Source of the DNA: Bradyrhizobium diazoefficiens
GTDB lineage: Bacteria; Pseudomonadota; Alphaproteobacteria; Rhizobiales; Xanthobacteraceae
Assembly (NCBI RefSeq): GCF_016616885.1
Contig: NZ_CP067102.1
Span: forward strand, 2,694,501 to 2,758,500
Direction: 5' to 3'
DNA length: 64,000 nt
Part shown: piece after piece, positions 1 through 64,000 of the stretch
Layout of the letters: every line of letters begins with the position of its first letter
Numbering within the stretch: position 1 is the stretch's first letter
Made by a program: the position numbers and the translations under genes
Notes under the pieces: model-generated
Database searches by the model: none
What the model was told of the DNA's origin: nothing
The model's input: the letters and a program-made list of their open reading frames with translations, nothing else

Positions 1-137
1 CTGCGTGCTGGCCGGCCCCGGAATCCACCCGCAACATGAACACCAAGTTCGTCGGACGCCTCGGTCTTTCCGACGAGGAGGAGGATGCACTAGTCAGCTT
101 CATGCAGACGCTTAGCGATGGGTACATGCAACGGTAG
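1..137 (+). CDS. Di-haem cytochrome c peroxidase / MauG-like protein, C-terminal end only
   Basis: Only the last ~44 codons are present; the gene starts left of the window. The reading frame from base 3 gives a tail with WPAPE, then GLSDEEEDALVSF and a final LSDGY. This matches the C-terminus common to bacterial di-haem cytochrome c peroxidases and MauG-type proteins, where an EED-A-hydrophobic helix closes the second haem domain. The haem-binding CxxCH motifs are outside the window, so catalytic competence cannot be judged. Members are periplasmic and reduce peroxide with electrons from small cytochromes c. It converges on the GlcG-like gene, with 57 bases between the two stop codons. Confidence 0.6.
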   Translation, partial: ACWPAPESTRNMNTKFVGRLGLSDEEEDALVSFMQTLSDGYMQR

Positions 138-194
138 CCACGCGCGTGCGTCGAATCCACCGTGACGCCGCTGTCCGCGCCAACGGCAGCTCTC

Positions 195-686
195 TCAATT
201 GCGCTGAGGTGCGGCAGACGAGGGGCTGAGAACCGCTGCAGCGGTGTTCGCGATGTCGGTGTCGGTCTCCTTGCTCAGTCCAGCAACACCGACTGCACCC
301 ACGACTTCGCCATTCACGCGTATCGGCATGCCGCCGCGCAGCGCCATGACACCGGCGGTAACGAATGCCGTCCGACCTTGGTTGATGCTGTCCTCGATTT
401 CCGCCGTCGACCTTTGCAGGCGCGCAGCCGTTCGCGCTTTCCCGATGGCGAGATCGACGCTTGCCGGGCGGACCCCGTCCATTCGCTGGAATGCAAGCAG
501 ATCGCCGGCGGGGTCAACAACTGCGATGGCAGACGGCGCATTCCGCTGTTGCGCCGTCTTCTCGGCGGCCTGCAGGACTGTCTGGGCACCGGTCTGATCG
601 AGGAGCAGCACTTTGACGGTCTGGCCGTGGGCCGACATGCAGAAGAGCGTGGCGACTATCCCGATGCTGACTTCAATCTTTGTCAT
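195..686 (-). CDS. GlcG/HbpS family protein (DUF336), secreted
   Basis: A 163-residue protein. The N-terminal ~21 residues form a signal peptide (hydrophobic stretch ending near SAHGQ). The remainder is a GlcG/HbpS domain, recognisable from AIAVVDPAGDLLAFQRMDG, the DLAIGKARTAA helix and the glycine-rich GGMPIRVNGEVVGAVGVAG strand-turn near the end. HbpS-type members bind haem or cobalamin; GlcG members occur beside oxidoreductases, and the ligand here is unknown. The start lies 6 bases after the stop of the upstream cytochrome c gene, so the two are almost certainly co-transcribed. A periplasmic accessory role to that cytochrome is inferred from the spacing only. Confidence 0.8.
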   Translation of the reverse strand: MTKIEVSIGIVATLFCMSAHGQTVKVLLLDQTGAQTVLQAAEKTAQQRNAPSAIAVVDPAGDLLAFQRMDGVRPASVDLAIGKARTAARLQRSTAEIEDSINQGRTAFVTAGVMALRGGMPIRVNGEVVGAVGVAGLSKETDTDIANTAAAVLSPSSAAPQRN

Positions 687-692
687 TTGTGC

Positions 693-1082
693 TCACTTCA
701 ACGTCTCCAGGTAGGAGATGACATTCTCGCGGTCTGCCGCTTGCGGGAGGTTGATGAACATCTTGGTGCCATGGACGTCGGCCGCGGGATTGGCGAGGAA
801 CTGATCGAGAGTATGTTCGTCCCATGTGATGTTCGCTGCCTTCAGCGCTGGCGAATAGTTGTAGCCAGGCTCGGATCCGCTTTTGCGGCCGAAAACGCCG
901 GCCAGCGACGGGCCGATCTTGTTTTCGCCCGGCGTCGTCGAATGGCATCCGGCGCACCGGGCGAACACCTGCTGTCCCGCCGTGGCGTTGCCGGTCGCCT
1001 TGGCCGATGAGACGACAAACATCATCCCGGTTGCTATGGCAACGGCGAGCGCCGGGAGGAGTGTGTCAATTGTGTTCCGCAT
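693..1082 (-). CDS. Secreted class I cytochrome c
   Basis: A 129-residue protein. A hydrophobic signal segment (about residues 8-30) precedes a single haem-attachment motif CAGCH. IGPSLAGVFGRKSG follows, and a distal Met ligand sits in GTKMFI about 60 residues later. This is the layout of the cytochrome c2/c550 family of soluble periplasmic electron carriers. It is the middle gene of a minus-strand run: multicopper oxidase, a 153-base gap, this gene, then the GlcG-like gene 6 bases on. It could deliver electrons to the peroxidase at the left edge, or accept them from the molybdenum hydroxylase encoded divergently at 3097-5755; both partnerships are inferred from context. Confidence 0.88.
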   Translation of the reverse strand: MRNTIDTLLPALAVAIATGMMFVVSSAKATGNATAGQQVFARCAGCHSTTPGENKIGPSLAGVFGRKSGSEPGYNYSPALKAANITWDEHTLDQFLANPAADVHGTKMFINLPQAADRENVISYLETLK

Positions 1083-1235
1083 GTTGTGAATACCTCGCGA
1101 TTGGTGCCGCGGAAAGTTTTAGGCGATTCATCACGATCCAACTTGTCGCTCTTTGCTCAGACTGCGGAGTTCTTGCGGACCCGATCGCGCTCGAAGTCTC
1201 CGGCTGTCTGAATGCAGCGAAGAATGGCCAAGAGC

Positions 1236-2732
1236 TCAAATGATTCCGGAGTAGCGCAATTCCGTCATCATGCCCGTCATCATGTGATGGAGGTTATGGC
1301 AGTGAAACGCCCAGCGGCCGGGATTGTTCGCGTCGAACGCGATGGTGACGCTGCCCATCGGCGGCACCAGGACGGTGTCGCGCACAGCGCCTGCGACTGG
1401 GGTACCGTTTAGGGAGATCACCTGGAAGGCGTGGCCATGAAGGTGCATTGGGTGCTCCATCATCGACGCGTTCATCATCTCGATCACCACACGCTGCCCT
1501 GTGGTGACCATCAGTGGGGTTACGTCTGGCCAGAATTGGCCGTTCATGGACCAGGCATACGGCGACATGCCGCCGGCGAGGATCACCCGGTACGTTACGT
1601 CGGGCGCGCGCGGCGCCAAAGGCGTCACCGCTTCCAGGCGATGTTCAAGCGAGAGATCGACGGGCGGTGCATATTCTGCGGCCTCCGTGGCAAGGCGTGA
1701 CACGGGCGCGCCGGACGCCGCAAGGATGATCCCGGTGCGCGCCCGCTTGCCCTCGACCTGCGCGAGGATCGGATAGGCCCCCTTGCCGGGAAGATCAATG
1801 ATGACGTCGAGCCGCTGAGCAATGGCAAGCGGCAAACGGGTGCCGCGCACCGGCCGAACCGGATGGCCGTCGGCGGCGATCACGGTCCCGGTGAGCCCAC
1901 CGAGATCGATCCAGAACTCGGTCGAGCACGCGCCGTTGATCAGCCGCAGCAGGACCCGTCCGCCCGGTTCGGTGCGGATGACTTGCGGATCGGCCAACGT
2001 GCGGTCATTGGCGAGGAAGGCGTCGTAGTCGATGTCATTGAGGTCCATCTTCATGCCGGACCCCATGCCCACGGCGGACATGCCGGAGCTGGTGTTCAGG
2101 GCACCCATTCGAAATCCCATGTTCATGCTGCTGCGCATGCCGCTCTTCTCTGTCGCGCTCGGGTTGGTGAGCCCCGCGAGCAACTCCTCCGGCGTGCGGA
2201 AGCTAAAATCATGCAACATCAGCACCACCTCCTGCCGGTCGGCGCGCAGATCCTCCGGGCTATGCACGATCAGCGGCGCGGACATTAATCTCTGTTCCTG
2301 CATGCCGTGATGCGAGTGCATCCAATACGTGCCGGTTATAGGTGCGTAGTCATAGGCGTGGGTGTCGCCGGCCGGGATCGGCGGCGTCTGCGGCCAGGGA
2401 AAGCCGTCCTGCTTCCAGGGTGGCAACTGGCCATGCCAGTGGATGATAGTGGCTGCGCCGGCCCGATTCAGCAGGTCGACACGAAAGCGCTCGCCGGGCA
2501 AGAGGGCGATGCCAGGTTTTCCCTTCGGGCCGTTGAGGCCGAATACTTGTGCCGGTTTGCCGTTGACGGAGAGGATTCTGGTTTCGGCCGTCAGGCGAAG
2601 GTCAGCGGCGCGACGTTCGGGTGCAGCAACGGCTCGCGTTACGGGCGCTAGGCGTATCGCGCCGGCTATCGCAACCGCGGACGCAAATATCCGGCGGCGG
2701 GTCAGGAGGGTGGTCTTTTCACTTTCGGTCAT
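1236..2732 (-). CDS. Tat-exported multicopper oxidase with a Met-rich insert
   Basis: About 498 residues from the ATG at 2732; an in-frame GTG five codons upstream is a weaker alternative. The N-terminus carries a twin-arginine signal (LTRRRIFASA, then a hydrophobic stretch). Four copper-binding motifs occur in order: HWHG (~98-101), HSHHG, HPMHLHGH and the C-terminal HCHNLHHMMTGMM. These supply the ligands of the trinuclear centre and type-1 copper. A stretch of about 33 residues in the middle is unusually rich in methionine (MRSSMNMGFRMG... GMSAVGMGSGMKM), as in CueO-type cuprous oxidases. Expected role: periplasmic oxidation of Cu(I) or organic substrates. It heads the run with the cytochrome c and GlcG-like genes. 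Confidence 0.9.
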   Translation of the reverse strand: MTESEKTTLLTRRRIFASAVAIAGAIRLAPVTRAVAAPERRAADLRLTAETRILSVNGKPAQVFGLNGPKGKPGIALLPGERFRVDLLNRAGAATIIHWHGQLPPWKQDGFPWPQTPPIPAGDTHAYDYAPITGTYWMHSHHGMQEQRLMSAPLIVHSPEDLRADRQEVVLMLHDFSFRTPEELLAGLTNPSATEKSGMRSSMNMGFRMGALNTSSGMSAVGMGSGMKMDLNDIDYDAFLANDRTLADPQVIRTEPGGRVLLRLINGACSTEFWIDLGGLTGTVIAADGHPVRPVRGTRLPLAIAQRLDVIIDLPGKGAYPILAQVEGKRARTGIILAASGAPVSRLATEAAEYAPPVDLSLEHRLEAVTPLAPRAPDVTYRVILAGGMSPYAWSMNGQFWPDVTPLMVTTGQRVVIEMMNASMMEHPMHLHGHAFQVISLNGTPVAGAVRDTVLVPPMGSVTIAFDANNPGRWAFHCHNLHHMMTGMMTELRYSGII

Positions 2733-3096
2733 AATGTACTTGCCCACTGCGTTTGATCGCAGCTTGTCCTGATTAGTCGCTATACGAGATAGTCATCAAT
2801 TCATCTGATGCTTTTGGGTGATTGCCGCGCTTTGCGTGCTATTGCCCAACGGCGCGAGCGCAGGTTTACGCGCAGGCACTGCGGCGAAGATGTCGCCGCG
2901 GAGCGCAAATGCGCAAGATCGCAACGACCGCAGCAAGAGAGCTAAAGTCGCTCGTCCAACGGATCGATACGTTCTGGTCGGTCGGTTGTCTCCTCCCGCC
3001 CCCGTGTCGCAACCGGCTTGGGCGCGGCTGGCCTCCGTAGTGCGGTGGCCGGCCGCATTCCCCCACCTCAATCGGGACAAGCAAGAGGAAGATGCT
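2733..3096. other. Divergent intergenic region between oxidase and hydroxylase operons
   Basis: This 364-base stretch separates two divergent transcription units and should hold both promoters. The hydroxylase small-subunit frame is open upstream to 2818, but the translated extension is not protein-like and a Shine-Dalgarno sequence sits just before the GTG at 3097. I see no convincing operator or hairpin. Confidence 0.5.
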
Positions 3097-3555
3097 GTGG
3101 CGACAACGGCCCTCAACGTGAACGGCAAAACCGTCTCGGTAGCCGTCGATGACCCTGACACACCACTGCTCTACATCTTGCGAAATGAACTCGGTCTGCA
3201 TGGTCCGCGTTTCGGCTGCGGTCTCGGCCAGTGCGGCGCCTGCACTGTGCATGTTGATGGAGCGGCGATCCGCTCGTGCGTTACCCCATTATCTGCGGTC
3301 AAAGGCAAGATCGTCACGCTCGAGGGGCTCGGCACGAGCGCAAAGCCGCATCCGCTTCAGGAGGCCTTCGTCCAGGAGCAGGCTCTGCAGTGCGGTTACT
3401 GCATCAACGGCATGATCATGCAGTCCGCCGCGCTCCTGGCGCGCAACCCAAAGCCGAATGAAGGAGAGGTCAAAGCCGAATTGGCGAATAATCTATGCCG
3501 TTGCGGCACGCACCTGCGCATCGTGGGCGCGGTCCTGCGCGCCGCTGGCACCTGA
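3097..3555 (+). CDS. (2Fe-2S) subunit of a molybdenum hydroxylase, IorA-like
   Basis: 152 residues from a GTG start at 3097, preceded by an AGAGGAAGA ribosome-binding site. The first cluster motif is CGLGQCGACTVHVDG plus the nearby C in RSCVTP (plant-type 2Fe-2S). The second, all-helical cluster has CGYCINGM and CRCGTHLRI. Length and order match the small subunits of isoquinoline 1-oxidoreductase and nicotinate dehydrogenase type enzymes. The two clusters relay electrons from the molybdopterin subunit to a cytochrome c. The large subunit starts 9 bases downstream. The substrate cannot be told from sequence; aldehydes and N-heterocycles are both used in this family. Confidence 0.9.
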   Translation: MATTALNVNGKTVSVAVDDPDTPLLYILRNELGLHGPRFGCGLGQCGACTVHVDGAAIRSCVTPLSAVKGKIVTLEGLGTSAKPHPLQEAFVQEQALQCGYCINGMIMQSAALLARNPKPNEGEVKAELANNLCRCGTHLRIVGAVLRAAGT

Positions 3556-3564
3556 GACAGGCCC

Positions 3565-5755
3565 ATGAACCAGATCGATAGACGTTCGGTGCTGCAGGCA
3601 GGCGGCGCGCTCGTTGTCAGCTTTGGACTGCCGCTATCTTCGAGCACGGCCAAGCCTGTTTCTGGACCGAAAACCGTCTCGCCGGATCGGGTCGATGGCT
3701 TTCTGGCCATTACGCGGGACGGCCGCATCACCGTCTACTCCGGCAAGGTCGATCTCGGCACCGGAGTACGGACGGCGCTGATCCAGATCGTTGCCGAGGA
3801 GCTTGACGTTCCGATGAGCCACGTCTCCCTCGTCGAGGGCGACACGGCGCTGACTCCCGACCAGGGCGTGACATCAGGAAGTCTCTCGATTCAGAACGGC
3901 GGCATGCAGTTGCGCCGGGCCGCCGCGACTGCGCGCCGGGCTGTCCTCCGTCGGGCGGCCGCCCGGCTGCGGCGGGACATTTCAACGTTGTCGCTTCACG
4001 AGGGCGTCATAACGGCCGGCGATGGCAGGCGGCTGCCGATTGGCGAGGTCGTGGACGGCACGACATTGGCACTCGATGTCGCCAAAGACGTGCGGGAAAA
4101 ATCCCCTCATGCCTACACGATTGTCGGTAAGGCCGTGCCTCGGCTGGACATTCCTGACAAGGTCAACGGCCGCTTCACCTTCATGCAGGATTTCAAGCTG
4201 CCGGACATGTTACACGGCCGGGTGGTACGCCCGTCCGGATTCGGTGCCACACTCGTGTCCTGTGACGAATCGTCAGTCGCTGACATCCCCGGCATCGTCA
4301 AGGTAGTCCGCATCAATAACTTTCTCGGCGTCGTTGCGAAAAGCGAGTGGAGCGCAATCAGGGCCGCCCAGCAATTTGGCAGTGACCTGGTCCAAGTGGG
4401 AGGGGTTGCCGGATCAAAGCAGAATATGGCAGCACGTGCGCAGCACCCCGGTCGTCCGCGACGATGTCACCAGCCGCACTGCCGATTCTCGTTCTGCGCT
4501 CGCAAGCACACCAAACAAGCTTGCTGCAACCTACGAATTCGCCATCCATACCCATGGCTCCATCGGCCCCTCCTGCGCCGTGGCAACGTTCGCCGACGGT
4601 AAGCTGACGTGCTGGACTGCGTCGCAAGCAACGCACGACCTGCGCAAGCAACTCGCTGCCACGCTCGCGATATCAGATGCAGACGTGCGCTGCATCTATG
4701 TCGAAGGGGCGGGGTGCTACGGCCGCAACGGACATGAGGATGCCGCGGCCGACGCGGCTCTGCTGTCGCGCGCGGTCGGCAAGCCGGTGCGCGTGCAATG
4801 GATGCGCGCGGACGAGCACGGCTGGGATCCAAAAGGACCGCCTACGCTTCTCGACATGCGCGCCGCGATCGACGAGGTTGGAGCCGTAGCGGCCTGGGAA
4901 TCCGAGCTTTACGTGCCGGATGGAACCGCCGGTTTCGTGACACTGGTCGGCTCCGAACTCGCCGGACTCGACAGTCTCGGCAAGCTCAGCCCCGGTGGTG
5001 TGTTAAATGACCTGGCAGTCCCTTACGCCTTTCCGAATGTCACGACGACGGCTCACCGGTTGGCATCGACACCGTTGCGGCCGGCCTGGATCCGCTCACC
5101 CGGGCGGTTGCAGAACACGTTTGCGAACGAGTCCTTTCTAGACGAGATCGCCGCCGCAACGGACACCGATCCGCTCGAGATTCGGCTGAGACATCTCACC
5201 GACGCTCGCGGCAAGGAGCTTCTCGAGCGGCTCGCCAAATTAAGCAAATGGCGTGAGCGCCCGAAGAGCGATCGTGGTGCGGACACTGTGACTGGACGCG
5301 GACTCGCCTATGTCAAATACGAATTGGTCCGCACCTATGTCGGCGTAGTCGCCGAGGTCGAGATCAACCGCAAGACTGGACAACTTGCGGTCAAGCGCTT
5401 CTATGTCGCGCATGATTGCGGACAAATCATCAATCCTGACGGGTTACGGAATCAGATCGAAGGTTGCATCGTTCAGACGGTGAGCCGCACCTTGAAGGAG
5501 CAGGTAACATTCGATCGGTCGATGGTCACGAGCCTCGATTGGGCGAGCTATCCCATCCTGACCTTTCCGGAAATCCCCGAGATCGTGATCGACCTGATCG
5601 ATCGGCCGGAAGAAGTCCCTTGGGGTGGCGGGGAGCCGGCCTGCGCCGTCGTGCCTTCGGCGATTGCGGGTGCCGTTTTCGAAGCAACGGGAGTGCGGCT
5701 GCGTTCTGTGCCGTTTACGCCGGACAAGGTGCTAGCGGAATTAGGAAAGGCGTGA
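3565..5755 (+). pseudogene. Molybdopterin-binding hydroxylase large subunit, IorB-like, frameshifted
   Basis: The gene covers 730 codons, the normal length for IorB-type subunits, but is read in two frames. Frame 1 runs from the ATG at 3565 with a twin-arginine-like leader (DRRSVLQAGG). It covers the first ~270 residues, ending sensibly at EWSAIRAAQQ. Protein-like sequence resumes one frame over at LAVTWSKWEGLPDQ and continues to the stop at 5755 (GAGCYGRNGHEDAAADAALL, DCGQIINPDG, PWGGGEPA). Removing one T from the TTT at 4375-4377 restores a continuous protein. It is either a real single-base insertion that inactivates the enzyme or a sequencing error. The intact family member hydroxylates aldehydes or heterocycles in the periplasm with the IorA-like subunit. 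Confidence 0.85.
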
Positions 5756-6064
5756 CTGGCTGAAAAGTTGGGCGCTCGCCAACCCGCACGTGCACGTCGA
5801 TTGCGTCCAGCCATCGCAGCACGCATGCAGCTTCCACAGACTATCGTGGCGTTCTGGTTCAACGACGAAGCCGGGCCGCCTGCTGCGCGTGCACTTCGAT
5901 CGCTCTTTGCTGAAGCACGATCCTAGTCGGTGGGAGCAGTCCGGCGATCGCCTAGAGACAGAATGCGCGTACCGTAGGCCGTCCAGATTTGCCCTTTGTT
6001 GTTGCAGAGGTGCGATCGAATGACCGGTGGAGCAGTTCAAAGCATCCGGTGGAGCTGCTTGCCC
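5756..6064. other. Intergenic stretch, no gene seen
   Basis: 309 bases between the broken hydroxylase gene and the end of the small-gene operon on the minus strand. No reading frame here looks protein-like. The two units converge, so a terminator is expected, but no clear hairpin with a T-run is visible. Confidence 0.4.
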
Positions 6065-6274
6065 CTAAGCTCGCTTGCCATCCTGTTTGCCAATCACGCA
6101 GCGCCACGCGGCCAGGCGTTCGGCCGGATGCTGGTTCATCCACTCAGCGAGCTGCGGCGCGCCCATCAGGCAGGACTGCATCGACACGTCAGCGAAGTCC
6201 GAGGTGGTGATGGTCTGCTCGTGGCAATTTGCCGGAGAAGAAAGACTGCAGAGCACGGCGATGATCTTGATCAT
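6065..6274 (-). CDS. Small secreted-type hypothetical protein
   Basis: A 69-residue protein. A short hydrophobic start (MIKIIAVLCSLSSPANC) could be a signal peptide or lipoprotein-like leader. The C-terminal part (SCLMGAPQLAEWMNQHP, then LAAWRCVIG) is a pattern I associate with small conserved proteins of Bradyrhizobium. It holds paired cysteines and two tryptophans that could fold around a disulphide. The ATG overlaps the stop of the upstream gene by four bases (ATGA at 6271-6274), indicating translational coupling. Function unknown. Confidence 0.65.
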   Translation of the reverse strand: MIKIIAVLCSLSSPANCHEQTITTSDFADVSMQSCLMGAPQLAEWMNQHPAERLAAWRCVIGKQDGKRA

Positions 6275-6471
6275 GACAGGACAACCCGGTCGCTACGATG
6301 AGCATTGGCCGCATCAACGTGCGAAGCCTTTTCGGCTCGCCGCTGGTAATCGTCGGCAAGGGCCTTAAGCTGACCGGCAACCGCTGTGTCGGTCATGGTT
6401 TGGGCAGCGCGGAGCAAAGTCCGTGCTATCTCCAGATATTCCTTGCCTCGTTGTGAAATATGGACCGTCAT
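6271..6471 (-). CDS. Small hypothetical helical protein
   Basis: A 66-residue protein, mostly helical, with no signal peptide: EYLEIARTLLRAAQTMTD, then QLKALADDYQRRAEKA. Its layout resembles short rhizobial proteins of the 'ARTLLRAAQ... LKALADDYQRRAE' type whose role is unknown. It overlaps both neighbours by four bases (ATGA at 6468-6471 and 6271-6274), so all three genes form one coupled operon. Coding is supported by the precise overlaps at both ends. Confidence 0.6.
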   Translation of the reverse strand: MTVHISQRGKEYLEIARTLLRAAQTMTDTAVAGQLKALADDYQRRAEKASHVDAANAHRSDRVVLS

Positions 6472-6671
6472 GAAATCCTCCCACGGTTCTCCAGCAACTG
6501 GTCGAACGCCCGATTGCGCTCACTTTTCCTGCGAGCTCTGAAGCGCTCGACACACGTCTTGGAACACAGCGGAGTTCGCCACGAGTAGTGCCGGACGAGA
6601 CCAAACTTGCCATCACAGACCGCGCATCGCGCGGCTCTGCCGGATCTAGGACTTTCGGAGCAGTTGGGCAT
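6468..6671 (-). CDS. Small Cys-rich, zinc-ribbon-like protein
   Basis: A 67-residue, basic protein. CAVCDGKFG and, about 16 residues later, CSKTCVERF give two CxxC/CxxxC knuckles, as expected for a zinc ribbon. The C-terminal half is Arg-rich (RFRARRKSERNRAF). A good ribosome-binding site (AGAGGAGA) lies 6-10 bases before the ATG at 6671. It is the first gene of the three-gene minus-strand operon. Nucleic-acid or protein binding is plausible for such ribbons but not shown. Confidence 0.6.
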   Translation of the reverse strand: MPNCSESPRSGRAARCAVCDGKFGLVRHYSWRTPLCSKTCVERFRARRKSERNRAFDQLLENRGRIS

Positions 6672-7317
6672 CGTGGTCTCCTCTTGGCTTCAGCATCGCT
6701 GTACGTCGATCATCGGTTTTCACTGCACTTCATGAGCCTGCGCGCTTGTCCAACGCATGCAGCCTAAGACGATTGCGATCAGTGTCTCAATTGAACGTAG
6801 GTTATCGTCCGGCATCGAAAGGCGTCACGGAACGATACGAAGGTGTATGGTGCTCGCCCTTTTAACGCCGCCCACTTCGGCAACGGCTATTCGCGTCAAT
6901 CCTGTCATCGGGTCCCTCTCGGATCTGTCACTCGACCTTGCGGTCCTCCAATAGGCGCGACTCAAATGCGCAAGCCTTGCAATCAGGGTCCGCTCAGCAC
7001 GTGGACTTTTGTTCCGGCTGCCGCGTGAGCGGCGATCTGCTGTAGATACCCAAGTATAGTTCTCATCTATAAACGCCGCGCTATCATCCCGGAGCATACC
7101 GTGAGATCGAGGGTGGGCATGGCCCGCTGCTCTCGAATGCGGCTTGGTTGTGTGAACGATGTTGGCGTCTCGTCCAGCCCGGCGCCGGCGGGTCGCCGCT
7201 GACCGGAGTTTCGCTCTCGCTGGCCGGCGCAAAGGGCACGATTTGTTGTTATCGGTGAAGAACAAGCCTCGTCTGGAGCGGTCGAGTTCACACGCGACGC
7301 GGCGGAGTTGACACGCG
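6672..7317. other. Long regulatory region upstream of the first histidine kinase
   Basis: 646 bases without a convincing gene. It separates the divergent small-gene operon from the histidine kinase at 7318. It contains the conserved promoter cassette at 7046-7087 and leaves a 5' leader of about 220 bases before the kinase start. I see no other structured element in it. Confidence 0.5.
7046..7087 (+). promoter_or_regulatory. Repeated promoter cassette, copy 1 (operator plus -10)
   Basis: ATACCCAAGTAT at 7046-7057 has ATAC/GTAT half-sites as an inverted repeat. It is followed by AGTTCTCATCT and, 35 bases after the operator's first base, by CTATCAT (7081-7087). If TATCAT is the -10 box, transcription would start near 7094 and the operator would be centred at about -42.5, the usual position of a class II activator. 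The same arrangement recurs at 14289 and 16630. The palindrome suits a LuxR/NarL-type helix-turn-helix dimer such as the regulator at 13611-14273; that pairing is inference. Confidence 0.6.
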
Positions 7318-9834
7318 ATGACTAACGGCGAGCCTTCCCAAGTCGAAGAACGCGAGTTGACCTACACGGACGAACGCCGGCCGCACTTGGGCGGTGCGGC
7401 GCCACTTCGCCATATGGACGGCGCCGCTACAAAATCGGATGGTGCTGGGGAGGCCGTAGGCCCGCGTGACAAGCAGCTTTTTGACATCATCGAAACCATT
7501 CCGGTGATGGCCTGGACGATGTTGCCTGACGGCTCCAACGCATTTGCGAATAGGCGCTGGGCCGAATATTGCGGCCTATCTCGGCAGGATACCGTGGGTT
7601 CGGGCTGGCAGGCTGCAATTCATCCAGAAGACGCTGAGCAATATTTGCACAAATCGCGTGAGTCCCTGGCCACCGGCGAGCCGTTCGAAGGTGAGGCGCG
7701 TTTCCGTTGCGCTGCCGACGGGGGATACCGTTGGTTCTTAGGGCGCGCTGTCCCGCTCCGCGATGACCAAGGAAATATTCTGAGGTGGTATAAAATCCTG
7801 ACGGACATCGAGGATCGCAACCGGGCGGAGGCCCTGTTGGCTGGAGAGAATCGCATTCTCGAGATGGTGGCCAAAGGGGAATCGCTTCCCTATATCCTCG
7901 ATTGCCTCTGCCTGCTGGTGGAAGAGCATACTCGGGATGCGCTCACTGCGATCCTTCTGGTCGAGGACGGCCGGCTGAGGCATGTGGGGAAGCCGAGCCT
8001 TCCTCCAGCCTATGTCGAGGCTGTCAAGGGAAAAATCGCGGTTGGACCCAAGGTCGGATCATGCGGGCCCGCGGCGTATTTCGCCAGACAAGTCATCGTT
8101 TCCGATATCACGACCGACCCGTCATTTGACGAGCTTCGCGATGTTCTGCCTCTCTTTCCTTCGCTGCGCGCCGTCTGGTCGACGCCCATCATGTCCTCAG
8201 AAGGCAAGGTGATTGGCACCTTCGCCATGTATTATAGCGAGCCGCGGAGCCCAAGCGCGCGCGATCAGGAGATCATAGAACAGATCACCCATCTGGCGGG
8301 GGTTGCGATTCAACGTGCCCACTTGGATCGCGATCTCACACTACGCGAAGCCAAAATCCGGCGCCTGGTAGACGCCAATATTATCGGCATCTTCATCTGG
8401 GAGGTCGAAGGCGGAATTCTCGAAGCCAATGACGCATTTCTTCGCATCATGGGATATGACCGCGAAGATCTTGCGGCGGGCCGATTGCGTTGCACGGAAT
8501 TGATGCCGCCAGAGTGGCTCGAAGGCGATGTGCAACGGGGGCCGGAGTACGTGAGGACGGGGCGCTTGCACCCGTTCGAGAAGGAGTTTTTCAGGAAAGA
8601 CGGCAGCCGTGTGCCAGTCCTGATCGGTCTGGCTGATTTCGAAGAAAGCGGACGGCAAGGTGTCGCTTTCGTACTCGATTTGACCGAGCGCAAACGGGCC
8701 GAGGACGAGCTGCGCGCGAGCGAAGAGCTTAAGAGGAGAATCATCGAGAGCAGCAGGGACTGCATCTAGGTGCTGGACCTGGATGCAAACCTGCTGTTCA
8801 TGAGCAGCGGCGGTCAGCGGTTGCTCGAAATAGACGATATCCAGACTTACATGAATGCCTGCTGGATAGATTTCTGGCAGCCGGAGGACCGCCCAAGGAT
8901 CAGCGAAGCCGTCGCCGCTGCAAGGGCTGGCGGAATTGGGAAATTTCAGGCGTTCTGTCCATCGGCGAAGGGGGCTCCGCGCTGGTGGGACGTCATCACC
9001 ACCCCGATCTGCAATGCAGACGGCCAGCCCGAGCAACTGCTCTCAGTTTCACGCGACATTACGGAGGGCAAACAGGCTGAAGCCGAAGCGCACGAGGGCG
9101 AACGCCGATATCGCGAGGTGCAGATGGAGTTGGCGCACGCAAACCGCGTTGCGGCCATGGGGCAGCTAACGGCCTCGATCGCCCATGAAGTGAAGCAGCC
9201 GATCGCCGCGACGGTCGCCAACGCGCGAGCTGCATTGCGCTTTCTTGACGCCCCAACGGTGGATCTGGATGAAGTACGACAGATACTCAACGACATGCTG
9301 AAAGACGGCAATCGAGCAGGAGAGGTCGTCAGTCGTATCCAGGATCTCATCAAAAAAGCGCCACCCCGGCGGGATCGCTTGAACATAAACGAAGCGATTC
9401 GTGAACTGCTGGAACTGACCCGTAGCGCGGCGGTCAAGAACAGCGTCTCCATTCACGCGGAGCTCGCGAACGGCTTGCCAATTGTTCATGGGGACCGCGT
9501 CCAACTGCAACAGGTCCTCTTGAACTTGATCATCAATGCGATCGAGGCCATGAGCGGCCTCGGCGAGGGACCGCGGGAATTACTGGTCAGCAGCGGCACA
9601 ATCGAGCCGGGCGGCGTGCTCGTGAGAGTGCGAGACTCGGGTCCGGGACTGGAGCCATCCATGCGTGATCGCGTCTTCGAGTCCTTCTATACGACCAAGC
9701 CGAGCGGCTTGGGGCTCGGCTTGTCGATCTGCCGTTCGATCGTCGAAGCCCATGGCGGACGCCTGTGGGCGAGTCCGACCGATCCCCAGGGCGCGGTCTT
9801 TCAGTTTACTATCCCGGTGGTCGAAGGAAGATAG
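7318..9834 (+). pseudogene. PAS-GAF-PAS-PAS histidine kinase interrupted by an in-frame amber codon
   Basis: One continuous reading frame of 839 codons broken only by TAG at 8767-8769 (codon 484). Order: PAS (~55-170), GAF (~180-335), PAS (~343-465), a third PAS split by the stop (~470-590), HisKA with phospho-acceptor H623 in SIAHEVKQP, then HATPase_c with NLIINAIEAM, DSGPGL and GLGLGLSI. The sequence around the stop (SSRDCI-stop-VLDLDANLL) is normal PAS sequence, so one base change such as AAG to TAG explains it. A GTG directly after the stop (8770) could permit reinitiation of a PAS-kinase fragment. Otherwise the gene is dead, unless amber is suppressed. The kinase is soluble, with no membrane segment. 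Confidence 0.85.
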
Positions 9835-9923
9835 CCGCTCCCCATTTGGCGAGCGTGCTCACCCATATTCTGCGCGAAGTCATTCGATCGGCTCCGCTGT
9901 GGCCCACCATCTGCCTCCATTGC

Positions 9924-9977
9924 ATACCGAGGTATAGGGCAGGCAACCTAGGTATGAGAGCCGCGACCTACGGGTAT
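9924..9977. promoter_or_regulatory. Cluster of ATACC-NN-GGTAT operator-like sites upstream of the AraC gene
   Basis: A perfect 12-bp palindrome ATACCGAGGTAT (9924-9935) is followed by CAACCTAGGTAT (9944-9955, core ACCTAGGT perfectly palindromic). A right half-site GGTAT at 9973-9977 comes next. Centres are about 20 and 22 bp apart, roughly two helical turns, so dimers would bind on one face. The motif matches the operators at 7046, 14289 and 16630. The AraC-family gene begins 118 bases downstream. Confidence 0.5.
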
Positions 9978-10095
9978 CTGCTGCCGAAACGAGCGATTTA
10001 GTCGCGTCAACCTCGCTACGATTGAGCGGTCGCCGTTCTAACCCTACGACTGTCGAGGAGCAGGGGCCGCATGGACCCGCACAAGGGGAGCAACG

Positions 10096-11148
10096 ATGCT
10101 GACCTACTCGTTCGATGTCAACGCTGCACGGCTCGCCGACTTCTCCGAAGTCTCCGTTCTAAACAACCGCCAGCATCAGGAAGAGACGAGGCTGCCGCGC
10201 ATCGATCATCCGCATCTCGAATACAATCATCTGCCGCGCGGCGGGCGCGGTGAGCAGCCCCGTGACCCCGGGACGCATAAAGCCAGTCGCCACGCTCTTG
10301 AGATATTTCCTGCTCATGCCGTCAGTCGTCGGGCGATCGCCTGGGATGGGATCACCGTCGAGATCGTCCGGTGCGTCGCACATGACAGGGTCGAGTTTCG
10401 ATTCCGTGCACCGTGCCATCTGCTGGTTGTCCATGAAGAAGGTGTTCGCGACCAGGGCGAGACGTTCGTTCGGACTCTGCCGCTTTCGAAGCTGCGAACG
10501 CTCAAGCGCAAGCTCACCTTCGTGCCCGCCGGTCACGAATACCACGAGTGGCAGCAGCCGCGCGTTCCCAGTCGTATGACCTGCTTCTATCTTGATCCGG
10601 CCAAAATTTCTGCCATCGATGCGGATTCACCGGATGCTCAACCTGCACCCCGACTGTTGTTCGAACATAGCGGGCTGTGGGATGCCGCCGCCAAGCTGAC
10701 AGCGGCAATCGACCAGGGCTGTGAAAACGAGCGCTATTGTGAAGCGCTTGGGGTGATCGTCGCGCATGAGCTGATGCAGAACCACGGGGATTCTGCACGC
10801 GGCAAACCATTGGCGAGGGGTGGGCTGGCTGTCTGGCAGCAGCGCGCCGTCACAGGGTACATCGAGGAACACCTGGCCGAGCCTATCTCGCTCGCTGCGC
10901 TGGCGGCGCTCGCTCGTCTAAGCTCTTACTATTTCTGCCGCGCATTCAAGCAATCATTCGGCATGCCACCCCACCGGTATCACATCAATCGCCGTATCGA
11001 GCGCGCCAAGGCCTTGCTGGGAGATCCGGAACAGTCAGTGACTGACATCGGGCTCGCGCTGGGGTTCAGCGAGACGAGCTCATTTTCGTCAGCATTTCGG
11101 CAGACGACAGGGATCACTCCCACGCAATACCGCCGAAGCTTAGGGTGA
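10096..11148 (+). CDS. AraC-family transcriptional regulator
   Basis: 350 residues from the ATG at 10096, with AAGGGGAG ten bases upstream. The N-terminal ~230 residues are a cupin-like ligand domain of the kind found before AraC helix-turn-helix pairs (RVEFRFRAPCHLLVVHEEG, then LTFVPAGHEYHEW). The C-terminal ~100 residues hold both HTH units: LAALARLSSYYFCRAFKQSFG and, in the second, VTDIGLALGFSETSSFSSAF. It ends with the conserved GITPTQYRRS. It probably senses a small molecule and regulates nearby promoters; its targets are unknown. It converges on the histidine kinase at 11194-13353 with 45 bases between stops, and has the operator cluster at 9924-9977 upstream. Confidence 0.9.
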   Translation: MLTYSFDVNAARLADFSEVSVLNNRQHQEETRLPRIDHPHLEYNHLPRGGRGEQPRDPGTHKASRHALEIFPAHAVSRRAIAWDGITVEIVRCVAHDRVEFRFRAPCHLLVVHEEGVRDQGETFVRTLPLSKLRTLKRKLTFVPAGHEYHEWQQPRVPSRMTCFYLDPAKISAIDADSPDAQPAPRLLFEHSGLWDAAAKLTAAIDQGCENERYCEALGVIVAHELMQNHGDSARGKPLARGGLAVWQQRAVTGYIEEHLAEPISLAALAALARLSSYYFCRAFKQSFGMPPHRYHINRRIERAKALLGDPEQSVTDIGLALGFSETSSFSSAFRQTTGITPTQYRRSLG

Positions 11149-11193
11149 TTGTGCAGGCCAGCCGACGTCCGACCGTGGGGAACGGTTGTGGGG

Positions 11194-13353
11194 TCACGAA
11201 ACATCTCGAGACGCAGATTCCCGCAACGCCGGCAGGACGATGTGAAGCGTAGCGCCTCGGCTAGCATTCGCAGTGGCCCAAATGCGGCCGCCGTGTGCGT
11301 CAACTATTGAATGGCAGATCGATAGTCCGATACCCATCCCGCTGGTTTTGGTGGAGTAGAAAGCCTCAAAGAAACGGTCCAGAGCTTCTGGGCGCAATAT
11401 CGGACCTGAGTCGCGAACCGTGAGCGAAATGCCGTCCTCTCGGTCCTTTGCGGAGCTAATCTGCAACTCTCGTCCGTCGTTGTCGGCATTGCTCATGGCC
11501 TCGATAGCATTCATCACCAAATTCATGATGACTTGTTGCAGCTGAATCCGATCTCCGCGAACGAACGGCAAATTGGATGCAAGGTCTGCCTCCAGTGATA
11601 TCCGGTTCTTGATAATCTCGCCGCGGGTCAGTGCCATCGTCTCGGTGATCACCTCGTTGATATCTAATTTGTCGATCTGCGCTGGCGTCTTTTTGACCAA
11701 TGCGCGGATCCGGTTGATGACTTCGCTGACCCTGCGCCCGTCTTTGATGATATCCTCGAGAGCCCTGGAGGACAGCTCCAGGTCAGGAGGCGTTGCGCTG
11801 AGCAGGCGCAAGGCGGCATGGGCGTTCGTAACCAGCGCTCCAACGGGCTGATTGACCTCATGCGCAACCGAGGCGGTTAGTTGACCGACTGTCGCCACTC
11901 GATTTGCATGCGCAAGTTCGGCCTGGGCCTCCCGTACGGCTTCGGAGGCCAGCATGTGATCCGTCAAGTCGCGCGCCAATACAAGCGCGCTGTCGACCGC
12001 GTCTGTTTCGAGCTGGAGCGGCGAATAGGTCACGACCCAGTATCTTCGTCCGGCGGGACCATCGAACCATTGACTGAAGTTGAACTCTTCCCCAGCAAAG
12101 CACCGATCCAAATTCGGTTTGGCCAGTTGCTCGAACGCGTCCCCTCCCATGGCATCGGCAACGTGCATCCCGATGAGCTTGTCGGCGGTTAGTCCCCAAA
12201 CTCGCTGATGTGCCCGATTGGATCGTCGGTATCGGTAATCCTTACCGATCACGGATACGACGTCTGGTAACGTGTCAAAGACATGTTGAGCCAGATATTC
12301 GGCGCGTTTGCGATCGGTGACATCCTCGCAGACGACCAAGAGTACCGGCTGCTGTTTGACTAGCATGCCCTTGGCCGTTTCGCGTACCCACAGGGTGGTT
12401 CCGTCTTTGCGCCGCTTTCGTGCTTCCCAGCTTGTCGGCTCGCCAAGCCGTTCCAGACAGATGGCGGCCTTGCGCTGGACTGTCGGCCAATCGGATACGT
12501 GAAACACGTCCCGCACGGAACAGCCTATCAGCTCGGTCGCCTCGTAGCCCAGTTGGCCGGCGCCGTAGGGATTGACCGAGAGCACAGTTCCTGCAGCATC
12601 CAGCATGAAATACATGGTCGGATTGTGCTCGAACACCGCGCGCCACCGTTCTTCACTATCGCGCAAGGCCTCGAGCGCTCGTCTGCGCTCCTGGATGTCG
12701 CCGGCGCTGGCGCACCATCTCAAGATATTATTCCGCTCGCCCAAGATCGGTACCAGGCGGACAATGAACCAACGGTATTCACCGCCAGCGCTTCGAATGC
12801 GTATTTCTCTTTCAAACGGCTTCCCGGTCGCGAACGCGGTGCTCCACTCCTCACAGGCGCGATCATCCTGATGCACTACATTCAGCCAGCCTGGGCCCCG
12901 CGACTGCTGAGCGGACAAGCCGGTGTAGTTCAGGAAGCGATCATTGAAGAAGTCAGCTGTGCCGTCTGAGGACATGTTCCAAACCAGGGCAGGCAGCCCG
13001 TCCAGGATCTGTACCAGTTGGTCTCGCCCCGCCCTCATCCTGCCTACGAGGCCGGTGATGACCAGGGAGGTGATCAGGAACGCGGCCGACGCGATGAAGT
13101 CTTCCGGATAATCAACTCGAAAGGAGAAGATGGGAGGCGCAAAGAAGTAGTTGAGGGATGCAACGGCAGCGAAGCATAGAACGATGAGAGAAATCAGGCC
13201 GCCGGAGAGTGACAGCAGAACAATGAGAATCAGGTATGTGAAGGCCGCGGACACCAGGCCCAGGTTCAGCCAAAAACATAGCCATGTTAGTGCTGCCAGC
13301 GCGAGGACGCCGACCAACAACCGCAGCACCTCCTGAACTGGATCGCGCATCAT
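11194..13353 (-). CDS. Membrane sensor histidine kinase (DUF4118, PAS repeats, HisKA, HATPase)
   Basis: About 719 residues, starting at the ATG at 13353 (a TTG one codon earlier also opens the frame). Four transmembrane helices within the first ~105 residues resemble the KdpD-type DUF4118 module (FFAPPIFSFRVDYPEDFI between helices 3 and 4). Three PAS domains follow (~110-235, 236-355, 356-475). HisKA has H498 in SVAHEVNQP. The ATPase domain has NLVMNAIEAM and GMGIGLSICHSIV. The usual DSGPG box reads DSGPILR, a possible weak point in nucleotide binding. It lies back to back with the response regulator at 13611, its likely partner, across 257 bases. Confidence 0.9.
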   Translation of the reverse strand: MMRDPVQEVLRLLVGVLALAALTWLCFWLNLGLVSAAFTYLILIVLLSLSGGLISLIVLCFAAVASLNYFFAPPIFSFRVDYPEDFIASAAFLITSLVITGLVGRMRAGRDQLVQILDGLPALVWNMSSDGTADFFNDRFLNYTGLSAQQSRGPGWLNVVHQDDRACEEWSTAFATGKPFEREIRIRSAGGEYRWFIVRLVPILGERNNILRWCASAGDIQERRRALEALRDSEERWRAVFEHNPTMYFMLDAAGTVLSVNPYGAGQLGYEATELIGCSVRDVFHVSDWPTVQRKAAICLERLGEPTSWEARKRRKDGTTLWVRETAKGMLVKQQPVLLVVCEDVTDRKRAEYLAQHVFDTLPDVVSVIGKDYRYRRSNRAHQRVWGLTADKLIGMHVADAMGGDAFEQLAKPNLDRCFAGEEFNFSQWFDGPAGRRYWVVTYSPLQLETDAVDSALVLARDLTDHMLASEAVREAQAELAHANRVATVGQLTASVAHEVNQPVGALVTNAHAALRLLSATPPDLELSSRALEDIIKDGRRVSEVINRIRALVKKTPAQIDKLDINEVITETMALTRGEIIKNRISLEADLASNLPFVRGDRIQLQQVIMNLVMNAIEAMSNADNDGRELQISSAKDREDGISLTVRDSGPILRPEALDRFFEAFYSTKTSGMGIGLSICHSIVDAHGGRIWATANASRGATLHIVLPALRESASRDVS

Positions 13354-13610
13354 CAACGTTCGTTACCGAGACCAAAGCCTCCTGACGGCTTTCGCCCTGG
13401 AGGCTGAAATTCCGCAACCATACCGCTCGTTGGAACACCCGGGAAGGCCAGGATTAGCCATCCCGGCTGGAGCAGGCAAATAACAGGCGGCGGAGCGTGC
13501 GGGATTTGCCTGTCCAGTGGATTTCGTTACAATCTGACCTCAGCTTGGCCGAGCCGCTGAAGTGTTGTGATTTGCTTAATCGGACCGGCTGCAGATGGTG
13601 AAGGACCAAG

Positions 13611-14273
13611 ATGAGGCAGAATTCATCAACGAAGCCGGCTGGAGGCACGGACGAGCCGACCGTCTTCGTCATCGATGACGATGCGTCAATGCGTGAGGCG
13701 CTTGCACGGCTGTTCTACTCGGTCCAGTTGAAGGTTGAAGTATTTGCGTCGACCCAGGAGTTCTTGGGGGCCGAGCGGCCGGATGCTCCTGCTTGTCTGG
13801 TGCTCGATATCCGCCTGCCTGGGCTGAGTGGCCTTGATTTTCAAGCCGGATTGACGGAGGCCGCCCTTCCTATTCCGGTCGTGTTCATTACGGGGCACGG
13901 CGATATTCCGATGTCAGTGCGAGCCATGAAGGCCGGTGCCATCGACTTCCTCACCAAACCGTTCCGTGACCAGGACCTTCTGGATGCCGTCGCGGCTGCG
14001 ATCCAGCGCGACAAGAAGCGCCGCGAAAATGAACATGCGATCGCAGACATGAGGGCGCACTTCGCATCCCTCACCGCTCGTGAGCGCGAAATCATGGCTC
14101 TAGTCGCAAGCGGATTGATGAGCAAGCAAATCGCGGCTCAGATCAATCTGAGCGAAATCACGGTGAAAGTGCATCGTAGCCATATCATGAAGAAGATGGA
14201 AGCCAGATCGGTGGCCGATCTGGTCAGGATGGCTGAAGCCCTTGGGGTAAAGTCTCCGACGCTCCAACACTGA
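13611..14273 (+). CDS. FixJ/NodW-type response regulator with LuxR helix-turn-helix
   Basis: 220 residues. The receiver domain (~15-130) has VIDDDASMR acidic residues, phospho-acceptor D66 in CLVLDIRLPG, T in FITGHGD and K in FLTKPFRD. The C-terminal domain (~150-210) is a LuxR/FixJ HTH: LTAREREIMALVASGLMSK, then INLSEITVKVHRSHIMKK. This matches the NodW/NwsB/TtrR type of regulator. It is the only receiver in the region with a DNA-binding domain, so it is the natural output for the surrounding kinases and the best candidate to bind the ATACC-NN-GGTAT sites. Its own upstream region lacks that motif. Confidence 0.93.
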   Translation: MRQNSSTKPAGGTDEPTVFVIDDDASMREALARLFYSVQLKVEVFASTQEFLGAERPDAPACLVLDIRLPGLSGLDFQAGLTEAALPIPVVFITGHGDIPMSVRAMKAGAIDFLTKPFRDQDLLDAVAAAIQRDKKRRENEHAIADMRAHFASLTAREREIMALVASGLMSKQIAAQINLSEITVKVHRSHIMKKMEARSVADLVRMAEALGVKSPTLQH

Positions 14274-14288
14274 GATACGGTCCGTTCG

Positions 14289-14330
14289 ATACCTGAGTAT
14301 AGTTCTCATCTCTCAAATCAGCCGTATCAT
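14289..14330 (+). promoter_or_regulatory. Repeated promoter cassette, copy 2
   Basis: ATACCTGAGTAT (14289-14300) is followed by AGTTCTCATCT and GTATCAT (14324-14330), the last exactly 35 bases from the operator start as in the other two copies. The predicted start is near 14337, leaving about 63 bases of leader before the GTG of the receiver gene. The cassette begins 16 bases after the stop of the response regulator at 13611-14273. Confidence 0.6.
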
Positions 14331-14399
14331 ACGCTCAGGCGGCGCCGTTTATCGGGGGTGCGACCTCGGTCGTCTTCCCCTCGAACAAAGGTAAGTCGC

Positions 14400-14792
14400 G
14401 TGACTGATGGCCCTATGATTTCGGTCGTGGACGACGATGCTTCGGTGCGTACGGCGACCGCGAGGTTGTTGAGGTCACTGGGATTCTCAGCCCATGCGTT
14501 TGCTTCGGCTCAGGAATTCCTGTCATCGCCGCGACTGCTTGAAACCTCGTGCCTCATTGCCGACGTGGAGATGCCCGGCATGAGCGGCCTAGAGCTGCAG
14601 GAGTATCTGATTGCCAACGGCCATAACACGCCGATGATCTTCATCACGGCATTTCCAGAGGATCGGATTCGAGAACGCGCGATGGAGGCGGGGGCGATCG
14701 ATTTTTTGAGCAAGCCATTCGATGAGCCGCGGCTGCTCGAATGCGTGGAGCGGGCACTGGCGATGCGCCAAGACCGCCCGAACGACCCTTGA
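14400..14792 (+). CDS. Stand-alone receiver-domain response regulator
   Basis: 130 residues from the GTG at 14400, chosen because AAAGGTAAG lies just upstream; a longer in-frame start at 14358 has no such site. It is a complete receiver: VVDDDASVR acidic pocket, phospho-acceptor D55 in IADVEMPG, T in FITAFPE and K in FLSKPFDEP. There is no output domain. Single receivers act as phosphate sinks, shuttles in a phosphorelay, or by protein contact. It is about 90% identical to the protein encoded at 16738-17130, and both have the same promoter cassette in front. The MASE4 kinase gene follows after 109 bases. Confidence 0.88.
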   Translation: MTDGPMISVVDDDASVRTATARLLRSLGFSAHAFASAQEFLSSPRLLETSCLIADVEMPGMSGLELQEYLIANGHNTPMIFITAFPEDRIRERAMEAGAIDFLSKPFDEPRLLECVERALAMRQDRPNDP

Positions 14793-14901
14793 TCAGATTG
14801 GACGATCAGCCACGTCTGCCGCGGGAGCTGGTCCAACAGGGCCCTCCGGGCGATCCCAAGCATGAGCCGTCCGCTGGGTGCCTTTCCAAAGGCCCGCAAA
14901 A

Positions 14902-16563
14902 ATGAGCACATCTCAGGGCAGCGCTGAGGAGCAGGAGCTCATCCTCTCGGAGCTGGCGCCGAGCCTGACACAAAAGCGGCTTGCGCTCGGCGTTGTAGTG
15001 ATCCTGCTTGTTGGATTTATCCTCATGGCGGGACCGCTCTCGCACATTCAGCTGGCGCGGATCAACGCGTTCGTCCCGGCCTATGCCGCTGCGATGCTGG
15101 TGAACGACTCGATCACCGCAGTCTTGCTGTTTGCCCAGTTCTCCATATTGAGGTCTCGCGCGCTCCTGGCGATCTCAAGCGGTTATCTGTTCACGGCGCT
15201 TATACTGGTCCCATGGATGCTGACATTTCCGGGCATCTTCGCGCCCAGTGGCCTGCTTGGCGCCGGGCTGCAGACTACCGCGTGGCTCTACATCGTCTGG
15301 TACGCCGGTTTTCCGGCATTCGTCATCGCCTACACGATACTCAAGGACCGCGATCCAGCCGAACGGCTGTCGACGGGCTCAGTCAGTGTGGCGATCCTTT
15401 CGAGTGTCGCTGCAACTGCGAGCGCCGTGTGTGCAGCGACATTTCTCGTGATAGCTGGCGACGAGTTTCTACCCCACCTCATGATCGACACAATCCACCT
15501 TTCCGGTTTCTGGCCCTATGCTGCCGGATTCGCGTCCCTGTCGAGCCTCTCCGCAGCCGCTCTGCTATGGCGGCGGCGACGCTCGGTGCTTGATCTGTGG
15601 CTCGTGGTGATCATGTGCGCGTATGTCATCGAGATTTGTTTGATCTCTTTTCCTACTCCAAACCGCTACAGCATTGGCTGGTATGGCGGGCGGGTATTCG
15701 GGCTGGTATCCGGCAGCCTTGTTCTATTTGTATTGTTGTATGAGATAACGACTCTATACGCACGGCTGCTGCGTGCGGTGCTGGCCCAGCGTCGAGAGCG
15801 TCAGGCGCGCTTGATGACAGCAGACGCGCTGTCGGCTTCTATCGCTCACGAAATCAAGCAACCCTTATCAGCGATGATGGCCAACGCCGCCGCCGGAGCA
15901 CACTTGCTGGATCGTAGCAGGCCGGATCTTGAAGAAGCAAAGTTGGTTTTCCAGGAAATTGTGGTCGACGGCCGCCGCGCTGGAGCGGTGATCGAAAGTA
16001 TTCGGGCGATCTTCAAGAAGGACGCCAGGTCCAGATCGCCGCTCAATATCGACGAGCTCATCCGGGAAACCCTCGCCTTGTTGATCGGAGAGTTGCGGGC
16101 CGCTCGGATAGCGGTCCGGGTTCAAGCCCACGAACGTCTGCCACGCGTGAATGCGGATCGGGTCCAGCTGCAGCAGGTGTTCGTGAACCTGATCATGAAT
16201 GCGATCGATTCGATGGCCGCCAACGAGAGGCCGCGGGTGTTGGGTGTGACGTCGGAAGTCCACAGTTCCGGCGGTGTCATCGTATCGGTGACAGACACTG
16301 GCGCCGGAGTGGATCCGAAACAGCTCGATCGGATATTCAATCCGCTGTTCACGACAAAGAGCCAGGGCATGGGAATGGGACTTTCGATTTGCCGCTCGAT
16401 CATTGAGGCGCATGACGGGCAACTCTGGGCGGTTGCGAACGGCTCGAACGGCGCCGTCTTTCAATTTGTGCTGCCCGCTCACCCTGCTGACCACTCAAGG
16501 ATGATCAGCGCGGGATGGATTAATCGCCGCAGCGCGTCCGCAGGTTCGGAGCATGCCTCGTGA
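14902..16563 (+). CDS. Membrane histidine kinase with MASE4-like sensor
   Basis: 553 residues from the ATG at 14902; a GTG eight codons upstream is the alternative. Eight hydrophobic helices (~28-290) form the sensor, consistent with a MASE4 domain, an integral membrane module thought to sense a ligand in the bilayer. There is no PAS domain. HisKA has H316 in SIAHEIKQP, and HATPase_c shows NLIMNAIDSM, DTGAGV and GMGMGLSICRSII. It lies between the two near-identical receiver genes and is probably expressed with the first. Phosphotransfer to one or both receivers is the obvious suggestion from position. Confidence 0.9.
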   Translation: MSTSQGSAEEQELILSELAPSLTQKRLALGVVVILLVGFILMAGPLSHIQLARINAFVPAYAAAMLVNDSITAVLLFAQFSILRSRALLAISSGYLFTALILVPWMLTFPGIFAPSGLLGAGLQTTAWLYIVWYAGFPAFVIAYTILKDRDPAERLSTGSVSVAILSSVAATASAVCAATFLVIAGDEFLPHLMIDTIHLSGFWPYAAGFASLSSLSAAALLWRRRRSVLDLWLVVIMCAYVIEICLISFPTPNRYSIGWYGGRVFGLVSGSLVLFVLLYEITTLYARLLRAVLAQRRERQARLMTADALSASIAHEIKQPLSAMMANAAAGAHLLDRSRPDLEEAKLVFQEIVVDGRRAGAVIESIRAIFKKDARSRSPLNIDELIRETLALLIGELRAARIAVRVQAHERLPRVNADRVQLQQVFVNLIMNAIDSMAANERPRVLGVTSEVHSSGGVIVSVTDTGAGVDPKQLDRIFNPLFTTKSQGMGMGLSICRSIIEAHDGQLWAVANGSNGAVFQFVLPAHPADHSRMISAGWINRRSASAGSEHAS

Positions 16564-16629
16564 TTGATGCGTTGAGACCGGCTGATCGATCCGCATAGTC
16601 CCTCAAGATGCGCCGCTGCCGGCCCCTCG

Positions 16630-16671
16630 ATACCCAAGTATAATTCTCAACCTCAAATTCCACCCTATCCT
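16630..16671 (+). promoter_or_regulatory. Repeated promoter cassette, copy 3
   Basis: ATACCCAAGTAT (16630-16641), ATAATTCTCA, then CTATCCT (16665-16671) with the same 35-base offset. The downstream sequence CTCAGGCGGC also matches copy 2, showing that promoter and receiver gene were duplicated together. It should drive the second receiver and the very large kinase coupled to it. Confidence 0.55.
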
Positions 16672-16737
16672 GCACTCAGGCGGCACCACAGTCGGGGTGC
16701 GATCCCGGTCGCCTTCCCTCGAACCAAGGTAAGTCGC

Positions 16738-17130
16738 CTGGACAATGTCCCGACAATCGCGGTCGTCGATGATCATGCTTCGGTGCGCACCGCGACCGCA
16801 AGATTGTTGAGGTCATTGGGATTTTCCGCACATGCGTTTGCTTCGGCTCAGGAATTACTGTTGTCGCCTCGATTGCATGAAACGTCATGCCTGATTGCCG
16901 ACGTGGAGATGCCCGGCATGAGCGGCCTTGAGCTGCAGGAGTACTTGGTCACAAACGGTTATAATACGCCGATGATCTTCATAACGGCTTTTCCGGAGGA
17001 GCGAATTCGAGAACGCGCAATGAGAGCGGGAGCCGTGGACTTCTTGAGCAAGCCATTCGATGAACCTCGACTGCTCGACTGCGTGCATCGCGCGCTGAAG
17101 AGGCACGAGGGCAACTCGAACGACACTTGA
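16738..17130 (+). CDS. Second stand-alone receiver, apparent CTG start
   Basis: By alignment with the receiver at 14400-14792 the protein is 130 residues and begins at 16738. The codon there is CTG where the other copy has GTG; the AAGGTAAG ribosome-binding site is kept. The first canonical in-frame start, GTG at 16783, would remove the first strand and the acidic DD pair of the phosphorylation pocket, giving a dead receiver. Either CTG is used or the copy has lost function. Otherwise the domain is complete (IADVEMPG, FITAFPEE, FLSKPFDEP). Its stop overlaps the TTG start of the giant kinase (TTGA at 17127-17130), so translation of the two is coupled. Confidence 0.7.
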   Translation: MDNVPTIAVVDDHASVRTATARLLRSLGFSAHAFASAQELLLSPRLHETSCLIADVEMPGMSGLELQEYLVTNGYNTPMIFITAFPEERIRERAMRAGAVDFLSKPFDEPRLLDCVHRALKRHEGNSNDT

Positions 17131-20100
17131 ACGCCGCGCCATCGGCACGTCCGGAGACCCGCCACTTGGACCAAGTGACCCGAAAAAATGGATTGGGCCC
17201 TGATGACAACAAGGGTCTGCAAATCCTTTGGCAGGACGGCGAACGCGTGTTCTGCCGAGGGTGGCGGTTGGACGACGATGAGAAGGTGCGCGCTGTGCTG
17301 GTAGTCGTGCCTGCTGGGGAGCATCCATCCCCCGGCATCCTCGCACGCTTCGCCCATGAATGCGCATTGAAGGATGAACTGGACGCGACTTGGGCGGTAC
17401 CGCCGTTGGAGCTGTTGCACGAGAGCGCCTCTATCATGCTGGTGCTCGACGACTCCTGCGGTGAGCCGCTCGAGCGGCTGATCGGAGCGCCCATGGAGAT
17501 CGGTAGCTTCCTGCACCTCACTATCGGAATCGCCGCGGTGTTAGGCAAGGCTCACCAACGAGGCTTGGTTCACAAGGATATCAAGCCGAGCAACATCGTG
17601 GTCGATCGCCGGACCGGGGAGGTGCGGCTTACTGGTTTCGGCATCGCCTCACGGCTTCCTCGCGAGCGACAGTCGCTCGATCCCCCTGAGACCATCGCCG
17701 GCACGTTGGCCTATATGGCGCCTGAGCAGACCGGACGCATGAACCGCTCTATCGATTCCCGTAGCGATCTCTATTCGCTTGGTGTCACGCTCTACCAGAT
17801 GCTTACCGGCGCCTTGCCATTTTCCGCCGCCGACCCAATGGAATGGGTGCACTGTCACATCGCCAGAAAGCCGGTGTCGCCGGGCGAGCGGCTGGAGAGT
17901 CTTCCTGCTCCGCTCTCGCAGATCGTCATGAAGCTGCTCGCCAAGACCGCCGAAGATCGCTACCAGACGGCTGCTGGTCTTGAGCGTGATTTGCAACGCT
18001 GTCTCGGCATGTGGGAGCGGGCTCGCCACATTGAGGATTTTTCGCTCTGCGAACACGATATGCCGGACCGGCTGTTGATTCCGGAGAAGCTGTACGGACG
18101 GGAGAGCGAGGTTGATACTTTGGTTGCAGCGTTCGATCGGATCATCAAAAGCGGCGCGCCGGAGTTGGTCCTGGTGTCCGGCTATTCCGGCATAGGCAAG
18201 TCTTCCGTTGTCAATGAACTGCAGAAGGTGCTTGTCCCGCCGCGTGGGCTCTTTGCAGCCGGCAAATTCGACCAATACAAACGCGACATTCCGTATTCGA
18301 CGCTGGTGCAGGCTTTTCAGAGCCTTGTGCGGCCTCTTCTCGGCAAGAGCGATATCGAGCTGGCGAGCTGGCGAGGTGCGTTTTTGGAGGCACTGGAGCC
18401 GAATGCAGGGCTCATAACCGAGTTGATTCCCGAGCTGAAGCTCATCATCGGTGATCCGCCGCCGGTCCCTGAACTGGCGCCACAGCAGGCCCTGAGCCGC
18501 TTTCAGTCGGTGTTCCGACGCTTCATCGGCGTATTTGCCCGACCGGAACATCCGCTGGCCCTGTTTCTTGACGATTTGCAGTGGCTCGACGCGGCGACAC
18601 TCGACCTGTTGGAGGATCTGCTGGGCCGATCGGAGCTGCAACACCTCATGCTGATCGGCGCTTACCGGGACAATGAGGTCGACGCCGCTCACCCGCTTAG
18701 GCGAAAGCTTGAAGCAATGAAGCACGTAGGCGCGAAGGTAGAGGAGATCGCGCTTGCCCCGCTTGCCCCAGAGCACCTTGAGCAGCTTATCGCGGACGCC
18801 CTTCGCTGTGAGTCGGTACGCGCCGCAGACCTCGCGGAACTTCTATACCAGAAGACTGCCGGCAATCCGTTCTACGTGATTCAATTTCTTTACTCGCTCG
18901 CGGAAGAGGACTTGCTCCGCCTGGACCACGAGGCGGCGACTTGGTGCTGGGAGCTCGATCGCATACGCGCCAAAAGCTACACCGACAACGTCGTGGACCT
19001 CATGGTCGCCAAGCTCACCCGCTTGCCGGCCGAAACTCAGCAGGCGTTGCAGCAATTCGCCTGCCTCGGCAACGTTGCCGCGAGCGCGCTGCTTTCGACC
19101 GTTCTCGGGAGCTCGGAGGAACGTCTGCACGCGGCGCTGTGGCCGGCGGCCCGCCTCGAGTTGGTTGTGCGTCTCGAAAGCTCCTACAAATTTATCCATG
19201 ACCGGGTGCAGGAGGCCGCCTATTCGCTGATTCCGGAGCCATTGCGCGCCCAGGCGCATCTTCGGATAGGTCGTCTGCTCGTGGCTCAAACGCCTCCCGA
19301 GAGACGTGAGGAGGCGATCTTTGAGATCGTTGGTCAGCTCAACCGCGGCGCCGCGCTGATCACCTTACGAGAGGAGCGGGACGAGCTCGCCGCGCTCGAC
19401 CTGATCGCCGGCAGGCGTGCGAAGGGGGCGACGGCCTACGCCTCGGCGCTCATCTATCTCAATGCCGGAGTGGCTCTGTTGGCGAAGGATAGCTGGGAGC
19501 GCAGGCGTGAGCTTGCCTTCACGCTGGAGCTGAATCGGGCGGAATGCGAATTTTTGACCGGCCAATTGTCCGCCGCAGACGGGCGATTGGCGGCGCTGTC
19601 GAGTCGGGCTACGACAACGGTCGAACAAGCCCTCGTCGCGTGCTTGCGCATAGATGTCTGCACGGCCCTCGATCAGAGCGACCGGGCGGTGCTCGTCTGT
19701 CTGGACTATCTCCGGCATGTCGGGATCGAGTGGTCACCCCGTCCGCAGGACGAGGAAGCGCACCGTGAGTATGAGCGGATTTGGTCGCAACTCGGAAGCC
19801 GCGCGATTGAGGAACTTATCGACCTGCCCTTGATGACCGACCCGGCGTCCCTCGCGACGGTCGATGTTCTGAGCAAGATCTTCCCGTCAGCCTTGATTAC
19901 GGACGCGAATTTGGCTTCCCTCTCGGTCTGCAAGGCGGTCGGTCTCAGCCTCGAGCACGGCAACTGCGATGCTTCGTGTCTAACATATGTATGGTTCGCC
20001 AGGATCGCCGGACCGCGCTTCGGCGACCACGAGGCGGGATTTCGCTTTGGGCAGCTCGGCTACGAACTCGTGGAACGACGCGGGCTAAGGCGCTTCGAGG

Positions 20101-23100
20101 CGAGCACCTATCTTTGCTTCTCGGTTTACGTTGTGCCCTGGATGAAACACGTGCGGGATTGCCGTGATCTGCTGCGCCGCGCTTTCGAGGCGGCGAACCG
20201 GATCGGAGATCTCATGTATGCGGGCTACACGTGCAACAATCTCAACTCGGATCTTCTCTTTGCCGGCGAACCGCTGCTGGACGTGCAAGGCGAAGCCGAG
20301 AATAGCCTCGCATTCGCCGGGAAAGCGCGGTTCGGCCCTGTCATTGACTACATCACACCGCAACTTGCGCTGATTCGGATGCTTCGCGGGCTAACGCCGG
20401 AATTTGGCTGCTTTGACGACGGGCAGTTCGATGAACTTCGCTTCGAAGACTATTTGTCCCGCAATCCGGCCTTGGCGCTCGCTGCGTGCTGGTACTGGAT
20501 CCGAAAATTGCAGGCGCGCTATATAGCTGGCGACTTCGTGACGGCCATCGATGCCGCATCGAAGGCGCAACGGCTGCTTTGGACCACGTCCTCGTTCTTT
20601 GAGGAAGCCGAGTTTCACTTTTACGGCGCGCTGGCCAAAGCCGCTTACCGCGATTCCGCATCGGCCGACGAACGGGCGCAGCACTTGGACGCGCTGGCTG
20701 CACATCACAAGCAGCTCCAGGTCTGGGCGGCGAACTGCCCGGAGAACTTCGAGAACCGCGCGGCGCTTGTCGGCGCCGAACTGGCGCGCCTGGAGGGCCG
20801 CAAGCTGGATGCCGAGCACCTCTACGAACAGGCAATTCAGTCGGCGCGCGCCAACGGATTTTTACATACCGAGGCGCTCGCCAATGAACTCGCCGCCCGC
20901 TTCTATGCGGCGCGTGGTTTTGAGAAGATTTCCCGTGTGTATTTGCAGGACGCCCGCTACTGCTTCCTGCGTTGGGGAGCAGGCGGCAAGGTGCGGCAGC
21001 TCGACGAGCTTTATCCGGAGCTCGGTAAGCAGGAGCCGGTGCCCAGCCCGACGGGCACGATCGCAACGCCGGTCGAACACCTTGACCTCGCGACCGTGAT
21101 CAAGGTGTCGCAGGCCATTTCGGGCGAGATCGTTCTTGAGAAAATGCTGGACACGCTCATGCGTACCGCAATCGCGCAGGCGGGTGCCGAGCGTGGCCTA
21201 TTGATCCTGTCACACGCGGCCGAGCAATGGATCGCGGCAGAAGCAACGACCTCGGGCGAGACGATCCTCGTGGAGATTCGCGATGCACCCGTAACCGGAT
21301 CTGTGCTGCCGGAGACGGTTCTTCACTACGTCCTGCGCACCCGCGAGAGCGTCATTGTCGACGATGCCGCGATTCAGCCTTCGTTTCTTGCGGACCCCTA
21401 CATCCGTCAGCGCGAGGCGCGTTCCATTCTCTGTCTGCCCTTGATCAACCAGGCCAAGCTCAGCGGGGTACTCTATCTGGAAAACAACCTCGCGCCCCGC
21501 GTCTTTGCGCCGGCCCGGATTGCAGTACTGAAGCTGCTCGCCTCGCAAGCGGCCGTCTCGCTGGAAAACACGCGGCTGTACCGCGATCTTGAGCTGCGCG
21601 AGGCGAAGATCCGGCGCTTGGTTGAGGCCAACATCATCGGAATCTGCATTTCGACGCGGGATGGTGGCATCATCGAGGCAAATGATGCGTTTCTGAGGAT
21701 CGTCGGGTATGACCGCGAGGATCTGGTCGCGGGTCGTGTGCAATGGATGGATCTAACAGCGCCCGAATCACTCGAGCGAACCGCACTGGCGCTTGCTGAA
21801 CTTGACAGTACCGGGACCATCCAACCCTTCGAGAAGGAGTATTTTCGTAAAGATGGCAGCCGCGTCCCCGTCCTGGTGGGTGTGGCTGCGTTCGATGAAG
21901 AACGCCAGCTCGTCGCCTTCGTGCTCGATCTGACCGAACGCAGGCGGTCCGAGCAGGAGCTGCGTGAGAGCGAGGAGCGTTTTCGCACGCTCGTGCAATT
22001 CTCCTTCGACGCATACTGGGAGACCGACGCGCAGCATCGCTTCATTCGCCAGGAATTCGCCGAAAGCGTTAGCGACGCGCCGGCGACGGGCTCCGAACTC
22101 GGCAAGACGCGCTGGGAAGTGCCCCACTTGGAGCCTGATGAAGATGCGTGGTGCAAGCATCGGGAGACGCTCGATGCCCACCTGCCGTTCCGTGACTTCG
22201 AGCTCGCGCGTCCCACGCCTGATGGCGGCAAGCGCTATGTGTCCGTTTCGGGGCTCCCGGTTTTCGACGAGACGGGGCGCTTTATCGGGTACCGCGGCGT
22301 GGGTCGGCACATTACCGAGCGCAAGCGGGCAGAGGAGGAGCTGAGAGCGAGCGAGGCGCGCTTCCGCACCTTCGTAGACCACGCGACCGACCTGTTTATG
22401 CTGCATCGCGACGACGGAACCATCCTGGACGTCAATCGCCAAGCGTGCGAAGCCTTAGGCTATAGCCGCGACGAATTAATCGGCATGGCTCCGAGTGCCT
22501 TCGATCCAGATGCAAACGCAGCATTTATGCGGCACATGAGGGAGCGCATCGAGGCTTCGGAAATCGTGACGTATGAGAGCCGCAGCCGCCGAAGGGACGG
22601 AACAACGTTCCCCGTCGAGATCCACGTGCGAGAGTTCAGCCAAGGTGGCCAGCGGTTGGCCATTTCGCTGGCGCGCGACATCACCGATCGAAAGCGGGCC
22701 GAGGCCGAAGCCCGCGAGAGCGACCGCCGAAATCGCGAAATGCAGATGGAATTGGCCCACGCCAACCGCGTGGCGACAATGGGACATCTCACGGCCTCCA
22801 TTGCTCACGAAGTGAAGCAGCCGATCGCCGCGACCATGACGAATGCGCAAGCCGCATTGCGCTTTCTTGATGGTCCGATGATGAATATTGATGAGGTAAG
22901 GCAGATCCTCCACGACATCGTGAGAGATGGAAATCGCGCAGGCGAGGTCATCAGCCGGATCCGCGATCTCGTCAAGAAGGCGCCGAGCCGCCGGGATCGG
23001 TGGGAGATCAACGGCGCGGTCAGCGAGGTGATAGAGCTCACTCGCGGCGAAACGGCGACGAACAGCGTCTCTGTCCATACGGACTTCGCGGGCGGCCTAC

Positions 23101-23465
23101 CGATGGTGGAGGGAGATAGAGTCCAATTGCAACAGGTGCTCCTGAATTTGATCATCAACGCAATCGAAGCCATGACCATGAGTGGCGTCGGTGAGGGGCC
23201 GCGCGAATTGTCGATCAGCAGCGGGATCGCCGACTCGGGTGGCGTGCTTGTCACCGTATGTGACTCGGGTCCGGGACTGACGCCAGCAGGTCGCGATCGC
23301 CTTTTCGAGACGTTCTACACAACCAAGCCGAGCGGTCTGGGGTTGGGCTTGTCGATCTGTCGTTCGATCGTCGAGGCCCATGGCGGCCGCTTGTGGGCGA
23401 GCGCGAACGTTTCCCGAGGCGCCATTTTTCAGTTCACAGTGCCTGCGGTAGTGCCCCTGTCTTGA
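17127..23465 (+). CDS. Giant trifunctional Ser/Thr kinase-like / AAA ATPase / PAS histidine kinase
   Basis: About 2112 residues from a TTG that overlaps the preceding stop. Order: eukaryotic-type kinase domain (~60-300) with HKDIKPSN at 149; AAA/STAND-type ATPase with Walker A GYSGIGKS at 352-359 and Walker B FLDDLQWLD at 480-488; a long helical TPR-like region (~700-1310); GAF (~1322-1481); three PAS domains (~1492-1855); HisKA with H1894 in SIAHEVKQP; HATPase_c (~1990-2110, GLGLGLSI). The DFG metal-binding motif reads TGFG (G170 instead of Asp) and no VAIK lysine is evident, so the N-terminal domain is probably a pseudokinase. The C-terminal half closely resembles the amber-interrupted kinase at 7318-9834. 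No membrane segment is seen. Confidence 0.9.
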   Translation: MNAAPSARPETRHLDQVTRKNGLGPDDNKGLQILWQDGERVFCRGWRLDDDEKVRAVLVVVPAGEHPSPGILARFAHECALKDELDATWAVPPLELLHESASIMLVLDDSCGEPLERLIGAPMEIGSFLHLTIGIAAVLGKAHQRGLVHKDIKPSNIVVDRRTGEVRLTGFGIASRLPRERQSLDPPETIAGTLAYMAPEQTGRMNRSIDSRSDLYSLGVTLYQMLTGALPFSAADPMEWVHCHIARKPVSPGERLESLPAPLSQIVMKLLAKTAEDRYQTAAGLERDLQRCLGMWERARHIEDFSLCEHDMPDRLLIPEKLYGRESEVDTLVAAFDRIIKSGAPELVLVSGYSGIGKSSVVNELQKVLVPPRGLFAAGKFDQYKRDIPYSTLVQAFQSLVRPLLGKSDIELASWRGAFLEALEPNAGLITELIPELKLIIGDPPPVPELAPQQALSRFQSVFRRFIGVFARPEHPLALFLDDLQWLDAATLDLLEDLLGRSELQHLMLIGAYRDNEVDAAHPLRRKLEAMKHVGAKVEEIALAPLAPEHLEQLIADALRCESVRAADLAELLYQKTAGNPFYVIQFLYSLAEEDLLRLDHEAATWCWELDRIRAKSYTDNVVDLMVAKLTRLPAETQQALQQFACLGNVAASALLSTVLGSSEERLHAALWPAARLELVVRLESSYKFIHDRVQEAAYSLIPEPLRAQAHLRIGRLLVAQTPPERREEAIFEIVGQLNRGAALITLREERDELAALDLIAGRRAKGATAYASALIYLNAGVALLAKDSWERRRELAFTLELNRAECEFLTGQLSAADGRLAALSSRATTTVEQALVACLRIDVCTALDQSDRAVLVCLDYLRHVGIEWSPRPQDEEAHREYERIWSQLGSRAIEELIDLPLMTDPASLATVDVLSKIFPSALITDANLASLSVCKAVGLSLEHGNCDASCLTYVWFARIAGPRFGDHEAGFRFGQLGYELVERRGLRRFEASTYLCFSVYVVPWMKHVRDCRDLLRRAFEAANRIGDLMYAGYTCNNLNSDLLFAGEPLLDVQGEAENSLAFAGKARFGPVIDYITPQLALIRMLRGLTPEFGCFDDGQFDELRFEDYLSRNPALALAACWYWIRKLQARYIAGDFVTAIDAASKAQRLLWTTSSFFEEAEFHFYGALAKAAYRDSASADERAQHLDALAAHHKQLQVWAANCPENFENRAALVGAELARLEGRKLDAEHLYEQAIQSARANGFLHTEALANELAARFYAARGFEKISRVYLQDARYCFLRWGAGGKVRQLDELYPELGKQEPVPSPTGTIATPVEHLDLATVIKVSQAISGEIVLEKMLDTLMRTAIAQAGAERGLLILSHAAEQWIAAEATTSGETILVEIRDAPVTGSVLPETVLHYVLRTRESVIVDDAAIQPSFLADPYIRQREARSILCLPLINQAKLSGVLYLENNLAPRVFAPARIAVLKLLASQAAVSLENTRLYRDLELREAKIRRLVEANIIGICISTRDGGIIEANDAFLRIVGYDREDLVAGRVQWMDLTAPESLERTALALAELDSTGTIQPFEKEYFRKDGSRVPVLVGVAAFDEERQLVAFVLDLTERRRSEQELRESEERFRTLVQFSFDAYWETDAQHRFIRQEFAESVSDAPATGSELGKTRWEVPHLEPDEDAWCKHRETLDAHLPFRDFELARPTPDGGKRYVSVSGLPVFDETGRFIGYRGVGRHITERKRAEEELRASEARFRTFVDHATDLFMLHRDDGTILDVNRQACEALGYSRDELIGMAPSAFDPDANAAFMRHMRERIEASEIVTYESRSRRRDGTTFPVEIHVREFSQGGQRLAISLARDITDRKRAEAEARESDRRNREMQMELAHANRVATMGHLTASIAHEVKQPIAATMTNAQAALRFLDGPMMNIDEVRQILHDIVRDGNRAGEVISRIRDLVKKAPSRRDRWEINGAVSEVIELTRGETATNSVSVHTDFAGGLPMVEGDRVQLQQVLLNLIINAIEAMTMSGVGEGPRELSISSGIADSGGVLVTVCDSGPGLTPAGRDRLFETFYTTKPSGLGLGLSICRSIVEAHGGRLWASANVSRGAIFQFTVPAVVPLS

Positions 23466-23467
23466 CG

Positions 23468-23496
23468 TGCTCGCGCGCGATCCTGCCGCGAGCGCG
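23468..23496 (+). terminator. GC-rich hairpin after the giant kinase gene
   Basis: GTGCTCGCG (23468-23476) pairs with CGCGAGCGC (23488-23496) with one G-U pair and an 11-base loop, two bases after the stop codon. There is no clear T-run, so it may be a mild terminator or a 3'-end stabiliser between two converging genes. Confidence 0.3.
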
Positions 23497-23597
23497 CCTG
23501 CAAGGTCTGGATTAGGCAGCGTTCGGCCCGCGATCGACGCTCGGACCATCTTGATCTTTGCCGCATCAGTCGAAGTAGCGGAAGGCCTTTTCGGGGA

Positions 23598-24281
23598 CTA
23601 CTCCGCTGCAATACGGCTGCCCTGTATGGGCAGGATTCGTTCGTGCGCGTTTCTCTGAGGTTCGCAGCACGACGGAAAGGTGAGAATTGATCTCGTTCCC
23701 GCCGTTCCAAACTGGTGATCGAGCTTTCCGGCAAGAGTTTTGGCGAGTTCGCGGACGACGTTCAGGCCTCGGCCAGGTTGTATTATGGCTGGAGCCGATC
23801 CGTTGTCGAGCACCCTGCATTCTGCGAACGGTCCCGCCCGGTACAACTCGACGCGAATTTCGCCGCTCCCGTTAGCAAAGGCGTGCCTGGCCGAGTTGGT
23901 TATGAGCTCGTAGACAATCAGACCCAGTCGCCAGCATTGGTCCGACTGCAATTGCAGTGGCGACGTGGCGAGCACCAGCTTTATCTTCGCATGATCGAGC
24001 CTGGACCGGCGGATCGACGCGCATAGTTCCTCAAGATACGCTGCTGCGTCCACGAAAGCGTGATATTCCGGCCTCTGCATGGCGCGATGGACGTCGACAA
24101 ACCTGTGAAGCAGTTCAGAGACCCTTGTCAGGGCGGTCTTGACCTCCTCGTTGTCGGAATGAACTGCAGCGTGAGCAACGATGCCGATCACACAGGCAAA
24201 CTCGTTCTTGACCCTGTGGCTGAGCTCGTTCAGCAGCGTGAGTTCTTCCAGGCAAGGCAATTCGATAGCTGGCTCCATCAT
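23598..24281 (-). CDS. Stand-alone HisKA_2/HWE-type histidine kinase
   Basis: 227 residues from the ATG at 24281, preceded by CGGAG; an upstream ATG at 24317 has no such site. The phospho-acceptor motif is NELSHRVKNEF, typical of the HisKA_2 subclass. The ATPase domain shows ELITNSARHAF and VLDNGSAPA, and the GRGLNVVRELA segment. There is no sensor domain and no membrane segment, so input must come from a partner protein or the domain acts as a phosphotransferase. It converges on the giant kinase, with 132 bases between stops. It belongs to a different subclass from the other four kinases here. Confidence 0.85.
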   Translation of the reverse strand: MMEPAIELPCLEELTLLNELSHRVKNEFACVIGIVAHAAVHSDNEEVKTALTRVSELLHRFVDVHRAMQRPEYHAFVDAAAYLEELCASIRRSRLDHAKIKLVLATSPLQLQSDQCWRLGLIVYELITNSARHAFANGSGEIRVELYRAGPFAECRVLDNGSAPAIIQPGRGLNVVRELAKTLAGKLDHQFGTAGTRSILTFPSCCEPQRNAHERILPIQGSRIAAE

Positions 24282-24876
24282 CGTGTGCTCCGGACCCGCA
24301 AGACGCCGGCGCCCCATTCATCGAAGGGCGGCTTCACTGTACGCGCCGCATCGAGATCGAGATCGTCCAGTCTGATGCGATTGCGTCCACACACAAGGCC
24401 GTTCATCGGCTTCTCCTGCTTCCTTGAAATTCGACCGATCTGTTCAGTCGCTGATCGTGATCAGGCCTGAGTAGTAGCCCATTGAGCCGCGAGGTCCATT
24501 ATACCCGGGGGAGACCGGATCGACACGTTTGCTGTCGTAATCAAACCGAGGTATCGGGATGTCGGAGAGCTCGCGAGCGTGCTCGTGAATAGGCGCGGGG
24601 GCCGGTGGCTGATTGGCGCCGTCAGCCACTCCATCATTGATCCGCATGGAGGCTTTCCAGCTCGCCGATTCAAACGCCATGGATCTGGATCGCTCTAACA
24701 GCGAGCCACCTTACGCCGTGTACTCGACTTGTTGCCAAATCCTTCCATGACGAGCTCGCAGACCGCTTGCTGCTGCTTCGTCGAGGCGCTTGAACATCCG
24801 CGCATATTACCTCCCTTGCATCTCAAGTCATTCGTCGCAAACCGGCGATTTCCCGTGGATCATTTCTCCGCTCTGA
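24282..24876. other. Mostly non-coding stretch with one doubtful small frame
   Basis: 595 bases between the stand-alone kinase and the end of the next minus-strand gene. Apart from the doubtful frame at 24444-24680, nothing here resembles a gene. The segment before 24281 should contain the kinase promoter. Confidence 0.4.
24444..24680 (-). CDS. Possible small hypothetical protein
   Basis: A 78-codon frame from the ATG at 24680. The product is proline-rich in the middle (NQPPAPAPIHEH) and ends GPRGSMGYYSGLITISD. No ribosome-binding site is clear and I recognise no family. The aromatic and glycine-rich end looks more protein-like than a chance frame, but support is weak. Confidence 0.3.
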   Translation of the reverse strand: MAFESASWKASMRINDGVADGANQPPAPAPIHEHARELSDIPIPRFDYDSKRVDPVSPGYNGPRGSMGYYSGLITISD

Positions 24877-25332
24877 TCAGTGAGTGAGCGAAGATTGACC
24901 CCGTATGTGTAGTGGGGCATGAACGGGAAACGGCTGTGCCACCGATAGCGCAGTGTGTTCATCGGTTTCCAAAGCGATCTTTTGCGCAAGCATGATGTCG
25001 CCGGCGACCAGCGATCCCCTGGGCACAAAACACCAGCCGATTACTGGGCAGTGTTCTTCGCTGATTTCAACGACGTTCGCTGCCCGGCCGTAACGAATGC
25101 GGTATCGCTTCCCAGTGTCGCAGCCGATAACGTCGAACCAGTTGCTAGCATCAAGTTGCGCGCGCTGCTCAGGCAACAGCCATTCTCTCAGGAGCGTCAT
25201 GCCGCGGTCCTCGCGAACGTCTTTGCTGGTGAGGGCACGGCTTAGGGCGACGCAGCGCTCGCAGAAACCCCGCCCAACTATCCAACGCCTGCGTATAGCC
25301 CTTGCCGCAGTGACAAGCCTATCCGGCAACAT
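24877..25332 (-). CDS. Conserved hypothetical protein, rhizobial type
   Basis: 151 residues from the ATG at 25332; the conserved part may begin only at MTLLREWLLPEQ (residue ~45). The core reads QRAQLDASNWFDVIGCDTGKRYRIRYG, then CPVIGWCFVPRGSLVAGDIMLAQKIALE. This pattern is repeated in many Bradyrhizobium genomes as a protein of unknown function. Two cysteines frame the central strand region. No signal peptide or membrane helix is obvious. It starts 12 bases after the stop of the 25345-25566 gene, forming a two-gene operon. Confidence 0.7.
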   Translation of the reverse strand: MLPDRLVTAARAIRRRWIVGRGFCERCVALSRALTSKDVREDRGMTLLREWLLPEQRAQLDASNWFDVIGCDTGKRYRIRYGRAANVVEISEEHCPVIGWCFVPRGSLVAGDIMLAQKIALETDEHTALSVAQPFPVHAPLHIRGQSSLTH

Positions 25333-25344
25333 GTTCGGCCGCCG

Positions 25345-25566
25345 TTAGCCGCCGACGAGCCGCGGATAGAACAGCATCTCTTGCGCAGTCGGACCAAATG
25401 AGCGTGCAACCCTGGCTTCGCCGGCCGGGTCGCGAACAGCGGGCGTAAATCCCTTCCCGACAAGCGCCTTGAACCGTTCTTCTGCTTTGGCGAGCGCCTC
25501 AACGTCGTTCACGTCGAAGACGTGACGCGTGTCGCCCGTGTGATCCATTACAATCTGCGTCGGCAT
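25345..25566 (-). CDS. Conserved small hypothetical protein, rhizobial type
   Basis: A 73-residue protein beginning MPTQIVMDHTGDTRHVFD and ending AQEMLFYPRLVGG. The middle is a short helix (VEALAKAEERFKALVGKGF) followed by a strand region. A strong AGGAG site lies before the ATG. I recognise it as a frequent small protein of Bradyrhizobium genomes; no function is known. It leads the two-gene minus-strand operon with 24877-25332. Confidence 0.75.
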   Translation of the reverse strand: MPTQIVMDHTGDTRHVFDVNDVEALAKAEERFKALVGKGFTPAVRDPAGEARVARSFGPTAQEMLFYPRLVGG

Positions 25567-26062
25567 GCGCGGCTCCTGGATTTTTCAGCCCAGGGTAGCC
25601 TAGCCATATGGCCGCGAATGGCTTGGCTAAAATTAAGTCGGCTTAGCGAAAATTGCGCTAAAGGCCGGCTCGGGGATTGAGTTCGCGCTAATCCGACAGG
25701 CCGTTGAAAACTGCGAAGCGATCAGAGGGTTGAACCAACCGCGGACCAAAAGCCATAATGGCTCTAAAGCCAATGCATATCGTGGACGCTACGTACATCG
25801 GGTGGGCTACACTCTGCTGATGAAACGGACCAAGATGTTGCTACTCGTCCGCACTCTCCGTGAGATCATCCGCGACGGCGGAGTGACCGTTGTCGGTTAT
25901 CTCTATGCTGCCGGAGGTCCCGTAGGGACAAGAAATCGGACTGGAGGACAACCTCCAGTCCGACTTGCACGAATTCCAGGCGAGCACCGTTGTGGCCAAT
26001 GCACCTTATCGAAGGCCACCGGTTGATTTTGATGGCCGATCGGTGGCCCCGATCCGAACGTA
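25567..26062. other. Non-coding stretch with one perfect hairpin
   Basis: 496 bases between two minus-strand units. The AT-richer part at 25610-25680 has short related words (GGCTAAAATT, TTAGCGAAAATT, GCGCTAAAG) that may belong to the promoter of the 25345-25566 gene. The hairpin at 25936-25963 is the only strong structure. No protein-like frame is seen. Confidence 0.4.
25936..25963. terminator. Perfect 12-bp hairpin
   Basis: TCGGACTGGAGG (25936-25947), loop ACAA, then its exact complement (25952-25963). It lies about 100 bases past the stop of the IS-disrupted minus-strand gene, where a terminator would be expected. No T-run follows on either strand, so factor-independent termination is uncertain. 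Confidence 0.4.
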
Positions 26063-26214
26063 TCAGTACTCGCCGGGTCCTGGTTCGCAGGGGACATTGT
26101 TTCCGGTCCACGGCGCCGTCGCAAATGCGCCGACACGCGGTGCGGGATAGCAGGGACGGCCGCCCAGGTTCACTGCGGCTGGCGAAGTGGAGGCATTCGC
26201 GCGTTCTGCGAAAT

Positions 26215-26223
26215 GCCGCAAAG
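26215..26223 (+). repeat. Target-site duplication, left copy
   Basis: GCCGCAAAG, identical to 27648-27656, directly abuts the left end of the IS256-family element. Eight to nine bases is the usual duplication for this family. Confidence 0.9.
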
Positions 26224-27647
26224 GGTCGTGTCCCAATTGATGGTGTAGCTCGGTAGAGCAAAGCCGCCCGCACGCGCGCCGTCAAATAGCGCCGTAGCGG
26301 GCGGGCGGCTTTGCGGTGGTCATCGATGATTCGTCGGTAGGGTCGGGTTGCTGACACCAACCTGATTCGAGGAACCACCGATGACCGACGAGATGATGAA
26401 CCTGCGCGCGCTCATGGAGAAGACCCCTGATGCCGATCTGTTGCGCGAGATGATCGGCTTTGCGGCCCAGCGGCTGATGGAGCTGGAAGTCGAAGGCCAG
26501 ACCGGAGCGGGCTATGGCGAGAAGAACCCCGAACGTCTGGCCCAGCGCAACGGCTACCGCGACCGGATCTGGGAGACCCGCGCCGGCGCAGTTGAGCTGC
26601 GTATTCCCAAGCTGCGCAAGGGCTCCTACTTCCCGGGCTTCCTGGAGCCACGCCGCATGGCCGAGAAGGCGCTGACCGCCGTGGTGCAGGAAGCCTATGT
26701 GCAGGGCGTCTCGACCCGCTCGGTGGACGACCTCGTGCAGGCCATGGGCATGACCGGCATCTCGAAGAGCCAGGTGAGCCGGCTGTGCGGCGAGATCGAC
26801 GACAAGGTGAAGGCCTTCCTCGCCCGGCCGATCGAGGGCGACTGGCCATATCTGTGGATCGACGCCACCTACGTGAAGGTGCGCCAAAATGGCCGCATCG
26901 TCTCGGTCGCGGTGATTATCGCGGTCGGCGTCAACAGTGACGGCCGCCGCGAAGTGCTCGGCATGGACATCGGTCCCTCCGAAGCCGAGACGTTCTGGAC
27001 GGCATTCCTGCGCAAGCTTGCTCGCCGCGGCCTGCGTGGCGTCAAGCTGGTCGTCTCCGACGCTCACGAGGGCATCAAGGCCACCGTCGCCAAGGTGCTC
27101 AACGCCACCTGGCAGCGTTGCCGCGTCCACTTCATGCGCAACGCGCTGGCGCATGCCGGCAAGAGTGGGCGGCGCGTCGTCTCCGCCTTCATTGCCACCG
27201 CGTTCGCCCAGGACGATGCCGAGGCCGCGCGAACCCAATGGCGGAAGGTCGCCGATCAACTCCGCCCCAAGCTGCCCAAGCTGGCCGGCTTCCTCGACGA
27301 AGCGGAGACCGATGTGCTGGCCTACATGACATTCCCGCCGCAGCATCGAACCAAGCTGCACTCGACCAACCCGATCGAGCGCCTCAACGGCGAGATCAAG
27401 CGGCGCACCGAGGTGGTCGGCATCTTCCCCAACGAGGATGCCATCGTCCGCCTCATCGGTGCGATCCTGCTCGAGCAGAACGATGAATGGGCCGTCCAAC
27501 GTGCCCGCTACATGACGCTGGAAACCATCGCGCCGTTGAGCGATGATCCAACCGTCAGCCTTCCGGCTATCGCCAGCTGACCAGTCCGGCCCTTGCCGGC
27601 GAGCGCGGTGTCCCACCGCCAGTTACACCACTCCCTGGGACACGATC
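26224..27647 (+). mobile_element. IS256-family insertion sequence, complete, 1424 bp
   Basis: The ends are 27-bp imperfect inverted repeats (26224-26250 and 27621-27647) sharing TCGTGTCCCA and GGTGTA. They are flanked by the 9-bp direct repeat GCCGCAAAG. One transposase gene fills the interior on the plus strand. The intact ends, intact duplication and open transposase frame indicate a recent, probably still mobile copy. Its insertion interrupts the minus-strand gene 26063-27741. Confidence 0.93.
26381..27580 (+). CDS. IS256-family transposase (mutator type)
   Basis: 399 residues, the usual length for the family. The DDE catalytic core is visible: D in [14 protein letters not shown] in [13 protein letters not shown], and E in the C-terminal [15 protein letters not shown] helix, with the C/H-rich [11 protein letters not shown] block between. 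The N-terminal part ([22 protein letters not shown]) carries the DNA-binding portion. It cuts and joins the element's ends to move it. It starts 157 bases inside the left end and reads from its own promoter. Confidence 0.95.
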
Positions 27648-27656
27648 GCCGCAAAG
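27648..27656 (+). repeat. Target-site duplication, right copy
   Basis: GCCGCAAAG, the partner of 26215-26223, directly after the right terminal repeat of the insertion sequence. Confidence 0.9.
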
Positions 27657-27741
27657 CGATGTGATGCTCGCGAGCGATGGCAGGAGTCGAAAGCATGGCG
27701 ACCGCGATCAGGCCGGTCGACAGGAGCGTCAGGTTCATCAT

Positions 27742-28829
27742 GGTGAGTCTCCGCTTGTTGGTGGAAGCCGAAGGGGGCTTGGCTTTCCGGAGACGGATGT
27801 CGTTCGTTGAGCCTCGTGCGCCAGTAAACTTAACGTTAGCCTTCAAGCGCCAACAATCGAATGCACGGCCTCAGCCGAATTCGCGAGGCCGCATCTCGCA
27901 GACTATGCCGGTCCGTTAGCGGTGTGTGGTGCCTACGAGTATCGCGACGCTGTGGCTGTCACACGATGTCCTTGTGTCGACCGAGTGACCTTTGCCTTCG
28001 GGCATTGGTGCGCTGCGGCCCCGCTCGTTGCAAGGCCGTCTTCATTTGGAAATGGCGGCCAACCTATTGAGATTGTTAGGGCGTGTTTTCGACCGTTTTT
28101 CCAAACGCGCGTTGAAATCATTGAATAATCAAACTGATTTTGATTCCGCCATTCGGAGGTTCGATCCCTCCCGCCCCAGCCAGCAATTAAGCTGCTGAGT
28201 TCGTTATGTAAGCGGCTCTATTCCTGCCAGTTTTTTGGACGCGTTTGGAAACGGAGCTTCGCTCGGTCCAGAATCGAGCTAAACGGCGTCATGCAATTAT
28301 ATTGATGATATATCAGCTTACCTCCGTGGCTTCATCCCAACATATATCGCGAAAGCTACTCGGGGCGGGTCTGTTACCTCCTCATCGTAGAATAGGATAT
28401 TGCGGCGAACAAATCGGACACCAATCGAAATGATCCACTTGTGCGCAATTGGCGCGTGCCGCAATTCGCTCAGCGGATAGCTCGGGGGCGAGTCGCTCTC
28501 CCTTCGCCGATCTCACCTAAATTCCACTGGAAAATGTGGAGTGATGTCGTTGCTCCTTGGATCTGACCACTGGGAAACTCTAATCTCTTCTCGGGTCTCC
28601 GCATTGAACTGCAACGTCCGCACGAGCCTCCCCGGTTGAACGCGCCTGGGCCGCGCGTTGTCTCCTGCGAAACGGCAGGTCTTTTGCCAAAATTAAAAAT
28701 TATCAGGCTTGATTCTGACATCAGGGAGCGCAATCTCAGCAGCCCCGCAGCAACTTCGCCCTGGCCGTCTCGTTGACGTTAGCTGAGGGCAGGTGCGCTG
28801 GCGATCCAGCCAGTGAAAGGAGGATCCCC
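27742..28829. other. Long gene-poor stretch containing an attachment-site repeat
   Basis: Almost 1.1 kb with no convincing gene. It contains the promoter side of the disrupted secreted-protein gene and the tRNA-Gln attachment repeat at 28044-28182. About 650 bases of mixed, AT-richer sequence follow up to the strong AAAGGAGG site of the DUF5132 gene. This composition is typical of a junction between integrated elements. A trace around 28410-28450 reminded me of IS-end sequence but is too short to call. Confidence 0.45.
28044..28182 (+). repeat. Attachment-site-like repeat ending in tRNA-Gln 3' half, copy 1
   Basis: ATTTGGAAATG at 28044, TTTTCCAAA at 28097, then the 3' half of a tRNA-Gln(UUG) gene at 28136-28182 (anticodon loop TTTTGAT, T-arm GGAGGTTCGATCCCTCC, acceptor strand CGCCCCAG, then CCA). 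The 5' half of the tRNA is absent. The same three blocks recur with identical spacing at 35476-35614, and the tRNA parts differ by one base. This is how the displaced 3' end of a tRNA looks after integration of a tRNA-targeting element. Confidence 0.8.
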
Positions 28830-29123
28830 ATGGCTTTTTTTGAGGACATCTTCAAAGGTGGTAATATTGTCACCGGGCTGGCCATAGGTATCGGCGCCGG
28901 AGTCGTGGCGCCGGCACTTATCCCCGTCCTCAGGCCGATCGCAAAAACGGTCATTAAGGCCGGGCTCGTCGCCTACGATCAAGGTCGGGTCGCATTGGCA
29001 GAGCTCAATGAGCAGACCGGCGACGTGCTGGCCGAGGCTCGGTCTGAGCTTGCCGAACAAACCGACCAAGAGGAAAAATCGAAAAGGTCGAGAAAGTCGG
29101 AAGCTGCTCATCAGGGCACGTAG
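28830..29123 (+). CDS. DUF5132 small membrane protein next to a P-type ATPase
   Basis: 97 residues from the ATG at 28830, after an excellent AAAGGAGG site. A glycine-rich hydrophobic helix (about residues 11-32, VTGLAIGIGAGVVAPALIP) is followed by an amphipathic helix. The tail is charged and Glu-rich (GDVLAEARSELAEQTDQEE), then basic at the end. The ATPase gene starts 96 bases downstream. The design (one membrane helix plus an acidic cytoplasmic tail, encoded just before a metal ATPase) parallels the actinobacterial PacL/DUF1490 proteins that stabilise and supply their ATPase. That parallel is my inference. Confidence 0.8.
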   Translation: MAFFEDIFKGGNIVTGLAIGIGAGVVAPALIPVLRPIAKTVIKAGLVAYDQGRVALAELNEQTGDVLAEARSELAEQTDQEEKSKRSRKSEAAHQGT

Positions 29124-29219
29124 CTTTCGAATTGAATTAATCCCGGCCAGCTTGCATGCAGCGATTTGATCGCGGCGCAGCGGGGTTGTGTCACTCGGCA
29201 CGCTACGGGTCCGAGGGCG

Positions 29220-32200
29220 ATGAGTCTTGTTGTTCCATCAAACGAAGGGGCGATAGTTCCGCCGTCGTTGCGGAACCCGCAAACCCAAATGCCCATCTCG
29301 ATCGTGCCGCTGCACACGGCGGTGGCCGGACGCGTTCGGCTGAAGATCGAAGGTATGCGTGGCGCGCCGGCAATTGCGACCCTATTGGAGCGGGGATTCA
29401 CCGGGATGTCTGGCATCCGTGACGTCTCGGCCAGCGCCCTCACTGGCAACATCCTCATCCATTACGAGGACTCGATCTCGATCGATCAGCTCGTCGAACG
29501 GATAAGCGGACTGCTCCTGGGCGAGATCACGCCCGCCGTAGACGATCCGGCCGAGCTCCCGTGGCATACAATTGAGACGGGAGCCATCGCGTCCGAACTC
29601 GACACCTCCTGTTCGGACGGCCTATCGAGCGCGCGGGTGACGGAACGATTTGCTCAAGGGCTTGGTAATTCAATCCCGCTGCTGCATCAGCGCTCGGAGC
29701 TCAGTATTTTTCTCGATCAGTTCCAGAGCATGCCAGTGGCACTCTTGGCCGGGGTCGCCGTCGTTTCAGTCGTGACCGGGACGTTGCTCGAGGCCGGGGC
29801 GATCATGGCTGTCGTGGCGCTCAACGCCGCTATCGGGTTTACAACTGAAAATCAGGCTGAGCAGACCATCCGGAGCCTCGGAGCCCCCGCGTCGCTGACC
29901 GCGCGCGTGGTGCGCGACGGATCGGAGATGGATGTACGCGCCGACCTGCTCGTCCCTGGCGATCTCGTCCTTCTCCGGCGCGGGAGCGTTGTCTCCGCCG
30001 ACGGCAGACTCGTAAGCGCGCGCGCGCTCACTATCAGCGAGGCTGCTCTCACTGGTGAGAGCTTGCCGGTCGTAAAATCAGTCGAAACTGTCCCTCACGG
30101 GGCGGCGCTCGCTGACCGGATGAACATGGTCCATCGGGGGACCATCGTGACAGGCGGGAGTGGAACGTTTGTCGTTGTGGCGACCGGGGCGAGAACCCAG
30201 CTCGGACGTATCCAGCGGCTTGTCGGCGCAACCAACACACCCGAAACTCCGATGCAACGACATCTCGGCGAGCTCGGAGAACAACTCGTCTGGGCCACAC
30301 TCGCAGCAAGCGCTGCCGTATTCGGTGTGGGATGGCTGCGGGGGCTGGCGGTCCTCCAGCTGGTGCGTTCGTCGCTATCGGTAGCGGTCGCGGCTGTTCC
30401 GGAAGGGCTGCCGATGGTTGCCACGACGACGCTCGCCCTTGGCGTCGAGGAGATGCGGCAGCAGGGAATTCTGGTCCGACGGCTCGAAGCACTGGAGACG
30501 CTGGCCTCCGTCGATGTCATTTGCTTCGACAAAACGGGGACGCTGACCCACGGCTCCATGTCATTGGAAGTCGTCGCTATCGGTGACCGCGTCTGCGGCC
30601 GACGGGAGAACGGCCTAGTGGACCAGAGTGGGCTGGTTGCCCGACCGGAGCAGGACCGTCGTCTTCGTATGCTGCTGTTGGTCGGAGCTCTTTGCAGCGA
30701 GACCGAGGTAGAGGAGCGCGACGGGCAAATGCAGCTCAGCGGCTCAGCAACTGAAATTGCGCTCGTTCAGGCAGCACTCGATCACGACATTGACGTGAGC
30801 GAGCTGCGGCGCCGTTACGTAAGGCGGTCGATTCAGCATCGCACCGAGGCCTACAGGTTCATGGCAACGACGCATGCTGACGAAGCTCGCGTCTTGATCG
30901 CGGTGAAGGGCAGCCCCGGCGAGGTGTTGGCACGTTGCGCGTTTGAAGCATTGCCTGACGGTACTCGGCAAATTCTCACCGCGGCACGGCGCGCTCAGAT
31001 CGAAGCTCAAAATGCCGAGATGGCTGAGCAGGCACTTCGGGTGCTGGGAATGGCGTACCGTGAATTACAGGTGCCTAGTGCCGATCTTGAGGCAGGCGAG
31101 ATACAAATAGAAGAACTGATATGGAGCGGCCTTGTCGGACTTGCCGATCCGGTGCGGTCCGGCCTTCCCGCGCTGATGCAGAAGCTGCATCACGCTGGCA
31201 TCCAGACCATCATGCTGACTGGCGATCAGAGTACGACGGCGCGCGCAGTGGCGGAACGAATTGGCCTTAGTTCAGATGGTCAGGTCAGGATTATCGATAC
31301 GGCAGACCTTAACCACATAGCGCCTCTCGAACTCGCTGCCAAGGCGCGCGAGGCGCATGCCTTCGCACGAATCAGTCCCGGGCAGAAGCTTCAGATCGTG
31401 CGTGCCCTTCAGGAGGCGGGGTCCGTGGTGGCGATGATCGGGGATGGCATCAATGATAGCCCGGCGCTGCGTGCGGCTAACGTTGGGATGGCTATGGGAC
31501 GAAACGGAGATGCAGCAGCACGAGAAGTCGCCGACATCTTTTTTGCGAATGACGATCTTGCGTCATTGCCGCTCGCCATCGAGCGAGGCCGTGGCACCTA
31601 CACCAGTATCCGCAATGCGGTTCACTACATCATCAGCAGTAACACGAGCGAGATCCTGCTGATGCTGGCGGGGGCCGCTGCCGGCTTTGGTGAGATGCTC
31701 TCGCCAATTCAGCTCCTATGGATCAATCTCATCTCCGATGTCCTTCCCGCGATCGGTCTCGCTATGGAGCCTATCGATCCCGACGTGATGGAGCGCGGAC
31801 CGCGCGCCGCCGATGAACCGATAATCCGATCCGACCAATTCTCCCGCCTCGGCAGCGAAGCCGCGGTCCTCACGGCAAGCGCGTTCGGGACGGCGGTATT
31901 CGGTGCGATGCGTCACGGCTTCAACTCGCCGCAGGGGAGAACAATGGCTTTTGGCAGTTTGGCCGTGGGCCAACTTCTGCACACTCTCAACTATCGCTCG
32001 TCCAAGACAAGCGCACTCGAACCAAGTGCGCCCTGGTCGCAGTCACGTTTGGTGCAGATCATTGCCGGCTCGGTCGCCGCGCAACTCGCGGCCATGCTCA
32101 TTCCGGGCGTGCGAAACGCGCTTAACGTCGCACCGCTCGGCTTGGTAGATGCCGGTGCCATGATTGCAGGCGGAGTGCTGCCGAGCGCAATAGCGCAAAT

Positions 32201-32372
32201 GCGTAGCTCTGAGGCGCGCGCCGGGCTGAAACGGTTGCGCTTCCACAGGCCTGATATCGATAGTCGTTCGGAGACCTCATTGGAGGTCGCTAAACGACTG
32301 GAGTGGAAATGGGCCACCGCTGTGTCGCTGTCTATTCCGAAGGTGCAACGAGGAGCGGCTGGTGACCTATAG
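29220..32372 (+). CDS. Cation-translocating P-type ATPase, P2-like, with N-terminal HMA-like domain
   Basis: 1050 residues from the ATG at 29220. The N-terminal ~100 residues include an HMA-like fold (VAGRVRLKIEGM, then SALTGNILIHYED) without the CxxC metal site. Core motifs follow in order: phosphorylation D437 in CFDKTGTLTHG, KGSPGEVL nucleotide site, MLTGDQ, GDGINDSPAL near 741. The membrane helix before the P-domain carries PEGLP rather than CPC, so it belongs with P2-type (Ca/Mg/Na/K) pumps such as the mycobacterial CtpI/CtpH group, not P1B heavy-metal pumps. Transported ion unknown. Its 3' end overlaps the converging HMA-like gene by 41 bases. Confidence 0.92.
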   Translation: MSLVVPSNEGAIVPPSLRNPQTQMPISIVPLHTAVAGRVRLKIEGMRGAPAIATLLERGFTGMSGIRDVSASALTGNILIHYEDSISIDQLVERISGLLLGEITPAVDDPAELPWHTIETGAIASELDTSCSDGLSSARVTERFAQGLGNSIPLLHQRSELSIFLDQFQSMPVALLAGVAVVSVVTGTLLEAGAIMAVVALNAAIGFTTENQAEQTIRSLGAPASLTARVVRDGSEMDVRADLLVPGDLVLLRRGSVVSADGRLVSARALTISEAALTGESLPVVKSVETVPHGAALADRMNMVHRGTIVTGGSGTFVVVATGARTQLGRIQRLVGATNTPETPMQRHLGELGEQLVWATLAASAAVFGVGWLRGLAVLQLVRSSLSVAVAAVPEGLPMVATTTLALGVEEMRQQGILVRRLEALETLASVDVICFDKTGTLTHGSMSLEVVAIGDRVCGRRENGLVDQSGLVARPEQDRRLRMLLLVGALCSETEVEERDGQMQLSGSATEIALVQAALDHDIDVSELRRRYVRRSIQHRTEAYRFMATTHADEARVLIAVKGSPGEVLARCAFEALPDGTRQILTAARRAQIEAQNAEMAEQALRVLGMAYRELQVPSADLEAGEIQIEELIWSGLVGLADPVRSGLPALMQKLHHAGIQTIMLTGDQSTTARAVAERIGLSSDGQVRIIDTADLNHIAPLELAAKAREAHAFARISPGQKLQIVRALQEAGSVVAMIGDGINDSPALRAANVGMAMGRNGDAAAREVADIFFANDDLASLPLAIERGRGTYTSIRNAVHYIISSNTSEILLMLAGAAAGFGEMLSPIQLLWINLISDVLPAIGLAMEPIDPDVMERGPRAADEPIIRSDQFSRLGSEAAVLTASAFGTAVFGAMRHGFNSPQGRTMAFGSLAVGQLLHTLNYRSSKTSALEPSAPWSQSRLVQIIAGSVAAQLAAMLIPGVRNALNVAPLGLVDAGAMIAGGVLPSAIAQMRSSEARAGLKRLRFHRPDIDSRSETSLEVAKRLEWKWATAVSLSIPKVQRGAAGDL

Positions 32373-32820
32373 CGCGTCGGTGAGCCTCATGCCTTGCAGC
32401 TTGAACGATGGCATCGATGACCCATTCGATTAATTGTACACCGACCTGCTTGGTGGTGATCGCCACAATAAATTTGAGTGTCACCGAGGCGAAGGTGAGT
32501 GCCCCCGGGAGGGCGTCAATTCCATCATTCGGTCGCGCAATGGAGGCCAGACGACCGCCCGTCGACAGTACGCCCTTTGTTTCGTGCATTTCCAATCCGA
32601 GAAACCGGCGGTGTTGCGCCGTCAAGTCGAATCCTTTCCGACACTCGATGATCACCCCGGCCGTGAGAGGATTTGAGTGCACGCGGACAACATCGGGATG
32701 TTCGACGAGAACCCGCTCAAGTGCAGCGAAATAAGCCTGCTGTCGCCGCCGCTGAGGTATTTTGATCCGAATGCGTGTCGCTGTGCGATGGACAACGAAA
32801 GCCCGGGTTAGTGCGTGCAT
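32332..32820 (-). CDS. Cys-less HMA-like domain protein
   Basis: 162 residues, with AAGGA upstream of the ATG. The first ~75 residues form a ferredoxin-like HMA fold (TATRIRIKIPQRR, helix, VVRVHSNPLTAGVIIEC) lacking the CxxC pair. A linker and a hydrophobic C-terminal region follow (ALTFASVTLKFIVAITTKQ, then LIEWVIDAIVQAA). It shares its N-terminal pattern with the proteins at 32994-33608 and with the ATPase N-terminus. An accessory role to the pump is inferred from that shared domain and from position. Confidence 0.75.
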   Translation of the reverse strand: MHALTRAFVVHRTATRIRIKIPQRRRQQAYFAALERVLVEHPDVVRVHSNPLTAGVIIECRKGFDLTAQHRRFLGLEMHETKGVLSTGGRLASIARPNDGIDALPGALTFASVTLKFIVAITTKQVGVQLIEWVIDAIVQAARHEAHRRAIGHQPLLVAPSE

Positions 32821-32993
32821 GATCTGCGGTCCTTAGCGTTGGCAAGCCACGCTGGCGGGCCGGACACTGCACCCGATTTGACGAATCTAATGTGACATGA
32901 AGCCTATCTTTTTCTTAGTTCCGATGTTCTCCCAAGTGGGAACCTGGTCTACGCCAAATGGCAAGCGCCCTGGATGCGGAAAGTCCGGCAATC

Positions 32994-33608
32994 CTAATAG
33001 CCGGTCTGCTGATCTCCCGAGACGCTCGGGGCCGTCACCCCCGAGTTGTAGGATGCGGTCGCACCGCGATCGACTGACGCCAGCTGACGCGTGATCAGGG
33101 AATAGAACAAGAGTGAGGAGGCCGACCCGAGCAACTGGCCCCTTAGCACTTGGACAATGCCAAGCAGCACAAACCCTGCTGCGATCTCTGGACGGCCGAG
33201 AATCCGCTGCGCTCCATACGCGTTCCAGAAATTCTCGGCAGCATTGCCGGTCAGCTGGCCCCTTGCGACCTGGAATAGTGCCAATCCGCTCAATCCCGTG
33301 GCCGCTGTGCTGCGCAATCCGGAACAGGGCCGTCGGCGAGTGGATGGAGCTGGAGCCTCTTTGGGCTCCTCTGGTCCAATTTCGAAAAGCCCTTGTTCGG
33401 TGGCCGCCGCGGCAATCGCCTGCGCCGATCCATCGTGACGAATAATGATGCTTCCGGTGAGGGGAATCGCATCGAGTTTTTCGACGCCGGGAAGCTTTGA
33501 GAGCGCCTGGACTATGCCATGGAAGAACGAGACGTCCCCGCGACGTGCTGGAATTCGAAGGCGCAGCCGTCCCGGGATCTGATGCTGGATGGTAGCAATT
33601 GGGGTCAT
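32994..33608 (-). CDS. HMA-like domain membrane protein
   Basis: 204 residues from the ATG at 33608 (an upstream in-frame ATG at 33656 gives 220). The first ~75 residues are the same Cys-less HMA-like domain (HQIPGRLRLRIPARRG, helix, KLDAIPLTGSIIIRHDG). After a proline-rich linker come two hydrophobic helices (ATGLSGLALFQVARGQ and IAAGFVLLGIVQVLRGQ) joined by a short loop, and a polar tail. Both helices end in a related ARGQLTG / LRGQLLG phrase, suggesting an internal duplication. It is encoded upstream of 32332-32820 on the same strand with 173 bases between. Confidence 0.75.
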   Translation of the reverse strand: MTPIATIQHQIPGRLRLRIPARRGDVSFFHGIVQALSKLPGVEKLDAIPLTGSIIIRHDGSAQAIAAAATEQGLFEIGPEEPKEAPAPSTRRRPCSGLRSTAATGLSGLALFQVARGQLTGNAAENFWNAYGAQRILGRPEIAAGFVLLGIVQVLRGQLLGSASSLLFYSLITRQLASVDRGATASYNSGVTAPSVSGDQQTGY

Positions 33609-33711
33609 CTCGACACGCGCCTCCACTCGGTTCAATCGCGTCCAGGTGCAGCTCAAGAAAGCCGATCATACATGCAGGGGGTAACGAAGGCAGCACCGAA
33701 GCGAGAGCCAA

Positions 33712-35001
33712 ATGTCTCCAGAGCACGCACCGGCATCGCCGCGCAACCCGCTCCCACTATTGACAAGCGAATCGGACCGGGCGGCACGCAACCGGTTAAG
33801 ACGAAACCGGATCGTAGCCAGCACCTTGCTCGCCGGCATGGGAGGTATATTCGCTTTGACACGGTTGGTTCCAGAGCCCGGCTTCGGGACGCTGCTGATC
33901 CAATCCGGCGCGGAAGCGGGCATGGTGGGTGGTATCGCCGATTGGTTCGCCGTAACGGCGCTCTTTCGCCATCCGCTGGGACTCCCTGTTCCGCATACCG
34001 CGATCATTCCCAAGAACAAGGACAGGATCGGCCGGACGATCGGGCATTTCATCGAACGCAATTTTCTGACGCGGGATGTGCTTCTGCCGAAGCTGCGCCA
34101 AATGGGTGTTGGGGCACGCTTTGCAGGCTGGCTCGCGGCGCCAAGCACTGCACCCCTGATCGCAGACTCGATCACGGCAATGCTGCCCTATCTCATCCAC
34201 TCGCTACGAAACCCGGATTTTCATGAGTTCGTGCAGCGGATTTTGAGCGACCAGCTTCTTCAGGCGGATTTCGCGCCGATGATTGCACGCGGCCTTCGTC
34301 TTCTTACGGCGAGCGAGGAAGCAAATGCTCTGTTCGAACGCATCAGCGAGGTCGCGAGCGACCGGCTTGAGAAGAACCGCGACCAGATCGAAAAGGTGGT
34401 GGCCGCGCGCAGCCGCTGGTGGATCCCGAAGGCCATCGATCGCCGGATTGCGACCGCCATTATCAATGGTGTCACCGAGTTGTTCGACGGCTTGTCTCAG
34501 CCGGACAGCGAAATCTCCTCGAGGTTTCGCGAGGCGCTCGCCTCGACAATCGACGACATGCTCAATTCACCGGAGCAGCGGGAAAAAATAAATGAGGGCG
34601 TGAGGCGTCTGCTGGCTCATCCCGAGGCGCAGGCTTGGGTCAGATCGGTTTGGGACGAACTCTGCCAGGCGATGCTCGACGACTTGGCGCAACCATCATC
34701 GCGCCTTCGACGAGGGCTCGAAAAGCCCATTTCGATTGTAGCTGAGGCGCTGGCGACTGACACTGTGATGCAGCGGCACATCGATGAAGTGATGGAGCAC
34801 TTGGCTGATTCCGTCATCGCGTGGCGCAGCGAGATCGGCTCTTTCTTCGCGGAGGTCGTGCGAAACTGGGATACGGCTACCCTTTCCGATCGCCTTGAAC
34901 TCGTTGTCGGAAGCGACCTCCAATATATTCGCATGAACGGTACCATCGTCGGAGCTTGTGCCGGCTGCCTCATATTCACCGTCGCCTGGCTTTTTGGGTA
35001 G
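33712..35001 (+). CDS. DUF445 (YjiN-like) membrane-anchored protein
   Basis: 429 residues. One membrane helix near the start (~35-58, VASTLLAGMGGIFALTRL) and one at the very end (IVGACAGCLIFTVAWLFG) bracket a long helical body. The DUF445 signature follows the first helix: AGMVGGIADWFAVTALFRHPLGLPVPHTAIIPKNKDRIG. Members are widespread inner-membrane proteins of unknown function. It is divergent from the HMA-like gene 32994-33608 with about 100 bases between the starts. Confidence 0.88.
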   Translation: MSPEHAPASPRNPLPLLTSESDRAARNRLRRNRIVASTLLAGMGGIFALTRLVPEPGFGTLLIQSGAEAGMVGGIADWFAVTALFRHPLGLPVPHTAIIPKNKDRIGRTIGHFIERNFLTRDVLLPKLRQMGVGARFAGWLAAPSTAPLIADSITAMLPYLIHSLRNPDFHEFVQRILSDQLLQADFAPMIARGLRLLTASEEANALFERISEVASDRLEKNRDQIEKVVAARSRWWIPKAIDRRIATAIINGVTELFDGLSQPDSEISSRFREALASTIDDMLNSPEQREKINEGVRRLLAHPEAQAWVRSVWDELCQAMLDDLAQPSSRLRRGLEKPISIVAEALATDTVMQRHIDEVMEHLADSVIAWRSEIGSFFAEVVRNWDTATLSDRLELVVGSDLQYIRMNGTIVGACAGCLIFTVAWLFG

Positions 35002-35015
35002 GCGCTCTATCGCCT

Positions 35016-35040
35016 TGAATCGGATGCTTCGTCCGATTCA
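35016..35040 (+). terminator. Hairpin downstream of the DUF445 gene
   Basis: TGAATCGGA (35016-35024), loop TGCTTCG, and TCCGATTCA (35032-35040) form a perfect 9-bp stem 15 bases after the DUF445 stop codon. No T-run follows. It lies between converging genes and probably serves both. Confidence 0.4.
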
Positions 35041-35085
35041 GTGCGAGCCGCACAAAGATCAGTGAAGCCACTCACTGAGACGACC

Positions 35086-35277
35086 CTAATCTCGAATGCC
35101 TTTAATCGACGGCTGTATAGTCATGCGATAGGCGACTAGCGCGTTGCCCTCAAACTCCTCCAAGACCTCATGACAGACAGGGCAGCGGTATTCGCCGGTG
35201 GCGCCGGGTCCCAACTGCAATTCAAGACGTCGAAAGCCCGCCCCGCACTCCGGACATGTCACGTCGGACTTTTTCAT
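35086..35277 (-). CDS. Small zinc-ribbon protein
   Basis: A 63-residue protein. CPECGAGF near the start and CPVCHEVLEEF about 25 residues later form a classic two-knuckle zinc ribbon. The rest is a short strand and a C-terminal tail (VAYRMTIQPSIKGIRD). Such ribbons are common in small rhizobial proteins; the partner is unknown. It is the last gene before the second attachment-type repeat at 35476-35614. Confidence 0.75.
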   Translation of the reverse strand: MKKSDVTCPECGAGFRRLELQLGPGATGEYRCPVCHEVLEEFEGNALVAYRMTIQPSIKGIRD

Positions 35278-35808
35278 ACGCCCTCCGTAAAATCAAAGGC
35301 GCACCTTTAACACAGGATTTGGCGGAACCTGGAATATACAGAGGTTTACTTCGGCGGTCGCGGCGCCATCGAATAGGAGTCATTTCGGGATGCATCTGAT
35401 CTTCGATCAACCGCGCTACTGAGGCGCGCAAGCTCCTCGTTATTCAGAGGCGATCCCCGGGAGAACCGCTTCCTTATTTGGAAATGCATGCTAAGCAATT
35501 GATATTATTAAAGGCCAATTCGGTCATATTTTCCAAATGCGCTCTGAAATCGTTGAATAACCGAACAGATTTTGATTCCGCCATTCGGAGGTTCGATTCC
35601 TCCCGCCCCAGCCAGATGTTTTGCTTCCCTGAAATTGCCGATCGCTGTGATACTCGACGCTTCGACGTTCCGAGCTTGACACTGTCGGACGAAAAGAACA
35701 GAAGTCGAACATGGCCGTCCATCACCCAGGGGCGGGCGGTGTCTCCGCCGCCCGCGCAAATCTGACCAGAGCGGAATCCCCCTGCACCGTGCCGAGGGCG
35801 AAGCACGG
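35278..35808. other. Gene-free junction between island and chromosome
   Basis: 531 bases with no convincing gene. The right-hand tRNA-Gln attachment repeat lies at 35476-35614. The remaining ~190 bases lead into the exonuclease gene and should hold its promoter. Confidence 0.5.
35476..35614 (+). repeat. Attachment-site-like repeat ending in tRNA-Gln 3' half, copy 2
   Basis: It has the same blocks as 28044-28182 at the same distances: ATTTGGAAATG at 35476, TTTTCCAAA at 35529, tRNA-Gln 3' half at 35568-35614 ending in CCA. The orientation is also the same. Genes to the right look like ordinary chromosome, so this is the best candidate for the right end (attR-like) of the island. Confidence 0.8.
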
Positions 35809-37968
35809 ATGACGCTGCCTGTCCTGCCGGTCTATTACTACCACGACCATTTCACGGAGATGCTGGGCTTCGTTTGCGAGACCTACGGTCCGGTGCTGAC
35901 CGAAGGGCATCATGCGTTTGTCGCTCGCTTCTCGTCGCTGTCCAAAGACGCCCAGTGCCTGTTCATCCGGATGGTCAACCGGAACGGCACGGTCTTCAAT
36001 CCCGCCACGTTCAAGTACACCGAGATCGCCGACCTTTTCGGCGCGCTGGGGGAGCTTGCTGCTGCCGGCTGCGTCCGGGGCCTGATCGAGAAGGACTACG
36101 CAGCGTTCGTGGCGTGTCTTGCAAAGCCGGTGCTGTTTGACGGCGCAAAGGCCGCCGGCATGAACGATGTCCGGGCCTCATGGCCCAAGGGCAAGCTGAC
36201 GGAGTATTGTCTCGCCAACCTGCCGTTCGGTACTGCATTCCAGCACTGCGGCGGCGAGGCCTTCATTGCGCTCGGTGACACCGAGCCGCTGGAGTTTCTG
36301 CTCTATCTCTATTTCGGCAAGACCGAGAACACCCTCAAGAACTTCGCGTTGCGCGACCTCGGCATCTTGCGCACGAACGACCAGGCGGATTTCAGCGCCC
36401 GGTTTGCCGACGCGGATGAGGCGAGGGCATGCTTCCACTACGCCCGCCTGCTGCGTCAGTTCGAGACCAAATCAGACGATGTGTATCGCAATTCCATTGC
36501 CGACGTTCTCGGCGGTCCTGTCTGCCCCACGGACTACGCTGTCGATCTGCGGAGCCGCGCGGTGCACAAGGCGGGTCTGCACTTTGAGAAGAAGGGGGAG
36601 GTCGGGCTGGCCGTGCAGCTCTATCGCGCCGGCGCCTCGGCCGAATGTCACGAGCGTCTCGCCCGTCTGCTCTACGCGGAAGGCGACAAGGACGCCGCCG
36701 AGGAGCTGCTGCGTCGGATGATCGACGATCCCGCCAGCGACGACGAATTCGTCTTCGCGAGCGATTTCTATGCCCGGAAGTTCGATGGACGCCGGACGGG
36801 ACTATGCACCGAGCTGCTGCGGGCGGGGCGAACGCTCCGGGTCGACGATACCTGGCGCGGCAATCCGGAAGCAGGAATTGCGGGCGTCTTGCGCCGGCAG
36901 GGCCTTGAGGTTTTCTACGCCGAAAACACGCTCTGGCACTGCCTGTTCGGATTGCTGTTCTGGGACGAGCTGTTCGAATCCGGACAGCTGCACAGCGGTT
37001 TCGATTGGATGCCGCACTGCCTGAAGGACAGAACCTTCGCGCAGCTCTTTGCCAGTCAGATTGAGACCAAGCTTGCAGCCGTCGCTTCGCAAGCCGCGCT
37101 CCCTCAGGTTCTGCGGATCGTCGCCGCAAAGTGGGGGAAGCCGAACGGCGTGTTCGCCTGGGACCATGTCGATATCGATGCACTCCGCGCGCTGCTTGCA
37201 GGCGCGCGTGCTGCTGGCCTCGCCACCATCCTTCGCCTGATGTGTGAAGATTATCGCGCGATGCGCGATGGCTTCCCCGACCTCATGCTCGTGGCGAACG
37301 GCAGCGTCTCGTTCATGGAAGTGAAGGCCGAGGGCGACGTCATCAGGCGCAACCAGCTGGCGCGGCTTCGTCAGCTCGGCAACGCCGGCATTCCCGCGGA
37401 AATCGGCCGCGCCGATTTCCGTTTCGATCCGGACCAGGACTATGTCGTCGTCGACATCGAGACCACCGGCGGCTGGACCGGCGGCGATCGCATCACCGAG
37501 ATCGGCGCCGTGAAGATCCGCAATCATCAGGTCGTGGCAGAGTGGCATTCGCTGCTCAATCCCCAGCGGTCGATCCCGGCCAAGATCGTCGCGTTGACCG
37601 GTATCACCAACGAGATGGTGCGGAACGCGCCGTTATTCGCAGAGGTCGCGGACAGCTTCATGCAGTTCATGGGCGACGGCGTTTTCGTCGCCCACAACGT
37701 CAATTTCGATTATGGTTTCATCGCCGCGGAATACGAGCGCCTCGAACGCCGTTTCCGCTTTCCAAAACTCTGCACCTGCGCGGGCATGCGCCGGCACTAC
37801 CCCGGTCACAAATCCTACGGGCTTGGGAAGCTCACCCGTGCCTACAATATCGAACTCAAGGACCACCACCGCGCCCTATGCGACGCCCGCGCGGCCGCGC
37901 ATCTCCTCAACCTCATCAACGCGAAGCGCGATGAGGGAAGGACCGGGGCGGAAGAGATTGCGGCCTGA
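35809..37968 (+). CDS. FAN1-like VRR-NUC nuclease fused to a DEDDh 3'-5' exonuclease
   Basis: 719 residues. The first ~440 are helical with repeat-like pairs (HYARLLRQFETK, EKKGEVGLAVQLYRAG), as in the SAP/TPR part of FAN1 proteins. A VRR-NUC catalytic core follows at ~486-525: GFPDLMLV and FMEVKAEGD give the PD-ExK residues. From ~545 to 705 a DnaQ-type exonuclease is appended: VVVDIETTG, HNVNFDYGF and HHRALCDA supply the D-E-D-H-D set. FAN1 nucleases act on flaps and interstrand crosslinks; a built-in 3'-5' exonuclease could trim the other strand. Neighbouring polymerase IV suggests a DNA-repair locus. Confidence 0.87.
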   Translation: MTLPVLPVYYYHDHFTEMLGFVCETYGPVLTEGHHAFVARFSSLSKDAQCLFIRMVNRNGTVFNPATFKYTEIADLFGALGELAAAGCVRGLIEKDYAAFVACLAKPVLFDGAKAAGMNDVRASWPKGKLTEYCLANLPFGTAFQHCGGEAFIALGDTEPLEFLLYLYFGKTENTLKNFALRDLGILRTNDQADFSARFADADEARACFHYARLLRQFETKSDDVYRNSIADVLGGPVCPTDYAVDLRSRAVHKAGLHFEKKGEVGLAVQLYRAGASAECHERLARLLYAEGDKDAAEELLRRMIDDPASDDEFVFASDFYARKFDGRRTGLCTELLRAGRTLRVDDTWRGNPEAGIAGVLRRQGLEVFYAENTLWHCLFGLLFWDELFESGQLHSGFDWMPHCLKDRTFAQLFASQIETKLAAVASQAALPQVLRIVAAKWGKPNGVFAWDHVDIDALRALLAGARAAGLATILRLMCEDYRAMRDGFPDLMLVANGSVSFMEVKAEGDVIRRNQLARLRQLGNAGIPAEIGRADFRFDPDQDYVVVDIETTGGWTGGDRITEIGAVKIRNHQVVAEWHSLLNPQRSIPAKIVALTGITNEMVRNAPLFAEVADSFMQFMGDGVFVAHNVNFDYGFIAAEYERLERRFRFPKLCTCAGMRRHYPGHKSYGLGKLTRAYNIELKDHHRALCDARAAAHLLNLINAKRDEGRTGAEEIAA

Positions 37969-38007
37969 TTCCGGGTCGGTGAGAGAAAATGGCCGCAGGG
38001 GTTCGGA

Positions 38008-39183
38008 TTAAATTTCGAAGGTCAGTTGCGGCTCCGCATCGTCTCCGAGCTGGAGGGACGACAGCGAGACACCGAGGAGCCTGATCCGCTTGGGCAGCGG
38101 CATCTCGACTTCGAGCAGGCCGCAGGCGAGGCGCTCCAGCTCGTCCCGGCCTGCGACCGGCGCGAGCAGGGATCGGCTGCGTGTGATGATCTCGAAGTCG
38201 GCAAACTTGATCTTCAAGGTGATGGTGCGGCCCCGGTTGCCGCTCGTCTCGCAATGGCGCCAGACCTTGTCGACGAGGGGCCGAAGCTCGGTGACCAACG
38301 CGTCGAATTCGGCAAGGTCGGTCGAGAACGTGGTCTCCGCGCCGATGGACTTGCGGATCCGGTTGGCCCGGACCGGCCTTTCGTCGACGCCGCGCGAGAT
38401 CCAGTAGTAATAGGCGCCCGACTTGCCGAAGTTCGCGTTCATGAACTCGAGCGTTTGGTTGCGGATGTCGAGACCGGTAAACAGGCCGAGTGCGTTCATC
38501 TTCGCAGCCGTCGCCGGTCCGATCCCGTGGAACTTGCCGACGGGCAGCGTCTCCACGAAGGCGGGTCCCATCTCAGGGGAGATTACAAACTGACCGTTGG
38601 GCTTGCGGTGATCGGAGGCAAGCTTGGCCAGGAACTTGTTGTAGGAAATGCCCGCCGACGCGTTGAGGCCGGTCTCGGCCTTGATCTTCTCGCGGATCCG
38701 CAGCGCGATGTCGCGGGCCAGCGGGATGCCTTGCAAGTTCTCCGTCACGTCGAGATAGGCCTCGTCGAGAGACAAGGGCTCGATGATCTCCGTGTGCTCG
38801 GCAAAAATCTCGCGGATCTGCCGGCTGATCGCCTTGTAGACCTCGAAGCGCGGCTTCACGAAGATCAGGTCGGGACATTGCCGCTTCGCCGTGACCGACG
38901 CCATTGCGGACCGAACGCCGAATTTGCGCGCTTCATAGCTCGCTGCGGCAACGACGCCGCGCTCGGCCGAGCCACCGACAGCGACGGGCTTGCCGCGCAG
39001 CTCGGGATTGTCGCGCTGTTCCACGGACGCGTAGAAGGCATCCATGTCGATATGGATGATCTTGCGAACGCGTGTTGCGTCGCCTTCCACGGTGCCGGAT
39101 TCTCTCATGCGCGGATGATACAATTTGGCCGAGAGAATCGCGAGGTTGCCTGTGCTTCGGCTGTCGTGCTTCGTCGCCGCCAT
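38008..39183 (-). CDS. dinB: DNA polymerase IV (Y family)
   Basis: 391 residues from the ATG at 39183; an ATG at 39111 would give 367, and neither has an obvious ribosome-binding site. Catalytic motifs: HIDMDAFYASVEQRD with the first Asp, and SLDEAYLDVT with the Asp-Glu pair. The fingers/thumb region has SAGISYNKFLAKLASD and the helix-hairpin-helix GIGPATAAKMNALG. The little-finger domain fills the last ~110 residues. It is an error-prone translesion polymerase that binds the sliding clamp. It converges on the nuclease gene, 39 bases between stops. Confidence 0.93.
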   Translation of the reverse strand: MAATKHDSRSTGNLAILSAKLYHPRMRESGTVEGDATRVRKIIHIDMDAFYASVEQRDNPELRGKPVAVGGSAERGVVAAASYEARKFGVRSAMASVTAKRQCPDLIFVKPRFEVYKAISRQIREIFAEHTEIIEPLSLDEAYLDVTENLQGIPLARDIALRIREKIKAETGLNASAGISYNKFLAKLASDHRKPNGQFVISPEMGPAFVETLPVGKFHGIGPATAAKMNALGLFTGLDIRNQTLEFMNANFGKSGAYYYWISRGVDERPVRANRIRKSIGAETTFSTDLAEFDALVTELRPLVDKVWRHCETSGNRGRTITLKIKFADFEIITRSRSLLAPVAGRDELERLACGLLEVEMPLPKRIRLLGVSLSSLQLGDDAEPQLTFEI

Positions 39184-39211
39184 GGCGGGAATCGGTTGCT
39201 AGGACCGTCGC

Positions 39212-40480
39212 TTATTCGGTTGTGTCCATGTGGTTTCGGTCCACGACCCGCAGCGTTCGTCGCATCATGCCATCGACAATGGCCGCCGACTCGCTCGGAC
39301 GCAGATGGATCGTCGTGGACTTGAGCAACCATGGCAATACCGCTTGCTCGAGCCGCTCCTCATAGGCGGGCCGCATCATGTCGAATGCCTGCAGGCCGGG
39401 TCCTGCCAGGACGACATGGTGCGGGCGCAGCACGGATATCGTGGCCGCGACCGCCTCGGCAAGCGCGCGACCTGCCTGCTGGAAGACGTGCGCGAGACGG
39501 GGATCCCCGCTCCGTGCCCGCTCGTGCAGAAGGGCCATCTGCGCTTCGGAAGGCTGCTGCGATGCCGCTGGCGGCAAGTCGAGAAAGGTGCGGGCGTCGC
39601 GGTAGAGCGCATAGTCGGCGAGATGGGCCTCGATGCAGCCGCGCTGGCCGCAGCGGCATTGCGGGCCGTTCGATCCCAGCTTGGTGTGGCCGATCTCGCT
39701 GCCGGCGCCGGCGCCCAAACGCGCCTCGCCGTCGACCACGATGCCCATGCCGACGCCGTGACCGATCAGGATCAGGGCCATGAGGCCCTGCGCCAATGAC
39801 GGCTCCGCGGCGGCGAGAGCGAGCGCAACCGCGACGGCATCATTCGCCATCACGACTTCGGTGCCGAAAGCCTGATGCACCGGCTTCGCCAGATCGATGT
39901 CGGTGACGGACAGCGCCGGGCTCCACAGATGCCGGCCGGTGTCCGCGTTCACGATACCCTGGAGCGCAATCCCTATTCCCAACAGCCGATGGCGCGGTGT
40001 GGCCGTCGCCTCCAGCATCGCATTGATTTGCGCGATCACGAGGTCGCACAACGCGCCCGCATCGAGAGCCCGCGTCGCGATTTCGAGGCGTGATTGTGCC
40101 AGGCTGAAGCCGCTGAAATCCGCAATCAGTGTCTCGATCAGGTTCATGCGCAGCGAGACCGAGATGATGCGGCCGAACTCCGGGTTCAGGGTCAGCAGCA
40201 CGGCCGGCCGGCCACGGCGGCGGCCATTCAGCCCATCCGGATCCTCTTCGTCCGGGTCGTCGGACCATGAGGGTATCGCTGTCTCGGTCTCGCACAGCAA
40301 TTCCTCCGCGATCAGCCTGGACGTGAGGCCGGAAACGGCGGGGAAGCTCAGTCCCGTGCTCCGGGCCAGCTCCACACGTGGCAACGGCCCGTGGCGTCGC
40401 AGGACTTCCACCAGGCGGCCCCGGTTCGAGCCACGGGCCATGCCTGAAATTCGTCTCGGCGACTCGGTCTGGTCAATCAT
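39212..40480 (-). CDS. ROK-family transcriptional regulator
   Basis: 422 residues. An N-terminal winged helix (~20-85: LVEVLRRHGPLPRVELARSTG, then FPAVSGLTSRLIAE) precedes a ROK domain. The domain has its ATP-fold residues and the zinc motif CRCGQRGCIEAHL after EIGHTKLG. These regulators (XylR/NagC type) sense sugars and usually repress a neighbouring sugar operon. It is divergent from the ribose-type ABC transporter, and a 27-bp near-palindrome at 40488-40514 starts 7 bases from its start codon. It probably controls both itself and the transporter. Confidence 0.9.
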   Translation of the reverse strand: MIDQTESPRRISGMARGSNRGRLVEVLRRHGPLPRVELARSTGLSFPAVSGLTSRLIAEELLCETETAIPSWSDDPDEEDPDGLNGRRRGRPAVLLTLNPEFGRIISVSLRMNLIETLIADFSGFSLAQSRLEIATRALDAGALCDLVIAQINAMLEATATPRHRLLGIGIALQGIVNADTGRHLWSPALSVTDIDLAKPVHQAFGTEVVMANDAVAVALALAAAEPSLAQGLMALILIGHGVGMGIVVDGEARLGAGAGSEIGHTKLGSNGPQCRCGQRGCIEAHLADYALYRDARTFLDLPPAASQQPSEAQMALLHERARSGDPRLAHVFQQAGRALAEAVAATISVLRPHHVVLAGPGLQAFDMMRPAYEERLEQAVLPWLLKSTTIHLRPSESAAIVDGMMRRTLRVVDRNHMDTTE

Positions 40481-40487
40481 GCTGTCC

Positions 40488-40514
40488 TATTTAATTCGGA
40501 GCATGAATTTAATA
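40488..40514. promoter_or_regulatory. Candidate operator for the ROK regulator
   Basis: TATTTAATTC (40488-40497) and GAATTTAATA (40505-40514) are inverted repeats matching at 9 of 10 positions with a 7-base spacer. AT-rich palindromes of this kind are typical of XylR/NagC-type ROK proteins. It sits in the divergent promoter region. Confidence 0.5.
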
Positions 40515-40737
40515 AGCGCGAATTGCGGCGGTGTGGTTGGAAAAGCACAGCACGGAGCACGTCGTGGCAAGCCATATTTACTACTACCATGCCTCATGTA
40601 CTATTTCCGCTTGAAGAAGCGGCCAGCACATCTTGATCTTGATGTTCTGCTCTGCAACATTTCTTCGCTGCGTGAATAAAATAAGGCGCAAAAGCGCTGT
40701 GAAGCCCCCGCATCTGGGGGACCAAAGGGAGGTACAC

Positions 40738-41703
40738 ATGAACGGATCAATGAAGACATTGCTAGTGCCGTTGCTCGCGACCGCCGCTGCGTTCGCGATG
40801 GCCACGGGTGCGGCGCAGGCCCAGCAGAAAAAGACCATCGCGCTGGTGACCAATGCTGCGGCTGATTTCTGGGTTATCGCTGGCCGCGGCCTCGAGAAGG
40901 CCCAGAAGGAGCACCCGGAATACGATATCCAGTTGATCGTCACCAACGATGCGACCGCGGCGGGCCAGCGGCGCGAGCTGGACGACCTGCTGGTGCGCGG
41001 CGTCGCCGGCATCTCCATCTCGGTCGACGATGCGCCGCACGCAACCGAAGAGCTCAACAAGGTCGCGTCCCAGACCGTGTTGATCACGACGGATAGCGAC
41101 GCGCCTCAGAGCAAGCGTCTCGCCTATATCGGCACCGACAACGTCGCGGCCGGGCGGCAAGCAGGCGAGGAGTTCAAGAAGGCGTTGCCGAACGGCGGCA
41201 AGATCGCGCTGTTCGTCGGCACGATGGACGCGGACAACGCCCGCGAGCGGGTGCAGGGCATCAAGGAAGCGATCGCCGGCACCAAGATCGAGCTGGTCGA
41301 CGTGTTCACCGACCAGGTGGACTCCGCCAAGGCCAAGGCGAACATGGAGAACGTGCTCGTCAAATATCCCGACATTGCGCTGCTGTCCGGTCTTTGGAGC
41401 TACGAGACACCGCTGATCTATGATGCGGTCAAGGCGGCGGGCAAGGCCGGCAAGGTGAAGATTGTCGGCTTCGACGAGGATCAGCGTACGCTGCGGGGAA
41501 TTTCCGACGGCACGATCGAGTCGACGGTGGTGCAGCAGCCGTTCGAATTCGGCTATCTCTCCGCCACCAACATCATCAAGACGCTGAACGGTGACAAGTC
41601 CTGGATTCCGGCCGACAGCAAGCTGATCGTGCCGACCCAGGTGATCAGCAAGACCAACGTCGCGGAGTTCACCGCTCATATGAAGGATCTGCTGAAGAAG
41701 TGA
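40738..41703 (+). CDS. Sugar ABC transporter substrate-binding protein, RbsB-like
   Basis: 321 residues from the ATG at 40738, after an AAAGGGAGG site. A signal peptide ends near AQAQQKK (~residue 27). The mature part is a periplasmic-binding-protein fold of the ribose/galactose class: KTIALVTNAAADFW at the start, TNDATAAG, ISVDDAP, YIGTDN, VGFDEDQRTLRGI, and a late STVVQQPFEFGY. It delivers a sugar to the permease encoded at 43288. First gene of a three-gene operon divergent from the ROK regulator. The specific sugar is unknown. Confidence 0.92.
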   Translation: MNGSMKTLLVPLLATAAAFAMATGAAQAQQKKTIALVTNAAADFWVIAGRGLEKAQKEHPEYDIQLIVTNDATAAGQRRELDDLLVRGVAGISISVDDAPHATEELNKVASQTVLITTDSDAPQSKRLAYIGTDNVAAGRQAGEEFKKALPNGGKIALFVGTMDADNARERVQGIKEAIAGTKIELVDVFTDQVDSAKAKANMENVLVKYPDIALLSGLWSYETPLIYDAVKAAGKAGKVKIVGFDEDQRTLRGISDGTIESTVVQQPFEFGYLSATNIIKTLNGDKSWIPADSKLIVPTQVISKTNVAEFTAHMKDLLKK

Positions 41704-41717
41704 CCCTCAGTACCTTT

Positions 41718-41749
41718 CGACGCCCGGCGGGCATGGCCGTCGGGCGTCG
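41718..41749 (+). other. Intercistronic stem-loop after the binding-protein gene
   Basis: CGACGCCCGGCGG (41718-41730) pairs with CCGTCGGGCGTCG (41737-41749), 12 of 13 positions, loop GCATGG. There is no T-run and the next gene starts 15 bases later. Such hairpins protect the upstream message from 3' exonucleases and lower expression of the ATPase and permease relative to the binding protein. Confidence 0.6.
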
Positions 41750-41764
41750 GTTGGGAGGAAGTGA

Positions 41765-43291
41765 ATGGCGGAAATCCTGTTCGAGCTCGCCGGGATCAGC
41801 AAGTCCTATCCCGGCGTCATGGCCCTCAACGATGTCAGCCTGCGCGTGCACCACGGCGAGGTGTTGGGCCTGATCGGCGAGAACGGCGCCGGCAAGTCGA
41901 CGTTGATGCGCGTGCTGGGCGGCGTGATCGCGCCAAGCGCGGGCGTGATCCGCATCAACGGCACTGACCATGCCCAATTGACGGTCACCGAGGCGACGCA
42001 GACCGGCATCGCCTTCGTGCATCAGGAACTGAACCTGTTCGAGAATCTCGACGTCGCCGCGAACGTCTTCATCGGACGCGAGAAGCTCTTCGGCGGCCCG
42101 CTGAAGCTGGTGGACAGCGTGGAGATGCACGCCCGCGTGACGCCGCTGCTGGAGCGGCTGGGCGCCGATTTCACCCCTGACACGCTGGTCGACAATTTGT
42201 CGATCGCCGAACGTCAGATGGTGGAGATCGCCAAGGCGCTCTCGATCGACGCCCGCGTGATCATCATGGACGAGCCGACCTCGAGCCTGACAATTTCGGA
42301 GACCGAGCGGCTGCTGGAGGTGATTGCCGATCTGAAGGCACACGGCATCGCAGTGATCTATATCTCCCACCGGCTCGGTGAGATCATGACCTGCGCCGAC
42401 CGCGTCGTGGTGCTGCGCGACGGGCGCACGGTGGGAGAGCTGGCGCGGGACAAGCTCAGCCATGCCGCAATGATCCGGCTGATGATCGGCCGCGACCTGA
42501 AAGCGCTGCATACACCGCCGAAACGGCCGCCGCAGCCGGGCGGCTGCGACATCGTCGGCCTCGTGACGTCAGCCTTCCCCGACCGGCAGATCGATCTTTC
42601 CGTGCGGCATGGCGAGATCCTCGGACTGGCGGGGCTGGTGGGCGCTGGTCGCACCTCGCTTGCCCGCGCGGCCTTCGGCGTCGACCCGCTGCTGGGTGGC
42701 GAGATCAGGATCGACAACGCGCCGGTCGAAATCGCATCGCCCCGGGACGCGATCAGGCAAGGCATCTATCTGGTGCCGGAGGACCGCAAGAAAGCCGGGC
42801 TCGTGCTGGAGCTGCCGATCCGCGAGAACGTGACGCTGGCGAACCTGCTGAACTATGCCCGGATGTGGCTGGTCAGCGGCGCATCCGAGCGCAACGTTGC
42901 CAAGGAGCAGGTCAGGCGGCTGTCCATCAAGGTGCCGAGCATCGACATGGAGGCCGTGACGCTCTCCGGCGGCAACCAGCAGAAAGTCGTGCTGGGCAAG
43001 TGGCTTTCCATGCAGCCGCGCGTGATGTTCTTCGACGAGCCGACCCGTGGCATCGATGTCGGTGCCAAGAGCGAGATCTACGCGCTGATGCGCGAGCTTG
43101 CCGACCAGGGCGTCGCGATCGTGATGATCTCCTCGGACATGGAGGAGGTTATCGGCGTCTCCGACCGGGTCGCGGTGATGCATGAAGGCAGCATCAGCGG
43201 CGTGCTGGAACGCCCGCAATTCAGTGAATACAACGTGCTAAGGCTCGCAATGGGCCAGGCGCTGGAAACCGTGGAAGCCGCTGCGCCATGA
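41765..43291 (+). CDS. Sugar ABC transporter ATP-binding protein, RbsA-like (tandem ATPase)
   Basis: 508 residues with two ATPase halves. The N-half has Walker A GENGAGKSTL, Walker B VIIMDEPTSS and a degenerate signature LSIAERQ. The C-half has a divergent Walker A GLVGAGRTSL, a full signature LSGGNQQKV and VMFFDEPTRG. This asymmetry is normal for RbsA/MglA-type proteins. It powers import of the sugar brought by the 40738-41703 protein. The GGGAGGAAGTGA before the ATG gives a good start. Its stop overlaps the permease start by four bases. Confidence 0.93.
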   Translation: MAEILFELAGISKSYPGVMALNDVSLRVHHGEVLGLIGENGAGKSTLMRVLGGVIAPSAGVIRINGTDHAQLTVTEATQTGIAFVHQELNLFENLDVAANVFIGREKLFGGPLKLVDSVEMHARVTPLLERLGADFTPDTLVDNLSIAERQMVEIAKALSIDARVIIMDEPTSSLTISETERLLEVIADLKAHGIAVIYISHRLGEIMTCADRVVVLRDGRTVGELARDKLSHAAMIRLMIGRDLKALHTPPKRPPQPGGCDIVGLVTSAFPDRQIDLSVRHGEILGLAGLVGAGRTSLARAAFGVDPLLGGEIRIDNAPVEIASPRDAIRQGIYLVPEDRKKAGLVLELPIRENVTLANLLNYARMWLVSGASERNVAKEQVRRLSIKVPSIDMEAVTLSGGNQQKVVLGKWLSMQPRVMFFDEPTRGIDVGAKSEIYALMRELADQGVAIVMISSDMEEVIGVSDRVAVMHEGSISGVLERPQFSEYNVLRLAMGQALETVEAAAP

Positions 43292-44349
43292 ACAAGAAAG
43301 AACTCGGCCTCGGCCTGCTGCTCGTGGTGATTTCCGTCATCACGGGCATGATCAATCCGGCCTTCCTGTCGGTGGTGAACCTGCTGAACATGGCCAATCT
43401 GATCGGCCTGTTCGGCGTATTTGCGCTTGGCGAGGGGCTCGTGATCATCACCGGCGGCATCGACCTTTCGCTCGGCTCGATGTTCGCGCTGCTCGGCGTC
43501 GTCTTCGTCGATCTTCTGACGACGTATCAGGTTCCCTGGCCCTTGGCGCTGCTGGCTGTGCTGCTGGGTGGACTTGTGCTGGGGGCGATTCAGGGGCTCC
43601 TGATCACCCGGCTGAAAATGCAGCCCTTCATCGTGACGCTGTGCGGGTTGCTGATCTATCGCGGCGCCGCCCGCTACTATACGACCGACTCGACACGCGG
43701 CTTCGGCTACGGCGACGAGGCCGGGACCCTGAGCAACATTGCCTCCGGCCATGTGGCGGGCATCCCGAACACCTTCATCCTCCTGATCATCCTTGCGCTC
43801 GTCCTCGGCGTGCTGCTGCACCGCTCGGTCTACGGACGCTGGCTTTATGCCGTCGGCAAGAACGAGGAGGCGGCGCGCTTCTCCGGCATCAATACGAATC
43901 TCGTGATCGCAACCGCCTATATCATCAGTGGGGGGCTCGCCGGAGTTGCGACGGTCTTGTTCGTGTTCTACACGAACTCGGTGTCTCCGAGCTCCTTCGG
44001 CAATTTCTATGAGCTCTACGCGATCGCGGCTGCCGTGCTGGGCGGCTGCAGCCTGCGCGGCGGCGAGGGTTCTATCCTCGGTATCGTGCTGGGGACCGCG
44101 CTGCTGCAGGTGTTGCAGAACCTCGTGAATATCCTGGGCATCCCCAATTCCCTGAACTTCGCGGTGATGGGAACGGTGATTCTGATCGGCGTGTTGGCGG
44201 ATCAACAATTGCAGGAACGGCGCCGGCGCAAGCTGGCGCTGGCCGGCATCGCCCGCACGGCGCCGAAATCGACGCCTGTGCAGGGACAGCAGGGGGCATC
44301 ATCGCGCGGCGTTGACGCGGTGCCGGTGAGAACGGGCGACCAGGCATGA
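43288..44349 (+). CDS. Sugar ABC transporter permease, RbsC-like
   Basis: 353 residues, about nine to ten membrane helices. Family signature segments: GEGLVIITGGIDLSLGSMFAL in the first third, LKMQPFIVTLCGLLIYRGAARY, and AAAVLGGCSLRGGEGS near the end. It forms the homodimeric channel for the ABC importer. The start overlaps the ATPase stop (ATGA at 43288-43291). The C-terminal ~45 residues are a polar, poorly conserved tail. Confidence 0.93.
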   Translation: MNKKELGLGLLLVVISVITGMINPAFLSVVNLLNMANLIGLFGVFALGEGLVIITGGIDLSLGSMFALLGVVFVDLLTTYQVPWPLALLAVLLGGLVLGAIQGLLITRLKMQPFIVTLCGLLIYRGAARYYTTDSTRGFGYGDEAGTLSNIASGHVAGIPNTFILLIILALVLGVLLHRSVYGRWLYAVGKNEEAARFSGINTNLVIATAYIISGGLAGVATVLFVFYTNSVSPSSFGNFYELYAIAAAVLGGCSLRGGEGSILGIVLGTALLQVLQNLVNILGIPNSLNFAVMGTVILIGVLADQQLQERRRRKLALAGIARTAPKSTPVQGQQGASSRGVDAVPVRTGDQA

Positions 44350-44368
44350 CGAATGCGAAAGTTGCCTG

Positions 44369-45253
44369 TCAGTCATATTGATCCGGCCCCATCGCCCACG
44401 ACGCCTGGTCGTGGCCGTAGGCGTAGTTGCGGTTGTTGACCACAGGATTGCGATTGACCATCGGCCGCATGAACATCGGATGCGTCGCGCTGCGCACCTC
44501 GTGCTCGACGGTGAACAGAGGCTTGCCGCTATCGAGCTCGACGATGTCGCAGAACCGGTACTGATACTGGTTGTCCTCGCGGGAGATCAGGTCGCGCGCC
44601 AGCAGCTTGCGGTAAGGGCCGGAGAAATCGGTGATGTACATCTGCACATGGTGGCCGTCATAGCCGGGCTGCGGCCGATCGGTCTCGCGGAACAGCAGGT
44701 GCTGGTCGCGGCCGGTCTTCACCGCGGCAACCTTGCCATCGCCGTTCTGCAGGCTGGCAGGCATGCCCATGATCTCCGGATAGAAGGCACAGATCGCCTG
44801 CGCTGATCCGGCCGGTACATCGAACTCGACATAGGGGATGCCGAGCGTGATGCGCCCGAAGCGCGCCGCGTCCGGCTCATGGACGCGGATGCGGTTGCCC
44901 CATGGGCAGGTCGCTTCGACATAATCGTTATGCTCGGCATACGCGAACGCAGTGCCTGCGAGCTTCCCGGCGACCGAGGCCAATCGCGCCAGCAGCGCCT
45001 CGCGGCCCTCGATGACCAGCCCGGTATGGCCGCGCAGCACCTGCGCCTTGCCATCAGGCAGATGAAACTGGCTCCTTCCGGCATTGATCCACATGTTGGT
45101 GTCGGACACCATCAGATAGGGATCGCGGGTCAGTCCAAGGCCAGTGACGTAGAACAGCGTGGCGAGGCGCTGGTCCGGAACTTGGATGTTGACGTGCTCG
45201 AAATGAATGGCGTTGCCGAGATCTTCTGCGGATCGATCGAATTGTTGCGGCAT
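44369..45253 (-). CDS. VOC-superfamily protein
   Basis: 294 residues with two vicinal-oxygen-chelate modules: HFEHVNIQVPDQRLATLFYV at the N-terminus and GIPYVEFDVPAGSAQAICAFY in the middle, then HVQMYITDFSG. The HxE-type metal ligands of ring-cleaving dioxygenases are only partly evident, so it may be a lyase, isomerase or binding protein. It converges on the permease (19 bases between stops) and is divergent from the CoA-transferase. No pathway can be fixed. Confidence 0.75.
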   Translation of the reverse strand: MPQQFDRSAEDLGNAIHFEHVNIQVPDQRLATLFYVTGLGLTRDPYLMVSDTNMWINAGRSQFHLPDGKAQVLRGHTGLVIEGREALLARLASVAGKLAGTAFAYAEHNDYVEATCPWGNRIRVHEPDAARFGRITLGIPYVEFDVPAGSAQAICAFYPEIMGMPASLQNGDGKVAAVKTGRDQHLLFRETDRPQPGYDGHHVQMYITDFSGPYRKLLARDLISREDNQYQYRFCDIVELDSGKPLFTVEHEVRSATHPMFMRPMVNRNPVVNNRNYAYGHDQASWAMGPDQYD

Positions 45254-45440
45254 GGATGTGCGCTTCTCGCTGGAGGGACGGACGGGTCCATACTAGAGCA
45301 GAATTTCGGCCAGCCGAAACGGTTGGCCGATCACATCTTGAGGGCAGCTTCTTGAGGACAGGGCATCGTGTGCGCTGTACCTTGCCGTGGCACCCATTCC
45401 CTGTAATCTGACCGGAAATAGTGAGGGAAAGAAGAGGTCG

Positions 45441-46628
45441 ATGGGGGGAGTCCTGGAAGGCGTGCGCGTCCTCGATTTCGGGCGCTACATCGCGGGGCCG
45501 TATTGCGCCACATTGCTGGCCGAGTTCGGCGCCGAGGTCATTCGCGTCGAAAAGCGCGACGGCAGCGAGGACCGCTTCGTGGCGCCGGTCGGCGAAGGCG
45601 GCGAGGGCGCGCTATTCCTCCAGGTCAACCGCAACAAGAAGTGCATCACGCTCGATCCGATGACCGCTGAAGGCCAGGAGGTGATGCGCCGGCTGGTGGC
45701 GTCGGCAGACGTGGTCGTCGCCAATCTGCCGCCGCAGACGCTCCGCGCGATGAAGCTCGACTACGACTCACTCAAGGCAATCAAGCCGGACATTATCCTG
45801 ACCATCGCAACCGCGTTCGGCGGTCCGGGGCCGTGGTCCGATCGCGTCGGCTTTGATGGCGTAGGCCAAGTCATGTCGGGCTCGGTCTACATGACCGGCG
45901 CCGGCAATCCGCCTTACCGCGCGGCGGTGAACTGGGTCGATTTCGGCACCGCTCTGCACTGCGCCTTCGGGACGCTCGCCGCGCTGATCGAGCGTGGCAA
46001 ATCCGGGCGCGGGCAGATCGTCGAGGGCGCATTGCTGGCGACCGCGCTGTCTTTCACCAACGCCACGCTGATCGAGCAGGCCGTCATCAACGTCAATCGC
46101 GTCCCGACCGGCAATCTCGGCCAGACCGCGGCGCCCGCCGATATCTACCGCACCAAGGACGGCTGGGTGCTGTGCCAGGTCACCGGCCATCCGCTGTTCA
46201 AGCGCTGGGCCAGGCTGATGGGCGAGGAGGAGCAGTGGCTGAACGATCCGCGCTTTGCCGATGACATCAGCCGCGGCAACAATGGCTCCATCATCAGCGA
46301 GCGGATGGCGCGCTGGTGCGCCGAGCGTACCACGCAGGAGGCGGTCGACACCCTCGGCAAGGCGATGATTCCGACCGGGCCCGTTTTGAGCCCGCAGCAG
46401 GCGCTGGATCATCCGCACATCCGCGCCGCCGGCTTTTTGCGGGACGTCGACTATCCCGGCTTGCCGAAACAGGCACCGGTTGCGTGTGCCGCCATCCGGC
46501 TGTCGGAAACGCCCGGCGAGATCGCGACGCGTCCGCCGACGCTCGGCGAGCATACTGATTCTGTGCTGACGGAACTTGGCTACGACAATGCTGCTATTGC
46601 AGCGCTTCGGCAGACCGGCATCATTTAG
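45441..46628 (+). CDS. Family III CoA-transferase (CaiB/BaiF type)
   Basis: 395 residues from the ATG at 45441, chosen for the AAGAGG site before it. Typical blocks: LEGVRVLDFGRYIAGPYCATL at the N-terminus, GAEVIRVEKRDG, FLQVNRNKKCITLD, and NWVDFGTALHCAFGTLAAL around the expected catalytic Asp. The C-terminal segment includes PTGPVLSPQQALDHPHI. It moves CoA between acyl-CoA and a free acid. It is divergent from the VOC gene; the substrate is unknown. Confidence 0.9.
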   Translation: MGGVLEGVRVLDFGRYIAGPYCATLLAEFGAEVIRVEKRDGSEDRFVAPVGEGGEGALFLQVNRNKKCITLDPMTAEGQEVMRRLVASADVVVANLPPQTLRAMKLDYDSLKAIKPDIILTIATAFGGPGPWSDRVGFDGVGQVMSGSVYMTGAGNPPYRAAVNWVDFGTALHCAFGTLAALIERGKSGRGQIVEGALLATALSFTNATLIEQAVINVNRVPTGNLGQTAAPADIYRTKDGWVLCQVTGHPLFKRWARLMGEEEQWLNDPRFADDISRGNNGSIISERMARWCAERTTQEAVDTLGKAMIPTGPVLSPQQALDHPHIRAAGFLRDVDYPGLPKQAPVACAAIRLSETPGEIATRPPTLGEHTDSVLTELGYDNAAIAALRQTGII

Positions 46629-46858
46629 CAGATGATCAGGGCTGGCTTCGTTCGCGTCCGCATTGGAATCAAACTGCGGAGTCGTGATGTGGCAGTCTAC
46701 GCCGCAGGTCTTCCATCGATTTGATGTCCTTGGTGAGCAATCCATTTCCGATGTCTCGGAAAGCTTTGGAACGGCGGCAAGCGTCTGCCGTTTCTATCGG
46801 GCCGGAGAGCGAGCATCGGCATGTCCGCTGCAACCGGCAAGGCAGAGAGGAGACAGTC

Positions 46859-47161
46859 ATGCTTACGAAATCAATGCTGGTAGGCGCCATCCTGACCCTC
46901 AGTTCCACCATCGCTCTCGGTGGTCCCTGCAATACCGCCAACCGCGACGCCGGGTCAGGGCCGGCAAAGACCAGCTCGACGAGCCAGACCACAGGCACCG
47001 CGTCGTCGAATGCCAAGGAACATCCGCCGACATCAGCCATGGACAAGGCGAGCGAGAACACGGCGACCTCGTCGCAGGATGCCCAGCGTCAGATGCAGGG
47101 CCAACCGACTGCAGCCGAACAGTCGAAAACGAGCGGCAGCACCACCGACAAGGACTGCTGA
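46859..47161 (+). CDS. Small exported Ser/Thr-rich protein
   Basis: 100 residues from the ATG at 46859, just after AGAGAGGAGA. A signal peptide (MLTKSMLVGAILTLSSTIALG) precedes a low-complexity mature part rich in Ser, Thr, Gln and Ala (AKTSSTSQTTGTASS, QDAQRQMQGQ), with one Cys near the start and one at the C-terminal end (DKDC). Probably intrinsically disordered and periplasmic. I do not recognise a characterised family. Confidence 0.7.
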   Translation: MLTKSMLVGAILTLSSTIALGGPCNTANRDAGSGPAKTSSTSQTTGTASSNAKEHPPTSAMDKASENTATSSQDAQRQMQGQPTAAEQSKTSGSTTDKDC

Positions 47162-47299
47162 GTCATCCGCATTGCAACGGACTGCGGGAGGGGAGGCCGA
47201 TGCCACCTCCCGTCCCGCTTGCCTTCGTGCGCGATCTCGATGGCAACAAGACCGTGACTTACACGGCGCGAGAGCGTCGGATTCTGATCGAGCCGGCCG

Positions 47300-47908
47300 A
47301 TGATGGACGCAAAATCGCCTGCGAACCGAATTCGGGATGCCGTACACCTTTGCGTCGATATGCAGAACATCTTTGCGCCCGGGGGTCTCTGGGAAACACC
47401 GTGGATGGAGAAGGTGTTGCCGACGATCGTCTCGATCGTCTCGCGCTATCGGGTCAGAACCGTGTTTTCGCGTTTCATCACGCCGCAGGATCCCGAGGAT
47501 CGTCCCGGGCAGTGGCAGCATTATTTTCGACGATGGCGCCAGGCCACCCGCAACCACCTTTTACCATCCGCCCTCGAACTGGTGCCCGAGCTGGCGCAGT
47601 TCGTTCCTCCGGCCCGCGTCGTCGACAAGCCGGCATATTCCGCGTTCAGCAATTCCGATCTGGCGAGCCTGCTGATCGAAAAGAAAGTCGGTTCGGTAGT
47701 GATCACTGGTGCTGAGACAGATGTCTGTGTTCTCTCGACGGTCCTGAGCGCCGTCGATCTCGGCTTCAAGGTCGTGATTGTGGAAGACGCGCTATGCAGT
47801 TCGTCCGACGTAGGCCACGACGCGTTGATGACGATGTATCGCACCCGATTTCACGGTCAGGTGGACTTGGTGACGGCCGAGGAGTTGGCGGAGTTCTGGC
47901 GAGAATAG
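47300..47908 (+). CDS. Cysteine hydrolase, isochorismatase superfamily
   Basis: 202 residues. The catalytic triad is visible: D20 in CVDMQN, K110 in VDKPAYSAF and C143 in ETDVCVLST. The GAETD stretch before the Cys carries the usual cis-peptide region. Superfamily members hydrolyse amides or vinyl ethers (nicotinamidase, isochorismatase, N-carbamoyl amidases). The exact substrate is not evident. It stands alone between the small exported protein and the helicase gene. Confidence 0.88.
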   Translation: MMDAKSPANRIRDAVHLCVDMQNIFAPGGLWETPWMEKVLPTIVSIVSRYRVRTVFSRFITPQDPEDRPGQWQHYFRRWRQATRNHLLPSALELVPELAQFVPPARVVDKPAYSAFSNSDLASLLIEKKVGSVVITGAETDVCVLSTVLSAVDLGFKVVIVEDALCSSSDVGHDALMTMYRTRFHGQVDLVTAEELAEFWRE

Positions 47909-48160
47909 TAATCGAACGACGCCGCGCCTGGGTTGTGGCAGAATTCTGGGAAGGGCTGCGCGCGCCGGGAACGGGTTAGATGTCAGCGCGTACCGTTGCG
48001 TTGGTGTCGCGCCCAGAAACCGGAAAACCGAGCGCCACGTTCATCGTGCCCGTTATGACCGGTTGTCACCCGGCAACGTTTAGGGTAATTCCGCTTCGCC
48101 GCGTTGGTTCGACGGCGCTGAGGCGGGGGTACGCGCGTTTGCGCGGCAAATCCCCTATGT

Positions 48161-51100
48161 GTGACCGTGGGCGGCCGAATTGGCGTGAATTCGGCGCGCG
48201 TGCCATTGACGATTGCCTACGACGAGAAACGGATTCACGTGCGTCATTCCAGGAAACTGTGGCCAGCGGCCAAGAGTGCGCTAAAGAAGAACTCGCCAGT
48301 CAAGAGTTCGCCAAAGAAGCGCTCGCCGGCGAATAGCTCGACAAGCAGGCGCTCGCCGAGCAAGTCTTCTTCGAAGACGAGCAAGGGCGCGCAGCGCGCT
48401 ACGATCGCGTCGTCGTCGCCGCTTGGCATGATGGCGCTGCATCTGTTGGCGCAGTGGAAGGAGTCCGGGCGCGGCGGTCTCGTGTTCCTCGCCGAGAGCG
48501 AGAACCGGGCAGAACGGCTCGGCAGCGTCATTCACGCGCTCGACCCGTCCTGCGAGGTGCTGGTCTTCCCGCGGCTGAACACCCTGCCATTCGATCAGCT
48601 GGAACCATCGCGCGAGATCGCCGGCCGTCGCGCCTCGGTGCTCCGGCGCCTGGCGAAATCGAAGCAGCCGATCTTTCTCATCTCGACGGCGGAAGCCGTG
48701 ATGGAGCGCTTGCCGCCGCCGGCGAGCCTGTTGCGCCTGAACACGGGCTTGAAGGTCGGCGGAAATTTCTCCGAGAGCGAGCTTCGAGTCCGTCTCGAAG
48801 AGCTGGGCTATGATCTCGACGACGAGCCGGATTATCCGGGCGGTGCCCTGTTTCACGGCCAGACCTTCGAGATATTTCCGGCCGGTGCGTTGGGGCCGTT
48901 CCGAGTGGAGCATTCCGGGCGGGCCATCCGCCGGATCGTGGCATTCGATCCGCAAGAGCACGACATCATCTTCGAGACCAAGGAGCTTCTCGTCGATCCG
49001 ATGTCGGAGCGGCTCGCCATCGCCGGTGCGCGGGCCAAGCGCGCGACGCTGTTCGACTATTGCGGCAAGGCCAAGTGGATCGCCGATGCGGGCGTGTCGG
49101 TGCATGCCGATGCCTGGCTGAGCACAATCGAAGAGGCCACGGGCCGCGCGGACAGGGAGCGCGAATATCTGGGACGCCCCGACTGGAAGCAGGCGACCCG
49201 CGGCATGAAGGTGCTGCCGCGCACCGCTCCTTTCCAGTCGACGCCGGAATTCTCCAAGCTGACATCCACCAGGAAAGCCTTGCGCGCCTTCGTCGAGGAG
49301 ACCAGGCGTGCCGGTTCGCGCCTGATCCTCGTCGCGGCGCAGGAGGAGGATCTGCGTGCGATGGAGCGGATGAGCGGGGTGAAAGCGGAGCGCGTCGCGG
49401 ATTGGGACGAGGCCGAGAGCGCACGCCATCGCGACGTGGCGCTGCTGGCCGATCTCGATGCCGGCTTCGTCATTCCAGGCAAGAAGCCCACCGTCGTCCT
49501 GACGGCGAGTGACGTGCTCGGCAGCCGTGCGCATCATCCGCAGCCGATGGCGCGCAGCTGGATCGCGGCGTTCGATCATGCCGACGTGCCGGAGCAGGGC
49601 ACGGTGGTCGTTCATCTTCAGCGTGGCCTTGCCGTGCTCGATGGCCTGCAGACGGTGAACACGGGCGGCGGCGCAATGCGCGAGATGGTCCGGCTGTCCT
49701 TCGCCGGCGACAACGCGGTTCTGGTGCCGCCGCCCGATCTGGCGCAGATGTGGCCCTACTCGGCCGAGCGCGGCAAGCTCGCGCTCGACAAGGCCGATGG
49801 CAGCACATGGTGGGCCCGCCGCACCGCTGCCGAGCAGGAAATCCAGCTCGCCGGCAAGGTGCTTGCCAAGCACATCAGTCAGCGCCGCCGGCGCAAGGCC
49901 GCCAAGCTGGTGCCACCGGGATCGGTCTACGAGAAATTCGTGGCGCGCTTTCCCTATTTCACGACGATCGACCAGGCCAAGGCGATTCACGACGTGCTGG
50001 ACGATCTCGCTTCCGGTCATCCCATGGACCGCGTGATCTGCGGCGACGTCGGGTTCGGCAAGACCGAGGTGGCGCTGCGCGCGGCGGCCGCCGTGGTGCT
50101 CTCGGGAAAGCAGGTGGCGATCGCGGTGCCGACGACCGTATTGGCCCGGCAGCATGTCGCGACGTTCCGCAAGCGTTTTGCGCCGCTCGATATCGAGGTT
50201 GGCAGCCTGTCGCGCGCTACGTCCGGTGCCGAGACTCGGGAGACCAAGGAAGGCCTGCGCAGCGGCCGGGTGAGGGTCGTGGTTGGAACGCAGGCGCTCA
50301 CGTCCAAGGACGTCAAGTTTGACGACCTCGGCCTCGTCATCATCGACGAGGAGCAGCATTTTGGCGCCGCCGAAAAGGCAAAGCTCTCGGGGCTGGCCAA
50401 GAATGCACATACGCTCTGGATGAGCGCCACGCCGATCCCGCGCACGCTCGCCGCGGGCCTTGCCGGCTTCAGGGATCTGAGTGTCATTGCGTCGCCCCCG
50501 GTTCACCGCCTTCCGGTTGCAACCAAGATCGCGCCGCTCTCCGATGCCGCCATCGCCTCGGCCCTGCTGCGGGAGCAGCGGCGGCACGGGCAAAGCTTTC
50601 TGATCTGCCCGCGCATCCAGGACCTGGAGCCCATGCTGGCGCGCGTGCAGGCGGTGGCACCTGATCTCAAGATCGTGTGCCTGCATGGCAAATTGCCGGC
50701 CGAAGAGATCGACGAGCGGATGATGACCTTTGTCGAAGGCAGGGCCGACGTGCTGCTTGCCACCAACATCGTCGAGAGCGGTCTCGACATCCCGCGCGCC
50801 AACACCATCGTGGTGTGCTGGCCCGAAAATTTCGGTCTTGCTCAGCTGCACCAGCTGCGCGGGCGCGTCGGCCGTGGCGGCATCCGGGCCTTCGCATCTC
50901 TATTGACCGAATCGGCCTCGGGGCAGTCCGAGAAACGGCTCGCCGTGCTGGAGGAGTTCAGCCGGCCGGGCGCCGGCTTTGCCATCAGCGAGCGCGACCT
51001 CGATCTCCGTGGCGCGGGCGATTTGTTCTCGGAGCAGCAATCCGGCCACGTCCAGGTCTTCGGCCCGGTGCTCTATAGTCATCTGCTCAAGATGGCCTCG

Positions 51101-51535
51101 GAGAAGGTCGACGACGGCATGTCTGTGGTGTGGGTGCCCGACCTCAACCTGCCGGTCGCGGACATGCTTCCCGAAAGCTACGTGCAATCCGCTCCCGTGC
51201 GGCTCGAGCTCTATGCCCGTGCCGCGCGCTGCGCCAGCGAGGACGAGCTCGACGATCTCGAAGAGGAGACGTCGCGCCGCTTCGGACCCTTGCCGCCGGC
51301 CGCCCGCGACTTCTTTTCGGCGGCGCGACTGAGGATGGATTGCAAGCGCAGAGGCATCGTTCGCCTCGACGTCGGGCAAAGTGCGGTGGCCGCGACATTC
51401 CTGCCGGGACGGTTGCGGAAGTCAAAAGGGAAATCGCTGCAACGCGATGGCGATCGCGTCGTCTACCACAGCCAGATGCGCGATTCCCCGTTCGACATGG
51501 TCGAAGAGTTGTTCGATCTTCTGGACGAGGCGTGA
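48161..51535 (+). CDS. Mfd-like DEAD/DEAH translocase with SPKK-like N-terminal tail
   Basis: Up to 1124 residues from GTG 48161; GTG 48239 is another possible start. After a tail (~39-85) rich in Ser-Pro-Lys/Arg (SPVKSSPKKRSP, SRRSPSKSSSK), the layout is that of the transcription-repair coupling factor. A UvrB-like module lies at ~90-340 and a divergent CarD-like RNA-polymerase-interacting segment at ~480-550 (VVVHLQRGLAVLDGL). Translocase motors run from ~585: GDVGFGKTEV at 627, IIDEEQHFG, SATPIPRTL, TNIVESGLDIP, QLRGRVGR. A C-terminal regulatory domain ends the protein. The tail and divergent middle suggest a paralogue rather than the housekeeping mfd. Confidence 0.85.
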   Translation: MTVGGRIGVNSARVPLTIAYDEKRIHVRHSRKLWPAAKSALKKNSPVKSSPKKRSPANSSTSRRSPSKSSSKTSKGAQRATIASSSPLGMMALHLLAQWKESGRGGLVFLAESENRAERLGSVIHALDPSCEVLVFPRLNTLPFDQLEPSREIAGRRASVLRRLAKSKQPIFLISTAEAVMERLPPPASLLRLNTGLKVGGNFSESELRVRLEELGYDLDDEPDYPGGALFHGQTFEIFPAGALGPFRVEHSGRAIRRIVAFDPQEHDIIFETKELLVDPMSERLAIAGARAKRATLFDYCGKAKWIADAGVSVHADAWLSTIEEATGRADREREYLGRPDWKQATRGMKVLPRTAPFQSTPEFSKLTSTRKALRAFVEETRRAGSRLILVAAQEEDLRAMERMSGVKAERVADWDEAESARHRDVALLADLDAGFVIPGKKPTVVLTASDVLGSRAHHPQPMARSWIAAFDHADVPEQGTVVVHLQRGLAVLDGLQTVNTGGGAMREMVRLSFAGDNAVLVPPPDLAQMWPYSAERGKLALDKADGSTWWARRTAAEQEIQLAGKVLAKHISQRRRRKAAKLVPPGSVYEKFVARFPYFTTIDQAKAIHDVLDDLASGHPMDRVICGDVGFGKTEVALRAAAAVVLSGKQVAIAVPTTVLARQHVATFRKRFAPLDIEVGSLSRATSGAETRETKEGLRSGRVRVVVGTQALTSKDVKFDDLGLVIIDEEQHFGAAEKAKLSGLAKNAHTLWMSATPIPRTLAAGLAGFRDLSVIASPPVHRLPVATKIAPLSDAAIASALLREQRRHGQSFLICPRIQDLEPMLARVQAVAPDLKIVCLHGKLPAEEIDERMMTFVEGRADVLLATNIVESGLDIPRANTIVVCWPENFGLAQLHQLRGRVGRGGIRAFASLLTESASGQSEKRLAVLEEFSRPGAGFAISERDLDLRGAGDLFSEQQSGHVQVFGPVLYSHLLKMASEKVDDGMSVVWVPDLNLPVADMLPESYVQSAPVRLELYARAARCASEDELDDLEEETSRRFGPLPPAARDFFSAARLRMDCKRRGIVRLDVGQSAVAATFLPGRLRKSKGKSLQRDGDRVVYHSQMRDSPFDMVEELFDLLDEA

Positions 51536-51620
51536 CAGCGATGCCGGACACGCGCCGCGCATAGGAACCCCACGCAGCACCTCGAGTTGGTCAGATTGGA
51601 CCAATTCGCCGAGGGACCAG

Positions 51621-52697
51621 ATGACGGAACCGGACATTCGCAAGGGGATGCCGCCCGTCAAGCTATCGCGTGAAGCATTCGAGAGCCGTTACAGGAGCCG
51701 GTTCGTCGATCCGGCCTTTGCGCGGCTGGGGCCGGAACTCGATGCCCTCGTCGGCGCTGCCTGGGACGCCTATAGCCATTCGCGCAAAGCGCCGCTGACG
51801 CGCAAGGCGGGTCCGGGCTTTGCCGATCCCGATTATGAACTCGCCGCCGATTGGCTCGCTGCGCGCGCGGCCGTTCTTGAAGCGCAGCGGCGGCATGACG
51901 ATGCTAGCGCGATCCCGCGCATCCTCATCATCAACGGTTCTGCCCGCAGCGAGCACACCTGTCCCGGCGAGATGTCCAAGACCTGGCGCATGGTCAAGCT
52001 GGCCGAGCCCATCCTTGTCGAGATGGGATTTGCCGTCGATATCCTCGATCTCTCGCGCCTCACCTCTGAGTTCGGCAAGAACATCCATCCGTGCAAATCC
52101 TGCGTCTCCACCGCGATGCCGCTCTGCCACTGGCCGTGCAGCTGCTATCCCAACTACTCGCTGGGCCAGACCGATGACTGGATGAACGAGATCTATCCGC
52201 TCTGGGTCGCCGCGCATGGCATCCTGATCATGACGCCGGTGAACTGGTATCACGTGCCGGGCGGGCTCAAGGCGATGATGGACCGGTTGGTCTGCGCTGA
52301 CGGCGGCAATCCCGATCCGACGTCGACCCACGGCAAGAAAGCCGATGAGGCCAAGGCGATCGAGTTGAAAGGCTGGTCCTACCCGCGCCACCTCGCCGGA
52401 CGCCATTTCGGCCTCGTCGTTCACGGCGACAGTGTCGGCGTCGAGGGCGTGCGCAGAACGCTGTCCGACTGGCTGACCGACATGCATCTCATTTCCGTTG
52501 GCCGCTTTGGCGAGCTCGACGGCTATGTCGGCTACATGGAGCAATACGCCACCTCGCATCATGAGCTGGATCAAGATCGCGCGTTTCAGCAGGAGGTATT
52601 GAATGCGGCGCGCGCGCTTGGCAACGCAGTACGGCTCGCGCGGAGCGGGCGTTTGCGTGAGCCCGGGGCCGGCCTCGAGGATCCGAACCCGAAGTGA
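51621..52697 (+). CDS. Flavodoxin-fold NAD(P)H-dependent oxidoreductase
   Basis: 358 residues from the ATG at 51621 (GAGGGACCAG upstream). The first ~95 residues are a helical extension. From ~100 an FMN-reductase type fold starts (RILIINGSARSEHTCPGEMSK). It contains a Cys-rich loop (HPCKSCVSTAMPLCHWPCSCYP) and MTPVNWYHVPGGLKAMMDRLVC, the flavin- and dimer-contact region. Four to five clustered cysteines are unusual for simple NADPH:FMN reductases and may bind a metal or cluster. A copper-binding Csp protein is encoded 68 bases downstream. Substrate unknown. Confidence 0.82.
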   Translation: MTEPDIRKGMPPVKLSREAFESRYRSRFVDPAFARLGPELDALVGAAWDAYSHSRKAPLTRKAGPGFADPDYELAADWLAARAAVLEAQRRHDDASAIPRILIINGSARSEHTCPGEMSKTWRMVKLAEPILVEMGFAVDILDLSRLTSEFGKNIHPCKSCVSTAMPLCHWPCSCYPNYSLGQTDDWMNEIYPLWVAAHGILIMTPVNWYHVPGGLKAMMDRLVCADGGNPDPTSTHGKKADEAKAIELKGWSYPRHLAGRHFGLVVHGDSVGVEGVRRTLSDWLTDMHLISVGRFGELDGYVGYMEQYATSHHELDQDRAFQQEVLNAARALGNAVRLARSGRLREPGAGLEDPNPK

Positions 52698-52765
52698 CAG
52701 GGGAACGAAGCGCGTCGCCTTGCTTTGATTGGATGGAGCGGGGGATCGCTGACTGGAGGAACCAG

Positions 52766-53095
52766 ATGGCCCGATCCGAAGACATGACCCGCTGCATCGA
52801 GCTTTGCATGAGCTGCTACCAGACATGTCTCGGCACGGCGATGAATCACTGCCTCGAGACCGGCGGCAAGCACGTCGAGCCGAAACATTTTCGCGTGATG
52901 ATGGCCTGTGCGGAGATCTGCCGCACAGCCGCGCACTTCATGCTGATCAACACGCCACATCACCGGCACGTCTGTGGCGAATGCGCAGAGATCTGCACCG
53001 AATGCGCGCAGGATTGCGCGCGGGTCGGCGGCATGGACGAATGCGTCGCCATGTGCAGATCGTGCGCCGAATCATGCCGCGCCATGGCGGCCTGA
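52766..53095 (+). CDS. Four-helix-bundle copper-storage protein (Csp, DUF326)
   Basis: 109 residues from the ATG at 52766 (GGAGGAACCAG upstream). Sixteen cysteines occur mostly as CxxxC or CxxC on helices: CIELCMSCYQTC, CAEIC, CGECAEICTECAQDC, then CVAMCRSCAESC. This is the Csp pattern, in which cysteines line the inside of a four-helix bundle and hold many Cu(I) ions. There is no signal peptide, so it should be cytosolic like Csp3. It follows the flavodoxin-fold oxidoreductase on the same strand. Confidence 0.92.
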   Translation: MARSEDMTRCIELCMSCYQTCLGTAMNHCLETGGKHVEPKHFRVMMACAEICRTAAHFMLINTPHHRHVCGECAEICTECAQDCARVGGMDECVAMCRSCAESCRAMAA

Positions 53096-53106
53096 GGAGC
53101 GGGCAA

Positions 53107-53277
53107 ATGCTGGAAGAGAAACTCAAGGAAGCCATTATCGGCGAGCTCAAGCGACAGGCGGCCAACCGGCCGCAATCGCTCAAGGTCGAGGGTGCCGACG
53201 AGCTGATCGTGAACGGCAAGATCGACCTGGCCGAGCTCGTCATGGTGATCGCAGGATCGCTCGCCGGCGGGCCGTAG
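53107..53277 (+). CDS. Small hypothetical protein downstream of csp-like gene
   Basis: 56 residues from the ATG at 53107 with GAGGAGCGG just upstream, only 11 bases after the copper protein's stop. The sequence MLEEKLKEAIIGELKRQ forms a charged helix, then a short strand region (KVEGADELIVNGKIDLAE) and a hydrophobic end (LVMVIAGSLAGGP). Probably co-transcribed with the Csp gene. No family recognised. Confidence 0.6.
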   Translation: MLEEKLKEAIIGELKRQAANRPQSLKVEGADELIVNGKIDLAELVMVIAGSLAGGP

Positions 53278-53285
53278 CTCGCCCG

Positions 53286-54008
53286 TTACAGCAGTTCCTT
53301 CAGCGTCCGGGCATCGGTCGGTGCGGCACTCTTCTGGTCGTTGTCGAAATAGACGTAGACGTCGCAGCCCTGCCGCTTCCAGGATTTGATATGCCGTGCC
53401 CATTGCGTGAGCGCCGGCCGCGAATAATGGCCGTGATAGCGCCCGCTCGGACCATGTCCGCGGACATAAACGAAGTCGGCGGTGCGTTTCCACGGCGCCG
53501 GTGCATCGTGATGGTCGGACAGGCAGAGCGAAATGTTCTGGTCGGATAGCATTCGGAGAATGCGGGACTGATACCAACTCGGATGACGAAATTCGAAACT
53601 GTAGCGGCGCTTCCTGGACAGCAGCTTGAAGAACGCGGCAAGTCGATCGGCGTCAGCCTCGAATTGCGGGGGCAGCTGAAACAGGATGGGCCCCACTTTG
53701 CCGCGCAGCAGCGAAATGCGGTCCTCCAGGAGTTCCAAGCTGTTGACAGAGCGATCGGACAGACGCTTCCAATGCGTGATGAATTTGGACGCCTTCCAGG
53801 CGAAGACGAAGTCGCGGCCGGTCTGCTCTCGCCACGTTTCCACCGCTTCCGGTGTCGGCGTGCGGTAGAATACGCCGTTGAGCTCCGTGGTCTCGAACTG
53901 CCCGGCGTAGTAGCGAAGCTGTTCCTTCAGCGACAAGCCCTCGGGAAAGAACGGGCCGCGCCAGGAGGCATAGTGCCAGCCGGAGGTGCCAATCAGAACG
54001 CGCGCCAT
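53286..54008 (-). CDS. DUF72 domain protein
   Basis: 240 residues from the ATG at 54008. It opens with IGTSGWHYASWRGPFFP and follows the DUF72 pattern through TTELNGVFYRTPTPEAVETW, FVFAWKASKFITHWKRL, FQLPPQFEADADRL, FEFRHPSW, and the C-terminal DVYVYFDND. This family adopts a TIM-barrel-like fold; its function is not established. It is convergent with the small gene at 53107-53277. Confidence 0.9.
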   Translation of the reverse strand: MARVLIGTSGWHYASWRGPFFPEGLSLKEQLRYYAGQFETTELNGVFYRTPTPEAVETWREQTGRDFVFAWKASKFITHWKRLSDRSVNSLELLEDRISLLRGKVGPILFQLPPQFEADADRLAAFFKLLSRKRRYSFEFRHPSWYQSRILRMLSDQNISLCLSDHHDAPAPWKRTADFVYVRGHGPSGRYHGHYSRPALTQWARHIKSWKRQGCDVYVYFDNDQKSAAPTDARTLKELL

Positions 54009-54144
54009 GCTTGCGTACTTTTGTTGGTTGTTGGTGCGGCGACGCGACGCCGTGCTTTCGAACAGGAACGTCTGTGCCGAGGATACGTTGCTGTCGGAAT
54101 GGTGGAGGCTCCGCCTCCACCTCATCCCGGCAGGGAGTGGACGG

Positions 54145-54360
54145 ATGTATGCGCTGTTCGAAGGCAACAAGCAGATCGGTGATCCGTTTCCGACCGAGAA
54201 GGAGGTCTGGGAGGCAGCCTTGATCGAGGGACTGGTGACCGATGTTCCGGTTGCGGACGAGGAGGGAGGCCGGCTCCTGCCCTCCGGATATCACGTCGAG
54301 CGGCTGGATGAAGTATGCGAGCCGCGGCCGGACTGGAAGCTCCCGCGCGACATATCGTGA
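54145..54360 (+). CDS. Small conserved hypothetical protein
   Basis: 71 residues from the ATG at 54145. Sequence pattern MYALFEGNKQIGDPFPTEK, then VWEAALIEGLVTDVPVADEEGG, ending CEPRPDWKLPRDIS. I recognise it as a small protein common in Bradyrhizobium, function unknown. Earlier in-frame starts exist, but the conserved start is here. It lies between two minus-strand genes, 18 bases from the SDR gene's stop. Confidence 0.7.
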   Translation: MYALFEGNKQIGDPFPTEKEVWEAALIEGLVTDVPVADEEGGRLLPSGYHVERLDEVCEPRPDWKLPRDIS

Positions 54361-54378
54361 GCTGAATCGCGGGCGCAC

Positions 54379-55059
54379 TCAGAGCGAGCTGCCGCCGCAG
54401 ATGACAAGCTGCTGCCCGGTAATCGCGGCGGCGTCCGCCGAGAGCAGGAACGCCACGGCGGCTGCGACTTCCGTTGGTTGAATGAAGCGGCCGATCGGCG
54501 GCAGCTTTGGCGCGACATTGGCGCGCGTCGGGTCCTTCAGCATCGGCGTCTCGGTCGCAGCGGGCGCAATCACGTTGACCGTAATGCCGCGCGGCGCGAG
54601 TTCGCTCGCCCAGGATCGCGCCAGCGCGACCAGCGCCGCTTTGGTCGCGGCATATTGTCCGCGACCGGCGGCGCCCGATGCGGTGCGGCTGCCGATGAAG
54701 ATGATGCGCCCGCCCTGCGGCAGGCGCGGCGCCAGCGCGTCGGCAAGACGTTCGGCGACATCGACATGCAGCCGCCACATCGCAGCGCCGTCGTCATGGT
54801 CGAGCGATCCGAGCGAACCGACCTTCAGCAGGCCTGCGGCATGAACCAGCGCGGTTGGTGCGATGTCAGCGACGGCGCCCGCAATACTGTCGACGTCATT
54901 CAGATCAAGCGACAAATGCTCGAACGCCGGATGGGCGAACGTCCCAGGGCGGCGGCTGATCCCGGTAACGCGCCAGCCGTCGCGCAACAGGTGCTCGACG
55001 ATCGCCGCGCCAATCCCGGAACTGGCGCCCGTGACGAGCGCGTGCGGCTGCTTGTCCAT
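54379..55059 (-). CDS. SDR-family NAD(P)-dependent oxidoreductase
   Basis: 226 residues. Cofactor motif TGASSGIG at residues ~10-17, the active-site Ser in FIGSRTASGA, and YAATKAA supplying the YxxxK pair. PTEVAAAVAFLLSADAA and a final ITGQQLVICGG are typical of classical SDRs. It oxidises or reduces a small carbonyl/alcohol, perhaps a sugar-derived compound given its operon. It starts 4 bases after the stop of the sialidase-like gene and is the last gene of a three-gene operon. Confidence 0.92.
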   Translation of the reverse strand: MDKQPHALVTGASSGIGAAIVEHLLRDGWRVTGISRRPGTFAHPAFEHLSLDLNDVDSIAGAVADIAPTALVHAAGLLKVGSLGSLDHDDGAAMWRLHVDVAERLADALAPRLPQGGRIIFIGSRTASGAAGRGQYAATKAALVALARSWASELAPRGITVNVIAPAATETPMLKDPTRANVAPKLPPIGRFIQPTEVAAAVAFLLSADAAAITGQQLVICGGSSL

Positions 55060-55063
55060 GTTC

Positions 55064-56248
55064 TCAGCCTCGCGTCACCCACAGCTCGGTCACGCGCACA
55101 TACTTGATCGCGCGGCGATGGAAGGTGAAGGCTGTGTGGATCGCGCCGTCGGCGGTCTGCTTGACGGATGGATAGGACAGCTCGCGATTGGTCTGGTCGC
55201 GCGAATTGTTGGTCATGCAATAGCCGTCACCGGTCTCGACGTTGCGGTTGGCCCACGAGCGTCCGCCATCGGTCGAGATCGCCAGCGTCATCGGCGCCCG
55301 CGGCGCGCCCCAGAACGCGGTGCGTCCGTCCGACTTGCCGCCATCGCCGGCGAGCACGGGCGGAATGCCGTCCTCGATTTCGTCATAGAGCGAGAGGCGC
55401 CGGCCCGTTGCATCCCTGGCGCTGGAATCGTTGAAGACCAGCGCGAGATGACCGTTGCCGAGCCGCGCGAGCTGGATCGAGGAGTTGTTGTTGGGCAGCG
55501 CGGTCGCAACCGGCGCCGACCAGCTGCGGCCGTGATCGGTCGAGCGGCTCTGATAGATGTTGTCGGCCCAGCGGCTGCGATACATTGCAATCAGCGAGCC
55601 GTCGTCGAGCCGCTCGATGCACATATGGACGCAGCCGCGGCTGCCGGGGACGTCGATGTCGCGCCAGGTTACGCCTGCATCGGACGAGATCTTCACCGCG
55701 CTGGTGTCCTCGTCACCGTTCCACTTCCTGCCGGGCGTGCTGTGGCAATAGAACACGGGCAGCAGCCAGTCGCCATTGTCGAGCACGACGATCGGCTGGC
55801 GGATAAAGGTGCCGCGGCCGCGATGCTCGGGAAACAGCGTCTCGATCGGACCCCAGCTCTTGCCATGGTCGCGCGAGAGGCGGCGGCGGATCAGCGCGGT
55901 GTCCTGGTTTCCCGCCAGTTGCGCCGTCCACATCAGCCACAGCGTGCCGTCCGGGGCCGGGAATAGCACCGGATTCTGCTCGGAACGGCCGGAATCGTCC
56001 GACAGCTTTTCGGCCGCCGACCATTGCGTCGCGCCGCGGGGAAGACGCGAGAAATACACTGAGATATCGGACATGCCCTCCTGCGTGCCGCCGAACCAGA
56101 CGCAGGCGAGATCGCCATTGGCGAGCGGCATCAGGTTGGCGGCGTGGTTCTGCACGCAAGGCGAGGGAATGAAGGCGTCGAACCGGTCGGGATCGCCAGC
56201 CGCCGGCCGAACGGTACCGTCGGCCGTGATCTCGAGTTCGGTCGTCAT
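55064..56248 (-). CDS. Sialidase-like (BNR-repeat) protein
   Basis: 394 residues without a signal peptide. It is a six-bladed propeller of the neuraminidase superfamily. Asp-box motifs are visible as SRDHGKSWG, SSDAGVTW, STDHGRSWS and STDGGRSWA. ANLMPLANGDLACVWFGGT and FIRQPIVVLDNGDWLLP give blade starts. Predicted cytoplasmic enzymes of this class act on imported carbohydrates. Its start overlaps the symporter stop by four bases (ATGA at 56245-56248), so uptake and processing are coupled. Confidence 0.85.
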   Translation of the reverse strand: MTTELEITADGTVRPAAGDPDRFDAFIPSPCVQNHAANLMPLANGDLACVWFGGTQEGMSDISVYFSRLPRGATQWSAAEKLSDDSGRSEQNPVLFPAPDGTLWLMWTAQLAGNQDTALIRRRLSRDHGKSWGPIETLFPEHRGRGTFIRQPIVVLDNGDWLLPVFYCHSTPGRKWNGDEDTSAVKISSDAGVTWRDIDVPGSRGCVHMCIERLDDGSLIAMYRSRWADNIYQSRSTDHGRSWSAPVATALPNNNSSIQLARLGNGHLALVFNDSSARDATGRRLSLYDEIEDGIPPVLAGDGGKSDGRTAFWGAPRAPMTLAISTDGGRSWANRNVETGDGYCMTNNSRDQTNRELSYPSVKQTADGAIHTAFTFHRRAIKYVRVTELWVTRG

Positions 56249-57672
56249 GTCGAAGTCCTCTCAACGAAAGCATTTGATTCCGCGGCCTGCGACGCAGCAG
56301 GTGCGTGGCCCATCACCAGTCGCTCGATCGCCATCACCACCAGCGGCGTCGCGGCGGCGATGTACATGTTGTCGATGCCGAAGGGATTGCCGAGCAGGTA
56401 CCAGACCGTGGTCGAGACGGCGGCGCCGATCAGGCCGGCGGTGGCGCCGCGGTTGCTGGCGAACAGCGGCAGATAGAAGCCCATCATAGCCACCATCGTC
56501 ACCGACAGCCGCAGCGCGCGCGTGAAGAACGACAGCTTCAGGATCTCCGGAATGAAGAACACGAAGACCAGCGGCACGATCGCGATCACGATCGAGAACA
56601 CGCGCGTCATCTTCAGTTCGCGTTCCGGCGTCGGCTTCCAATAGGGCACGTAGAAGTCGCGCACCACCAGCGAAGCGATCGCGAGTGCGACGGTGCAGAC
56701 GCTGACGAAGATCGAGGCGACCAGCGAGGTCGTCACGAAGGCGGAGGCCAGCGGCGGCATCTTCTCCAGAAACACCGGCAGTGCGTAGAGACTGTTCATG
56801 TCGGGGTAGAGATATTTTGCGGCAACCCCGATCAGCGCCAGCAGGAAGCCGAGCGGCAGGCAGAATGCGGCGGCATAGTAGGTCGCCTTGCGGGCGGCGT
56901 CGGCGCTCGGCGTCGAGGAGATCGCCTGGACGATGAATTGCGTCGAGAAGATCGCGCCGACCGTGCCGAAGGTCCAGGCGAAGATGGTCGTGAAGCCGAT
57001 CTTGCCATCCCAGGAGAAGTAATAGGCCGGCAATTTCGCCTGCATCGGAGCGATGCCGCCGGTCAGCGACATCGCGACTGCGAAGATGATGATGACGCCG
57101 ACGACCTTGAAGGCGCTGTGCAATATCGTCACCCAGGCGACGCCCTTGAGCCCGCCGAACACGTAGTAGAAGGTCGAAACCACCGCGATGATGCACATCG
57201 CGACGGGCAGGCTGACATGCAGCGCGGTGGCAATCGCAGCCGCGCCGCTGACGTAATTGCCGACATTCACCAGCAGCAGCGCGTAGATCATGATCACCGA
57301 CACGGTGAGCATGGTCGACTTGCCGTACTTCTGCGCGATCGCGGCCGAAATGGTGTATTCGCCGGAATTGTAGAGCTTCTTCACCATCAAGAGGCCGAAC
57401 AGCAGGAAGCCGATCGAGGCGCCGAGCACGGCCCACCCCGCAGCCATGCCGGACTGGAACGCTTCCTGCGCCGTGCCGACAGTCGATTTGGCGCCGACGA
57501 ATTCGGACATCATCAGCACGCCGACGACGACGGCCGGCATCGCGCGCGCCGCGGTCATGAACTGATCGCTGGTTCGGCTGCGCAGCTTGAACGTGAGCCA
57601 GGAGGTGAAGGCGATATAGGCGACGATCATCGCGATGACGAGCGTGCTTTCGCCGTTGAGGAGGGCTTGCAT
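56245..57672 (-). CDS. Sodium:solute symporter family (SSS) transporter
   Basis: 475 residues, about 13 membrane helices, all hydrophobic and evenly spaced. Typical SSS features: FMTAARAMPAVVVGVLMMSEFVGA near the start, GEYTISAAIAQKYGKS, a Gly-rich FGGLKGVAWVTILHSAFKVVG, then PPLASAFVTTSLVASIFVS. It likely imports an organic acid, sugar acid or sialic-acid-like compound with Na+. First gene of the operon with the sialidase-like and SDR proteins. Confidence 0.9.
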   Translation of the reverse strand: MQALLNGESTLVIAMIVAYIAFTSWLTFKLRSRTSDQFMTAARAMPAVVVGVLMMSEFVGAKSTVGTAQEAFQSGMAAGWAVLGASIGFLLFGLLMVKKLYNSGEYTISAAIAQKYGKSTMLTVSVIMIYALLLVNVGNYVSGAAAIATALHVSLPVAMCIIAVVSTFYYVFGGLKGVAWVTILHSAFKVVGVIIIFAVAMSLTGGIAPMQAKLPAYYFSWDGKIGFTTIFAWTFGTVGAIFSTQFIVQAISSTPSADAARKATYYAAAFCLPLGFLLALIGVAAKYLYPDMNSLYALPVFLEKMPPLASAFVTTSLVASIFVSVCTVALAIASLVVRDFYVPYWKPTPERELKMTRVFSIVIAIVPLVFVFFIPEILKLSFFTRALRLSVTMVAMMGFYLPLFASNRGATAGLIGAAVSTTVWYLLGNPFGIDNMYIAAATPLVVMAIERLVMGHAPAASQAAESNAFVERTST

Positions 57673-57907
57673 CGGTGACGTTTCCTCTGGTGGCGCGGGA
57701 CGCGGTGTTGAGAGCCCGCTTTTGCCCGATGGCAGAATGTTCGGAATGCGAACAAATGTTGTCGAAATCCATTAAACCTGCCCCGGCGCGGTGCGTCAAG
57801 CGCACGCGTCGAGGCATCGGGGAAATCCGGGTTCCAGAGATCAGGGTGGGCAGCTATGACGCGGCCGCGAACGCGGCCCTTGGCGGCGCTATCGCTCGCA
57901 TGCGCAT

Positions 57908-59083
57908 CTACTCGGCGCTGCGCTTCCAGGCGCCGGTGCCCAGCTTGCCGGAGATCATCGCCATCGCATCGTGGATCTCGTAGGCGCCGCCATCGCTGTA
58001 GCCTGAAAGGCCCCTGGTTGCGCGCAGGGTCCAGTGGCCGTTCGCGGCCGTGATCGTGCCTTCGTGCGGACGCGCCGAGCGCTGCGGCTCGGCGTGGAAT
58101 CTGTAGGTGCCGTCGCCCATGATCTGCCAGATCCAGCGCGACTGCCCGCGGCCGCTCGGCACCATGATCTCCCAGGTGCCGACCAGTGCGGGATCGATCG
58201 TTGGCGACGTCGTCGCGTGCGGTGGAGCAGGGGAGGTGACGGCCGGAACCGGGCTGGGCGTTGCTGCTTGCTCGCGACCTGCCGGTGGCAGGCCGGCAAG
58301 GTAGATCGCCTTGCGCGACAGCGAACCGTAGACGAACGGCTGCTGCTCGTTGCGGGTCGCCTCCATCACGTCGTCGCGGACATTGCGGAACATGAACGTG
58401 ACCTCGACGCCGGGCGTTTCGATGTTGCGCAGCAGCGCCGCTGCAAACGGGCTGTTGCGCGCATCGCCGTCGAGTGCCGTAGTGCCGTCGCGTGCCGTAG
58501 TGCCGTCGCGTGCGGCATAGGCGACCAGAACGTTGCCGACGGGCTCGATGCGGCCGAGCCCGCTCATGGTGGCCGCACGTGTGGCGATCGATCGTTTCAT
58601 CCTGGCGGCAAACGGATTGTTGCGGCAGGCGTCGAGGATGACGAGACCAAGGCTCGTGGTGTTGGACACCTGCAACATCACGCTTTGCAGGTTGATGGCT
58701 TCATTCGCCGCGTCCGTGTCCCGCTTCAGCTCTGCGTCGATCGGGATCAACCAGTTCTCGCCATTGATCTCCATGCCATGGCCGGCGAAATACACAGCCG
58801 CCATGTCGGCGCCGGCGGCGTCGCGCCCCAATGCGATCAGCCCGTGCCGCATGTCGTCGAAGCCGGCGTTCGTCGCCAGGGAGACGGTGAAGCCAAGCCG
58901 CTTCAGCGCCGCGGCGATCTCGCTCGCGTCGTTCGGCGGATTGAGCAGCGCCGGCACGTTCCTGTAGGCACCGTTGCCGATGACGAGCGCGACCCGCCTG
59001 CCTTCGGCTGCCGCCGCCGTCAACGTCACGCCCGCAAACGCGGTTGCCGCCGTCAACCTTGACACGAATTCACGCCGGTTCAT
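57908..59083 (-). CDS. Caspase-family (C14) protein with twin-Arg-type leader
   Basis: 391 residues. A leader with RREFVSRL and a hydrophobic stretch ends near AAAAEG, indicating export. The C14 p20 fold follows: RRVALVIGNGAYRNVPALLNP, then catalytic H102 in YFAGHGME and C153 in ILDACRNNP. The C-terminal ~110 residues are a separate beta-rich module (WEIMVPSGRGQSRWIW ... GHWTLRA). Residues ~192-207 carry a tandem repeat ARDGTTA (58466-58513). Orthocaspases cleave after Arg/Lys; export suggests a periplasmic role, as yet unknown. Confidence 0.87.
   Translation of the reverse strand: MNRREFVSRLTAATAFAGVTLTAAAAEGRRVALVIGNGAYRNVPALLNPPNDASEIAAALKRLGFTVSLATNAGFDDMRHGLIALGRDAAGADMAAVYFAGHGMEINGENWLIPIDAELKRDTDAANEAINLQSVMLQVSNTTSLGLVILDACRNNPFAARMKRSIATRAATMSGLGRIEPVGNVLVAYAARDGTTARDGTTALDGDARNSPFAAALLRNIETPGVEVTFMFRNVRDDVMEATRNEQQPFVYGSLSRKAIYLAGLPPAGREQAATPSPVPAVTSPAPPHATTSPTIDPALVGTWEIMVPSGRGQSRWIWQIMGDGTYRFHAEPQRSARPHEGTITAANGHWTLRATRGLSGYSDGGAYEIHDAMAMISGKLGTGAWKRSAE
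58466..58513 (-). repeat. 18-bp tandem repeat inside the caspase-family gene
   Basis: Two full copies (58466-58483 and 58484-58501, differing at one base) and a 12-base partial third. The unit is a multiple of three, so copy-number change inserts or removes six residues (ARDGTT) without a frameshift. Confidence 0.85.
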
Positions 59084-59152
59084 CCGGATCTCGCTGGCTC
59101 GAACGCGTTGCCATCCTAGCGCAACCGATCCGGGGGAGCCACGGGGCCGCCC

Positions 59153-60337
59153 CTAGTTCGCCGATAGCGCCGTCTTGGCGACTTCGGCCATCCAGCTCGA
59201 TGCCACGGGGAGGATCGCGTCGTTGAAATCGTAGCGCGGGCCGTGCAGCTCGGCGCCGTCGCGCAAGGGCCCGTTGCCGATCCAGACGAACGCGCCGGGG
59301 CGCTTCTGGAGATAGAAGGCGAAATCCTCGCCGGCCATGCTCGGCGCGAGATCGCGCCGCACCGGCGCCCGCACCTTGTCCGCAGCCATGCGTGCGAAGC
59401 CGGCTTCCTCCGGCGTGTTGATCGTCACGCCGACGCCCATGACGATGTCGGGCGTAACCTTGACATCAAAGCTCGTGGCGATGCCGGCGCAAATCTCGCC
59501 GATCCGTGTGAGGATGATGTCCTTGACCTCGTTGCGGTGATGCCGCAGCGTGCCGCGGATCACGACCTTGCCGGCGATCTGATTGGGCGCGGTGCCGCCC
59601 TCGATCGTGCACAGCGAGAACACGGCGGTGTCGAGCGGATCGACGCTGCGCGACACGATTCCTTGCATCGCCACGATCAGATGGCCGGCCGCCATCACCG
59701 GATCGCGCGTCAGATGCGGCATGCCGGCGTGTCCCGCATGGCCCTCGATGGTGATGGTGACGCGTCCGCCGGAGGCCATCACCACGCCGTCATGGACCGC
59801 GATGGTGCCGGCCTCGAGGCCGGGCCAGTTGTGGAAGCCGAACACCCGATCCATCGGGAAGCGCTCGAACAGGCCGGCGCCGACCATCGCGCGCGAGCCG
59901 CCATAGCCCTCTTCCGCGGGCTGGAAGATGAAGTCGACGGTGCCGCTCCAGCTGGTGTCGGCGGCAAGCAGCGCGGCTGCGCCCAGCAGCGAGGCGGTGT
60001 GCCCGTCATGGCCGCAGGCGTGCATCACGCCGGGCGTTTTCGAGGCATACACAAGCCCGGTATCCTCGGTGATCGGCAGCGCGTCCATGTCGGCGCGCAA
60101 GCCGACGCGTGCTTGAGCCGACCCGCGCGTCAGCGTCGCGACAATGCCGTGGCCGCCGATGCCTGCCTCGAAGGGAATGCCGAGCTCGGTCAGCCGCTCC
60201 TGCACGAAGGCGGCGGTCGCCTTCTCCTGCAAGGACAGCTCGGGGTGGGCATGCAGATGATGGCGCCACGCGGTCAGTCTCTGGTGCAGCTCAGGGGGCA
60301 AGGCGCGGCTCTCTCGAATGGTGTCAGCTGGCGCCAC
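59153..60337 (-). CDS. M20-family amidohydrolase
   Basis: 394 residues. The M20D pattern is clear: ELHQRLTAWRHHLHAHPELSL at the N-terminus, HACGHDGHTASLLGAA with the metal-binding His and Asp, the Glu pair in QPAEEGYGG, and HNWPGLEAGTIAVHDG. The dimerisation domain includes HAGHAGMPHLTRDP. The C-terminus has the last His/Glu in SMAGEDFAFYL. Hippurate hydrolase, aminoacylase and IAA-amino acid hydrolase belong here. It starts 9 bases after the upstream enolase-superfamily gene, so the two are co-transcribed. Confidence 0.92.
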   Translation of the reverse strand: MAPADTIRESRALPPELHQRLTAWRHHLHAHPELSLQEKATAAFVQERLTELGIPFEAGIGGHGIVATLTRGSAQARVGLRADMDALPITEDTGLVYASKTPGVMHACGHDGHTASLLGAAALLAADTSWSGTVDFIFQPAEEGYGGSRAMVGAGLFERFPMDRVFGFHNWPGLEAGTIAVHDGVVMASGGRVTITIEGHAGHAGMPHLTRDPVMAAGHLIVAMQGIVSRSVDPLDTAVFSLCTIEGGTAPNQIAGKVVIRGTLRHHRNEVKDIILTRIGEICAGIATSFDVKVTPDIVMGVGVTINTPEEAGFARMAADKVRAPVRRDLAPSMAGEDFAFYLQKRPGAFVWIGNGPLRDGAELHGPRYDFNDAILPVASSWMAEVAKTALSAN

Positions 60338-60346
60338 TCTAGCCGA

Positions 60347-61492
60347 TTATCCGTGCTCCACATCAAGCCCCTTGGAATGCCTCGCGTGCAGCAATGCGTC
60401 GTCTATGGCGAAAGCTTCGCCAGCCCCTTCCCAGTCAAAGCCGATGCCGTGGCCCGGTCGCGCCGGCGCCAGCGCCTTGCCGTCCTCTAGCACCAGCGGA
60501 TGCTCGATATATGTGTCCAGGCCAAAACCGTGCGCTTCCAGATACGACCGGTTCGGGCAGGCCGCGAGCAGATGCACGGTGATATCGTGCGCGCCGTGGC
60601 TGGTGACGGGCAGGTTGAAGGCCTCCGCCAGCCGCGCGATCTTCATGAAGCTCGAGACGCCGCCGCAATTGGTGACGTCAGGCTCGGGATAGGATACCGC
60701 GCCTGATGCGATGTAGTTCTTGAACTCCCACAGCGAACGCAGATTCTCACCCGCCTCGATCGGCACACAGCCAGCTTGCATGATGCGCACGTGGCCCGCG
60801 ACATCGTCAGGAATGATCGGTTCTTCCAGCCAGGTGAGGTCGCAAGGCACGAACGCGCGGGCGGCGCGGATCGCTTCCTCCACCGTCCACTTCATGTTGG
60901 CATCCGCCATCAGCGGAAAGCCATCGCCGAGATGTTTTCTCATTGCCGCGACGCGCGCGACGTCGGATTTGAGATCGGACCGGCCGACCTTCATCTTGAT
61001 GGCGCGAAAGCCCTTTGCCAGATTGCCATCGGTCTGCTTGAGCAGCGCCTCGACCGAAAGATCGAGGTCGATACCGCCGGCGTAACACGGCACGCGCGCA
61101 TCGAATCCGCCGAGCAATTGGTACAGCGGCAATTTGGCGCGCCGCGCCTTCAGGTCCCACAGCGCGATGTCGAGCGCCGACAGCGCCAGCACCGCTGGTC
61201 CGCCGCGGCCGCCATAGTGCAGGCCCCACCAGACGTGGTGCCAGACGGCTTCGGTGTCGTCAGCCTCGCGTCCTTCGACGAGCGGCGGGATCTCGCGCTT
61301 CAGGATATCGGCGACGGCGCCGCCATTGCGGCCCACAGTGTAGGTGTAGCCGACGCCCTCGGCGCCATCGGCATCGCGGATGCGGCAGGTGATCAGCTCG
61401 AACGCCACGATCTCGCCATGGGTCGAGTCGGATAGCGTGAGGGGCAGGGGAATCCGGTAGAGCCCGGTCTCGATGGTCGCGATGCGCGGCAT
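60347..61492 (-). CDS. Mandelate racemase / muconate-lactonizing enzyme family protein
   Basis: 381 residues from the ATG at 61492. It has an alpha+beta capping domain, then a TIM barrel with IKMKVG (catalytic Lys pair), the metal ligands D in LMADANMKW, E in WLEEPI and E in PIEAGEN, and H in VTSHGAHD. It is a member of the enolase superfamily, in which a carboxylate substrate is deprotonated at the alpha carbon (racemisation, dehydration or cycloisomerisation). With the M20 gene it may degrade an N-acylated amino or hydroxy acid. Confidence 0.92.
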   Translation of the reverse strand: MPRIATIETGLYRIPLPLTLSDSTHGEIVAFELITCRIRDADGAEGVGYTYTVGRNGGAVADILKREIPPLVEGREADDTEAVWHHVWWGLHYGGRGGPAVLALSALDIALWDLKARRAKLPLYQLLGGFDARVPCYAGGIDLDLSVEALLKQTDGNLAKGFRAIKMKVGRSDLKSDVARVAAMRKHLGDGFPLMADANMKWTVEEAIRAARAFVPCDLTWLEEPIIPDDVAGHVRIMQAGCVPIEAGENLRSLWEFKNYIASGAVSYPEPDVTNCGGVSSFMKIARLAEAFNLPVTSHGAHDITVHLLAACPNRSYLEAHGFGLDTYIEHPLVLEDGKALAPARPGHGIGFDWEGAGEAFAIDDALLHARHSKGLDVEHG

Positions 61493-61608
61493 GTTATTAT
61501 GTCCATCCCGGTACTTTCCTTGCAGCCTAAGCCGTTCGCGCGATGTGGGCAATCGAATGTGCCGCGAGCGCCGGAGCAGGACACGGCCGCCATTTCATGT
61601 GAGACATG

Positions 61609-62649
61609 TCAACGGTTCGATTGACCTTGTGTGCTCGGCTGACGCAGGAAGGTCAGGAGCTGCGCAGTCAAGAACTCAGGATTTTCGTCCGGCAGCCAAT
61701 GTCCCGTATCCGGCGCGACGCCGCCGCGAACATCGCTGGCAATCTCTCTGGCCATCGTCATTTCAATCATGCCATTGCTTTTGTCGCCTGCGAACGCCAG
61801 CACCGGCATCGGCAGCTTGTGCTTCTCGAATTCTGCAAAACGGCGCTCGTCCTCGGGGAAGGCGCGATAGAGCTCGAAGCCTGCGCGGAGGCCGCCGGGC
61901 GCGGCATAGGCCCTGGCGTAGACCGCAATGTCATCGTCCGAGACAGGCCGGAAGGCCCGCTTCTTGTAGAAGTCCCGAATGAACTCATATTCGTGACCTT
62001 TCACGAGCATCTCGGCAATGTCGCGTTGCTGGAACAGTCCGAAGTGCCATAGTTCCGGATCGGGTTTTGATTTGGCATCGTTCCAGGCCGTTGTCGCCGG
62101 GATCGGGACATCGAGCATCGCCAGCGTCTGAACCTCGTCCGGCCATTGTGCGGCGTAGGCGAAAGCAACCATCACGCCGATGTCCCGGCCAACCAGATGA
62201 AGCCGGCTTGCGCCGAGGTGATGGACAAGAGCGCGGATATCAGCGGCCATGGTCGCCTTGTCGTAGCCCCCAGCAGGCTTGTCGGAATCGCCGGCGCCGC
62301 GATAATCGACTGCAATGGTGCGATAACCCGCCTTCGCCAGCGGCGGCATCACCTTGCGCCATGTGTACCAGGTTTGCGGCCAGCCGTGCAGCAGGACCAC
62401 GAGCGGACCATTGTCTGGCCCGCCAATGACGTAGTGCAGCCGGATCCCGTTGACCTGCGCGAAACGATCGTGAAATTCGTCGCGAAATCCGTCCGGCAGA
62501 CCGCTCTGTGTCAGCGCCGTGGCGTGAGGGCCGCTATCATGTGCATCCGGCGATAGCTGCGCAAATGCGGTCCCGAGGCCGCCTGCAACGACAACCGTCG
62601 CCATGATCGCGAGGCGGACCGCACTCCGCCCGATATCCAGTTTGTCCAT
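61609..62649 (-). CDS. Exported epoxide-hydrolase-like alpha/beta hydrolase
   Basis: 346 residues from the ATG at 62649, after GGAGGATCG. A hydrophobic export signal covers residues ~10-31 (LAIMATVVVAGGLGTAFAQ). The alpha/beta fold shows LLHGWPQTWYTW (oxyanion hole) and a nucleophile elbow GRDIGVM with Asp, as in epoxide hydrolases and dehalogenases. The catalytic His is in DTGHWLPDENPE. Asp rather than Ser argues against an esterase. Substrate unknown; the enzyme should act in the periplasm. Confidence 0.9.
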   Translation of the reverse strand: MDKLDIGRSAVRLAIMATVVVAGGLGTAFAQLSPDAHDSGPHATALTQSGLPDGFRDEFHDRFAQVNGIRLHYVIGGPDNGPLVVLLHGWPQTWYTWRKVMPPLAKAGYRTIAVDYRGAGDSDKPAGGYDKATMAADIRALVHHLGASRLHLVGRDIGVMVAFAYAAQWPDEVQTLAMLDVPIPATTAWNDAKSKPDPELWHFGLFQQRDIAEMLVKGHEYEFIRDFYKKRAFRPVSDDDIAVYARAYAAPGGLRAGFELYRAFPEDERRFAEFEKHKLPMPVLAFAGDKSNGMIEMTMAREIASDVRGGVAPDTGHWLPDENPEFLTAQLLTFLRQPSTQGQSNR

Positions 62650-62872
62650 CGCGATCCTCCGGAGCGTCGAAGCGGAACCTGCCGAAAGCCCGGCGGCGCC
62701 TTGAGTTGTTGCATTGGTCAGCGGCCGAGCTGCTGATTTTCTATTTCGTTGCATCCAAACGTCGCGCGATTTCGTTCGTTCCGGTTATCGAATGTGCGGC
62801 GTATCGATTGCGCGCTCGCGCATGCGAGCAGGCCCGATGTGCATGCCTGTTCTTACATCAACGCAAAGCAGC

Positions 62873-64000
62873 TCACCGCATCGTCGCGAGCTGCAGCGCC
62901 AGCGCGCAGGCGCGGTCGTATTCGTCGAGATTGATCCACTCGTCGATCGTGTGCGCCTCGTTCTGGCCGGCGCCGAAGGTCACGGTCGGAATGCCGTGGC
63001 GGACCATCCAGTTGGCATCGAGGCCGCCATTGGCGGCGCGGACATTCGGGGTACCACCGACCGCGGACACCGCCTCGATCGCACGTTTGACCACCGGCAG
63101 GCTCTCTTTCATGCGGAACGGATAATAGTCCGTCTCGGCCTTGAACTTGACCTTGCCGGACTTGCCTTGCGCATTCGTGACCTTCTTGGCTGCCTTCTCG
63201 AACGCAGCCTTGTAGGCTTTGGTGATCTCCTTGAAGAACTTTCCGTCATGGCTGCGGCTTTCGCCGCGCACATGCACGTAGTCGGTGACGACATTGGTGG
63301 CATCGCCCGCGGGGCGGCCCTCGCCGCCGGTGACGGGGCCGACATTGCTGGTGCCTTGCCGCTTGCCCTTCACCACCTTGCCGAACCAGCCGCCGGCCTT
63401 CACGTCGGCAAGCGCCAGCGCCATGATCATGGTCGAGGAGATGCCGCGCTCCGGCGCGACACCGGCATGCGAGGCGCGCCCCATGATCTCGACGGTCCAG
63501 CGGTCCGCGCCGACCGCGCCGATCACGACGTTGGAGGCCGAGCCGCCGTCATAGTTGAAGGCCATCACCGGCGAGCCGAGCTTGTCCAGCTTGACGTGGC
63601 GCGCGCCGTAGAGCCCGCTCTCCTCGCGCACGCAGAACAAAAGCGTAATCGGGGGATGGTCGAGCTTCTGCTTTTCGAGCTCGGCCGCCAGCGTCACTAG
63701 CACGCCACAGCCACAGCGGTTGTCGCCGCCGAGCGCGGTCTTGGCGTCGTTGACGATTCTGCGGCCGGACTTCTTCGGCTTGGCGCCGGCACAGAGCGGC
63801 ACGGTGTCCATGTGGGTCATGAACATGATGCGCGGCTGGTTGTGCATCGCGCCGCGGCCGGGCAGGTCGACGATCAGATTGCCGGTCTCGGTCGGCACCG
63901 GAATGCGGGTGTTGGCGTCGTCGAGCCGGATCGCCTTGGCCGGCACGCCGCTCTCCTTTAGCGCGGCGGTGAGCTCACGCCCGATCGCCGCCTCCTGTCC
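62873..64000 (-). CDS. M20/M42-type peptidase, partial at the right edge
   Basis: At least 375 residues; the frame stays open to base 64000, so the true N-terminus is outside the window. Metal ligands are visible: HMDTVPL, LGGDNRCGCG and REESGLYGARH. HAGVAPERGISS is in the dimerisation domain. The C-terminus has NEAHTIDEWINLDEY with the last His. The family includes tripeptidase T (PepT) and related dipeptidases that trim peptides with two zinc ions. The 222 bases between this gene's stop and the epoxide-hydrolase-like start hold no gene. Confidence 0.9.
   Translation of the reverse strand, partial: GQEAAIGRELTAALKESGVPAKAIRLDDANTRIPVPTETGNLIVDLPGRGAMHNQPRIMFMTHMDTVPLCAGAKPKKSGRRIVNDAKTALGGDNRCGCGVLVTLAAELEKQKLDHPPITLLFCVREESGLYGARHVKLDKLGSPVMAFNYDGGSASNVVIGAVGADRWTVEIMGRASHAGVAPERGISSTMIMALALADVKAGGWFGKVVKGKRQGTSNVGPVTGGEGRPAGDATNVVTDYVHVRGESRSHDGKFFKEITKAYKAAFEKAAKKVTNAQGKSGKVKFKAETDYYPFRMKESLPVVKRAIEAVSAVGGTPNVRAANGGLDANWMVRHGIPTVTFGAGQNEAHTIDEWINLDEYDRACALALQLATMR

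Follow-up and report, generated by a model that had tools for sequence, protein, structure and literature searches.

Integrase-less genomic islands are known from several bacteria, and the way in which they move is often unclear. For Bradyrhizobium, Kaneko et al. (2011) described the islands GI11 and GI12 of strain USDA6T as a tandem pair at trnQ-TTG with 47- and 39-bp duplications and listed no integrase for either; in the account given there, the fifteen islands of this strain exhibit no apparent nucleotide similarity among each other (PMC3927601). At the ssrA gene of Dehalococcoides, 15 islands without an integration module are described as possible cis-mobilizable elements, next to sixteen others that carry a serine recombinase module (PMC3146451). 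The additive flexible genomic islands of Alteromonas (PMC4119200), Actinomarinales (PMC7771536), and Methylopumilus (PMC10872708) are delimited by tRNA fragments, vary in size and are stacked at tRNAs, as are the elements reported here, but as far as these accounts go, they give neither conserved recombination ends nor a candidate integrase. The monopartite symbiosis ICE of Bradyrhizobium integrates at tRNA-Gln as well; unlike our elements, it is described as conjugative and about 0.68 Mb in size (PMC9174649). Furthermore, a large Bradyrhizobium segment is known whose boundaries, a tRNA gene and a partial copy of it, are of the type that we describe below.

The array studied here lies behind the tRNA-Gln(UUG) gene of Bradyrhizobium diazoefficiens (genome of 8.09 Mb, a single contig), and reaches into an analysed stretch of 64,000 nucleotides (genome positions 2694501-2758500), referred to as the window. 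It shares with GI11 and GI12 the tRNA gene, the 3' duplications, the tandem arrangement and the fact that neither of these islands has a listed integrase; beyond the account of that pair (PMC3927601) go the ends shared by the elements, a module common to tRNA-Gln and tRNA-Lys islands, and an integrase gene behind tRNA-Gln. With the Dehalococcoides islands it has the tandem stacking at one RNA gene in common, but its target is a tRNA, and no integrase was found in any screened bounded member (PMC3146451). In the manner of a tRNA-targeted island, the array has an intact tRNA at one end, a 3' fragment at the other, and relatives that lack E1 and E2, two of its three elements, at the site, yet no integrase of its own was found, which likewise sets it apart from ICEs and IMEs; both attachment ends are kept without an integrase, as in a CIME. 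A Xer-dependent element (IMEX) was rejected since the target is tRNA-Gln and not dif. We suggest, with a probability of roughly 0.75, that the repeats in the window are displaced attachment sites of three integrase-less elements that were probably inserted successively at tRNA-Gln(UUG), a tandem accretion that would have been driven by an integrase acting in trans.

The shared ends and the layout with an integrase behind the array appear to be new; integrase-less tandem islands at tRNA-Gln have already been published for USDA6T. Our literature search on integrases acting in trans and on integron-like tRNA systems found the shared ends and this integrase as a driver unreported, and a search for DUF6538 yielded no paper, most subscription papers and preprints lying outside the search.

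The tRNA-Gln(UUG) copies and the elements between them

A sequence-only reading of the window had described two 139-bp direct repeats, each consisting of an arm followed by a 47-nt tRNA-Gln(UUG) 3' half, and these are present with this layout at 28044-28182 and 35476-35614. Its figure of one mismatch between the copies is correct for the tRNA part (46/47 identical positions), but not for the arm (64/92) or the whole repeat (110/139). The best alternative ungapped placement in the window, on both strands, attains only 58/139 for the whole repeat and 41/92 for the arm alone; the likeness of the repeats is therefore not a matter of chance. ARAGORN gives no tRNA gene at either repeat, in agreement with the view that complete tRNAs are missing there. 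Four copies of the 47-nt 3' half, all on the + strand, are found genome-wide. One belongs to the intact tRNA-Gln(UUG) gene (2631396-2631470, + strand), located 63 kb to the left of position 2694501, where the window begins, as had been anticipated; the displaced halves end at 2642279, 2722682 (window 28182), and 2730114 (window 35614), and the most distal of them carries the one mismatch. The integrase expected to adjoin the intact gene was found neither there nor inside the elements.

These copies delimit the elements E1 (10,809 bp), E2 (80,403 bp), and E3 (7,432 bp; window 28183-35614). The initial picture of two serial insertions into a nested island is thus right as to the series of insertions at a tRNA, but the elements are three in number and are stacked in tandem instead. 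That the second insertion extends to the left beyond the window was borne out, since E2 starts at genome position 2642280. The portion of E2 within the window (Table 1) encodes two-component/PAS kinases, a multicopper oxidase, cytochrome c, and molybdopterin-binding domains, as judged by a Pfam run on ten ORFs of the window, of which nine lie in E2; an insertion sequence suspected left of 35614 corresponds to its Mutator/IS256-type transposase gene. For the 7.4-kb segment that was thought to run from a DUF5132 gene to a zinc-ribbon gene, the size and the DUF5132 gene were recovered, but a zinc-ribbon gene was not found among the scanned E3 ORFs, and the DUF445 gene is the last clear one. The N-terminal HMA_2 domain (PF19991) of the E3-encoded P-type ATPase scores 28.0 bits, under the curated cut-off of 30. 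The gene that anchors the right side of the array is presumably a ROK-type regulator.

Table 1. Positions of array features within the window.
Feature	Position	Strand	Basis or remark
E2, right-hand 28 kb	1..28043	+	bounded by tRNA 3' copies; E2 = genome 2642280-2722682
Mutator/IS256-type transposase	26381-27580		in E2; ORF scan
E2 right-arm motif CATTTGGAAA	28043-28052		motif search
E2 right arm	28044..28135	+	homologous to E1/E3 right ends
E2 right-arm motif, inverted TTTCCAAACG	28098-28107		motif search
Displaced tRNA-Gln(UUG) 3' half ending CCA, E2/E3 boundary	28136..28182	+	genome-wide 3'-half search
E3 left end, first part	28183..28310	+	homologous to E1 start (after intact tRNA) and E2 start (after first displaced copy)
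E3 left-end motif CGTTTGGAAA	28242-28251		motif search
E3 left end, second part (~110-bp module)	28316..28425	+	model R2 match G000:C1:2722816-2722925 and alignment
E3 cargo, DUF5132 protein	28773..29123	+	Pfam PF17195
E3 cargo, P-type cation ATPase	29166..32372	+	Pfam PF00122, PF00689, PF00702
E3 cargo, HMA_2 protein	32994..33656	-	Pfam PF19991
E3 cargo, DUF445 protein	33712..35001	+	Pfam PF04286
E3 right arm	35476..35567	+	ATTTGGAAA at 35476; inverted TTTCCAAATG at 35530-35539
Displaced tRNA-Gln(UUG) 3' half, final array copy	35568..35614	+	genome-wide 3'-half search
Leader-like stretch	35615..35641	+	pairwise alignment; ~27 nt like the tRNA-Gln-integrase leader of other species
Chromosomal anchor right of array	39212..40480	-	same gene directly behind array in G019

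The relatives compared are members of Bradyrhizobium (B. agreste, G003; B. australiense, G010; B. centrolobii, G021; B. arachidis, G008; strain Gha, G243; USDA6T, G056). A tRNA-Gln 3' half with at most three mismatches is present in 260 of 265 genomes, and two or more halves, anywhere in the genome, were counted by hand in 95. The right arm, whether or not it is accompanied by the complete tRNA part, likewise occurs in 95/265 genomes (E<=1e-18), and the left-end profile in 132/265 (E<=0.01) when matches to its second half only are included. The proposed comparison with strains lacking part of the island came out in favour of the initial reading: in G003 and G031, E3 follows immediately on the intact tRNA, and neither E1 nor E2 is present at the site. 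The E3 copies of these genomes are 92.0% and 90.8% identical to ours over about 7 kb, and the neighbouring chromosomal gene on the left side of the tRNA, which we take to be acyl-CoA-dehydrogenase-like, is 91.4% and 92.4% identical over 1,226 and 826 bp. E3 has hence diverged to the same degree as its flank and looks like an old resident of the site and not like a recent arrival. In G031, E3 is followed by a further element, and in G003, it is truncated at its right end. On the simplest reading of this alignment-based comparison, E1 and E2 would have been inserted between the tRNA and E3 after the split, their loss from the relatives being the alternative.

Element ends and the search for an integrase

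The ends of the three elements are homologous although their cargo differs. Over the ~250 bp that follow the intact tRNA, fragment 1, and fragment 2, the left ends are 71-74% identical, and the right ends (the last ~140 bp of each element, with an arm of ~92 bp before the tRNA fragment) 81-85%. The left-end sequence was not seen in the DNA after the last tRNA fragment, and the compared 3-kb stretches of the elements contain no other long matches besides the ends; since left and right ends are both homologous, every element possesses two ends of its own. Seven of the eight exact matches to C[AG]TTTGGAAA, read directly or inverted, in the 132-kb region fall in element ends: the right arms of E1 and E2 have two copies each in inverted orientation, the left ends of E1 and E3 one each, and departures from the exact motif are found in the left end of E2 and at the outer right site of E3. 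Sites of lambda-type tyrosine integrases have a comparable layout, with a core, here in a tRNA, that is flanked by two arms in which short sequences recur, and the ends of the array may correspond to this plan.

Among a wider set of loci, a short motif close to the tRNA end shows a preferred orientation, as it was found in one orientation in 43/112 left ends and in the other in 0/112, and it is present in 33-37 of 52 displaced right ends versus none of 58 intact genes and 85 of 20,000 random stretches; the loci behind these counts were partly chosen by their ends, and the 112 include many leader-type ends, since a 'resident flank' filter caught only two. General recombination between tRNA fragments or shared ends, which could act as homology, might swap or stack such segments without any site-specific enzyme. 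We consider this highly improbable, because the ends are 70-85% identical while the cargo differs, because the short motif has a preferred orientation (with the selection of many loci by their ends kept in mind), and because the boundaries are base-exact in an empty/occupied pair from other species. In that pair, G069 exhibits the tRNA followed by an integrase gene, and G008 an 8.7-kb integrase-less element exactly inside the tRNA; to the right, from tRNA position 29 into the integrase gene, the two genomes are 97.2% identical over 747 bp, and to the left 85.3% over 532 bp.

The second part of the left end (positions ~136-250) recurs elsewhere as a module, including behind tRNA-Lys(CUU). In a sample of 20 hand-chosen loci from weak matches plus two loci of the own genome, 14 of 23 model matches have a tRNA-Lys T-arm shortly upstream, and five such loci possess an intact tRNA-Lys(CUU). 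Across 391 genomes drawn from the family, the module occurs in 54, 51 of them in Bradyrhizobium and three in three other genera. The model also matched the module at L158. An explanation of the left end as an RNA was rejected: window positions 27900-28800 contain no Rfam match, the ~110-bp module has no conserved RNA fold, and no sigma-70-like promoter was found in the left-end stretch of this region. For the tRNA-Lys islands of USDA6T, an integrase is listed in the published account for GI04, GI05, and GI07, and none for GI06 (PMC3927601). Among the four tRNA-Lys left ends of this strain, we found the module only at GI06, and the other three islands have a common right end of their own that differs from that of GI06. 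Hence, the module elements at tRNA-Lys are unlikely to descend from the integrase-bearing islands of that site.

The PF00589 profile matched 13 places in the whole genome of the window's strain (E<=0.001), none of them in or near the array; among the ten loci opened, we take two to be XerC/XerD-like and two to be IS91-associated-recombinase-like. A screen of 21 bounded elements of 1.3-80 kb, which come from 16 genomes and include E1-E3, gave no integrase match, either in tblastn searches with 42 integrase sequences or with two profiles in six frames; both planted positive controls were recovered. All 21 elements possess the standard right arm. In 17 of them, BLAST matches the left end to those of E1-E3; a different left end is present in the elements of G008, G064, G087, and G232b. 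Likewise, 29 right-end loci of about 3 kb yielded no integrase with 14 queries. The PF00589 profile misses some real integrases, as the ORF adjoining the right end of USDA6T GI07, a published integrase, matched only the integrase arm-binding domain; the claim of absence therefore rests on the queries used, and this ORF was included among those for tblastn. Integrases do occur near the bounded elements of G232 and G243 (G243b, sampled for only 2.4 kb, is outside the 21), beyond their limits, and inside the first tRNA-Gln element of G010, which has a second type of left end and a non-standard right end and is likewise outside the 21. A helper phage was discarded as a candidate: the right-arm junction pattern had 0 exact matches in viral_contigs, and the right arm was unmatched in phage records.

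An integrase gene behind tRNA-Gln in other species

In other Bradyrhizobium species, a gene for a tyrosine integrase of ~665 aa starts roughly 100 bp behind tRNA-Gln. The G008 copy comprises 670 aa with DUF6538 (PF20172) and PF00589 domains; no solved structure matches the candidate integrase by sequence. A search of 265 genomes with this protein gave matches in 62 at E<=1e-10, where the weaker ones include other integrases, and in 34 at E<=1e-20, with G257 (2.5e-20) just outside the latter set. The best 30 homolog loci were opened, and a tRNA-Gln 3' half was found 56-113 bp before the match in 21 and in none of the remaining nine; 14 of these halves belong to intact tRNAs, and seven are labelled displaced. 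The 3' half is degenerate in G225, G236, and G043, and the right-arm search places a good copy at G043. In six of the 30 loci (G008, G069, G076, G240, G050, G129), the integrase gene is open and near full length, and in the other 24 it is interrupted or partly matched. The six open copies and a copy on a plasmid keep the residues R, HxxR or an equivalent, GH, and Y. When 30 tRNA-Gln loci were taken by the tRNA pattern alone, seven had the integrase leader directly behind an intact tRNA.

The similar tRNA-integrase spacing at the 21 loci is consistent with a stationary integrase gene, the elements being cassettes between it and the tRNA, and so is the element of G008, which has a standard right arm and sits exactly between the tRNA and an open integrase gene. 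The last array copies in G043 and G046 abut the integrase gene or its remnant, and the conjugative plasmid pS11L-1 of B. japonicum has an open tyrosine integrase gene of this family behind a right arm of the standard type and a tRNA-Gln 3' half (PF00589 at 25.7 bits, slightly below the cut-off at 27.1; protein identity to the G008 copy 36%). Such a sharpened version of our reading can nevertheless be held only tentatively, well short of even odds. The gene may belong to an old conventional island as its integrase proximal to the tRNA, it is open in only six of the 30 loci, and it does not co-occur significantly with right arms (14/34 versus 81/231 genomes in hand-read sets; Fisher p 0.57). Moreover, the genome of the window contains no homolog of it at E<=1e-10, a tblastn search with seven integrases over 9.4 kb right of 35614 had a best E of 0.18, and the integrase leader is without the TTTGGAAA motif.

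Integrons consist of IntI, attI, and attC. In their stead, the system considered here would have a DUF6538-type integrase, the tRNA 3' half and long arms, with elements of up to 80 kb; recombination maps to the tRNA 3' half, and the candidate enzyme combines DUF6538 with PF00589. An integrase gene that adjoins the insertion site, with an integrase-less segment in between, is what integrons as described elsewhere (PMC4119200) share with G008; no such arrangement is found in the genome of the window.

Proposed mechanism and its meaning

The tandem integrase-less array itself is real, and how it was inserted we infer as follows. Since the recombination ends of the elements match and no integrase could be detected in them, something else probably carries out their insertion. 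A tyrosine integrase supplied in trans would bind the TTTGGAAA sites that recur in the two arms, and recombination would fall within the 47-nt identity; each new element would thereby restore the tRNA and push the older 3' halves to the right. The enzyme may be the DUF6538-type tyrosine recombinase that is encoded behind tRNA-Gln, or behind the last element, in other species, an identification that we regard as plausible at somewhat less than even odds.

Alternatively, the elements might be relics, that is, cis-mobilizable leftovers of integrase-bearing islands that each lost the integrase and now are immobile records of old insertions. The absence of the candidate integrase from the own genome, its interrupted or partial state at most opened loci, the age of E3 relative to its flank, and the mismatch in the distal-most tRNA copy all fit this scenario, and the Dehalococcoides ssrA islands without an integration module are interpreted likewise in the account cited above (PMC3146451). 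We nonetheless consider it improbable: none of the 21 bounded elements has an integrase match, yet the right arm persists in all of them and a left end can be recognised in 17; the integrase-bearing tRNA-Lys islands, with their different ends, make unlikely parents; and the absence of E1 and E2 from the site in G003 and G031 is most simply explained by their later arrival, with loss as the alternative.

Successive insertion by an integrase acting in trans could be part of a broader, integron-like tRNA system, in which a stationary DUF6538 integrase by tRNA-Gln would capture integrase-less cassettes of 1-80 kb that are defined by lambda-like arms, with a tRNA-Lys sister set in a common genus-wide pool. 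Since the tRNA-Lys set shares the ~110-bp accessory site, one pool of cassettes would serve more than one tRNA. We view this wider proposal as rather unlikely. With the ends, the target, and a specific candidate recombinase pinned down in one well-studied genus, a trans-acting or integron-like mechanism becomes testable. The cargo lined up behind one tRNA in the array comprises a Wadjet defence system and HipBA-like genes, together with a P-type ATPase cluster and an extensive signalling/oxidase gene block. If such a mechanism operates, it would account for the ability of Bradyrhizobium to accumulate cargo behind a single tRNA without machinery of its own for each island.

Genes carried by and flanking the elements

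E1, the leftmost of the three tandem integrase-less elements behind tRNA-Gln(UUG), encodes a complete Wadjet set, JetA to JetD, as recognized by the PADLOC type 2 models. It also encodes a regulator resembling HipB and a protein resembling HipA.

To the right of the last tRNA copy, the displaced tRNA-Gln 3' half, lies a two-gene segment whose polymerase we take to be DinB-like. In genome G019, the end of the gene for the ROK-type regulator is found about 20 bp past the last tRNA copy, and the pair is therefore either an insertion in the window genome or has been lost from G019. The single tRNA call that ARAGORN made on the window (38895-38983, minus strand, without an identity) falls within the polymerase gene and is probably false.

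Features of the elements and their surroundings
Feature	Position or genomes	Location
Element E1	L014:5358-15569	left of the window
Mutator/IS256-type transposase	window 26381-27580	about 0.5 kb ahead of the E2 right arm
FAN1-HTH/VRR-nuclease/exonuclease protein and presumed DinB-like polymerase	window 35809-39183	separating the last tRNA copy from the ROK-type regulator
Second-type left ends	G010_158, G013, G020, G021_41041, G064, G087, G092, G232_6021	at tRNA-Gln

Element ends at tRNA-Gln and tRNA-Lys

The 86-kb tRNA-Lys island GI06 of strain USDA6T (G056) contains right ends of the tRNA-Gln type (C1:3250575-3250713 and C1:3259661-3259776); hence, the ends of one tRNA family can occur inside an island of the other. 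Four genomes (G017:C1, G020:C124, G024:C111, G033:C1) have a tRNA-Gln copy followed, 2.1-2.4 kb downstream and in the same orientation, by a tRNA-Lys 3' copy, as if a small unit linked the two targets there.

Some left ends at tRNA-Gln belong to a second type, which reads ATTGATATTACTC or similar; in G064, G087 and G232 the right arm that accompanies it is the standard one.

A plasmid with both ends

The 641-kb conjugative plasmid pS11L-1 (loci L232 and L233) carries a left end with a partial tRNA-Gln 3' half and a right end, positioned 78 kb apart. This plasmid is a possible vehicle for the integrase-less tRNA-Gln elements.
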